DNA of 41,663 nt from Acaryochloris sp. IP29b_bin.148 (GTDB lineage: Bacteria; Cyanobacteriota; Cyanobacteriia; Thermosynechococcales; Thermosynechococcaceae): NCBI RefSeq assembly GCF_028285565.1, contig NZ_JANQOY010000172.1, forward strand, positions 1-41,663, given 5' to 3'. A program made the position numbers and the translations under genes. Below are positions 1 through 41,663 of the stretch, piece by piece. The notes below the pieces were generated by a model. That model ran no database searches and had not been told where the DNA came from. It was given only the letters and a program-made list of their open reading frames with translations. Position 1 is the stretch's first letter. Each line of letters opens with the position of its first letter.

Positions 1-66
1 TACTTTAACCGCACGATGGCCAAGCCCTTCAATTGGAAATTTGCAGGGTTCACTGACGATAGATAA
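1..66 (+). pseudogene. 3' tail of a reading frame resembling an IS630-family transposase (cut by window edge)
   Basis: The first 66 bases are open in frame 1 and end in TAA at 64-66. The 21 encoded residues include the string AKPFNWKF, which resembles the AxPFxWKF signature near the C-terminus of IS630-family transposases. The tail then diverges from the usual family ending, so the copy may be truncated or decayed. No terminal inverted repeat was recognised after it. With only 21 residues visible, this could also be the end of an unrelated gene. Confidence 0.35.
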
Positions 67-491
67 GCTGAATGGTTATTTCAGCCAGGCTGCACTAGCA
101 TGCAGACAGAAACGGTTTTCCAGAGACTGTCAAACCTAAACCAATAAGGAAAATAGCACTGCTGTCGGATTCGTTGTGTCACTTCTTTTGCCTCACTAGC
201 GACAACATTTATTCACAATTAATCGATTCACCTCTTCGGTAGAATAATTCCTGATCATAAAGCTCAAAAGTCATTCCAAATGTTGAGAAAGCTAAACCGG
301 TAGATCCCCTAGAGCCTTGTTATAAGTGGTGGCCAACCTGCCTTGACTACGCCGACATTGAAGGAGTTAGAACCCAGATTCCTTCAACATATTACTTTTA
401 GTATTTAGGAAAGCGATTTTAATATGTGGTGAATAAATATTCTTATTCTGATAGGAAAACTATTATTTTTTAAAAAAACAGGAGTCTGCCT
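67..491. other. Intergenic region upstream of the CHAT gene
   Basis: No convincing gene is present. The last 90 bases (about 400-480) are strongly AT-rich, ending in a poly-T/poly-A stretch, and are the most likely place for the promoter of the gene starting at 492. A GGAG ribosome binding site lies at 481-484. No clear -35/-10 pair or terminator was recognised. Confidence 0.5.
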
Positions 492-3152
492 GTGTGCCGT
501 TTTTATCGCAGATTTGTATTTCGTCTTGTCTGCTTCTTGCTGTTTTTTAGCAGTTTGTTGGGTTGTATCATTGCCAATCCCCCCTTCTCTAGTGCAAGCC
601 CCCAATTGATTGCCCTCACGCAAGACGCTGATGCCACCAATGCCCCACAGCAAGCCAAGCAAGGTGCCCTTCATTACCAGTCGGGTGACTATCGTAGGGC
701 GATTGAGTCCTGGACCAGTGCTTTGGCCCTTTACCAAAAACAGAATGACTTGGATAATGCAGCTTTAATGCAAGAGAATTTAGCGCGGGCTTATCAACAG
801 ACAGGACAGTTCGATCTGGCACTCAATACTTGGCAGCAAACGGTAGCGTTCTATCGCCAACGAGATGATAGAACTAAAATAGGACGCCTACAGACGGAGC
901 AGGCTCAAACCTATAGCCAACTCGGGCAGCATCGTCAGGCGATTGCTTTACTCTGCACTCCTGAACCAAGTGCTAACGATTGTGTTGCTGATAGCGCCTT
1001 AGGGATTGCCCGTTCTCTCAAGGATACCGAAGGGGAAGTTGCAGCCTTGGGAAGCTTGGGCAATGCTCATCGCCTGCGCGGAAATTATAAAACTGCGATT
1101 ACTTGGTTTGAGAAAGGATTAGCCATCGCTCAAACCCTTGACAATCCGTCCTATCAAGCTGCTACCTTAAACAATCTTGGCAATGCCCATATCAGTCGAG
1201 CCTTGCTCAAATATCGACGGGCTCAGTCACTCCAGGCTATCGGAGAAAACGACGAAGCCAATACCTTAACGATAGAGGCTCGCACTGATGATCAAGCTGG
1301 ACTTCAATATTTTCAAACCAGTTTGTCGATGCCCACCAATGAACCGCTGAATCAGCTGCGGGCGCTTCTAAATGTTATTCCTTTGCACTATCGAGCCAAT
1401 GAAAATACTCTTGGAATAGAGGCCCACCAGCAGGCTCGCCAGATCTTACCGACCCTGCCCAATTCACGGAACAAAGTGTTTGCAGCTATCAACCTCGCGA
1501 ATCTAATTCAACCTGAGCCCCAATCCGATCTGCTCTTCTCGCAAACCTTCTGCCCAAGCGAAGACTATGACCCCCAGGTCAAGACTTTATTAAATGAGGC
1601 CATAACGATTGCTCAAAGTCTGAGTGATCGTCGGTCTGAGTCTTTTGCTCTCGGAAAACTAGGACATCTTTATGAATGTCGTCAAGCCTATGCTCAAGCG
1701 CTAGATCTGACTCAGAAAGCTCGCTGGGCCGCTGAAGATCTCAACATGGCAGACAGCCTGTATCTCTGGGAATGGCAAACAGGACGCATCCTCAACAAAA
1801 GTGGTCAAGATCAGGCTGCGATCGCAGCTTATGAGCAAGCCATTGCCACCCTTGATGGTATTCGCACCGATATTGTGGTGGCCGATCGCGATCTTCAGTT
1901 TGACTTCCGCGATACCGTAGAACCCCTTTACCGAGAGCTAGCCCAACTCCGTCTAGATACTGAGCAATTCCCTCGACTCACTGCTGCTAGAGACCGAAAA
2001 GGAACGATTCCCAAAGACAATATTGCCAAAGTTCTCAGCACGGTCGATGCCCTAAAACTTGCAGAACTACAAAATTATTTTGGGGATGAATGTGCGATCA
2101 CAGCTCTGCCAGAGGTGACTGTAGAACAAATTAGCCAGGATCAAGCGACTGCCGTTATTAGCACACTGATGTTAGGCGATCGCACGGCGGTCATTTTAAC
2201 GCTCCCAGATCGGCAAAGACAGATCCATTGGATCGAAGTGCCTGATATGGCGTTACGACAGGCAGCAAATCACTACCGTTCAGGCTTAGAAAACCAGTCT
2301 GATTCCTATGACTCGCAACCTGCCCAGAAACTTTATGACTGGCTTATTCGCCCCTTTGAAGGTGTCTTACAATCCCAGGATATTGAAACCTTAGTATTCG
2401 TCCAAGATGGGATCTTCCGTAGCATCCCTATGGCAGCACTACATGATGGCCAGCAGTTTTTGATTCAAAAGTATGCTGTCGCTACAACTCCCTTCTTCAA
2501 CCTCACGACTCCTCCAACGCTAACTCGCAATAATTTTAAAACCTTAGCGCTGGGACTAACAGAGGAAGCGACCATCAATCAACAGGATTACCCTGCTTTA
2601 GCCTATGTCAATGAAGAAATTTCCAATATTCAAGCACTATTTCCAAAAACTCAATCATTGCTCAACCAGAAATTTACCCGAGATCGCTTACAACAGGAAT
2701 TACAGACTGACACATATTCAATTGTTCATATCGCGACTCATGCTGAATTCGGCCCAGAACCTCAAGATACGTTTTTGATTACAGGGAATAATGAGGTTCT
2801 CTCTATCGAGGAACTCGACACCTTACTACGTAGCACTTCCAATGCTAGAGAACCCATTGAACTCCTAATGTTAACGGCTTGTGAGACAGCTGTAGGGGAT
2901 GACCGTGCGGCCTTAGGATTAGCGGGAGTCGCCCTCCAGGCGGGTGCCAAGAGTGCGGTTGCTTCCCTTTGGCCAATTTATGATCAAGCGACTGCACGTT
3001 TGGTAGAACAATTTTATCGGGAACTCTTGAAGCCAAATACTACCAAGGCAACCGCTTTGCAGAAAGCTCAACTTACCCTCTTGGTAACAGACGAACAATC
3101 TTCTCACCCTGCGTTCTGGGCACCATTTATCTTAATTGGTAACTGGACTTAA
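492..3152 (+). CDS. Exported TPR-repeat CHAT-domain (caspase-like) protein
   Basis: 886 residues from a GTG start, chosen because GGAG lies 7 nt upstream and a signal sequence follows directly. Residues 1-28 form a basic plus hydrophobic leader ending LLGC, which is either an imperfect lipobox or a Sec leader. Residues ~50-500 hold repeated TPR-like helical pairs. The C-terminal ~300 residues are a CHAT domain with the caspase-type dyad: His750 in the ATHAEF motif and Cys797 in LTACET, followed by the conserved GLAGVALQAGA and SLWP segments. Both catalytic residues are retained, so protease activity is plausible. CHAT-TPR proteins are common in cyanobacteria; most have no known substrate. No partner gene is evident: the next gene is 134 bp away and metabolic. 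The family call is secure, the function is open. Confidence 0.9.
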   Translation: MCRFYRRFVFRLVCFLLFFSSLLGCIIANPPFSSASPQLIALTQDADATNAPQQAKQGALHYQSGDYRRAIESWTSALALYQKQNDLDNAALMQENLARAYQQTGQFDLALNTWQQTVAFYRQRDDRTKIGRLQTEQAQTYSQLGQHRQAIALLCTPEPSANDCVADSALGIARSLKDTEGEVAALGSLGNAHRLRGNYKTAITWFEKGLAIAQTLDNPSYQAATLNNLGNAHISRALLKYRRAQSLQAIGENDEANTLTIEARTDDQAGLQYFQTSLSMPTNEPLNQLRALLNVIPLHYRANENTLGIEAHQQARQILPTLPNSRNKVFAAINLANLIQPEPQSDLLFSQTFCPSEDYDPQVKTLLNEAITIAQSLSDRRSESFALGKLGHLYECRQAYAQALDLTQKARWAAEDLNMADSLYLWEWQTGRILNKSGQDQAAIAAYEQAIATLDGIRTDIVVADRDLQFDFRDTVEPLYRELAQLRLDTEQFPRLTAARDRKGTIPKDNIAKVLSTVDALKLAELQNYFGDECAITALPEVTVEQISQDQATAVISTLMLGDRTAVILTLPDRQRQIHWIEVPDMALRQAANHYRSGLENQSDSYDSQPAQKLYDWLIRPFEGVLQSQDIETLVFVQDGIFRSIPMAALHDGQQFLIQKYAVATTPFFNLTTPPTLTRNNFKTLALGLTEEATINQQDYPALAYVNEEISNIQALFPKTQSLLNQKFTRDRLQQELQTDTYSIVHIATHAEFGPEPQDTFLITGNNEVLSIEELDTLLRSTSNAREPIELLMLTACETAVGDDRAALGLAGVALQAGAKSAVASLWPIYDQATARLVEQFYRELLKPNTTKATALQKAQLTLLVTDEQSSHPAFWAPFILIGNWT

Positions 3153-3286
3153 ATTAATGACCCAGTACAGTTCACAGCTCCTCGCCAACAATAGCAGTCC
3201 TTTTGTCTAAGGGGATGAGCCAAGGGTGATGGTAGCGATCGTGGAGTGAATACTGGCACATTAGTCTAAGCAGTCAAAGGAGGAGG

Positions 3287-3871
3287 ATGCCTAAACTAGC
3301 CCCTTGGCGATCGGCTTTGAGTCGAGCCTTGCATCGGAATCGGGCGTTGGTCTATGCCCGTTACACCCAGTTGGCCACGGTGCAAGCAAATCATCGCCCT
3401 GCCAATCGCACGGTAGTATTTCGCGGTTTTTTAGCGGACAGCAATACGCTGAAATTCGTAACGGATCGGCGCAGCAAGAAGGTGGAACAAATTGCGGAGA
3501 ATCCTTGGGGGGAATTATGTTGGTATTTCCCAAAAACCCGTGAGCAGTTTCGGATCTCTGGGAAATTGAGGGTGGTGGCAGCAACAGAGGAGGATTCTGA
3601 TCTTCTGCGTTTGCGAGAGGGGGCTTGGTTGGCGTTGTCTGAGGGGGCACGATCTCAATTCGCATGGTCCCCTCCAGGACACCCTAAAAATAGGTCTGAA
3701 GTAGTTGCTCAAGAATCAACGGATCTCTCTATTCCCTTAGAAGCCTTTTGCTTGCTATTACTCACCCCACAGGACGTCGATCACTTGGAGCTGCGGGAAC
3801 AGCCTCACCATCGGTGTCGCTATACCCTTCAGTCTGACGATACTTGGCAGCAGCAAACCCTTAATCCTTAG
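3287..3871 (+). CDS. Pyridoxamine-5'-phosphate-oxidase-like FMN-binding protein, Alr4036 type
   Basis: 194 residues. The start has an AAAGGAGGAGG sequence running up to the ATG. The pattern of an N-terminal WRSAL..AL..NR segment, a VVFRGF strand, TDRRSKK followed by an E/W-rich core (LCWYFPKTREQFRISG), and a C-terminal RCRY motif matches the cyanobacterial/plant PNPOx-like family typified by Alr4036. Members have the split-barrel FMN fold, with FMN contacts expected at the R(S/G)xK region. Whether it oxidises pyridoxamine phosphate is not established for this subfamily. Its stop codon overlaps the stop of the convergent ATP-grasp gene by 4 bp (3868-3871), so there is no room for a separate terminator. 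Confidence 0.85.
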   Translation: MPKLAPWRSALSRALHRNRALVYARYTQLATVQANHRPANRTVVFRGFLADSNTLKFVTDRRSKKVEQIAENPWGELCWYFPKTREQFRISGKLRVVAATEEDSDLLRLREGAWLALSEGARSQFAWSPPGHPKNRSEVVAQESTDLSIPLEAFCLLLLTPQDVDHLELREQPHHRCRYTLQSDDTWQQQTLNP

Positions 3872-4602
3872 GCCGAGACGGCTGCATATCTCAGAACCTC
3901 TAAAACTTGGGTCGGGTCACAACCATAGATTCCAGCTCCCCAAGCTGCATTTTGTTCGACGACTGCCCAACTGCGATCGCAAATCACACCCACATCAACC
4001 ACAGCCGCCTGGGGCAGGTCAATCGTCTTATCTGCTAAAATCTCGCTGACAAATGCGAGCAGTGTCTCTTCTTCTTCAGGGGTATGGGCAAAGTGATTAT
4101 CCCGCTGTAGTACTCCCTTACGAAGATAAACCGAGAAGGTTTTCAATGTCCGATTCAGAATAAAGCAGCGAAACTCCTTCTCCCACTGGACAATTTCAGA
4201 GATTAAAACAGGAGTCTCGTTAGGGTATCCATCCGGTAGTTCTAAACCTGTATACACCTGGGCAGGAAAACTTTTATCGTTGGGTGGCTTGATAAATGCA
4301 GCCGTATCCAGTTGTCTAGCCTGTTCCAAGGTACTCAAACGAATGGAACGCTGACGATATTGCTCTGGTAGTTTTGGCAACCAATCGATGGGTGGCTCTA
4401 GTAAACGACGTTGAAATTGTTCAGCTAGCAGTGGAGCCATCAATGCTTCCAGATAGAACACAGGCTCTTCAACATCCAGTACATGTGCAGGCATCTCCCA
4501 ACGAGTGATCCGTTCCACATCCCAACCCAGTGCAATCGCTGCCCGCCATAAAGCTTGAGCATCCTCTGTATAGCGGGGAGTCAAAATTAGCGTTGGTTGC
4601 AT
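3868..4602 (-). CDS. ATP-grasp domain protein (DUF4343-like)
   Basis: About 244 residues from ATG at 4602, which begins MQPTLILTPRY. A GTG at 4623 adds seven residues but has no better ribosome binding site. The protein has ATP-grasp features: the substrate lysine region FIKPPNDKSFPAQVY, an acidic SEIVQWEKEFRCFI strand, and C-terminal VVDVG and VVEQNAAWGAG segments, which supply metal- and ATP-binding Asp/Glu/Asn residues. It resembles small cyanobacterial ATP-grasp proteins annotated DUF4343. Such enzymes ligate a carboxylate to an amine or thiol; the substrate here is unknown. It converges on the PNPOx-like gene and is divergent from the small conserved protein at 4731. Confidence 0.75.
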   Translation of the reverse strand: MQPTLILTPRYTEDAQALWRAAIALGWDVERITRWEMPAHVLDVEEPVFYLEALMAPLLAEQFQRRLLEPPIDWLPKLPEQYRQRSIRLSTLEQARQLDTAAFIKPPNDKSFPAQVYTGLELPDGYPNETPVLISEIVQWEKEFRCFILNRTLKTFSVYLRKGVLQRDNHFAHTPEEEETLLAFVSEILADKTIDLPQAAVVDVGVICDRSWAVVEQNAAWGAGIYGCDPTQVLEVLRYAAVSA

Positions 4603-4730
4603 CGTAAACAATTCTTTATTCACTTAAATTAAGGCGAGGTAAAGTAGTTTATTGATTTGCAAAAATGTATTGGTTGATACAAAAAAATCACTTATCTTAA
4701 CAGTAGGCGCTATGAGAAATAAAGTAGCTC

Positions 4731-5123
4731 ATGAATACCGATATACCTAAAAAAATAGTAGATAATCCTATTTTTCCCCGGCAGCAATCTAATATAATGG
4801 CAAACTTACAGAATCGAATAGATATTGCTGCAGCTAATCACGATCATCATTTGCTGGAGCTACTAGCCAATGAGCGCACTCAACTCGAATCATATTGGCG
4901 CAATACTCCATCATCCGCTTCTCGGCAGCGAAGGGTTACCCAGCTTTGGCAATATATAACGAAAGAAATAGCTTCTCGATCGCAACTCAGCGTAGAGCGT
5001 CGGGTCACGGCCAACGGTGAAGAATGGTGGCATGTGGCCGATCCTCGTTCCGGTAAAACCTTTAATGCCGAATCCTTCAGTGTTGCCATGCACTGGATTG
5101 AGCGGAATCGGTTAGGGCACTAA
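4731..5123 (+). CDS. Small conserved cyanobacterial protein of unknown function
   Basis: 130 residues, function not recognised. The first ~22 residues are polar and poorly conserved-looking. An in-frame ATG at 4797 would give a 108-residue form starting MANLQNRIDIAAAN. The middle is predicted helical and charged. The C-terminus has a compact motif, EEWWHVADPRSGKTFNAES, followed by an amphipathic helix ending in IERNRLGH. That ending is typical of a family of small cyanobacterial proteins without assigned function. There is no signal peptide or membrane segment. Neither start has a strong Shine-Dalgarno sequence. It is divergent from the ATP-grasp gene with a ~130 bp gap. Confidence 0.65.
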   Translation: MNTDIPKKIVDNPIFPRQQSNIMANLQNRIDIAAANHDHHLLELLANERTQLESYWRNTPSSASRQRRVTQLWQYITKEIASRSQLSVERRVTANGEEWWHVADPRSGKTFNAESFSVAMHWIERNRLGH

Positions 5124-5219
5124 TCACCAGCGCATTTTGGGACGGTCAAGACTCGCCTAACCTGTGTTCTCAGGGCAAGCCTTCTGTATGATCAGAGGGA
5201 ACATGCAGCTGACATCCCC

Positions 5220-6140
5220 ATGAAAGTAGTCGTAACAGGAGCAACTGGATTTGTAGGCCAACGCCTCATTGAACGGTTGCAAGAAGAAGGCCATCAGGTC
5301 TTAGCATTGGTCCGAAGTCCCGATAAAGCGGCTCAGCTTTTCCCCGCCCCAAAATTTCCTAACGTCCAAATTCAAGGTTATGACCCCCAAGGGTCAGGTG
5401 ACTGGCAAAAGGCGCTGTCGGGTTGGCAGGGCGTCGTCAATCTAGCGGGAGAACCCCTCGTGGGCGATCGCTGGACCCCCAGCCGCAAGCAAGAAATTAT
5501 CAATAGTCGCGCCGTAGGGACCCAGAAAATTGTCGAGGCGATCGCGGCGGCAGATGACCCGCCATCAGTGCTGGTGAATGCATCGGCCATTGGTTTTTAT
5601 GGCGCCAGCGAAACGGCCACCTTTGATGAATCGAGCCGTCCTGGTGATGACTTCTTAGCAGAGGTGTGCCAAGCCTGGGAGAACGCAGCCAACACCGCGA
5701 CTGATACCGGGACCCGGTTAGTTATTTTCCGAATTGGGATTGTCCTCGGAATGGGTGGGGCCTTAGCCAAAATGCTGCCTCCCTTTCAGATGTTTGCCGG
5801 TGGTCCCATCGGCAGTGGCAAACAGTGGTTCTCTTGGGTGCATCGGGATGACTTAGTGAACTTGATCCTGACGGCATTAACGGATGCTAATAAATCAGGC
5901 GTCTACAATGCCACGGCCCCGAATCCGGTGCGAATGACGGAACTATGTGAGTCTTTGGGGAAAGTGCTCAATCGCCCGTCCTGGCTCCCCGTCCCCGATA
6001 TTGCGCTAGAGCTGCTGTTGGGAGAAGCCGCCCAGCTAGTGCTGGAAGGACAAAATGTTCAGCCCCAGAAAACGCAGGCGGATGGATTTCAATATAAATA
6101 TGAGACCATTGACTCGGCCCTCCAACAGATTTTGACCTGA
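5220..6140 (+). CDS. TIGR01777-family NAD(P)-dependent epimerase-like protein (YfcH / cyanobacterial SulA-GC1 type)
   Basis: 306 residues. It begins with a Rossmann nucleotide-binding motif, [12 protein letters not shown] (residues 3-14). [16 protein letters not shown] and the C-terminal [26 protein letters not shown] segment are diagnostic for the TIGR01777 family with its DUF1731 tail. The catalytic Tyr region reads GFYG without the usual YxxxK spacing, as is normal in this family. Cyanobacterial and plant members (Slr1223, GIANT CHLOROPLAST 1) have been linked to cell/plastid division, but an enzymatic substrate is unknown. Its TGA overlaps the ATG of the glycosyltransferase by one base (6140), indicating translational coupling. 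Confidence 0.9.
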
Positions 6141-7351
6141 TGGCTCTCCAACGAATTCTGTTTCTCCACCCCAACTTTCCGGCTCAGTTTCGGCATTTAG
6201 CGATGGCGTTAGCCAAGAGCCCGAAACATCAGGTCGTGTACGGCACTGCTAGGGCGGAGGGGCAGTTGCAAGGGGTGCATAAAATTCTCTACGAGACATC
6301 TCGCACCGTCCGACCTGAGACGCACCACTACGTGCGTCCCCTAGAAAGTGCGGTGTTGGAAGGACAAGCTGTTTATCGTGTGGCTCAGCAGCTGCGATCG
6401 CAGGGGTTTGCCCCCGATGTCGTCTATGCCCATTCCGGCTGGGGACCCGGATTATTTGTCAAGGATATTTTCCCAAAGGCCAAGTTCTGCTGTTTTTTTG
6501 AGTGGTTTTACCATGCCCACGGCACCGATGCGGATTTTGACCCTGCCGATCCGCTCGATGCCGATGCAGAGGCCCGCATTCGGATTAAGAATGCCCCGAT
6601 TCTCTTGGACTTAGCGAGCTGTGATTATGGTCTCTCTCCCACCCAGTGGCAGCGTCACCAGTTTCCACCTGAATTTCATAGCAAGATCAAGGTTTTGCAT
6701 GACGGCATTGACACCGAGTTTTTCCAGCCTAAACCAGGGGCCAAGCTGGTTTTGCCCGATATCAATCTAGATTTATCGGCGGTGGATGAGATCATCACCT
6801 ATGTGGCCCGGGGCATGGAACCCTATCGGGGGTTTCCGCAGTTTATGGAAGCCATTGCTCTGCTCCAGGAAAAACGACCCAACTGTCATGCGGTGGTGGT
6901 GGGGGCCGACCGGGTGGCCTATGGCAAGAACCTACCGAATGGCAAGACTTACAAGCAGCAGATGCTAGAGACCTTATCTCTAGATTTATCCCGTCTGCAT
7001 TTTACGGGTCGGTTGCCCTATAGCCAGTACTTGCAGGTCTTACAAGCGTCTTCGGTGCACGTTTATCTCACCAGACCCTTTGTGCTGTCTTGGTCAATGT
7101 TGGAAGCGATGTCTGCGGGCTGCTTACTCGTGGCTTCTGATACGGCCCCAGTCACGGAGGTGATTAAAGAAGGGAAAAATGGTCTGCTGGTGGACTTTTT
7201 CTCGCCGCAACAGGTGTGCGATCGCATTATCGAGGTCCTCGATCACCCCGATGGTATGGCAGAACTCCGAGCCAATGCTCGTCAGACCATTCAGAATACC
7301 TATGACTTGGCAAAGCTGTTGCCCCAGCACCTAGACTGGTTAACTCGCTAA
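6140..7351 (+). CDS. Family 4 glycosyltransferase (GT-B fold)
   Basis: 403 residues. The N-terminal half has the acceptor-domain pattern of Glyco_trans_4-type enzymes (FLHPNFPAQFRHLA, VVYAHSGWGPGLFVKD). The C-terminal half is a Glycos_transf_1 domain with VARGMEPYRGFPQFMEA, an LHFTGRLPYSQYLQVLQ region, and the donor-binding segment LSWSMLEAMSAGCLLVASD. In that segment the usual E-x7-E reads as S/L...E, slightly divergent. It has no membrane segments and is probably a soluble or peripheral enzyme acting on a cell-envelope polysaccharide or glycolipid; donor and acceptor cannot be told. It is the second gene of a two-gene unit and ends 23 bp from the convergent cheB stop. Confidence 0.88.
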   Translation: MALQRILFLHPNFPAQFRHLAMALAKSPKHQVVYGTARAEGQLQGVHKILYETSRTVRPETHHYVRPLESAVLEGQAVYRVAQQLRSQGFAPDVVYAHSGWGPGLFVKDIFPKAKFCCFFEWFYHAHGTDADFDPADPLDADAEARIRIKNAPILLDLASCDYGLSPTQWQRHQFPPEFHSKIKVLHDGIDTEFFQPKPGAKLVLPDINLDLSAVDEIITYVARGMEPYRGFPQFMEAIALLQEKRPNCHAVVVGADRVAYGKNLPNGKTYKQQMLETLSLDLSRLHFTGRLPYSQYLQVLQASSVHVYLTRPFVLSWSMLEAMSAGCLLVASDTAPVTEVIKEGKNGLLVDFFSPQQVCDRIIEVLDHPDGMAELRANARQTIQNTYDLAKLLPQHLDWLTR

Positions 7352-7374
7352 GGGTCCCCATCAAATCAGCCCAG

Positions 7375-8421
7375 TCAACTCAGGTATTCAAGAATATACG
7401 GTGCAATGTGATCAACGGGTAGAACTTGCGCTGCGGCCCCTAAATCGATAGCCACCTTCGGCATGCCAAAAACCACGCTACTGGTTTCATCTTGCGCAAT
7501 GGTTAGCCCTCCTGCTTCGGCAATTCGCTGCAGGCCCGCAGAACCATCTTGCCCCATCCCCGTTAGCAGCACACCCAAAACCCCTGCTCCATAGTATTGA
7601 GCCAAGGAGTCAAACATTACCGTAATCGAGGGGCAATGTCGCTGGACAGCAGGTGCCGTCGAGTAATAACAGCGTCCTCTAGCATCCAGCGTCAGATGAT
7701 AGTGATCAGGGGCAAAGTAGACGGTTCCTGGAACCGGCACCTCTCCTGCCACAGCAGCTTTAACATGCAGGGAACACATGGCATCTTGCCAGCTAATCAG
7801 CCCTGGCAAAAAGCCAGCAGAAATATGTTGCGTACAAAAAATAGGAAGGGGAAAATCAGACGGCAGACGGCTGAGAATTTGATGAATGGCCCGTGGCCCA
7901 CCTGTCGAGGCTCCAATCGCCAGCGCTTGCAGATGAGAACAATGTTGGTTGCTTGGAGGAGGTGAGACGCCCGGTACTGAGGGTTCGAGGGGCCGAGTCA
8001 ACACTTTGACGCCAGCCAACACTTTAATTTTTTCTAACAGAGCTCGTCTCTCACCCGCCGACCACTGCTCTGTCTTAGGTGGAGATAGCACGTCGACTGC
8101 CCCCGCCTGCAACACTTGATTAATGGTCTGAGTTTCCGTCGGCTGGACGGTTTGACTGACCACCAAAACGGGGCGTGGAGAAACAGCCAAGAGCTGACGA
8201 ATCAACTCTTGCCCATTCATCTCAGGCATCTGTAGATTGGTGCACACTACATCAGGCTGGAGTTGAGGAATATGTTCTAGGGCAATCACCCCATTACTAG
8301 CCGTCCCAATAACTGAGATGGTGGGGTCGGCACTTAAGACATCAGTGAGCGTTTTTCTAGCGATCGCAGCACTTTCCACAATAAACACAGTAATGGGAGA
8401 TAAGCTCATAGCCACAGCCAT
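7375..8421 (-). CDS. cheB: Chemotaxis protein-glutamate methylesterase CheB with a degenerate receiver domain
   Basis: 348 residues. Residues ~10-140 are a CheY-like receiver and ~165-345 the CheB esterase/deamidase domain. The esterase triad is intact: Ser172 in GASTGG, His199 in CTQHIS, Asp292 in MGQDGSAG. The receiver is degenerate: the acidic pair is Glu16-Ser17 and the phospho-acceptor position is Asn62 (VCTNLQMPEMNG), while Lys116 in LSPPK remains. It should therefore demethylate MCP glutamates but cannot be phosphorylated in the usual way. It is the last gene of the che cluster, behind two intact CheB-like stand-alone receivers. The start could be ATG 8421 or ATG 8409; neither has a strong ribosome binding site. 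Confidence 0.93.
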   Translation of the reverse strand: MAVAMSLSPITVFIVESAAIARKTLTDVLSADPTISVIGTASNGVIALEHIPQLQPDVVCTNLQMPEMNGQELIRQLLAVSPRPVLVVSQTVQPTETQTINQVLQAGAVDVLSPPKTEQWSAGERRALLEKIKVLAGVKVLTRPLEPSVPGVSPPPSNQHCSHLQALAIGASTGGPRAIHQILSRLPSDFPLPIFCTQHISAGFLPGLISWQDAMCSLHVKAAVAGEVPVPGTVYFAPDHYHLTLDARGRCYYSTAPAVQRHCPSITVMFDSLAQYYGAGVLGVLLTGMGQDGSAGLQRIAEAGGLTIAQDETSSVVFGMPKVAIDLGAAAQVLPVDHIAPYILEYLS

Positions 8422-8431
8422 AAAACAACAA

Positions 8432-8459
8432 CATCGCCAGAATCTAGATCCTAGCGATG
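8432..8459 (-). terminator. Terminator-like hairpin between the downstream receiver gene and cheB
   Basis: Six-base perfect arms, CATCGC at 8432-8437 and GCGATG at 8454-8459, enclose 16 nt. Read on the minus strand, the second arm is followed by TTGTTGTTTT and the first is preceded by AAAAAG, as in a weak intrinsic terminator. The cheB ATG follows immediately, so it could reduce cheB expression relative to the upstream genes. Confidence 0.4.
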
Positions 8460-8497
8460 CTTTTTCAACTATCAGCGAGTGAAGACTCGTCAGCCAG

Positions 8498-8914
8498 TTA
8501 GGACTTAACCTTACTTGCTAAAACCTTGATCTTAGTAATCAGAGCGCCTTGTAGCTTCTCGTAATCCATCGCTGTCCCAGAGGTAGGCTTCGGGAAAAAG
8601 TCTAGGGCACCTGCTGACATCAAGTTAAAGATGTTGTCCACATCACCGGGATGGACCGCATTACTCACCACTAGAATGGGACGAGGGAAATCGGACATCA
8701 CCTTCTTTGTGAACTCTAAACCATCCATTTTAGGCATTTGTAAATCAGTGCAGATTACATCTGGCATCGTGTTGGCAATCACATTGAGTCCCTGTTCACC
8801 GTCTTGAGCGGTGCCAACGACATCTACCTCAGGAGAGGAATCAATGAGTCGCTGCATAATCTGTAGGGCAACGGCAGAGTCTTCAACAAGTACAACTTTA
8901 ATGGGAGCGGCCAT
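8498..8914 (-). CDS. Stand-alone CheB-type response regulator receiver (copy 2)
   Basis: 138 residues, a single receiver domain. Acidic pair Glu11-Asp12, phospho-acceptor Asp57 (ICTDLQMPKMDG) and Lys109 (FFPKP) are all present. The helix after the Lys and the ending ITKIKVLA match the receiver plus linker start of the CheB encoded next door (EKIKVLAG) rather than classical CheY. It differs from the copy at 9161-9574 at only about 16 positions. Its ribosome binding site AAGGAG and preceding sequence derive from a duplicated cheA 3' end (8917-8988). Likely role: phosphorylated by CheA, acting as an output or phosphate-sink regulator, or as an in-trans regulator of CheB. Confidence 0.92.
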   Translation of the reverse strand: MAAPIKVVLVEDSAVALQIMQRLIDSSPEVDVVGTAQDGEQGLNVIANTMPDVICTDLQMPKMDGLEFTKKVMSDFPRPILVVSNAVHPGDVDNIFNLMSAGALDFFPKPTSGTAMDYEKLQGALITKIKVLASKVKS

Positions 8915-8916
8915 GA

Positions 8917-8988
8917 TTAAATTAATCTCCTTAGGGCATTTAATAAGAACGTTGGGTCAAAATCACCTTTGGTGATGTCGGTATTGGC
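8917..8988 (-). pseudogene. Duplicated 3' end of cheA (about 23 codons)
   Basis: Read on the minus strand in frame, this stretch gives ANTDITKGDFDP then TFLLNALRRLI and a stop, against ANAYITKGDFDQ then TLLLDTLRRLI at the true cheA end (9577-9648). It sits directly before copy 2 of the receiver, exactly as the real cheA end precedes copy 1, and carries the same AAGGAG. It marks the left side of a tandem duplication of cheA tail plus receiver gene. Confidence 0.85.
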
Positions 8989-9085
8989 TTTACGTGGGCA
9001 AACCCCACTTAGTCGAAGCAGCGGTGATCAGGTGCACTTGCTGTTATATATAGTCTGCCCCCTACAATCTCAGATAGATCTAGAG

Positions 9086-9129
9086 GGAAAGCTGCCGTTC
9101 AAATAGGCAGGGGGCAGCCCGCGCTTTCC
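9086..9129 (-). promoter_or_regulatory. Nested inverted repeats between the two receiver genes
   Basis: An inner stem CTGCC (9092-9096) / GGCAG (9106-9110) lies inside outer arms GGAAAGC (9086-9092) and GCTTTCC (9123-9129). No T-run follows on the minus strand, so it is more likely an mRNA processing/stability element or weak attenuator than a full terminator. Confidence 0.35.
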
Positions 9130-9160
9130 TGCTCAAATATCAGCAGCTTTGGTTGTCGCT

Positions 9161-9574
9161 CTACTTGGCTTTAGCAGCTAGCACCTTAATTTTGGTAATC
9201 AATGCTTCTCTCAATTTTTCGTAGTCCGTCGAGGTTCCCGAAGAAGGTTTTGGGAAAAAGTCTAACGCCCCTGCTGACATTAGATTAAAAATATTATCGA
9301 CATCACTCGGGTGAACGTAGTTACTGACCACTAATACTGGACGAGGGAAATCGGTCATCACCCGTTTTGTGAATTCTAAGCCATCCATTTTAGGCATGGT
9401 CAAATCAGTGCAGATCACATCTGGCATCGTGCGGGCAATCACATCAAGTCCCTGCTCACCGTCTTGGGCAGTACCAACGACATCGACTTCAGAAGAGGAA
9501 TCAATGAGTCGCTGCATAATTTCTAGAGCAACGGCAGAGTCTTCAACAAGTACAACTTTAATGGGAGCAGCCAT
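9161..9574 (-). CDS. Stand-alone CheB-type response regulator receiver (copy 1)
   Basis: 137 residues, a single receiver with Glu11-Asp12, Asp57 (ICTDLTMPKMDG) and Lys109 intact. It starts two bases after the cheA stop, and its ribosome binding site (AAGGAG) lies inside the last cheA codons, so it is translationally linked to cheA. The sequence after Asp57 (RPVLVVSNYVHP..., SAGALDFFPKP, ITKIKVLA) is CheB-like and nearly identical to copy 2. Expected to take phosphate from the CheA P1 histidine. Which of the two copies is the main output cannot be told from sequence. Confidence 0.93.
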   Translation of the reverse strand: MAAPIKVVLVEDSAVALEIMQRLIDSSSEVDVVGTAQDGEQGLDVIARTMPDVICTDLTMPKMDGLEFTKRVMTDFPRPVLVVSNYVHPSDVDNIFNLMSAGALDFFPKPSSGTSTDYEKLREALITKIKVLAAKAK

Positions 9575-9576
9575 AG

Positions 9577-12075
9577 TTAAATTAATCTCCTTAGGGTATC
9601 TAATAGTAAAGTTTGGTCAAAATCACCTTTGGTGATGTAGGCATTAGCGCCAGCATCGGCACCGCGCCGCCGATCTTCTTCCTTCGCCAATGTGGACACG
9701 AGAATAATGGGGAGTTCTTCATACTCATCCTGTTGACGAATGCGGCTAGTCAGTTCTAAGCCTGTGAGATTTGGCATCTCAATGTCAGAAACCACTGCAT
9801 CAAAGGCATCAAGGCTCAGTTTTTCGAAGCCATCCAGACCATCTACAGCAGCTGTGACGTCATAACCGGCCCCTTGCAAAATGCGGCGCACCTGAGTCCG
9901 AATGGGTATAGAGTCTTCAACCAAGAGCACCTTGGGTTTAGTTTGGACGTTTTCTAGATTGACGGATAGAGCACGTTCGCCTCGAACCGCACGAACCAAG
10001 TCTTGAGGATTCAACACCATACAGATTTCACCATTGCCTAAAATGGTGGCTCCCGTCACATTGCGAACCCGATGTAGCAACCTGCTGAGCGGCTTAAGAA
10101 CAATGTCTTGCATCTCTACAAGCTGGTCGACCAACACACCTAAGCGCTCTGTCCCCACCGTCAGCACGACACAAGGGAAATGTGTGGCTACGGTATCCAA
10201 TCGTTGGGGGGGAGACGCAGCAGTGGGAAGTTCGAGTAGGTCAGCTAACCACACCAATGAAAGAGGTTGGTCTTCAAAGGTCACCGTGGGGCTATCGTCA
10301 ACCACATAAATATCCTGGCGCTGAACCTGAATCATGGTATCCACAGCCTCCACCGGAATGGCATAGGGCGTTTGATCAACAGAGACAATCAGGACATTTG
10401 TGGTGGTCAGACTTGCGCCCAACATCAGCCGAAACGTACATCCTTGACCTGGCGTTGAGGAGACTTGGATAGTCCCCTTGAGTCGTTCTACATTAGCGTG
10501 AACCACATCTAAGCCAACCCCGCGACCCGATAGTTCTGTGACCGTGGTCCGGGTCGAAAATCCTGGCTGAAAAATCAAGGATTGAATCTGGTCTGGCGAC
10601 ATCTGGTCGAGTTCTGCTTCACTGTAGAGTCCCCGGCGCAGGGCAGTGCACTTAATTTTGTCTAAATCTAAACCTCGGCCATCATCGACGAGTTCTATAC
10701 AAATACTGCTGCCAACCTGATAGCCTCGCAGCCCTAAGGTGGCTTGATTTGCCTTACCTGCAGCTAATCGTTCAGACAAGGGTTCGATGCCATGATCAAT
10801 GGCATTCCGAATCAGATGGGTGAGCGGAGCCTTCATTTCTTCAAGGATTCGCTTGTCTGCGAGCGTATCTCCCCCTTCTATAACGAAATGAATGTCTTTA
10901 CTCTGATCCTTGGCTAGATCCCGAACTAGGCGGGGAAAAAGACCAAATAAACTAGAGAGAGGTAACATCCGCAGTTTCAAGATCCCTGATTCTAGAGAAT
11001 TAGAAATGGTATCTAGACGGGCGGTGTCAGTCGTTGCAGTACCCCGGAGTTGCCGGATTAAGTCACCAAACTGCTCCAAGTAACCTTGGTGCCGGTGTTG
11101 GGTCTCTTGCAGTGGAGATAGCAGCTCTGGTTCAACTTGTTGAGCTAAATGATCCAGTAGCGTCCGCTGAGTCGCATTTTCGCGAGACCAGTTTTCCCAA
11201 AGATTCAGAATTTGGGTTATATCATCTGTCCGCCGAGCAATACGGAGTTTGGTAACGGCTAATTCACTGGCTTGAGTAATCAGAAGATCCAGCTTGGTCG
11301 CAGCCACTCTGACAGTATCAATCTGATAGGAATCGGTCTCCTTGGGCGTTGCATCTTGGGGCGCTGACGGTTCTGGCGTTTCAGATATAGAGGAATGACC
11401 ATTGGTGCTATGGCCATTCGTTTCAATGGGTAGTGCATGACCATTGGTGCTATGACCATTCGTTTCGGTCAGGAGTGCATGGCTGTCATGACCGTTGGTG
11501 TCATGGCCATTGGCTGCCACGGGGACACCTTGCAATTCTGCCACTAGCTCTGGATCCAGCATGGAGAGATCTAATCCAGCCGGTACATAGGGTTGATTAG
11601 ATGCAAAGGCATCCAGATCCGCAGCGTTCTCTTCGCTGAGATCTGTCTCTGTCTCTACCCCGATTGCGGATTCATCAAATAGAGCGGGGGACGATTCTTC
11701 TTCTCCCGCGAGCTGAGCCAAGGTATGGAAGACACTGACCCCTGAAGCATCACCTGTCACCGCTTCGTGGGCAATTTTACGAATCGCATCGAGTCCCTGA
11801 TAGAGGCGATCGCACAGCTCTGCCGTAACGATACACTCGCCTTTATCCACTGCGATTAGCAGCTCCTCAACATGGTGAGTCAGGGTTTCAGCGTCTTGGA
11901 CTCCCAGCATCCGAGAGTCCCCTTTGAGGGAATGGGCCTCACGGAGCAGTTCCTTTAACCGCTCCGTATCGGCTGAATGTTGTTCCAGGTGGAGTACACC
12001 CGCTTCTAATTTGTCTAAATGGTCTTGACTGGCATCTCGGTAAAGAAGACGCAGTTCCTCATCTTCGATATACAT
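9577..12075 (-). CDS. cheA: Hybrid chemotaxis histidine kinase CheA with C-terminal receiver
   Basis: 832 residues. P1/HPt domain ~1-110 with phospho-His48 (REAHSLKGDSRMLG); a low-complexity linker ~130-250 with six NGH triplets; P3 dimerisation ~255-370; P4 ATPase ~380-550 with N box HLIRNAIDHGIEP, G1 VDDGRGLD and G2 GRGVGLDVV; P5 CheW-like ~555-700; receiver ~712-832 with Glu720-Asp721, Asp764 (VSDIEMPN) and the ITKGDF Lys. No CheY-binding P2 domain is recognisable; the linker stands in its place. The fused receiver is usual in cyanobacterial Pix/Tax kinases. It lies downstream of mcp and directly upstream of the receiver gene at 9574. Confidence 0.95.
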   Translation of the reverse strand: MYIEDEELRLLYRDASQDHLDKLEAGVLHLEQHSADTERLKELLREAHSLKGDSRMLGVQDAETLTHHVEELLIAVDKGECIVTAELCDRLYQGLDAIRKIAHEAVTGDASGVSVFHTLAQLAGEEESSPALFDESAIGVETETDLSEENAADLDAFASNQPYVPAGLDLSMLDPELVAELQGVPVAANGHDTNGHDSHALLTETNGHSTNGHALPIETNGHSTNGHSSISETPEPSAPQDATPKETDSYQIDTVRVAATKLDLLITQASELAVTKLRIARRTDDITQILNLWENWSRENATQRTLLDHLAQQVEPELLSPLQETQHRHQGYLEQFGDLIRQLRGTATTDTARLDTISNSLESGILKLRMLPLSSLFGLFPRLVRDLAKDQSKDIHFVIEGGDTLADKRILEEMKAPLTHLIRNAIDHGIEPLSERLAAGKANQATLGLRGYQVGSSICIELVDDGRGLDLDKIKCTALRRGLYSEAELDQMSPDQIQSLIFQPGFSTRTTVTELSGRGVGLDVVHANVERLKGTIQVSSTPGQGCTFRLMLGASLTTTNVLIVSVDQTPYAIPVEAVDTMIQVQRQDIYVVDDSPTVTFEDQPLSLVWLADLLELPTAASPPQRLDTVATHFPCVVLTVGTERLGVLVDQLVEMQDIVLKPLSRLLHRVRNVTGATILGNGEICMVLNPQDLVRAVRGERALSVNLENVQTKPKVLLVEDSIPIRTQVRRILQGAGYDVTAAVDGLDGFEKLSLDAFDAVVSDIEMPNLTGLELTSRIRQQDEYEELPIILVSTLAKEEDRRRGADAGANAYITKGDFDQTLLLDTLRRLI
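11395..11511 (-). repeat. cheA: In-frame tandem repeat encoding NGH triplets in the CheA linker
   Basis: Three pairs of the form NGHxTNGH (residues 189-196, 206-213, 220-227) are encoded by near-identical DNA repeats. They give a His-rich, probably disordered hinge between P1 and P3. Confidence 0.85.
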
Positions 12076-12121
12076 GGCTGTAATCTGGTCCTTTGGGTGA
12101 TGGGCTCAAGGGCATCAGGAT

Positions 12122-12149
12122 GGGGAGGCAGTAACAGACTCACCTCCCC
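12122..12149 (-). promoter_or_regulatory. Hairpin between mcp and cheA
   Basis: Perfect 7-bp arms GGGGAGG (12122-12128) and CCTCCCC (12143-12149), with a further AGT/ACT inner pairing. The stem is GC-rich with no T-run on the minus strand. It probably acts as an RNA stability or partial termination element between two co-oriented genes 90 bp apart. Confidence 0.45.
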
Positions 12150-12165
12150 CTTCCCTCGCCTGGAA

Positions 12166-13521
12166 TTAAACGGCAACTTGTAACTGATTGGCCACATCCG
12201 TTAGTTCTTCTGTAGACGCTTTCACCTGACTCACCACCGTGGCCGTTTCCTTGGCACCCAGATTAATGGCATTCATAGCTGAAACCGCTTGCTGCACGCC
12301 AACGGCCTGCTGTTTGGAACTGAGCGCGATCTGTTGACTGGCAATGGACACTTCATTAATCGAAGTGGCAATCTCTTGGAACATAGACATGGTTCGTTCT
12401 GCCAACTGAATGCCGACATCAGCCGTTTTGTTGCCCTCGTCGGTCACCATCACCGTGCTGTTAATCGAGCTTTGAATCGTGCCAACGAGCGCTCCAATTT
12501 TATCGGCGGAGTTACGGCTTTGGTCCGCTAATTTCCGAATCTCACCCGCAACCACCGCAAAGCCTTTACCCTGTTCACCAGCCCGTGCCGCTTCCACCGC
12601 TGCGTTCAAGGCCAACATGTTCGTCTGGTCCGCCACGTCAGCCACCAGTTTCGAGATCGTAGAAATCTGATCCGTCTCTTCACTTAACTGCATAATTTTC
12701 TCGGCAATTTCACCCACCTTAGTCCGCAGGCCTGCAATGCCATCCAGGGTCTCTTGCACGGTTTGACGACCTGTTTCAGAGGTGTCAAGAGCTTGTTGGG
12801 CACTTTTAGCGGAGGCATCAGCCTGCTGCGCGGCCTGCAGGGAAGACGCACCCAGTTCCTCAATGGTCGTCGTGGTTTCGTTCACCGAAGCCGTTTGATC
12901 CGAAACAATTCGGCCTTGCTCATCCACAGTCGCTGCAATCTGAGAGGAACTCCCGGTCACCCCGTTAACCGTTTCTTTTAATGCTGTTGTGGCTCGTTGG
13001 GTCATCACAAACGCAAAGGCAACCAGCAGCAATTCTGTAATCAGAATACCGATAATGACCAAGCGCTCTTCTGCAATATCTTCCTGGAAAATATTCTCTG
13101 CCTCATCAACGGCTTCTGTGGTGACTTTGTAAAAGATTTCGTTGTCTTTATTCAGCTGTGTTTTTGCTGCAGGATTCGTTCGGAACTCCAGCACGTCCTG
13201 CTTCAGGATCTCCCAATCCTTCTGTACTTTCTGCATAATGGTCAAAAATTCCCCTTTAGCCTTAGGAAGTCCGACTTGGGGATCTCCTTCGATCAACGCC
13301 TTGATCTGAGCGTCAACTTTGGCTAGCTCTGAGTCACTTTTCTCTCCAGAGACCTCTAGTTCCACGGCGTGCTCAGCATCGCCTCGAAGCAAACCCACCT
13401 CCTTAAGAATTCGGGCATCTTCCACCGGCTTTTGCAGCCCGTAAAGTTCAATTACGGCTGCACCAACACCGACAACTGCCAGGGCTGCAATCGTTAAACG
13501 AATCTGTTGGGTAATTTTCAT
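12166..13521 (-). CDS. Methyl-accepting chemotaxis protein, two membrane segments, no recognisable HAMP
   Basis: 451 residues. TM1 ~7-25, an extracytoplasmic helical region ~26-153, TM2 ~154-173, then the cytoplasmic signalling coiled coil. The CheA/CheW-binding hairpin tip is well conserved ([35 protein letters not shown] region, residues ~298-332). Immediately after TM2 the sequence enters the signalling helix without the Pro and Glu signatures of a HAMP domain. There is no C-terminal NWETF-like tether for CheR/CheB. The external domain looks like a four-helix bundle; its ligand is unknown. It is the only canonical receptor in the cluster, so it is probably the array-forming partner of CheA and CheW. 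Confidence 0.93.
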
Positions 13522-13578
13522 GAAATGAGTCCTTGGTTGAAAATGGGGTCGAAATAGTTAATTAAGTCAAGAGAATCG

Positions 13579-13596
13579 ATGGGGACAAGGCCCCAT
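13579..13596 (-). promoter_or_regulatory. Hairpin between cheW and mcp
   Basis: ATGGGG (13579-13584) and CCCCAT (13591-13596) form a 6-bp stem with a 6-nt loop in the 100-bp gap before mcp. There is no T-run. With the hairpin at 12122-12149, the mcp message is flanked by stems on both sides. Confidence 0.35.
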
Positions 13597-13621
13597 TCAA
13601 CAAACAGCGGTTGGCGAAGGA

Positions 13622-14722
13622 TTATCCTCCTTGATCCACCGCTAACCCGCCTGCCGCAAATAGCGTTGGCAGATCTAGAATGCGCAGGTGCTGATCTCGA
13701 TAGGAGGCAAAACCTTGAAAATAGTCCTGCTGGCTGGTCGCCATGGGTACCTCAGTAATCCCCGTTCGGGGGAGGTACATCACATCCAAAACAGCGTCTA
13801 CCGGAATTCCGGCCACGACATCATCAACTTCCACAACAATGGCCTTAGCCGAGACTGCAGTAGAAGGCGTTTTCTGCAAAGCGGTGCGAATATCCACCAG
13901 GGTCATCACCTCTCCGCGCAGATTGATATTGCCCACAATGTGGGAAGGACAACAGGGAATCGGCGTGACGTGCTGGACATTGATAAACTCACGCACCTTG
14001 TCTAGTTCTAGGGCAAAGTAATCTTCATCCAGGCCAATGACCGCTAAGGGCAGATGATCCGTCTGCTCGGTGTCGGCTAAGGGGGGTCGCAGCTCATCGG
14101 CTCGCTGTCGAAAGAGGGCTTGCTCTGCAGGGGTGATGGCCGCACAATATCGGTCATAAAAATTAGCGCCGCTGTGTCCAGCCACCACATGCGCTTGCCA
14201 TTCTGTTTCTAGAACAATATCTGTCCCTTGGGAGTCCTCTGGGAGGGCATCCAATTCCGCTTCCCAGATCAACATAGCAACCTCATCGGGTTGCCGAATT
14301 AAGGTCTCAGGATTGAGCAGAACCGCCAGTTCACTGCCTACCTTGGCAATACCCGCCACAAACGCAGTGTTGATCTGGTGCGATCGGCCATAGTCGGGGG
14401 CAGATTCTTGGGCAGCGGGGGTCACCGACTGCACATCCAACACCTGTTGAACCACTAACCCCACTTGAATTCCCTGCCACTCCATAACAATGACGGTGTC
14501 ACTGAGCTGGCAAGGTTGTAGGGGTAGCCCTAACCGCAGATCCAAATGCATCACGGGGAGCAGTTTGCCTCGCCAATTGAGGCTGCCCATAATATCCTTG
14601 GGGGCATCTGCAATAAGAGTAAGTTCCGGCAGTTGGAAAATCTCGCGCACCCGATGAGCTTCAACGCCATAGAGTGCATCACTATGGCGAAACATCAGAT
14701 AAGTTTGATTGTCGATCTCCAT
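13622..14722 (-). CDS. cheW: Tandem-domain CheW-like coupling protein
   Basis: 366 residues with two CheW folds: domain 1 at ~5-150 (YGVEAHRVREIFQLPEL..., SLNWRGKLLPVMHLDLRLGL) and domain 2 at ~220-355 (FALELDKVREFINVQHVTP, GNINLRGEVMTLVDIRTAL). They are joined by a stretch including FYDRYCAAITPAEQALFRQRADELRPPL, a linker motif also seen near cyanobacterial CheW domains. It couples receptors to the CheA P5 domain. Two linked copies could bridge neighbouring units in the array or bind two receptor types. It lies 65 bp downstream of the PatA-like gene and 100 bp upstream of mcp. Confidence 0.92.
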   Translation of the reverse strand: MEIDNQTYLMFRHSDALYGVEAHRVREIFQLPELTLIADAPKDIMGSLNWRGKLLPVMHLDLRLGLPLQPCQLSDTVIVMEWQGIQVGLVVQQVLDVQSVTPAAQESAPDYGRSHQINTAFVAGIAKVGSELAVLLNPETLIRQPDEVAMLIWEAELDALPEDSQGTDIVLETEWQAHVVAGHSGANFYDRYCAAITPAEQALFRQRADELRPPLADTEQTDHLPLAVIGLDEDYFALELDKVREFINVQHVTPIPCCPSHIVGNINLRGEVMTLVDIRTALQKTPSTAVSAKAIVVEVDDVVAGIPVDAVLDVMYLPRTGITEVPMATSQQDYFQGFASYRDQHLRILDLPTLFAAGGLAVDQGG

Positions 14723-14787
14723 TGGTTTAAGCTATCCCCGCAAATATCATTAGAGTGAGTAGTCAATCGTGGCCGTGCCATCCCATA

Positions 14788-15942
14788 TCAAGCCTGAACG
14801 GTGACAGGTGCATAGCGATTGAGGATGTCGAGCAGTTTGTCTTGGGTAATGGGTTTGGTGAGATAGTGCGTCGATCCCGCCATTTGTCCCTTCAGTTTGT
14901 TGTATATCCCATCTTTTGCCGTTAACATCACCACGGGTAGATCGTGGAATTTGCTGATGCTACGAATAGTTCGGCACAGTTCTAAACCGTCGATGTCTGG
15001 CATCGTCACATCTAGCAGCACTAGAGACACCTTCTTTTTGTTGAGCAGATTGAGAGCATCAACGGCATTGTTGGCGAGCTCCACCTGATAGCGATCTTGA
15101 ATGGCCCGCTTAATCATGGTCTGCACCACCGGGCTATCATCCACGCTGAGAACAATGGGGCGGCCTGAATTGCCCTTTTGTGAACTTTGCTGATGTGAAC
15201 TATCTGCTACAGCAGAGGCCAACGGGTCAGATTTCTTGCAGGTCAGCCAGCCGGACTTAGCCCATTGGTAATATTGCTGAGCGAGTTCCAACGGATCTTG
15301 CTCAGAAGCCGTAGCAATATCTGCGATGGAGTGCTGCCCATTGACCCACTTGTGCAAATGCTGAGTAACGGTCGGATCGGCAGAGTCGTGATCTAGACTC
15401 CGAGGGACTGCATCAATGGATGGGATGACTGGTGAGAGGGCTTCCCATTGCTGTTGTCGTTGGGTAAGAATAGGTTGTAAATCACACCAGCGAAATCCTG
15501 GCTGAGTGTTTGTATAGCGGAGATCAAAAACAAGTTCAGGATCCTCGATGATGGTTCCACTATAGGGAATGAGTTGCTCTAATGTGCTGAGGAGCCTAGT
15601 TTTCATAAATGCTGCCACATCCGCCCACTGAAAGAGCTGCAGTTGGACCAGCAGCTCAAAATAGTTCTGGATAGAGTTATTCTGAATTCGTTTCTTGGCT
15701 AATCGAAGTGCAGTGTCCATCACCTGGACTTTGTGCTGATGACCTATTGTTGTAGCCAGTTCGGAGGCAGAAACGATGTGTTCTCCTGCATAGGTCATCC
15801 ATCCTTGGTTAAAAACAATCACCCGTTCCCTCATTGGAGTCGATTGAGGAGGTTGAACTTGAACCTTAAGAGCACCACTAAATTTATGGCTCTTAAAGTT
15901 AGCTATCAAATAAGCTAATTGCTTAGATTTGAACTGTTGCAT
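14788..15942 (-). CDS. PatA-type response regulator (N-terminal PATAN/DUF4388-like region plus C-terminal receiver)
   Basis: 384 residues. Residues ~1-130 form the PatA N-terminal domain (FSGALKVQVQ..., VIVFNQGWMTYAG), ~190-240 a helical winged-helix-like region (NGQHSIADIAT), and ~262-384 a receiver with Asp268-Asp269, phospho-acceptor Asp311 (LVLLDVTMPD), Thr341 and Lys363 (YLTKP). The architecture matches PixG/TaxP1-like regulators of cyanobacterial phototaxis clusters, which typically precede the cheY/cheW/mcp genes. That is its position here. Output is thought to be protein-protein, possibly to the pilus machinery; no DNA-binding domain is evident. It follows a 1.1-kb gene-free stretch after cheR. 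Confidence 0.9.
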   Translation of the reverse strand: MQQFKSKQLAYLIANFKSHKFSGALKVQVQPPQSTPMRERVIVFNQGWMTYAGEHIVSASELATTIGHQHKVQVMDTALRLAKKRIQNNSIQNYFELLVQLQLFQWADVAAFMKTRLLSTLEQLIPYSGTIIEDPELVFDLRYTNTQPGFRWCDLQPILTQRQQQWEALSPVIPSIDAVPRSLDHDSADPTVTQHLHKWVNGQHSIADIATASEQDPLELAQQYYQWAKSGWLTCKKSDPLASAVADSSHQQSSQKGNSGRPIVLSVDDSPVVQTMIKRAIQDRYQVELANNAVDALNLLNKKKVSLVLLDVTMPDIDGLELCRTIRSISKFHDLPVVMLTAKDGIYNKLKGQMAGSTHYLTKPITQDKLLDILNRYAPVTVQA

Positions 15943-16535
15943 GCTTGCTTCTCCAAAGGTGAGGGGGACCTTAATTACGATCTGCCATCTAAGCTACCTG
16001 GATTAGCTCGAAGGTCAGACGACATAATTTAGGCTGAGTTTCCTGATTGCTTAAGTAGCATCGAAACTATATATAGATGGTCAAATATGCCTTAACCACA
16101 TTTAGGTCGAAACAATGATTGACCATGTAAATGCAAATAGAATCTTGTCTTTAAGGATGCTCACTTTCTAGTGTTCCCTCAACTGAAAAGGAGTTAGGCA
16201 CAAAATTTAAGAGCTTTATGATTTTTTTTGATTTTAAAATTCTGTAAAAAAGAATTTCACGATGTAAGTAAATGTAAAAATTATTACATCTGACTTAACA
16301 TTTTGGCAATTACAAGGATGTCCCCAGAAGGGAGCTGAGAAGCCTCAAATTATCTCCTAACACGGGTGTGGTTGCGCATTTGAGAAGTGGCAATCGTGCT
16401 ATCTTTCACGTTTTAAGGGATCAAGGCAAAAAGCTTTGGTAGACTGGCATCCCTTGTCCCTATGGATCCTTAAAGATGTATAACTTGTAAAGCTGAATAA
16501 TTGACTAACAGCTATTAAATGGAAAAATACACTAG

Positions 16536-16558
16536 CTCAAAACTTTGCAAGTTTTGAG
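16536..16558. repeat. Perfect 10-bp inverted repeat
   Basis: CTCAAAACTT (16536-16545) and AAGTTTTGAG (16549-16558) are separated by TGC. The symmetry is perfect, with no T-run on either side, so an operator or RNA stem is more likely than an intrinsic terminator. It lies in the spacer upstream of the che operon. Confidence 0.6.
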
Positions 16559-16741
16559 ACTCACAAGCAAGCTCTGTTTATAGACTGACAAAAGTAAATA
16601 CAGAAATATTTGTTTACACTAAAGTGAGTTATTTCTTTACAGTGAATCTCTTTAGAATAGATTTTTATCAGCCTATATCAGCCAAATTAATTCATCGAAG
16701 TCATTTTTTACTTAAACTGAATAATTTACAAAAAACAAAGT

Positions 16742-16779
16742 GAAGAATTAAATTTAATTTTACAAAAATTAAATTCTTC
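16742..16779 (-). terminator. Candidate terminator downstream of cheR
   Basis: Arms GAAGAATT (16742-16749) and AATTCTTC (16772-16779) continue as AATTT/AAATT with one A-A mismatch, giving a 13-pair AT-rich stem with a 10-nt loop. On the minus strand it is followed by ACTTTGTTTTTT, a U-rich tail. The stem is weak because it is AT-rich, and it lies 257 bp past the cheR stop. Confidence 0.35.
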
Positions 16780-17035
16780 GATTCCATTTTTAGCTGTCGG
16801 GAGAGTCCTCTACAGCACAATGTAGTAGCATCCAATAGCAGCTTCTTTGAGAGGAGGCCAACTTTGTCGTGTAGGCAATGATGCTAATTGATGAAAAGGG
16901 GAACGCACCATAAAGAAGAGGGGCATTTATGTTCGTGCTCTGAATGCCGATCCATGTGCTGAATAGAGTTCACCCCCCTAAAAGCTCTGGCTTGTAGCAC
17001 TCGCTTCTATATGTTATTTGCTCAATTTTAAGCTG

Positions 17036-18430
17036 TTATCCAGCCACTGAGGTGAGGGTCAATAGGCGTTGGCGTAGATGCATTAATAAATGATCTGCCC
17101 TGATTTGCCCTTGATAATTGATCCAGGTTTCACCCGGGAGTTGCTGAAGCAGATCTTGAGCGGCACTATACATTTTTGCAGCTCTCACTCCCTGAGCTGC
17201 CTGTTGATAAAGGGTTCCTAGCTCTAAGTAGGCCGGGATTGAAGTGGGCTGTAAATATATAATTTTCTTGTAGATGACTTTAGCCTGTTTGTCATCTCCC
17301 AGCTCTTGAGCGATTTGAGCCTTTAAATAGAGTGGGGCAATTGCTTCTCCATTAATCTCCAATGCAGCCTGGCAATGGTGCATGGCTTGTTCCCAGTCTT
17401 CTTGCTGCACATAAGATTTTGCCAAACGATATTGGGTGCTTAGTCCCGTGGTGGACCTATCTATCGGGGTAGAGGTGGCAGGAGCTGTGGTCTTTATAGG
17501 GGAAACTGGAGAAGCTGCTGAAGGTGTAGGTGGTGGAGCAGGAACCTCGACTTGGCGCTGTTGATAGGCGATTGATCCTGGAAAACTGAGGGTTTGAAAT
17601 TGCTGGAGGTTTTGGGCGTACAGCTCTGCATGGCCTGTGACCAGATAGCCTTCTGGGCGTAGGGCGCGATGAAATTTTGCTAAAACTTGTGCGATCGCAG
17701 CAGCATCAAAATAGATAAAAACATTTCGACAAATAATCAGGTGCAAATTGTTGACCATCGCTTGCGGCAATGGATCTCTCAATAAATTGCCACGGCGAAA
17801 TGTCAACTGCTGCCGGATCGTGTCATGGATTTGCCAACCCGTAGGGACGGGATTGAAGGCCTGGGACTTCAGCTGCGGATCTGTTTGTCGAAAAGACCAG
17901 TTCCGGTAAACTCCCTGCCGTGCCCGATCAATGGCAACAGGATTGAGGTCTGTCCCCAAAATTGAGATATGCCACTGAGACCAATCAGGAATTAATTTTT
18001 GTAGGAGAAGGGCAAGGGAATAGGGTTCTTCACCTGTGGAACATCCTGCACTCCAAAGGTGAAGGGCCAGTTGGGGAATTAAACCTGTCGCATAAGCCAT
18101 CCGTTGCTGTTCAATCAGTTCAGGTAGGATATGCTCCTGCAAAACACAAAATTGGTCGTGATCCCGAAAGAAATAGCTTTCGCCAATGGTAATCAGATCC
18201 AAAAAGTGGCTCCACTCTTGTAGTTCTGCTCCTGAGCAAAGCGTTGAGCCTTGAGATGCTAAAACTAGGCTTTTGTAATACGTATGGGCATCTGGCTGTT
18301 GCAAAGAATGGACTCGGCCAACGATTTCCTTTTCTAAGGTGTCCCAGTCCTGTTCTCGTAACTTTATCCCCGTCTGGGACTGGATCAAATCTAAAAATTG
18401 TTGCTTCAGCGCTGAGTTGATCATGGACAT
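17036..18430 (-). CDS. cheR: CheR-type chemotaxis methyltransferase with C-terminal TPR domain
   Basis: 464 residues from ATG 18430 (MSMINSALKQQF), where the CheR N-terminal helical domain begins. The frame stays open to 18523, but those 31 residues do not look like CheR. Features are the SAM-binding motif LHLWSAGCSTGEEPYSLA (~125-140), the second acidic loop LGTDLNPVAIDRAR, and IICRNVFIYFD. A Pro/Thr-rich linker (~295-330) leads to two or three TPRs (~332-430). CheR methylates MCP glutamates using S-adenosylmethionine; the TPRs may replace the pentapeptide tether, absent from the MCP here. It is divergent from the photoreceptor gene and separated from the rest of the che genes by 1.1 kb. Confidence 0.93.
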   Translation of the reverse strand: MSMINSALKQQFLDLIQSQTGIKLREQDWDTLEKEIVGRVHSLQQPDAHTYYKSLVLASQGSTLCSGAELQEWSHFLDLITIGESYFFRDHDQFCVLQEHILPELIEQQRMAYATGLIPQLALHLWSAGCSTGEEPYSLALLLQKLIPDWSQWHISILGTDLNPVAIDRARQGVYRNWSFRQTDPQLKSQAFNPVPTGWQIHDTIRQQLTFRRGNLLRDPLPQAMVNNLHLIICRNVFIYFDAAAIAQVLAKFHRALRPEGYLVTGHAELYAQNLQQFQTLSFPGSIAYQQRQVEVPAPPPTPSAASPVSPIKTTAPATSTPIDRSTTGLSTQYRLAKSYVQQEDWEQAMHHCQAALEINGEAIAPLYLKAQIAQELGDDKQAKVIYKKIIYLQPTSIPAYLELGTLYQQAAQGVRAAKMYSAAQDLLQQLPGETWINYQGQIRADHLLMHLRQRLLTLTSVAG

Positions 18431-18980
18431 ATCTTTATTTTGTGAAGCGAAACTCAATATCGAAGCACATACCTTTAGAATGCCCAGTGCTAAAGGGCAC
18501 TCATACAAATTCATGTAGATCACATGGCCAGCGTTACCCTCTGCAACCTAGATAAGGATCTGGTAGTAGCGGTGATTGTCTTGGCGAACATCTACGATGG
18601 ATTGGGTCGATTGCCTACAAACGGAAGGCGTGAGGATTTACATCGTAGATTTGAAATATTTATCCAGAAAATGTGCGTGAAGACTCCAACTATACGAATG
18701 TTAGTGGGAGATGTGTATGGCACTTCATTCCCAGCATATTGTTACAGTGTATGCTGAAGTATGGGAATGGCAATATTTCGACCTCGCGACGAAAGATTTT
18801 TAGAGACTACAATTGCTGATCGGTTGTCTTCAAGGCAACAGCAAACTGCTTAAATCTTCAATACCCTGAGATAGGTGTTCAAGGCCTCTTTCATGCTTTT
18901 CACGTAACGATTGTTGTTCGATTGACGAGTTGAGTGACGAAGGGACAGAATCCATTTCTTTCAGCTATGAGGTATGCATC
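18431..18980. other. Divergent intergenic region between cheR and the photoreceptor gene
   Basis: About 550 bp with promoters expected in both directions. No convincing gene was found; a 77-codon frame from 18524 has no ribosome binding site or family resemblance. The notable structure is the large inverted repeat at 18726-18769. Confidence 0.5.
18726..18769. repeat. Two-part inverted repeat in the cheR/photoreceptor intergenic region
   Basis: CATTCCC (18726-18732) plus AGCATA (18733-18738) pair with TATGCT (18750-18755) and GGGAATG (18763-18769). That is 13 contiguous bases on the left arm with a 7-nt bulge on the right. It may be an operator or the 5' leader structure of the photoreceptor mRNA. 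Confidence 0.5.
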
Positions 18981-21416
18981 GTGACGCCACCATCTTTCCC
19001 CCCAACTGAGTCAGAGCAGCTAGAGCCAATCACTTCTGTCCCCTCTTCAAGGGAACCTTTAGGGGCGGAAAGACTAAAGCAGAGCTTGTTACAGCGTGGA
19101 AAAACCATCTCTATCAAAGCAAAATTAATGACTGGGGTCATTGCTTTGAGTATGCTACCCATCTTAGTTGTGGGAACAGGGACCTACTTCACCAGTGAAA
19201 CACTCCACCAACAGCTCAGTACCTCTAGCCCCACCCAGTCAGTCAATGACGCTCAGGTCACGCTCAAGCATCGCATCCCCCTTTTATTGATGGGGACCGG
19301 TGCAATGGCATTGCTGGCGGGGAGCCTTGCCATATGGTTAATCAATCGTGAGTTGCATCCGCTGCTTAAAGCCGCTCAAGACTCTAATCAGCTAGTGAAT
19401 CGGTTATACCGACAAGAGACGGGTTCAGAGATTGAGCGGGAGCATAATGATGCGCTATTGGCCCTAGCCAACAATATCCAACTGATTGATGCTCAAATCC
19501 CCAGCCTTATGCATTCTCAGGAGCATGAAGCCGCCCGAGCAGAACTGTTGATGCAATTTATCGGGCAACTGCACGTAGCATTATCAGCAGAAGACTTATT
19601 AAAGACAGCTGTAGAAGAGGTTCGCCATATCTTGCAAACGGATCGTGTCACCATCTTTGCCTTAAACCCTGATGGTGATGGGACCTTTGTGGCAGAGTCC
19701 GTCGCTCCTGGCTATCCCAAATTACAATGGTCAGCACTCCATGATCCTTGTTTTAGTGAGGGCTATCAGGAGCAGTATCGCCAGGGGCGAGTTCGTGCGA
19801 TCGATAATATCTACAACGTCGGCCTGAACGACTGTCACATCGGCCTATTAGAACGATTTGCCGTTAAAGCCAATATCGTTGCTCCTATTCTCCAGAAAGA
19901 AGAGCTATATGGACTATTAATTGCCCATCAATGTGCCAGGCCCAGAGATTGGAATCCATCTGAAATTGAATTATTTAGACAATTAGCCTCACAAGTGGGG
20001 TATGCCTTAGACCAGACTCGAACCATGAGTCAGCTGGACGGTCAAGTCAATCAATTGCGGTTGCTAATGCAACTTACACAGCAGATCCGAGGGTCATTAC
20101 AGACAGAAGAGATCCTAACCACCACCGTCCAAGAGAGTCGAAAAGTCCTCAGAGCAGATCGCGTTATTGTCTATAGCATTGATGAACATGGCTATGGAAC
20201 CGTTGCCGCAGAGGCAACGCAACCCGGCATTCCCAAAATGCTGTGGGCCAAAATTTCGGATCCCTGTTTTGCCGAAGGCTATATTGAAAAATATCGGGCT
20301 GGACGGGTTCAAGCGCTTAGTAATGTCCATGAGGCGGGCTTAACGGATTGTCATCTGCAACAGCTCAAAACCTATGGTGTGTATGCCAATTTGGTGGTTC
20401 CTATTCTCACAGGAGAAGATTTATTTGGCTTACTGATTGCCCATCAATGTTCTGGCCCTAGATCGTGGCAGCCTACTGAAATAGACTTATTCACTCAAAT
20501 TGGTACCCAAGTCGGCTATGCCTTGGCGCAAGCCAACGTCCTGACGCAAACAGAGCAGGCTTGGAATACAAATATCACCCTGTCCCATACCGACAGTCAG
20601 CAACTGCAGAGGCTGCACAGTCAACTTTTGGAGTATCTCCAGGTTAGTCAACCCACCATTAGCACTTGGGTACAGGAGACCCGCCAACATTTAGAAACCG
20701 CCCAATCCGTCTATACGCAGTTACAAACCCTTATCGACCTGGCTCAAAACGTTAGTGCGAGCACACGACAAGTCCAATCTCAGAGTCACCAGCTTCTGGC
20801 GCAAGTGGACCGGGCGCAAGATCACCTCCATCAATATGGTGGTCCCCACCATCCAATCCAAACAACGGCTCAGGCTGCCGTTACTCAGCTTCAGCAATTA
20901 GAGATTTCGATACAGCAGTTGGCTCGCATGCGAACATTGGTCAGCCAATTATCCTCCCAAATTCATCTGCAGGCGATGAATATCGCTGCTAAGGCCACGC
21001 AAGTTCCCCCTCCTGATTTGTCCAGTGTGGCCATAAATATGCGCAATGTTGCACAAAAGCTGGATGACAATATGATCCAAATGAAACCGTTAATGGAGTC
21101 CTTGCAGAGTGGCATCCAACAGGAAACCGCCCTTTTAGCCCCTCTGGTGACGGGGGTGGGGCGTGATTCTCCGTCCCTTATTTCTGAACAGCTATCCGCT
21201 AGCCTTGATGCAGCAGTGACTCAACTCAACACACAGGCTGTAGATATCACTCAGTGGATGGGTGAACATATCCAAACCTCTACCGATGCCAGTCGTCAGG
21301 CTTTTACATTAACTCAGGTTTTACAACGTCTGTTGACGCAAGCCCAAGCGATGCAAACCTTGATTCAGGACCTAGAGACAATTGTTGCGACTCAACCGAC
21401 AGAACCCAACACCTGA
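18981..21416 (+). CDS. Membrane photoreceptor with two DXCF-type cyanobacteriochrome GAF domains and a degenerate MCP-like C-terminus (PixJ/TaxD1-like)
   Basis: 811 residues from GTG 18981, preferred because GAGG lies 8 nt upstream; a TTG at 18930 would add 17 residues. TM1 ~48-69 and TM2 ~99-120 flank a short external loop. GAF1 (~205-345) has DPCF Cys257 and canonical DCH Cys285; GAF2 (~375-515) has DPCF Cys429 and Cys457. Each pair is 28 residues apart, as in the blue/green phototaxis receptor TePixJ, so both GAFs should bind a phycobilin through two Cys. Residues ~525-811 are Gln-rich coiled coil aligning only loosely with an MCP signalling domain: the hairpin tip consensus is lost (MNIAAKATQVPPPDLSS). 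Likely a light sensor for the neighbouring che genes, or an accessory receptor. Confidence 0.88.
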   Translation: MTPPSFPPTESEQLEPITSVPSSREPLGAERLKQSLLQRGKTISIKAKLMTGVIALSMLPILVVGTGTYFTSETLHQQLSTSSPTQSVNDAQVTLKHRIPLLLMGTGAMALLAGSLAIWLINRELHPLLKAAQDSNQLVNRLYRQETGSEIEREHNDALLALANNIQLIDAQIPSLMHSQEHEAARAELLMQFIGQLHVALSAEDLLKTAVEEVRHILQTDRVTIFALNPDGDGTFVAESVAPGYPKLQWSALHDPCFSEGYQEQYRQGRVRAIDNIYNVGLNDCHIGLLERFAVKANIVAPILQKEELYGLLIAHQCARPRDWNPSEIELFRQLASQVGYALDQTRTMSQLDGQVNQLRLLMQLTQQIRGSLQTEEILTTTVQESRKVLRADRVIVYSIDEHGYGTVAAEATQPGIPKMLWAKISDPCFAEGYIEKYRAGRVQALSNVHEAGLTDCHLQQLKTYGVYANLVVPILTGEDLFGLLIAHQCSGPRSWQPTEIDLFTQIGTQVGYALAQANVLTQTEQAWNTNITLSHTDSQQLQRLHSQLLEYLQVSQPTISTWVQETRQHLETAQSVYTQLQTLIDLAQNVSASTRQVQSQSHQLLAQVDRAQDHLHQYGGPHHPIQTTAQAAVTQLQQLEISIQQLARMRTLVSQLSSQIHLQAMNIAAKATQVPPPDLSSVAINMRNVAQKLDDNMIQMKPLMESLQSGIQQETALLAPLVTGVGRDSPSLISEQLSASLDAAVTQLNTQAVDITQWMGEHIQTSTDASRQAFTLTQVLQRLLTQAQAMQTLIQDLETIVATQPTEPNT

Positions 21417-21438
21417 TTCTCGGAAACGAAGATCCATA

Positions 21439-21475
21439 GCAAAGCGTTAGTTCCACAGGCAAAGCGTTAGTTCCA
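21439..21475. repeat. 17-bp direct repeat, two copies
   Basis: GCAAAGCGTTAGTTCCA occurs at 21439-21455 and again at 21459-21475, with a 20-bp period. It lies in the 107-bp gap between the convergent ends of the photoreceptor and SDR genes. Confidence 0.85.
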
Positions 21476-21523
21476 AATGTCCTCAGTGCTTGAGAATGGG
21501 GCAACGGGTGAGAATCTCTCAGG

Positions 21524-22288
21524 CTACAAACCCGGTGTGGTTTGAGCAAAGAGGGCTGCAAAATCAGATGTGGGAGGAGCTTCTCCTTCCTCGCGAGTCA
21601 CCATGTCAAAGGCTTTGTTTTGGGCATTCGGTTCCCGTAGTGCCTGAATAACCACTTCAGCCACATCGGCACGGGGCAGCTTGTGAGGCATCTTGCGCTC
21701 TGGGATAAAGAAAGAGTCGTCTTTGCCCACGATAATTTCGCGTTTTCCCCCAGGCTCATCAATCAATCCACCTGCACGAACGATGGTGTAGGTGATACCC
21801 GAGTCAATCAGATACTGTTCTGCTCGCCGTTTCCAAATCAGGATATTGCCTCCGCCCATGGTATTGAGATAGTGATTCTCATTGGTGCCTCCCATGGAGC
21901 CGACGTGGACAATCTGTTTGACCCCGGCTGCCGCTGCCGCATCAATCAAATTTTTATGACCGTTATAGTCAATATCTTCTGGATAGGCTCCCGCTGGAAA
22001 CTCAAACTCGGGGCGTTGGCCCGGTTGAGGAGGTCCTTTCATCACGGGAGCAGAACTCGATAGGATCACCACCGCATCGCATCCTGCGATCGCCCGATCA
22101 ATACTGGCTCGGTCGGTCACATCACCCACGACCATCCCCGCTAACGATCCGAGCTTTTCCTTGGCTTTCGCTTCGGAGCGGACAAAGCTGATGACGTCGA
22201 ATTCATCGGTGCGATCGCGTAATTTATGCACCACAATCGAGCCCGTTTGTCCTGTGGCTCCAGAAACCAATACCTTCTTGATTGCCAT
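21524..22288 (-). CDS. Atypical short-chain dehydrogenase/reductase-like NAD(P)-binding protein (SDR5 / NmrA-like)
   Basis: 254 residues from ATG 22288, where the Rossmann fold begins (KKVLVSGATGQTGSIV). The frame extends to an ATG at 22390, adding a lysine-rich 34-residue segment without a clear ribosome binding site, so the start is uncertain. Family features are GDVTDRASIDRAI, HVGSMGGTNENHYLN, the KRRAEQYLIDSGITYTIVRAGGL block and a C-terminal RADVAEVVIQAL. It matches cyanobacterial/plant SDRs of the At5g02240 type, thought to bind NADP(H); the substrate is unknown. It converges on the photoreceptor gene and is divergent from the PH-domain gene at 22497. Confidence 0.88.
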   Translation of the reverse strand: MAIKKVLVSGATGQTGSIVVHKLRDRTDEFDVISFVRSEAKAKEKLGSLAGMVVGDVTDRASIDRAIAGCDAVVILSSSAPVMKGPPQPGQRPEFEFPAGAYPEDIDYNGHKNLIDAAAAAGVKQIVHVGSMGGTNENHYLNTMGGGNILIWKRRAEQYLIDSGITYTIVRAGGLIDEPGGKREIIVGKDDSFFIPERKMPHKLPRADVAEVVIQALREPNAQNKAFDMVTREEGEAPPTSDFAALFAQTTPGL

Positions 22289-22496
22289 AGCGTTTGCATA
22301 CTGATTAGGGTCTTCTTTCTTGACTTTATCAGACTTGATTTTCTTTGAAAGCAGAATCCTGATTTGTTCTTCATCGATTGACCGTATCATCAGTGATAAT
22401 CAGGAGTTTGGCTATAATCGGGGCATAGGGCACCCTGTTTTTTAGGTATTAGATTAAGTTTAGGTTTACGAGAATGACTCGGTAGAGGGAAAAGCC

Positions 22497-23006
22497 ATGG
22501 ATGTCGCGACTACAACCTACTCAGCCCCCTGGGGAATGTCGCTCAAGATCATCTCAAGTGTAACCAGCGTGTTATTAATTGGGATCGCTTTAATCGGTCT
22601 GTTGACGGGGCCAAAAGGCAACTGGATTTGGATCCTAAGTATGGTCATCATTCCGCTAGGAATCTTGATAGTGACCGCTCTCTTTACCGTGCGCGGATAT
22701 GTTCTCACACCAGATGCTTTGCTGGTGAAACGCCTGGTCTGGACAACGCCAATTCCATTGCAAGAACTAACGACCGTCGAAGCCGACTCCAATGCCATGG
22801 AGGGTTCGATTAAAACCTTTGGCAATGGCGGGCTGTTTAGTTTTTCAGGGTCCTTTCGTAACAAACGCCTGGGGCCTTATCGGGCGTTAGCTACAGATAT
22901 ACGTCATTGTGTGGTCCTCAAGTTCGATCGCAAAGCGATTGTGATTACCCCAGAGAAACCGCTGGCCTTTGTCAATCAGTTAAAGGCTATGAAAGGCATG
23001 GAGTAA
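22497..23006 (+). CDS. Membrane-anchored bacterial PH-domain protein
   Basis: 169 residues. Two hydrophobic segments (~17-36 and ~43-65) form a hairpin anchor. The cytoplasmic part starts VRGYVLTPDALLVKRLVWTTPIPLQELTTVE, the repeated-strand pattern of bacterial PH domains (bPH_5-like), and ends with VVLKFDRKAIVITPEKPLAFVNQL. A GAGGGA sequence lies upstream of the ATG. Function is not known; such domains often mediate membrane or protein contacts. Its stop is 15 bp from the convergent DUF790 gene. Confidence 0.75.
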   Translation: MDVATTTYSAPWGMSLKIISSVTSVLLIGIALIGLLTGPKGNWIWILSMVIIPLGILIVTALFTVRGYVLTPDALLVKRLVWTTPIPLQELTTVEADSNAMEGSIKTFGNGGLFSFSGSFRNKRLGPYRALATDIRHCVVLKFDRKAIVITPEKPLAFVNQLKAMKGME

Positions 23007-23021
23007 GCCAGTGTGTAGGGC

Positions 23022-24239
23022 CTAGTCTTCCAACACTTGCAACACTGCCTTGGGAGACAATTTATCTTTGAACCACACCAGTTGGGCAGGCGTATCGCGA
23101 AAATTGACACCGGCTTTGTCGAGATTGAGCCGTTCAGAAATCGCTAAAATCAAATCGCTGCGATCCGCTTGGCGCACCTGGGAGAATTTCTTTTTCAGAT
23201 ATTCGGGTCGCCAATACCCCACAATTTCCAGCAAAACAGTACGGCCATCGGGATGCACTAAGCGAAAATCAGGAATCATAACGCTTCCGGGGATCGGAAT
23301 TAGATCAATTTCTCGTTCCAATTTCCAGTCGGTTTTGGTCTTTTGCCAACGCTCAGCAAAGCTCGCTTCCAACATACTGTCATAGGGTTTGCCAGGGGGG
23401 TAGTGGCTGACTAGCCCGCAATCCGAATCTAGGGTGAACCGACGGGTGCGCTGTTGCTGGGTGTAACTATCTTTGTGGGTTAGCGTTGCGGTTAGACTCC
23501 AGCGGGTCACATGCAATAGGGCGGGCAGGAGCTTTGCCAAGGCCAAACCATACCGGGTACTGGCACTAAAGACACTAGCAGGGCCATCAATTTTGAGGGT
23601 AAAGCCTTGATCGGCATCGCCTTCGATATAGGCCATCAGACTAAAGAGTTTGAGATATCGAAACAGGAGCTTATATTCGCCCGGATCATTGCGGTGGGCA
23701 TTGATCGTAATGTGGGTGGCTTTATAAAAGAGTCCCTGCACCTGGGACAAGTTGTAGCGATGCAGTAATGCCTCTGGTGTGGGTGCTTCAAAGGTGGTTA
23801 AGATCTGATTGTCTGGGCGATCTGCATATAATCCGGCCTGGATTTGAGTCGCACTCACCTCTCGATCTAACTCTTGGCTCAGATTAACGGCCAAGCGTTC
23901 CAATGTCTGTGTCGTGGCGGTTGGACTAGGAACGGTCTGGGCGGCCAGCATAAAGACCCGCTGACGCAAGGAGGGTGGATCTAGAGGACTGATCACCTCA
24001 AAGGTGCAAAAGCTGCTGGACAACAGATGAGCCAGTCCGCGTTTAATCCGGTAATCGGTGCCATCCCCTTCTAGGTCTTGCAGTCGCTGGTTGAGTTCCC
24101 CCCTCGTATGGTTGCAGGCAGCGGTAAAACAGGTAATCGCTTCTTGTGCGATCGCAAGATTCGCAGCATTCACCACCAGCCGTTTGGGCACAATCGCTTC
24201 CCCTTGATAGCGATGCATCAGCAAATCGGAAGGTAGCAT
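23022..24239 (-). CDS. DUF790 family protein (Bax1-like nuclease)
   Basis: 405 residues. The N-terminal opening, MLPSDLLMHRYQGEAIVPK, and the C-terminal segment SVMIPDFRLVHPDGRTVLLEIVGYWRPEYLKKK are characteristic of DUF790. In archaea this family includes Bax1, an endonuclease partner of the XPB helicase. The PDF...E-x-V arrangement resembles a PD-(D/E)xK nuclease core in which Val replaces the Lys; a Lys further on (YLKKK) could substitute. In many genomes DUF790 sits beside an XPB-like helicase, but no helicase is in this window. A role in DNA repair is therefore inference. Confidence 0.8.
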   Translation of the reverse strand: MLPSDLLMHRYQGEAIVPKRLVVNAANLAIAQEAITCFTAACNHTRGELNQRLQDLEGDGTDYRIKRGLAHLLSSSFCTFEVISPLDPPSLRQRVFMLAAQTVPSPTATTQTLERLAVNLSQELDREVSATQIQAGLYADRPDNQILTTFEAPTPEALLHRYNLSQVQGLFYKATHITINAHRNDPGEYKLLFRYLKLFSLMAYIEGDADQGFTLKIDGPASVFSASTRYGLALAKLLPALLHVTRWSLTATLTHKDSYTQQQRTRRFTLDSDCGLVSHYPPGKPYDSMLEASFAERWQKTKTDWKLEREIDLIPIPGSVMIPDFRLVHPDGRTVLLEIVGYWRPEYLKKKFSQVRQADRSDLILAISERLNLDKAGVNFRDTPAQLVWFKDKLSPKAVLQVLED

Positions 24240-24666
24240 CTTCTCTCATCCCTGTTATGGACCTCCTGGGCGGGGACGTTTCGTCCCGTTGCAGGGTGTT
24301 GTCTACCCAAAACCTTATCAGTTGAGAGGCATTTAGGGAACCTCATGGGCGATCGCGCCTCTGTTCAAGGTTTCGGGACTCAGCATCAGAGGACAGACTA
24401 GCCCTTGGATGTGGGCAAGGCATACCTATATTGGAGATGGCCGCGCACCCTTGTATCTTGAAGGAGTGGTAGGTTGTTCGCTGGTGGGTAAAACTGCCGC
24501 CAATCCGGGGGGACTACAGGCTTCGAAGTGAGAACGCCTAGAATTTTCTGGCCTTCTCAGTCTGTGTAAAGTCAAAAGGAGCAGCGCTTTTGGTTGATTG
24601 TATTGATGACAGTCCAGGAGAGATACAGCAGCAAGTTTTTCTTATATCCCATACTCTTGGTGCAAG
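24240..24666. other. Structured intergenic region and leader upstream of the pseudopilin operon
   Basis: 427 bp without a gene. It contains a 6-bp stem with a 3-nt loop at 24273-24287 (GGGACG/CGTCCC), a GC-rich stretch at 24440-24525, a strong hairpin at 24529-24559 and a second hairpin at 24573-24592. The organisation suggests a structured RNA or leader preceding the gene at 24667. No known riboswitch class was matched by eye. Confidence 0.5.
24529..24559 (+). ncRNA. Strong hairpin in the pseudopilin leader (candidate structured RNA element)
   Basis: TGAGAA pairs with TTCTCA, then a C-C mismatch, GCC/GGC, a single-T bulge and AGA/TCT close on an ATTT loop. That is 12 pairs in 31 nt. A second hairpin (CAAAAG 24573-24578 with CTTTTG 24587-24592) follows 13 nt later. 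The pair sits 75-140 nt upstream of the pseudopilin start. Confidence 0.45.
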
Positions 24667-25617
24667 ATGTCAGCCAAACGATTAAAACGATCTTCGCTCA
24701 GATTCATGTCGATGTCAGGATTTACCCTGGCAGAGAAAATGGCTATCGTCGTCATTTTGGGCATTGTGGCTAGTCTGGCAATGCCCAGTGTGGTGAGAAT
24801 GCTGAATCAAGCCAAACTTAAGCAGACCGTAGCCGAAGTGCAAACAGCTCTGAACGAAACGCAACGAGAAGCGATCCGTGGGAACAAAATCTGTACCGTT
24901 ACGCTGAATTTTGTGGAAGGGGAAGTCAAGGGCTCATGTTTAAAAACGGGCAATCGCACCTTAGCGTCTGAAGTGGCCGTTGCGACCAATTTGACAGATA
25001 ATCGCTCAGGTTCTAGCCCGTCCAGTCAACAGCCAGGGCAATTCGATACTGCGGCGCACCTCCCCTCTGATCCTGAGCCGTCGTCGAGGGTGACATTCCT
25101 ATCGAATCATCAAGACAGGCATCCAGCCAAGGCCACGGTGGTTGTTAAAATCATTGCCGTTTGTAAAACTGTCCCCTCTCGGCTCGATAGGGGGAATTGT
25201 AAACCGCATGATATCAGTTGGATGAGAAAAGGCGCAGTGTGGGTTGCAGCTTCTCCCCTGTCCTCCCCTTCGATTACGCTCTTGCCTTCTCCTCCATCTT
25301 CACCTTCTGGCACCCCCTCACCCTCACCGTCTCCTAAGTCCGCACCTTCCCAAATGCCCTCTTCCTTTGATATTCCAATCCAATATGGTGTTCTGGGCAA
25401 TCCGGTGTTCTCCATTGAAAGTGGGGGAAAAACACCGACCGATCCAACGGGTAAGATTGTGTTTTTTTTCCCCGATGATCAGCAGACGCCGAAACACTGT
25501 ATTGCGATATCCAACACCTTGGGTTTAACCAGAGTGGGGACTTATATTGGCGAAACCACTCCTGTGGCCATTACCCATTCTGGCCGCTGTACCGCCGAGG
25601 GCTGGAACCAACAATGA
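24667..25617 (+). CDS. Type IV pseudopilin (GspH/FimT-like) with Pro/Ser-rich insert
   Basis: 316 residues. A short basic leader ends SMSG with predicted prepilin peptidase cleavage before Phe19. The mature N-terminus FTLAEKMAIVVILGIVASLAMP has the essential Glu at +5 and the hydrophobic stem helix. The following VRMLNQAKLKQTVAEVQTALNETQREAI is typical of minor pilins. Residues ~195-235 are a long Ser/Pro repeat, which is unusual and probably a flexible spacer before the C-terminal domain, where two Cys could pair. It is expected at the tip or base of type IV pili or a related secretion filament. Its stop overlaps the next ATG by 4 bp (ATGA at 25614-25617). Confidence 0.87.
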   Translation: MSAKRLKRSSLRFMSMSGFTLAEKMAIVVILGIVASLAMPSVVRMLNQAKLKQTVAEVQTALNETQREAIRGNKICTVTLNFVEGEVKGSCLKTGNRTLASEVAVATNLTDNRSGSSPSSQQPGQFDTAAHLPSDPEPSSRVTFLSNHQDRHPAKATVVVKIIAVCKTVPSRLDRGNCKPHDISWMRKGAVWVAASPLSSPSITLLPSPPSSPSGTPSPSPSPKSAPSQMPSSFDIPIQYGVLGNPVFSIESGGKTPTDPTGKIVFFFPDDQQTPKHCIAISNTLGLTRVGTYIGETTPVAITHSGRCTAEGWNQQ

Positions 25618-26648
25618 ATGTCAAGCAACAGCTTGAGCGGTGGTTCCCCAAAGTCCAACCGACTCGAAATAAAGGGTTTACCTTAGTGGAGTTACTGACG
25701 GCCGCTATTCTGACCAGCTTAGTTATGAGTTTAGTGGGGTTTGGGATTATTACTGCAGTTCGAGCCAACAAGCGGACTGCAGCTGTTGCCGCTAGACGAT
25801 ATGACTTGAGTCGGGCCTTTGATTTTATCAGCAATGAAGTCAGACGAGCGAATCGCATTAATCAGACTAATCGTGTGATTGCCTCTGATTCATCGGCACT
25901 GGCAGCTGTAGTGACAGATGCGGGAATAAACTTATCGGACTTAGGGGCTTATGGCACGTTAGTTCTTTACTTAGAAATTCCCATTGATACTCAAATTCCA
26001 ACGGTTTGCCCAGCCGGGGGACCAAACGCTGGATCTCCGCCTCCCCAACCCGCTAGCTATGATCGCGTTATCTATGATATTCGGGCCAGTCGTCAAGATT
26101 GGTTACCCCCTAACTCTATTTTTCGCTATGGTCGGGTTCCTAAACTAGATGGCAGCATCGATCCCTGTAGTAATCCGATTTCTAGCGATACGTTAGTGGA
26201 TGCGATCGCAGATCAAACCGCTGCATCGCCCCCCTGTTCTGCGCCAGGCATGCTGACGGGGACGGCTGGTTTTCAAACCTGCGTGATCGGTGACCAAGTC
26301 GATATCCTGATGCGGAGTTATATTTCAGCGGTCGAACTGCATCGATTGAGTAGCACGGCCACCTCTCGCTTGGGTAATACGCAGCCGATTCCGGTGTTGA
26401 CGGGAACGCGACAGGCTGGCACAGATACGATCGATCTGTCCTGGACATGGTTAGGACAGGCCAACTCAACGACTTTTGTGGTGAAGCAGCAGGTGATCAC
26501 CAATGAATTGCAGGTGTATAGTGGCACAAACGAATCCACTGCTGTGGCTTTGTCAGGGAGTAGTGGCGAACAGCATTGCTATACCGTTACCGCCACGACG
26601 GGAGTGGTGACCAGTCCAGAGAGTAATGCAGTTTGTGTAACGAAATAG
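25614..26648 (+). CDS. PilW-like minor pseudopilin with C-terminal fibronectin type III-like domain
   Basis: 344 residues. Prepilin site KG|FTLVELLTAAILTS with cleavage before Phe22 and Glu at +5. The helical stem continues to ~80 (YDLSRAFDFISNEVRRANRI), as in PilW/GspJ proteins. Residues ~258-344 have an FN3-like strand pattern (IPVLTGTRQAGTDTIDLSW..., CYTVTATTGVVTSPESNAVCV), unusual for a pseudopilin and suggesting adhesion or surface contact. Several Cys in the central part (132, 185, 208, 223) could form disulfides. It is translationally coupled to the upstream pseudopilin and ends 5 bp from the convergent CobW gene. Assembly would be by the cell's general type IV pilus machine, not encoded here. 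Confidence 0.87.
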   Translation: MNVKQQLERWFPKVQPTRNKGFTLVELLTAAILTSLVMSLVGFGIITAVRANKRTAAVAARRYDLSRAFDFISNEVRRANRINQTNRVIASDSSALAAVVTDAGINLSDLGAYGTLVLYLEIPIDTQIPTVCPAGGPNAGSPPPQPASYDRVIYDIRASRQDWLPPNSIFRYGRVPKLDGSIDPCSNPISSDTLVDAIADQTAASPPCSAPGMLTGTAGFQTCVIGDQVDILMRSYISAVELHRLSSTATSRLGNTQPIPVLTGTRQAGTDTIDLSWTWLGQANSTTFVVKQQVITNELQVYSGTNESTAVALSGSSGEQHCYTVTATTGVVTSPESNAVCVTK

Positions 26649-26653
26649 GCTGG

Positions 26654-27727
26654 TTAAGGCGCAGCCATCGCCGCAGAATGAGACTCATGGGTTGCCACGG
26701 CAAGCACAGCAGACTCAATTTCGGCTTGCTGTAAGTCCTCACCAATCAAGACTAGCTGGGTGTGACGGGGTTCTTGAGGTTGCCACGGTCGATCATAAAA
26801 GGAATCAAAGCGCTGACCTACCCCATGAATCACCAAGCGCATCGATTTATTGGGCACCGCGACAAAGCCTTTAATGCGGAAGATTTCATGGGATTGGACC
26901 AGTTGCTGAAGCTGCGCGATCAGGACTGTAGGATCGAAGGTCTGATCCACCCTAATTTGAACCGCATTAATCGTCTCGTCATGCTCATGATCGGCTTCAT
27001 GGTCATGGTGGCTGGGGCGAGTGTCCAAATGCTCTTCCACTGCAGCATTAAATCCTAACAGCAGATCAGAACTGACTTGCCCCCCGTGACAGGGCAAGAC
27101 TTTGACACCACTGGGAAGGGTTTGCTGCAACCAATTCTTGACCCGTTGTTGGCTGTGGGAGTCTACACAATCCCCTTTGGTCAGTAAAACGAGGTCGGCA
27201 CAGGCCAGTTGATCTTCAAAGAGTTCTTCAATGGGCGTTTCATGGTCGAGGCTATCATCCGCTTGCCGTTGGGCTTCCAGCGCATCGAGATCTCCCACTA
27301 AGGTGCCGGAGGCGATCGCTTCACAATCCACCACGGTAACTACGCCATCGACTGTTGCTCCAGTACGGATTTCTGGCCAGCGAAAGGCTTGAATTAGAGG
27401 TTTGGGCAAGGCTAACCCTGAGGTTTCGATCACAATGCAATCAATTTGATCGCGGCGCTGCAAGAGGGTTTGCATGGTGGGCAGGAACTCCTCTTGGACG
27501 GTGCAACACAGACAGCCGTTGGTCAGCTCTAGGATATTGCTAGCATCCTCTTCTTCATCGCAAACCTGGCAGGTGCGAAGGAGATCACCATCAATGCCCA
27601 CCTCGCCAAACTCATTTACCATAACGGCAATTCGGCGGCCTTGGTTGTTTTGGAGTAAATGACGAATGAGCGTCGTTTTACCGGCCCCCAAGAAGCCGGT
27701 GACGACTGTCACTGGAATTTTATGCAT
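26654..27727 (-). CDS. CobW/COG0523-family G3E GTPase (metallochaperone), B12-riboswitch operon
   Basis: 357 residues. Walker A GFLGAGKT (11-18), the metal-binding CxCC motif at Cys72-Cys74-Cys75 (NGCLCCT), G3E switch ETSGLALP (101-108) and the TKGD base motif (184-187) are all present. A His-rich loop (His240-His249) separates the GTPase from the C-terminal CobW_C domain. COG0523 proteins deliver Co, Zn or other metals. Location 27 bp downstream of a riboswitch-controlled hupE argues for cobalt supply to cobalamin synthesis; zinc service is the alternative. It converges on the pseudopilin operon. Confidence 0.93.
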   Translation of the reverse strand: MHKIPVTVVTGFLGAGKTTLIRHLLQNNQGRRIAVMVNEFGEVGIDGDLLRTCQVCDEEEDASNILELTNGCLCCTVQEEFLPTMQTLLQRRDQIDCIVIETSGLALPKPLIQAFRWPEIRTGATVDGVVTVVDCEAIASGTLVGDLDALEAQRQADDSLDHETPIEELFEDQLACADLVLLTKGDCVDSHSQQRVKNWLQQTLPSGVKVLPCHGGQVSSDLLLGFNAAVEEHLDTRPSHHDHEADHEHDETINAVQIRVDQTFDPTVLIAQLQQLVQSHEIFRIKGFVAVPNKSMRLVIHGVGQRFDSFYDRPWQPQEPRHTQLVLIGEDLQQAEIESAVLAVATHESHSAAMAAP

Positions 27728-27754
27728 GGAATCAAGAAACGTGAATGTTGACGA

Positions 27755-28429
27755 TTAGCCCAGGAGGACGGAGCTTAGAAAGGCCAAACCCATACCTGCG
27801 ATCGCAAATCCAGCAAATCGTAAGGGCAGAATAGACGGTTCGGAGGGAATCGGATTGAAGGCTCGGCCACACCGATAGGCTGAAGCGGCAATCATCAGTT
27901 GAATGACTGAAAACCCGATCAAATAAGCTAGAAGCGGTGCCATTTCTGCTCCGACCACCGCTTCACCATAGGCATAGCCATGAAATAGACCTGCAACTGC
28001 AGCTGATCCGGCAGCAAGCCAAGGATTGGGGCTGTGCCGAAGGGCCAACAGCCCACCGAAAAGGAGGATAGAGGCAGAGATAAAGACTTCAGGAGCTGGT
28101 AAATTCCAACTCTGAAGGTGAACACCTGTGCCAACTAGAGCTGTGCCCACAAATGCCAGGGGTACCCAAATCCCTTGACGGAGGATGGCAGCGGTTAACC
28201 CCACAGCGATCACAAATACCAAATGATCAATGCCAATCACGGGATGTCCTAACCCAGATAAGAAGCCTTCTAGGAATGTAGCGGGCGTTTGACCGCCAAA
28301 GGGGTGGTGGGCTTGGGCTGCAATGCTGGAGCTGATCACTCCCAAGCCTGCTAGCAGACTTACCCCTAGGCTGCGTTTTAATAGTAATTCCCCAGACTTC
28401 AATCTGGACAGGCCAATCTGTTTTGCCAC
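27755..28429 (-). CDS. hupE: HupE/UreJ-family metal (cobalt/nickel) transporter
   Basis: About 225 residues from GTG 28429, chosen because GAGG lies 8 nt upstream. The upstream in-frame ATG at 28468 is inside the P1 stem of the riboswitch and is unlikely. A signal sequence runs to AAQA, so the mature protein begins HHPFGG, giving a His-rich exported N-terminus. The family motif GHPVIGIDHLVFVIAVG and the second histidine motif LFHGYAYGEA are present, with about six membrane segments. HupE proteins under B12 riboswitches are predicted cobalt importers. It forms an operon with the CobW-type gene, so uptake and intracellular delivery are encoded together and switched off by cobalamin. Confidence 0.92.
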   Translation of the reverse strand: MAKQIGLSRLKSGELLLKRSLGVSLLAGLGVISSSIAAQAHHPFGGQTPATFLEGFLSGLGHPVIGIDHLVFVIAVGLTAAILRQGIWVPLAFVGTALVGTGVHLQSWNLPAPEVFISASILLFGGLLALRHSPNPWLAAGSAAVAGLFHGYAYGEAVVGAEMAPLLAYLIGFSVIQLMIAASAYRCGRAFNPIPSEPSILPLRFAGFAIAGMGLAFLSSVLLG

Positions 28430-28465
28430 TCTCTGTACCTCGCAGAAGCGTTTACCGTGGAACTG

Positions 28466-28579
28466 CATCGGCGGGCGTTCTGACTCACAGGGGTTACCTG
28501 CTTACAGCTGCGGGACAGTGCTGGACTTACACCAAACTTTCCCCATTTTTTTAGTGGCTGTTCCCCACTAAAACCGATG
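28466..28579 (-). promoter_or_regulatory. Cobalamin (B12) riboswitch
   Basis: Read on the minus strand, the aptamer core includes GGGGAAAGTTTGGTG, TCCAGCACTGTCCCGCAGC and TGTAAGC, followed by GTGAGTCAGAACGCCCGCC. These correspond to the conserved L4/L5 and B12-box elements. The P1 closing stem is CATCGG (28574-28579) with CCGATG (28466-28471). It ends 37 bp before the preferred hupE GTG, so the expression platform probably masks the ribosome binding site GAGG. Confidence 0.95.
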
Positions 28580-28646
28580 TGACCCTTAGCGTATCACGTC
28601 TGACCCAACTATCGGTCACCTATTTGTGAAAGTTCCCTGGTGATAC

Positions 28647-31600
28647 TCACGCTGCCATTTCTGCTATAAACGCAGTGCGGACCCGCTCATAGGCTTGGGT
28701 AATTTGAGTAACGATGTCTTGAGCCCCCTCAAGGGACCCTGCCCTGCCCAGGGCTTCTGCTTGAGCGCAAAGACCAGAAAGCTGTTTGGCTCCCAGATTA
28801 GCGCTCGCTGATTTCAAGGCATGAGCGGCATCCATTAAATCATCTGGCTTATTGTTTTGCAACGCTTGGTGCATTTTGTTGACCCGTCCGGGAGCATCTT
28901 CCAGGTAGGTATTGAGTAAATCAGCAATCAGCAAGGAGGCTTGTTCCCCGGCTAGCTGACGGAAGCTGTCTAAAACGGTAGGGTCGATAATGGTGGGATC
29001 AATCGGAGTATCAGGCATTTTGGATCGCTCCATAGTAGTGATAGGGGGAGGAGAAGATGGGACAGGCTGATCCTGCAGCTTCGTCGTTGGGGCTGTTGCA
29101 ATCGATGCATTCATCTCAGGCAGGGGGGGGCTGGTATCAGAGGTCCAACGGTGATCGGCTGCAAACAGGCTTTCGGCTAATCTTGGCGAGGCTTGGGACG
29201 CTAAAACGGCCTCTTGGACTGCGCCTGTTGGAGAAGCGTTTGTAACGAGATGGGCTGCAGGGGAAAGCTTCTCCTCTACCATGGGTTGGCAGCGACGAAG
29301 GACGTCTCTTAGTTCGTGACTGCGAATGGGCTTAGTAATATAAGCATCCATACCGGCATCCAAGCACATTTCCCGATCGCCGCGCATCGCATTGGCCGTC
29401 ATCGCAATAATGTGGGGGCGCTCTTCTGGAGACCATCGTTGGCAGACTTTTCGGGTAGCAGTAAGGCCATCCATCTCTGGCATTTGCATGTCCATAAGCA
29501 CCACATCATAGGATTGCCGTTCAAGTGCTTCGATCACTTCTCGGCCATTATTGGCAATATCGGCTCGATAGCCGAGCTGCTTCAAGGTTAATAAGGCTAC
29601 CTTTTGATTCACAACCATATCCTCTGCTAAGAGAATCCGCAGGGGATGTTGCTCGCCTAGGTTGGTGGGGCACACTTGCAGGTCTGCGGTTAGCGCAACC
29701 TTAATCCCTGGATTTTCCAGAACCTGAGCAAGAATCGTTTGCAACTGGGTTTGTGGGACAGGCTTGTTCAAAATAGCTGAAAGATAGAGGTCTCCTGTGC
29801 GAGCACGAATATCGTTTTGCCCAAGGGAACTTAAGGCCACTAAGGGAAGTGACTGGCCATTGGGCTGTTCCCGAATCTTCTCGATCAGCGTCAAGCCATC
29901 CATTTCAGGCATTTGTATATCTATAATGGCAAGGTCAAAGTGCACCCCTCTCTGTAACCATTCCAAGGCTTTAACCCCCGACTTCACTGCACAGGTGAGC
30001 ATGCCCCAGGATTGAGCTTGTAAAGATAAGATGTCGCGATTAGTGGCATTGTCATCCACAATTAAGAGCTGTTTGCCTGCGAGTTGCCCCTCTGATCCGA
30101 TTTGGGGACTCACATAATTTGGAATTTCGGAGGCAAAGAGGGTGAAAGAGAAGGTCGAGCCGTGCCCTATTTCGCTGTTGACCCATATTTTGCCCCCCAT
30201 CAACTCACTCAGCTGTTGGCAAATGGCTAATCCCAATCCCGTGCCGCCAAATTTCCGGGTTGTAGAAGCATCGACTTGGGCAAAGGAATCAAATAGGTGC
30301 TCAAGTTTGTCGCCTGGGATGCCCATGCCTGTATCTTTGACATCAAATTGGATCTCATACTGGGTTGCCCCCGCAATCACGGGGATATCTGAGTCTGATG
30401 CAGCTTGATCGGGGGAGTGATTGATGGAGGTGGCCGATACATAGATAACGACTTCTCCCTCTTGGGTGAACTTAATGGCATTATTGAGCAGATTCACCAA
30501 GATTTGCCGGAGCCGGGTGATATCTCCCAGAATGGCTGTGGGCGTTGGGGGATTGATTAAATAGGCCAACTCCAGATTCTTTTCCGCGGCCTTTGAAGCC
30601 ACAATCAGCAGCGCTTCTTCAATGCAGGTTCTGAGTTCAAACGGTTGTGTTTCTAGATCCAGTTTGCCGGCCTCAATTTTGGAGAAATCTAGGATGTCAT
30701 CAATGAGCGCTAAGAGGGTATTACCACTACTACGAATGGTTTCGATAAAGTCCTGCTGTTGAGATTCTAAAGGGGTATGTAATAACAACCCGGTCATGCC
30801 AATTACAGCATTCATCGGGGTCCTAATTTCATGGCTCATGTTGGCCAAAAATTGACTCTTGGCCCGATTCGCAGCTTCAGCCTCCTCTTTGGCTATCTCC
30901 AGATCAGTCACGGTCTGTTCGAGTTCCTGTTGACGGGCCTCCAGCAGGGTAATCATGCTGCCTTTCAGTTGGCCAATATTCACGGCAGCTCGCTGGAGAA
31001 CGATGTTAAAAGCGGTGATCACTGCTTCGAGTTCGCTGGTGCGATCGCAACCGTGAGGCAGCTGCACCTCATAGGGGTCATCAGACATCGCCCCTTCCAC
31101 TGCCTGTAGATCATTGAGTAGGCGACGAATAGGGATGACAATGGTTTGCCCTAGAATCAGTAAGACCATCATCAGAATTGTGATGCCAAACAGTAAAATC
31201 ACCTCGGCTTTCTGCAACACATAGGCTTGAGTCGCAGCCTTGATGTTTCGTCCATCCAGCCGCAGGATAAAGCTATAGTCACCGGCCAGGGACTGCTGAG
31301 GCCAGACAATGTCATACACCGACTGTTGTGCATCCCAAACACGAGTCACCGTTTTTTGCTTGAAGACCGTATGGGGGAGCTGAGGTACCGTTCCAAAGGT
31401 CCCGACAAGGGTGCCATCTGCATAATAAATATGGCCCCCAAGCACATTTGATTCTGCAACTAATTGCTCAGCGCTCTCCAGCAACTGCTCCTGAGACTGT
31501 GTTGAGGAAGATAATTTTGACAAGGGCGAAACCACAACCGTGAACCCTTGTGCTTCTAATTGGGTGAGTTGTGTCTCCTGCTGCTGAAAGTAGGACGGTA

Positions 31601-31739
31601 CCAACAGCATAATTTCAACCACAATAATGCTTCCTAACCCCCAGATAACAATCTGTCGTATGAGTCGAGAATGAAAGAGCCTCATAATAGGTCTCAGGCC
31701 ATCAAGAATGCTCAACTTTGATGGATTTAGGAATTGCAT
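28647..31739 (-). CDS. Hybrid histidine kinase: CHASE-less membrane sensor, HAMP, HisKA, HATPase, two receivers, HPt
   Basis: 1030 residues from ATG 31739; a TTG at 31769 and an ATG at 31685 are alternatives. TM1 ~25-48, external sensor ~49-178, TM2 ~180-203, HAMP-like ~204-260, coiled coil, HisKA with phospho-His303 ([12 protein letters not shown]), HATPase (N box [14 protein letters not shown] boxes DTGMGIP and GGTGLGLAI), receiver 1 with Asp607 ([11 protein letters not shown]), receiver 2 with Asp750 ([11 protein letters not shown]), HPt with His973 ([14 protein letters not shown]). All phosphotransfer residues are present, a BarA-like full phosphorelay. The signal is unknown. It is divergent from a V4R-domain protein and precedes the riboswitch on the same strand; the cognate output regulator is not in the window. 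Confidence 0.94.
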
Positions 31740-32223
31740 GTTTTTACTTTGTCTAGAAAATAGTCGCAAGCCAAAAATTATTTTTAATGAGTCACTAGCT
31801 CTAAAGCCTTTATCTAGCTATAGAAACCATTTTCTATAGCGATTCCATCAGGGATGGAAATACTCTATCCTGCTCCTTTAGCGTTCCCCTCTCTGTCCTA
31901 GACTGAACAACCGAAGGCTCAGTTCTTAGACAAGGAACCGTTACCCTGACAAGTTCTCCCTCGATCTTTTACGAATCGATTGGAGGGCCAGACCCCAATT
32001 AAATCTGATGCACATTTTCGACTCAAGCAGTCTAATGATTGCTAGCGCGTAAGATTTAATTAGGAAGATTTATCTTGAATTGGGCATAATGTTTCAAGAA
32101 TTGCCAAACAAAAACCTGATGCCAGACAACTTAGACATGTTGACAGACATGATCAAAAACCTGGGCTTGACATACTAATAATTAATTCTACTTTTCACAT
32201 TCGTATTATCTTTCCTTGCAATC
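31740..32223. other. Divergent intergenic region between hybrid kinase and V4R gene
   Basis: 484 bp without a gene. It holds a perfect 10-bp hairpin at 31817-31840, a spaced 10-bp inverted repeat (31997-32006 with 32052-32061), a short AAGAT-TT-ATCTT palindrome at about 32066-32077, and a TTGACA box at 32167-32172 that could be a -35 element for the V4R gene. The matching -10 is poor. Confidence 0.5.
31817..31840. repeat. Perfect 10-bp hairpin in the divergent region
   Basis: GCTATAGAAA (31817-31826) and TTTCTATAGC (31831-31840) with a CCAT loop. It is compact enough to be an RNA stem on either strand, yet it lies about 80 bp before the kinase start. A leader structure or operator is more likely than a terminator. 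Confidence 0.65.
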
Positions 32224-32853
32224 ATGATACATGCCAAGTTAAAAAGTCCACTTAACGAATTTACCTTACCCCAAACGGATAAAGCTTCTATCGATCTACT
32301 GCCTCCTATTGCTACAATACAGCGTTGTTTTTCTGTGGATAGTGAGGCTTCACATCAGAATTGGGAAATACCTACTAACCCACTAAACATGTTGAATAAT
32401 GTGGTTAGACACTTTCCTGCCCAAGAGATCTATCAGATCGGCAGAGAGCTCGGGGAAAGGGAATTTAAAGCGTTTTATTTGGCTTGTGAGTCGGGAAGTT
32501 TCTGTCTCCTTGATTTGGATTGGCGGGAGATCTTAGAAATGTGGTGGGCTCATGCCTATTTGTCTGAATATGGAAACGTCAACTTAGCGTTAAGCCAAGC
32601 ACAAAGAGATTATTTTTTTGTGACATTTACCAACACAAAAATCCATCGCACCAAAGAAACGAAACATAAACCGGTATGCCCACTGATTGCAGGCGTGTTA
32701 GCGGGATTTTTTAGCCGTTTGTCCGGCCAGGAATATGAGGCCATTGAAACGGAATGCCATGAGCAGGGGCATCAAAATTGTACGTTTATTCTAGGGCACA
32801 GTGGTCTCGTTAATTCTGCGACCTTTTGGCAAACTATCCATGATATCCACTAA
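32224..32853 (+). CDS. V4R (4-vinyl reductase) domain protein
   Basis: 209 residues. The N-terminal ~60 residues are variable. The rest follows the V4R fold, with the C-terminal signature PVCPLIAGVLAGFFSRL...IETECHEQGHQNCTFILG, which contains the conserved Cys/His set that binds small hydrophobic or tetrapyrrole ligands or metal in the family. V4R domains occur as sensory modules and in chlorophyll-related proteins such as BchJ. No output domain is attached. Divergence from a hybrid kinase suggests, but does not prove, a sensory partnership. No clear ribosome binding site precedes the ATG. It converges on sucrose synthase (80 bp gap). Confidence 0.82.
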   Translation: MIHAKLKSPLNEFTLPQTDKASIDLLPPIATIQRCFSVDSEASHQNWEIPTNPLNMLNNVVRHFPAQEIYQIGRELGEREFKAFYLACESGSFCLLDLDWREILEMWWAHAYLSEYGNVNLALSQAQRDYFFVTFTNTKIHRTKETKHKPVCPLIAGVLAGFFSRLSGQEYEAIETECHEQGHQNCTFILGHSGLVNSATFWQTIHDIH

Positions 32854-32933
32854 ACTGCTGGCTATTTGGGCATGGCCATATAGGTGCAACAGACTGATGG
32901 GCTAAGCGATGATGACAAGGCTCTGCCTGTTGT

Positions 32934-35348
32934 TCAGGAACCCATATGTTTAGCTAATAGCTTTTTCGCCATGGGTTTGTATAACAGATAAAAAATAGTC
33001 TCAATATATCGGAGCATATCCTCTCTATTTTCCCTAGAAGTGTAGTTCCAAAAACCATATATTTTGGCGAGAGAAAGTAAGCGGCTGGTATGGATTTTCC
33101 AGGTGTAGGTAGTATAGACCCGCTCAATGGCTTGTTCTGAAATTTGTTGCCAATAGTCTGGATTGGTTGCACATTCCTTGGCGAACTCTAGCAATTTAGC
33201 GGCAATTTCTTCATTATGGGTTGGGTTGATATAAAAACCATCGATGCCATCCCGAAGGATTTCTAACGGTCCACCAAACCGGGTGGCAAAGGTGGGAAGT
33301 CCAGAAATCATGGCTTCTAGGACCGTTAACCCAAAGGCTTCAAAGAGGGCAGGTTGGACAAAGATACCTTTGTGATCGGCAATGACCCGATAAACTTCAC
33401 CCGAGTCCTGCTTAGGAAAACGAACCCCTAACCAACGAATTTTCCCATGCAAATTGTATTGATCAATAATTCGGTATAAGCGCTCAATTTCGTTGATTTC
33501 TTCGTGATCAACGGAATCACTGGTTCTTAGCTTTCCAGCCACTAGAATAAGATTGTAATGCTCTTGAAGTTGAGGATGTTGGCCAAAGCATTCTGCCAAG
33601 CCCGTTAAATTTTTGATCCGATCCAAGCGGGCCATCGAAAACAGTGGCGGTTTTTCTGGATCTGCTAAGTGACCAAAGACTTGTTCAGGGTCTTCGAGGG
33701 TAAACAGCAACTCTTCCAGTCGATCTATATCCCCTGGTGTCCTCTCCTGATGCCGTGTGAAGGGAAAATAGACACTTTCATTAACGCCGGGAGGAACAAC
33801 ATTAAACTTAGGACTGAATAACTCTGCTCCATACACGACATGATACAGATCAGGCATGGTAAAAGAGCGATAGCTTTCGTACTGACCGATGGTATCGGGA
33901 CGGCCTGCAATTTCTTGATAGGTGCTAGTAACAATGAAATTCGCCGCATTCATGGCAATCAGATCAGCCGTAAACTGCATGGAAAAGTGATACTGCTCTT
34001 CTAGATCCTGCCAATACAGGTTACTAAATAGGTATTTCGATTTCTCCAAGGCATGGGCGACATTGCATTGGGTCACGCCCAATCGACGAGAGAGAAGAAA
34101 AGCCACTAAGTTGCCGTCTGTATAGTTGCCAACAATCAAATCCGGCAACCCCCGGAATTCAGCGAGTAATTCCCGCTCAGCATCGATGGCATAAGTCTCT
34201 AAGTAGGGCCAAATTTCAAACCGAGAAATCCAGTTTTGGGTGTATTTGGGATTCAGCTCTCGGAAGGGAACGCGCAAAATCCAAACATTATCCGTAGCAT
34301 GCACTTTCTCTAACCGTTGATTGCAGAGGGTTCCTTCGCTATTGGGAATCAGCCGAGTCAGGATAATTAGCTTCGGTTGCACATCTAAGCCTGCTAGCTG
34401 CAAATCTTCTTGCAGCTGCTTTTCCAAACTTTTGGCTTGATCCAAGACGTAGACGACTTGTCCGCCAGTATCAGGTCTACCCAACACCCCTTCTTGACCA
34501 AAGTAGCCATGAATAGAGACCAGCACAATCTTAAAGATCATGGGAATACGGGAGATAAAAGCTTCTAACACCTGATCATCAGGAGAATCAAGCAGCTCAT
34601 CCAGCATTTCTAAGGTTTCTAAAACCCGGGCGGCGGTGTTCCCCCAACCCGGTTCAAACCCCAATTCTTGAAAGTCAAATCTAAATTCAGAATAGGGCTG
34701 CTCAGGCGGCAGTCCTCCCACTAAGCCAATGGCTTGCTTGACCCGCTCAGAGAGCTGTTCTGAACTCTGAATTCTCTGGTTGATCAGCAGTTGAGTACTG
34801 TTATGGGAATGGAGTCTGAGAAATTCAAAAAGAGAGGACAGCCATTGTTGAGGTCCTTCAAATAGCTTGCTAGATAAGTATCGATTGAGATACTGAACGC
34901 CTCGGCCAATATTTTTCGGATCTCGGATAACAGGGGAATAGTCGTAGAAGGGGCGAAAGTCAATTTCGAGAATATCTCCCTCTTGAGGATGATAGTGACC
35001 GACAAACCGATCGCGTAGGTCCAATAGCTCGGCAATCTGGATTTGCTCATAGACCAATTCTCTTGGATCTAAACGGTAGGCTTCTTCTGAGGCAATTTTG
35101 GGACGAATAATCAGATAGAGATTCTCATCCTCAACGATGATTTCCTGCGTGTAATAAATCAGTTTTTGTAGACGCGAAGACAGTTGGAACGCAGGGGTTT
35201 TCTCGTATTTCTCGCAGAAGGTGTCAAATACGCTCAGAATATCGTTGCGGAGTAGATAGCGTTCGGATTGATTATGAACTTCACTGGCAAACTGTCGCAA
35301 ATCCGTTCTTTCATCACTATTTAAGACCGCTTGAATCAACTGAGACAT
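32934..35348 (-). CDS. susA: Sucrose synthase
   Basis: 804 residues, matching the ~806 typical of cyanobacterial SusA. The N-terminal half (~1-270) is the regulatory/structural region. The GT-B catalytic part starts near SIHGYFGQEGVLGRPDTGGQVVYVLDQ (~280-305), includes NYTDGNLVAFLLSRRLGVTQCNVAHALEKSKY, and has the E-x7-E donor motif EAFGLTVLEA near 668-676. It reversibly converts sucrose plus NDP (often ADP in cyanobacteria) to NDP-glucose and fructose, mainly cleaving sucrose for glycogen or polysaccharide synthesis. GGAG lies 7 nt upstream of the ATG. It stands alone, isolated from the upstream ycf35 by an intrinsic terminator. Confidence 0.96.
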   Translation of the reverse strand: MSQLIQAVLNSDERTDLRQFASEVHNQSERYLLRNDILSVFDTFCEKYEKTPAFQLSSRLQKLIYYTQEIIVEDENLYLIIRPKIASEEAYRLDPRELVYEQIQIAELLDLRDRFVGHYHPQEGDILEIDFRPFYDYSPVIRDPKNIGRGVQYLNRYLSSKLFEGPQQWLSSLFEFLRLHSHNSTQLLINQRIQSSEQLSERVKQAIGLVGGLPPEQPYSEFRFDFQELGFEPGWGNTAARVLETLEMLDELLDSPDDQVLEAFISRIPMIFKIVLVSIHGYFGQEGVLGRPDTGGQVVYVLDQAKSLEKQLQEDLQLAGLDVQPKLIILTRLIPNSEGTLCNQRLEKVHATDNVWILRVPFRELNPKYTQNWISRFEIWPYLETYAIDAERELLAEFRGLPDLIVGNYTDGNLVAFLLSRRLGVTQCNVAHALEKSKYLFSNLYWQDLEEQYHFSMQFTADLIAMNAANFIVTSTYQEIAGRPDTIGQYESYRSFTMPDLYHVVYGAELFSPKFNVVPPGVNESVYFPFTRHQERTPGDIDRLEELLFTLEDPEQVFGHLADPEKPPLFSMARLDRIKNLTGLAECFGQHPQLQEHYNLILVAGKLRTSDSVDHEEINEIERLYRIIDQYNLHGKIRWLGVRFPKQDSGEVYRVIADHKGIFVQPALFEAFGLTVLEAMISGLPTFATRFGGPLEILRDGIDGFYINPTHNEEIAAKLLEFAKECATNPDYWQQISEQAIERVYTTYTWKIHTSRLLSLAKIYGFWNYTSRENREDMLRYIETIFYLLYKPMAKKLLAKHMGS

Positions 35349-35451
35349 ATAGATGCTCCGGACATGGGACCTAGGAATATATTAAGTCTGATGGTTCCAG
35401 ACGTATCAATGGAGTTGCAAGGGGTTACGAATGTTAAACATTCTGAGATAT

Positions 35452-35476
35452 AAAAAAAGCTGACCCTGAGGTCAGC
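35452..35476 (-). terminator. Intrinsic terminator of the ycf46-ycf35 unit
   Basis: GCTGACC (35459-35465) and GGTCAGC (35470-35476) form a perfect 7-bp stem with a CTGA loop. On the minus strand it is followed by seven Ts (35458-35452). It lies 31 bp after the ycf35 stop and 104 bp before sucrose synthase. Confidence 0.9.
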
Positions 35477-35507
35477 CTTAAGGATTCTTTGGGAACGCGC
35501 AGCAAAA

Positions 35508-35861
35508 TTAACGATGCAAAACGAGCTTAACGTTAGCATTTTGCAGTTCAGGCCGCTTAATTTCTGACAGCGTTTTATTGACGGCGTACTTTTGGTTGAT
35601 GGAATTAATCAGTTCTGTTTGATTGTGCTTTTTGGCAACGCCCCAAAGATCGGCAATCAAATCAAAGGAGCCGTCAGTATTATGGGACCAACCCAAATCA
35701 TATTCACCGTCTAAAACGGCAACGATATCTGCCCGAACACGCTGGCCATTATAGCCCCGCACATCGGCATTGGTTTTAACTTCAATACCGAGATCCTTCA
35801 GAGAGGACTTAAGAATCTCAGCTTCAGTGATCTTAGTGCGGAGAGTGCTAAAGTGTGACAT
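35508..35861 (-). CDS. ycf35: Ycf35 (DUF1257) protein
   Basis: 117 residues from ATG 35861 (MSHFSTLRTKITEAEIL). This start is supported by GGAGG 9 nt upstream; an in-frame start at 35891 would add ten residues that do not resemble the family. The sequence matches Ycf35/DUF1257, conserved in cyanobacteria and red-lineage plastids, including the GYNGQRVRADIV and DLGWSHNTDGSFDLIADLWG motifs. The function is not established. It lies 126 bp downstream of ycf46 on the same strand and is followed by a clear terminator. Confidence 0.92.
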   Translation of the reverse strand: MSHFSTLRTKITEAEILKSSLKDLGIEVKTNADVRGYNGQRVRADIVAVLDGEYDLGWSHNTDGSFDLIADLWGVAKKHNQTELINSINQKYAVNKTLSEIKRPELQNANVKLVLHR

Positions 35862-35906
35862 TGGATGTTCCTCCAGGAATTGAGATAACAACGTTTGGTT
35901 GGGATA

Positions 35907-35980
35907 AACCGCAACGCTGACAGAATTGCGGTTGGATGAACTAGCGTATAGCTAGCGGTTCCTCCTGCTGGGAACAGGAG
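35907..35980 (-). promoter_or_regulatory. Hairpins in the ycf46-ycf35 intergenic region
   Basis: Two stems are clear: AACCGCAA (35907-35914) with TTGCGGTT (35926-35933), and CTCCTG (35962-35967) with CAGGAG (35975-35980). A shorter CTAGC/GCTAG pair lies between them. None has a T-run on the minus strand, so they may be RNA processing or stability elements rather than terminators. Confidence 0.4.
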
Positions 35981-35987
35981 AAAACTT

Positions 35988-37493
35988 TTAGAACTCCAGT
36001 CGCTGATATTCTGCGACTGAGGCTGCTGCGGGGCGGGCTCTTTGCCGGGCCCAGTCCCGTAAGGCCATTACCTGCTCGGTCATTGTCTTGGAGAGGGGTA
36101 GAGTTGAGCGGCTGGCCGCAATAATATCGAGTTGGGTAAATTCGCGATTCTGGGCAAAGGCTTCGTACATGGCCGCGATCACAACCTGTTCAATCTCGGC
36201 ACCAGAAAAGCCATCACAAACACTCGCCAATTCTGCTAAGTCAAACCGGGAAATATCTCGACGGCGTTGCGAGAGGTGGATATGGAAAATTTGTTGACGT
36301 TCTTGTTGATTGGGCAGATCGACAAAGAAGATCTCGTCAAATCGGCCTTTGCGGAGGAACTCACCTGGCAAGCGCTCAACCCGGTTGGCAGTGGCCATCA
36401 CAAAAACTGGAGAGGTTTTTTCCTGCATCCAGGTTAGAAAAGATCCGAAAATCCGACTGGATGTGCCCCCATCAGAATCGGCAGAACCCGCTCCACCCGC
36501 AAAGGCTTTATCCATCTCATCAATAAAGAGGATGGCCGGAGAAATGGATTCAGCGGTTTTTAACGCACTGCGAAGATTTGCTTCTGAACGACCCACTGTG
36601 GATCCGTCGTACACTCGTCCCATATCTAGACGAAGGAGAGGGAGTCCCCATAACTGTGAGGTGGTCTTGGCAATAAGAGATTTTCCACATCCGGGAACCC
36701 CTAGAATCAACATGCCCTTGGGTTGAGGTAGCCCATACTCCCGTGCCCGTTCGGTAAAGGCTTCTGAGCGTTGGGTTAACCAATGCTTTAACTCTTCTAA
36801 CCCCCCCACGGAGTCAATAGTTTGATCGCATTCGATATATTCAAGGATGCCGTTGCGGCGAATCAGCTGCTTTTTATCGGACAGGACGATATTGACTTCC
36901 GCCTCGGTGAGCTGACCAGCGGTAACTTTTGCTTTGCGATAGACCTTCTCGACTTCGTCTTTCGTTAACCCTAGCGCTGCCTTCAGTAGTTTTTCGCGGG
37001 CTTGGGTGGTGAGCGGTTGTCCTGTAAACGACAACTGCTGATCGAGGACCTCTTGTAGTTCTGCTAACCCCGGCAGTGGATAATCCAAAACAACCATCTC
37101 TTTTTCCAATTCCACCGGAACCTGATGGACCGGAGACATTAGAATGATGGTTTTATGGGTGTTTTTGAAGCTTGCGATCGCATCTCGCAACCACCGCAAC
37201 ACCTCAGTATTTTCCAGAAACGGATGCAGATCCTTAAAGATAAAAATGGAATTTTCACGTTCCCCAATCGCGGACTGAATAGCCATTTGCGGAGAAACGG
37301 TACTGTGCTGAGTTGAGCCACGAGGTTGACCGTATTCAACCGTGCCACGGGTGACCGTCCAGACAAATACCTTCCGTTCTGGCTGCATTTTGGCAATCGT
37401 CGCGATTGCCTGCTCCGCCCGCTCTTCCTCAGGGGTAACGAGGTAGATCAAAGGATATTGAGCTTGAATCAGTATGCTTAGCTCTTCTTTCAT
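35988..37493 (-). CDS. ycf46: Ycf46-type AAA+ ATPase
   Basis: 501 residues from ATG 37493 (MKEELSILIQAQYPLIYLVTPEEERAE), which matches the family start; the seven preceding residues to 37514 are unlikely. The N-terminal ~220 residues form the Ycf46-specific region. The AAA+ module has Walker A GVPGCGKS (265-272), Walker B ILFIDEMDK, sensor-1 ATANR, arginine finger RKGRFDE and the FSGAEIEQVV sensor-2 helix. Ycf46 is found in cyanobacteria and red-algal plastids and has been linked to inorganic carbon/photosynthesis regulation; its substrate is unknown. It is downstream of a ribbon-helix-helix gene and upstream of ycf35, all on one strand. Confidence 0.94.
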   Translation of the reverse strand: MKEELSILIQAQYPLIYLVTPEEERAEQAIATIAKMQPERKVFVWTVTRGTVEYGQPRGSTQHSTVSPQMAIQSAIGERENSIFIFKDLHPFLENTEVLRWLRDAIASFKNTHKTIILMSPVHQVPVELEKEMVVLDYPLPGLAELQEVLDQQLSFTGQPLTTQAREKLLKAALGLTKDEVEKVYRKAKVTAGQLTEAEVNIVLSDKKQLIRRNGILEYIECDQTIDSVGGLEELKHWLTQRSEAFTERAREYGLPQPKGMLILGVPGCGKSLIAKTTSQLWGLPLLRLDMGRVYDGSTVGRSEANLRSALKTAESISPAILFIDEMDKAFAGGAGSADSDGGTSSRIFGSFLTWMQEKTSPVFVMATANRVERLPGEFLRKGRFDEIFFVDLPNQQERQQIFHIHLSQRRRDISRFDLAELASVCDGFSGAEIEQVVIAAMYEAFAQNREFTQLDIIAASRSTLPLSKTMTEQVMALRDWARQRARPAAASVAEYQRLEF

Positions 37494-37572
37494 GACCTTT
37501 GTCTCCCAATGCAAGGGGTGAATACAGAGGATGCATGAAGTTGGACAGACAGCTAAAGCCTAGGCTAAAAAT

Positions 37573-37899
37573 TTAGACACTCGCTCCCACAAGTTCTTCA
37601 GCTGCAGGTTGAACCTTCAGTCCATCATCACTTAACGTTGCAGGCTGCTCCTTCAGCGAAATCATCTCACCTGCACGCAAAACCACAGCAGTGGTGCATT
37701 CGGGGCAGGCATAAACTTGATGGGTCGCCCCATAAGCAGATGCTTCAGTCTGTTCAACCACCTCAGGGTGACCCAGGTAAAAACCAATGGCCCGCTCAGC
37801 AAGTGCTGACATAGGCTCTGCATCGATGGCGGCTCGAATTTTGAGCTGACGGTGCAGATCGGGTGGCAGGTAAAGAGTAACCTTTTGTTTATCTTGCAT
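37573..37899 (-). CDS. Ribbon-helix-helix (CopG/Arc-like) protein
   Basis: 108 residues. The N-terminal ~45 residues read KVTLYLPPDLHRQLKIRAAIDAEPMSALAERAIGFYL, a ribbon-helix-helix pattern (beta strand then two helices). This is followed by a short YACPECTTAVVL segment with one CxxC, which could be half of a zinc site or pair in a dimer. A DNA-binding regulator is likely. A perfect 12-bp palindrome lies 17 bp upstream of its start, so autoregulation is plausible. It is first in a run with ycf46 and ycf35 (79 bp to ycf46), so it may control that unit. No toxin partner is present, arguing against a toxin-antitoxin pair. Confidence 0.8.
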   Translation of the reverse strand: MQDKQKVTLYLPPDLHRQLKIRAAIDAEPMSALAERAIGFYLGHPEVVEQTEASAYGATHQVYACPECTTAVVLRAGEMISLKEQPATLSDDGLKVQPAAEELVGASV

Positions 37900-37915
37900 A
37901 TGACTTAGTAAATGG

Positions 37916-37927
37916 ATACCCGGGTAT
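37916..37927. promoter_or_regulatory. Perfect 12-bp palindrome, candidate operator of the ribbon-helix-helix gene
   Basis: ATACCCGGGTAT, centred 22-23 bp upstream of the start codon of the ribbon-helix-helix gene. Members of this protein class bind short palindromes or direct repeats in their own promoters, so an autoregulatory site is likely but unproven. Confidence 0.5.
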
Positions 37928-37955
37928 TGAATTACAGCATAAGGATTATGCCTAA

Positions 37956-37987
37956 AGCTGTCAAGCTGTCAAGCTGTCATGACGTCA
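37956..37987. repeat. Three 8-bp direct repeats followed by a palindrome
   Basis: AGCTGTCA occurs three times without a gap (37956-37963, 37964-37971, 37972-37979), then the palindrome TGACGTCA (37980-37987). It lies in the 119-bp gap after surE, in the likely promoter region of the ribbon-helix-helix/ycf46/ycf35 unit. It may be a regulator binding array. Confidence 0.75.
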
Positions 37988-38018
37988 ATTACGTTACATA
38001 AATACATAAACCGACTAC

Positions 38019-38714
38019 TCACAGCTGAATTTGAGAAACAGCGATATGTCCACTGAAGCAGACATCCACATCGCTGCCGGATTCGCGATCGCGATGATGA
38101 TAATTTCCGGTGTACACCAATGAATCCCTCTCCTGGCGGTAGGCAACCGGTAAGGGCTTTTTAGATAGGGGGCATTGAATGATATCTGGATCAGGGGCAG
38201 TAGGAGGAAGGTGGGGGAAGTTGACGTTCCAAAATGCCTGAGCAGGCAGGGGGATATCTAACAAATATTGGATCACTTGCTGAGCCCAATGGGTCGACCG
38301 TTGCCAATCAATCGGATAGTCCTGCCGATGATATTGAGAAATGGCAATACCCGGAATCTGATGTAGGGCAGCTTCTCGTACAGCTGCTACTGTGCCTGAA
38401 ATATATACATCTGATCCTAAGTTGCCGCCTGCATTAATGCCTGACAAGACCCAAGTCAGAGAGGGACATAAATGCTGGAGGGCGACCCGCACGCAATCTA
38501 CGGGAGTGCCAGCAATGCCAAAGCGAGATTGAGCCTCTGTCGTTGTGATCGAGCGATCCTCTATCGTAATGGGTTTAGCTGTTGTTACTTGATGGCCACA
38601 GCCCGAGTGGTGAGCTTGAGGGGCGATCACGATCGCAGATTGAGGTGCCGCTTGTTGTAAAGCCGCTAAGCCTGGCGCATCAATCCCATCATCATTGGTT
38701 AGAATCCAAGTCAT
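38019..38714 (-). CDS. surE: 5'/3'-nucleotidase SurE
   Basis: 231 residues. The opening WILTNDDGIDAPG contains the metal-binding pair Asp8-Asp9, with Ser37 (HHSGCG) and Asn94 (SGINAGGN) completing the site. GTPVDCVRVAL and SGTVAAVREA are typical. SurE is a metal-dependent phosphatase acting on nucleoside monophosphates and short polyphosphate in stationary or stressed cells. Its ATG overlaps the TAA of the upstream glutamate synthase by one base (38714), so it is translationally coupled to glsF, an unusual pairing. Confidence 0.95.
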   Translation of the reverse strand: MTWILTNDDGIDAPGLAALQQAAPQSAIVIAPQAHHSGCGHQVTTAKPITIEDRSITTTEAQSRFGIAGTPVDCVRVALQHLCPSLTWVLSGINAGGNLGSDVYISGTVAAVREAALHQIPGIAISQYHRQDYPIDWQRSTHWAQQVIQYLLDIPLPAQAFWNVNFPHLPPTAPDPDIIQCPLSKKPLPVAYRQERDSLVYTGNYHHRDRESGSDVDVCFSGHIAVSQIQL

Positions 38715-41663
38715 TAAGATGTGGGGAGTGAAGTTAATTGTTTCTCAGAAGTAATGGTTTGACTCACTTCTGCTCGCTCTGCCTCTGAAGGGGGAACCAC
38801 CTGCCAGAACTGCGGTAGGTATTCAGACCAGCGATCTAAGATGTCTTGACCTTTGGGGCTACCCGTATGGTCCACATGGGTTTGGATGAGAGCCTTTAAC
38901 TGTTCGGCACCCGCTTCCGTATTGACTCGCTGAATTTGAACAATCTCTGGGTTGACCTTAGTGGGGAAACTGCCGTCTTCATCTAGGAAGTAGGCCAGTC
39001 CTCCGGTCATACCCGCACCCACATTACGCCCCGTCTCTCCCAGAACAACCACGACACCGCCCGTCATATATTCACAGCAGTGGTCGCCAGATCCTTCAAT
39101 CACCGCTTGGCCCTGGGAATTGCGCACGGCAAATCGTTCGCCCGCTTTACCGTTGGCATAGAGGATGCCTCCCGTCGCGCCATAGAGACAGGTGTTGCCA
39201 ATAATTACATTATCCGCAGCCGCATAGGTGGCTTCTGGGGAAGGTTTAATGGTGATTTCACCGCCGTGCATCCCCTTACCCACATAGTCATTGGCTTCTC
39301 CCACTAAGTTAAGAGTCATATTGGGCAAGGTAAAGGCCCCAAAGCTTTGGCCCGCACTGCCTGCAAAGGTGAGATTGAGCTGGCCGGTAAATCCGGTATT
39401 GCCGTACTGTTTTGCGATCACACCCGCAATCCGCGCCCCCACGCTTCGATCCGTATTCACAACTTTCACAGTTTTAGCCACAGCTATTTGATTTTGAATC
39501 GCCTGCTGAATATCAGCATCTTCCAATAGCTCGTCATCTAAAACAGGTCCATTGGTATGAACAGGACCATGATTCAGCCAACTGCGATCTGTACGAGTAT
39601 CGGGAAGCTGGGTTAGACAATCCAAATTAAGCTGCGAGGTTTTGGTGAGTTGAGCATCCTCTCGCACCTGCAACAGATCAGCTCGACCAATCACTTCATT
39701 GAGGGAGTGATACCCCAAATGGGCCAGAAGAGAACGCACTTCTTCGGCAATAAAGTAGAAAAAGTTAACCACATGCTCAGGAATACCTGTGAAACGCTGG
39801 CGCAGTTTTTCTTGCTGAGTGGCAACCCCCACGGGACAGTTATTGGTATGGCAGATGCGGGCCATAATACAGCCTTCGGCAATCATGGCAATGGAGCCAA
39901 AGCCGTATTCCTCTGCTCCCATCAGGGCCGCCATCAGCACATCCCATCCCGTTTTTAGACCCCCATCGGATCGCAAAATAACGCGATCGCGCAATTGATT
40001 CACCATCAAAGCTCGATGGACTTCCGTTAGCCCCAGTTCCCAGGGGCTACCTGCATGTTTAATTGAACTCAAAGGCGAGGCTCCGGTGCCGCCATCATGA
40101 CCGGAGATTTGGATGACGTCGGCATTGGCCTTAGCTACCCCAGCCGCAATCGTGCCAATGCCGATTTCTGCCACGAGTTTGACGGAGACTTTGGCTTGGG
40201 GATTGATCTGATGCAGATCGAAAATCAACTGGGCCAGATCTTCAATGGAGTAAATATCGTGGTGGGGTGGAGGCGAAATCAGGGTAACCCCAGGTTTGGA
40301 TCGACGCAGCATAGCAATATAGGGGCTGACTTTCTTGCCTGGAAGCTGTCCTCCCTCCCCAGGTTTTGCGCCTTGGGCCAGCTTGATTTCAATTTGCTGG
40401 GCATTCATTAGATATTCCGGGGTGACCCCAAACCGCCCCGAGGCTACCTGTTTAATCCCGGAGCTGGCTGTATCGCCATTGCGAAGTCCTTGTAAATGGG
40501 GGAGCACAGCCGACTTACCATTAGCATCTACATCAGAGAGCACCTTAAATCGCACCGTATCCTCGCCACCTTCACCGGAATTGGACTTGGCTCCCATGCG
40601 GTTCATGGCAATCGCCAACACCTCATGGGCTTCGCGGGACAAGGCCCCTAGGGACATGCCGCCTGTGCAGAAGCGCTTAACGATATCCTCTACCGGCTCT
40701 ACCTCCGTGAGGGGTATGGCGGTGCGATCGCTCTTAAAATCCAGTAAATCCCGCAGGGCCGTCACAGGCCGACTAAGCAACTGCTGCTTATAAAACTGGT
40801 AATGGTCATAGTCCTTATCGGCCACGGCTTTATGCAGGGCCTTGGACATATCCGGGTTGTTCATATGGTATTCACCCCCCGGACGAAACTGGATAAAGCC
40901 AAAGTTTTCTAACTTTTTCAAATCCAGATCAGGGAAGGCTTTCTGGTGGAAGGCCATCGTCTCTTGGGCTAGTTCAGCAATGGTCAGTCCCCCCACCCGA
41001 GAGGTGGTGCCTGCAAACCCTAACTCTAGCAGTTCCGGGCCAATCCCAATTCCTTCAAAAATCTGCGCCCCCTGATAGCTAGAAATCAGGGAAATCCCCA
41101 TCTTGGAAAGAATCTTCAACAAGCCTGCTTCCACAGCTTTGCGATAGTTGCTTTGGGCACCACCGATGGTCATGGCCGGGATTTTGCCCCGCTCCATCAG
41201 TCTTTGAGTACGCTGATCGGACCACCAGTGACGCACGGATTCTAGAGCCAAGTAGGGACAAATGGCCGCTGCCCCAAACCCAATCAAACAGGCAAAGTGA
41301 TGGGTACTCCAGCACTGAGCCGTTTCCACGACCAGGGAAGCCTGCAGGCGAATTTCTTGTTTGACCAAATGCTGGTGGATTGCCCCCACCGCTAGCAATG
41401 GCGGGATATAGCTATAGTCGGCATTAAGCCAGGTGGTTTCTCCCGTGGGCGTCTGGCGATCGCTAATCACTAGAATTTGTTGCCCCGATTGGACGGCGGC
41501 GGTGGCCTGTTCACAGAGGGACTGGACGGCGGTGGCTAAGCCTTCCGGGCCACTGCTGAGGGGGAATAAGGTGGAGAGGGTTTGCACTCCAAAGTCAGAG
41601 TCGCGAATCTCACTCAACTCCGTTTCATTAATCACCGGAGAATTGAGCTTAATTAAGCGGGCG
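38714..41663 (-). CDS. glsF: Ferredoxin-dependent glutamate synthase (Fd-GOGAT), 5' part outside window
   Basis: C-terminal ~983 residues of a protein normally ~1530-1560 long. The frame is open to the right edge ([16 protein letters not shown]), so the start lies beyond 41663. Visible parts are the central domain, the FMN-binding synthase barrel ([40 protein letters not shown]), the 3Fe-4S cysteines ([17 protein letters not shown]) and the C-terminal beta-helix domain (GGxxxV repeats). The insertion before [13 protein letters not shown] ([17 protein letters not shown]) is the ferredoxin loop, absent from bacterial NADPH-type GltB. The enzyme makes two glutamates from glutamine and 2-oxoglutarate using photosynthetic ferredoxin. 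surE is coupled downstream. Confidence 0.95.

Follow-up and report, generated by a model that had tools for sequence, protein, structure and literature searches.

In this study, we identified a PixJ-like photoreceptor, apparently rebuilt away from the chemotaxis kinase CheA, in a 41,663-nucleotide stretch of Acaryochloris sp. IP29b_bin.148 (hereafter, the window). Its two GAF domains each carry a complete cysteine pair, and its C-terminal tail derives from the hairpin of methyl-accepting chemotaxis proteins (MCPs). Since this tail seems to lack the part that would drive the chemotaxis kinase, the receptor probably signals by another route. We give about an even chance to the reading that the protein is a plasma-membrane DXCF photoreceptor whose MCP-derived output tail no longer controls a CheA kinase; the loss of CheA control is what we infer from sequence comparison. 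The features are listed in Table 1.

Table 1 Positions of the receptor, its domains and the neighbouring che cluster in the window
Feature	Positions	Strand	Basis
che cluster: CheB, two CheB-like receivers, hybrid CheA, canonical MCP, CheW, receiver-domain regulator, CheR-TPR	7375..18523	-	Pfam, synteny
Photoreceptor gene, 811 aa, GTG start	18981..21416	+	Open frame, start common to relatives
Two predicted TM helices, about aa 49-67 and 101-121, short loop between	19125..19343	+	Hydropathy peaks 1.97 and 1.86
GAF1, predicted cyanobacteriochrome, DPCF (C257) and CH (C285)	19563..20030	+	PDB matches, dN/dS, GAF tree
GAF2, predicted cyanobacteriochrome, DPCF (C429) and CH (C457)	20079..20546	+	PDB matches, alignment, tree
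Helical hairpin, MCP-derived by alignment, without preceding HAMP, interrupted helices	20529..21389	+	Alignment, AF2 model, MCPsignal 12.1 bits
Degenerate hairpin tip SQLSSQIHLQAMNIAAKATQVPPPDLSSVAINMRNVAQKLD	20943..21065	+	Alignment

The receptor gene and its two GAF domains

Of seven genomes of the genus, five contain the receptor in full length, with six copies in all, and those outside the window are 71% (G004), 66% and 65% (both in G001), 65% (G005) and 56% (G003) identical to it. GTG is the aligned start codon in four copies and ATG in the remaining two, and GAGG precedes the start codon in five of the six; an alternative TTG, 51 bases 5' of the GTG, is also in frame and open. All six frames are open and read as 802–841 aa; a lone TAA was flagged in the matches in G001:C6 and G003, and by its coordinates it closes the open frame. 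Intact frames and low dN/dS rule out a pseudogene. Pfam at E 0.001 finds GAF families on two stretches of the receptor and no other family. An antisense gene was rejected, the sole minus-strand ORF of at least 80 aa that overlaps the receptor being 21304–21561 (85 aa) and the one minus frame translated over it being full of stops. A phage origin was also rejected (two weak PHROGs matches only, the better one, at E 8e-4, being to a tail protein over the coiled coil), as was a plasmid orthologue (15 plasmid records match, none with a single place covering 80%). For structured RNA, positions 15900–22500 gave no Rfam match at gathering scores.

The cysteines of the receptor are residues 257, 285, 318, 429, 457 and 490, and the D-x-C...C-H pattern with 28 residues between the cysteines occurs twice, once in each GAF domain. 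None of 20,000 shuffles of the protein reproduced this double-Cys pattern, by which a chance motif was excluded, and it is absent from the 43 further ORFs of 100 aa or more in the window. The whole receptor matches the solved structure 3vv4 at E 8e-40, with the best stretch on GAF2, and GAF1 alone matches it at E 2e-36; 3vv4 and 4fof, labelled methyl-accepting chemotaxis protein in the match table, are presumably TePixJ. Each GAF domain has the solved-structure match together with both cysteines by which a DXCF cyanobacteriochrome is recognized. The sequence-only reading, which had assigned two complete cysteine pairs 28 residues apart to cyanobacteriochrome GAFs and had named a placement outside cyanobacteriochromes as the result that would speak against it, is borne out on these points. 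From their motifs, both domains are predicted to be DXCF-type blue/green sensors, and both would bind bilin; a PcyA-family reductase gene is present in the same genome. The GAF1 pair is kept in all six copies, with EPCF instead of DPCF in G004, and the GAF2 pair in five, the G003 copy having neither GAF2 cysteine.

The GAF tree places window GAF1 together with the first GAFs of multi-GAF sister receptors, described below (support 100/99), and GAF2 with the single GAF of Acaryochloris paralogues (92/84). The latter group sits in a weaker one with the second and third GAFs of G009 and G016 (80/75), and the Thermosynechococcus-type and G017 GAFs are set apart (100/100). Because of these groupings, an ancestor with at least GAF1 and GAF2 is likely, from which the one-GAF paralogue likely lost GAF1; in G009, G016 and G405, the third GAF seems to be a local copy of GAF2. 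A pair of DXCF GAFs is unusual without being unique, because three of the seven distinct multi-GAF sisters have at least two DXCF cysteines, with three full pairs in both G009 and G405 and three DXCF cysteines, two of them with CY for CH, in G016. The other four, G008 and three Hydrococcus-type receptors, have a single DXCF cysteine. The L080 receptor combines two full pairs with a normal tip, and the G405 receptor (L118:7048-9909) combines three complete pairs with the tip variant FHAMK and has no adjoining partner gene.

The available text of PMC5812497 describes PixJ1 (TaxD1) of Synechocystis as a blue/green receptor of the tax1 cluster with two TM helices, two GAFs and a C-terminal MCP module, the same plan as that of the window receptor. 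It places the bilin of PixJ1 in the second GAF only, whereas the window receptor has cysteine pairs in both. The earlier claim that PixJ/TaxD1 receptors usually have one such GAF agrees with PixJ1 as described there. The same text describes PtxD (NpF2164) of Nostoc punctiforme as an MCP-type receptor with several bilin GAFs, two of which use a second cysteine. Unlike PixJ1, the window receptor has no HAMP before its hairpin, a degenerate tip and no conserved che operon. The Thermosynechococcus-type receptors, our comparison for TePixJ, have one DXCF GAF and a normal tip. The window protein is a predicted two-sensor photoreceptor whose output is accessible to simple assays.

The tail and its tip

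The MCP hairpin tip is among the most conserved protein surfaces in bacteria. MCPsignal (PF00015, curated cut-off 34.6 bits) gives no match to the whole receptor at E 0.001, and the last 288 residues alone score 12.1 bits (E 0.18, positions 16–157 of the 172-position profile). The other five copies score 29.9 (G004, E 6e-7), 11.3, 15.7, 11.0 and 12.1 bits, and none of the six passes the cut-off. Because its score is still 29.9 bits, the G004 hairpin appears to be less altered than those of the other copies. The tail aligns as an MCP hairpin whose tip, QIHLQAMNIAAKATQ--VPPPDLSSVAINMRNVAQ, differs from that of the normal receptor G017; where ordinary MCPs have the CheA/CheW contact tip, it reads NIAAKATQ--VPPPDLSSVA. 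The E and R of ordinary MCP tips, which we take to be CheA/CheW contact positions, are K and Q in all six copies. The loss of the MCP tip consensus claimed in the sequence-only reading is thus confirmed by score and alignment, and the MCPsignal search that it had proposed as a check gave neither a strong match nor a normal tip. The coiled coil claimed for the C-terminus stands in that the tail is helical; it is not featureless, since the alignment reveals a degenerate MCP hairpin. The G004 E value, the alignment and the nesting among tails over the cut-off (see below) argue for descent of the tail from an MCP hairpin, and a generic coiled coil unrelated to MCPs was ruled out by the alignment and the G004 score.

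A 54-residue HAMP-like stretch before the G017 hairpin is missing in 14 LQAMN-type alignment rows, a reading made by eye against this one normal receptor. Helix-breaking prolines in the tail number 5–12 in the window clade, 1–7 in the sisters and 0–2 in ten other MCP rows; the window tail has 11, two of them beyond the last modelled helix. For both this count and the tail tree, the G003 row was shortened to 230 aa, and three of five tried further canonical loci were used (L079 and L081 were dropped for lack of the QTN motif sought). In an AF2 model of the tail built from 12 sequences, which is only fair (pLDDT 74, pTM 0.58), both arms are broken about 50 residues from the tip, at 620–624 and 724–735, and the turn lies at 673–680 (TQVPPPDL). 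The best Foldseek matches of this model are designed four-helix bundles, and the best 50 listed all belong to other helical families, an MCP cytoplasmic hairpin being absent from them. Because of the designed bundles, the tail may fold back on itself, a hint from AF2 modelling without a control MCP.

Sister receptors and their CheA-like partner

The tail tree contains an LQAMN-type clade of 20 rows (19 distinct, the L107 and G006 rows being the same sequence) with a support of 100/100, apart from ten other MCP tails; G405, with its FHAMK tip, belongs to this clade. The six window-type tails are nested in it on a stem of 1.95 changes per column. The window receptor is thus a relative of the LQAMN receptors that stands by itself and has a more strongly changed tip. 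The spelling of the motif varies: LQAKN in G004, LQVMN in one G001 copy and LQAMT in G003. The LQAMN-tip receptors (on contig C68 of the same genome, in other Acaryochloris and in Hydrococcus) are the nearest relatives of both the tail and the GAFs and likewise lack HAMP. All seven that were tested exceed the MCPsignal cut-off (51.0, 74.0, 55.4, 46.8, 60.2, 65.6 and 67.7 bits), and most lie between Ser/Thr kinase-GUN4 and Hpt-CheW-receiver genes, whereas the window receptor stands alone: none of the six window-type loci has an adjoining kinase-less CheA-like gene.

A scan of the named genome collection with one tip spelling, which possibly left out the genome of the window, gave 12 loci. These are Acaryochloris-type and Hydrococcus records, one labelled Thermosynechococcus, one uncultured cyanobacterium, one Gracilibacteria and a Rhodopseudomonas match that is weak. 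A profile search of 386 genomes of the phylum found mostly ordinary MCPs; matches above 200 bits occurred only in the genome of the window and G405, and the next scored 151. The locus titled Candidatus Gracilibacteria (L112) has the gene order of the Hydrococcus records, groups with them in both trees and is probably a mislabelled or mixed bin.

The C68 paralogue is a one-GAF receptor of 729 aa that scores 51.0 bits with MCPsignal. A Ser/Thr kinase fused to GUN4 precedes it, and the protein encoded after it (618 aa) has Hpt, CheW and receiver domains but lacks a HATPase. Of 12 distinct loci that could be assessed, 11 have the sister receptor directly upstream of such a kinase-less CheA-like gene: in the genome of the window, G001, G002, G003, G004, G006, G009, G016 and three Hydrococcus-type records. 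The exception is G405, and the G008 contig ends at this point. The kinase-GUN4 gene is on the opposite side at 11 of 13 loci, as a 270-aa piece in G006; the G009 contig ends on that side, and G405 has none. The pairs L106/L067, L107/G006, L108/G003, L109/L066, L113/L062, L114/L061 and L115/L063 were judged by length, position or sequence to be the same contigs and were counted once. With Pfam at E up to 0.01 or 0.1, Hpt was found in eight of the 11 partners, CheW in nine and a receiver in ten (not in G016), and HATPase or H-kinase_dim in none; the domains unseen in G001 and G004 were assigned through 64–67% identity to the C68 copy. At the position of the phospho-histidine of the first Hpt, assessed by eye, H is present in two of the 11 and Y, Q, Y, N, A, E, K, K and R in the others. 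An AF2 model of the G003 partner (pLDDT 71, pTM 0.33) consists of two helical segments, a CheW portion rich in beta strands and a receiver and, on our reading of its secondary structure, would leave no room for a kinase domain; the best 50 Foldseek matches listed are all receiver-domain structures.

The trio of Ser/Thr kinase-GUN4, LQAMN-tip receptor and CheA-like protein without P3/P4 is conserved at L019:5927-11834 (C68) and at L065, L066, L067, L107, L108, L110, L111, L112 and L113, with the phospho-histidine mostly missing, and is possibly more interesting than the window receptor itself. None of the titles listed by the literature searches describes it. Searches on degenerate tips, dead CheA, GUN4-cyanobacteriochrome-kinase and Acaryochloris phototaxis gave nothing of use, and none of the literature found joined cyanobacteriochrome GAF, Acaryochloris marina and methyl-accepting chemotaxis. 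According to the available text of a CheA survey (PMC10782961), every CheA sequence that it covers has P1, P3, P4 and P5. CheA3 of Rhodobacter sphaeroides, as described there, has Hpt and CheW around a non-functional kinase region, like the sister partner; the kinase comes from CheA4, with which CheA3 cooperates, and CheA3 is phosphorylated on its first Hpt (PMC10782961). In contrast to CheA3, the sister partner has no P3/P4, and the histidine at the aligned position is found in only two of 11. The partner gene is present in four of the five genomes with a window-type receptor. It was not found in G005, which also gives no match to the peptidase that flanks the partner gene in other genomes (93–98% identical in G004 and G001), and the absence may therefore be a gap in this 87% complete assembly.

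Under the preferred reading of an MCP-derived tail that no longer controls CheA, bilin isomerization in GAF1 and GAF2 would shift the helices that link the GAFs to the tail. In turn, the broken hairpin, which may form a compact four-helix bundle, would expose or hide a docking surface for a non-kinase partner. The likeliest class of partner would be the CheW-receiver protein without a kinase domain encoded beside the sister receptors, a guess from the gene order of relatives. We also consider, tentatively, a wider possibility: that the whole lineage is free of CheA, the LQAMN receptors signalling through a dead CheA (CheW and receiver) and the Ser/Thr kinase-GUN4, and the window receptor being a twin-sensor offshoot that stands alone and has converted its hairpin into a novel helical output bundle. 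The light receptors form a graded series in nature: some have a normal tip, others a modified tip and a neighbouring CheA-like protein without a kinase domain, and the window type a degenerate tip whose dN/dS is low. They make testable the idea of a chemoreceptor rewired to signal without a histidine kinase. The window receptor is also a lead to a putative chemosensory module free of the kinase, seen here in few lineages.

Selection on the tail and the neighbouring che cluster

The six copies seem to evolve under purifying selection, with GAF1 under the tightest constraint of all domains (dN/dS 0.04–0.06, computable in four of six comparisons); the tip gives 0.12–0.22 (five of six) and the tip with its arms 0.10–0.27 where computable, with dS saturated in several comparisons. 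The hairpin arms and N-terminus evolve faster than the GAFs, amino acid identity over the six comparisons being 0.42–0.71 in the C-terminal arm versus 0.74–0.87 in GAF1. This difference, the long stem branch and the low MCPsignal scores would suit a relic tail, in which the GAF part alone matters (serving, for example, as a light sink in the membrane or as a dimer) and the hairpin is a tolerated leftover in the course of being lost. However, the frames open in all six copies, the low ratios in tip and arms and the LSSQ, LQ and MK blocks kept in all six make such a relic unlikely.

The che cluster beside the receptor is complete, and its MCP has a normal tip. The sequence-only reading had suggested that the receptor signals through this canonical MCP or CheW, and a related explanation is that it joins mixed arrays with them and tunes the CheA of the cluster. 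The two are adjacent in the genome of the window, and the genomes G001, G004 and G005 each contain a related CheA (62–63% identity) as well as the receptor. Divergent placement of receptor and cluster is found at only one of the six loci, however, and no homologue of the window che cluster was found around the other five copies (15.7–20 kb each). The best match to the window CheA in G003, which is 92% complete and has the receptor, is only 34% identical, and the tip residues and helix continuity are lost. Linkage is not conserved and lends no support to cooperation; the cluster is probably not the cognate partner, and mixed arrays are distinctly doubtful. The window juxtaposes two separate loci, by rearrangement or possibly misassembly, because the matching che cluster of G001 lies on another contig with its own conserved neighbours (homologues of window genes 4731–6140, 62–92% identity). 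Neighbours that other copies of the receptor have in common with the window are a NAD-binding protein in G004 and G001:C2 and two further window genes in G004, where TsaE, DUF2062 and similar genes lie on the left side. G016 has a che cluster with CheR and CheB and a three-GAF sister-type receptor, none of the window type; its CheA is nearest to that of the window (75% over residues 224–832, versus 62–63% in the genus).

If its tip, though divergent, still worked, the protein could be an ordinary phototaxis receptor of the PixJ type. This would explain the shared plan (TM, GAFs and hairpin), the 29.9 bits of G004 and the several CheA-type genes in these genomes, but it is just as improbable as mixed arrays, given the missing HAMP, the E/R to K/Q changes in all six tips and the absence of window che-cluster homologues around five of six copies, the receptor being outside any conserved tax/pix operon with CheA and CheW.

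At 18524–18980, the che cluster meets the receptor locus, from which it is separate in related genomes. Two adjacent stand-alone CheB-type receiver genes in the che cluster (8498–8914 and 9161–9574) share 120 of 137 residues, a tandem duplication. On contig C46 of the same genome (L020:3280-7413), a tandem pair of MCP-like proteins that score weakly with MCPsignal (49.3 and 25.2 bits) lies beside a 1038-aa CheA; both have altered tips of their own, with a 9-residue insertion.
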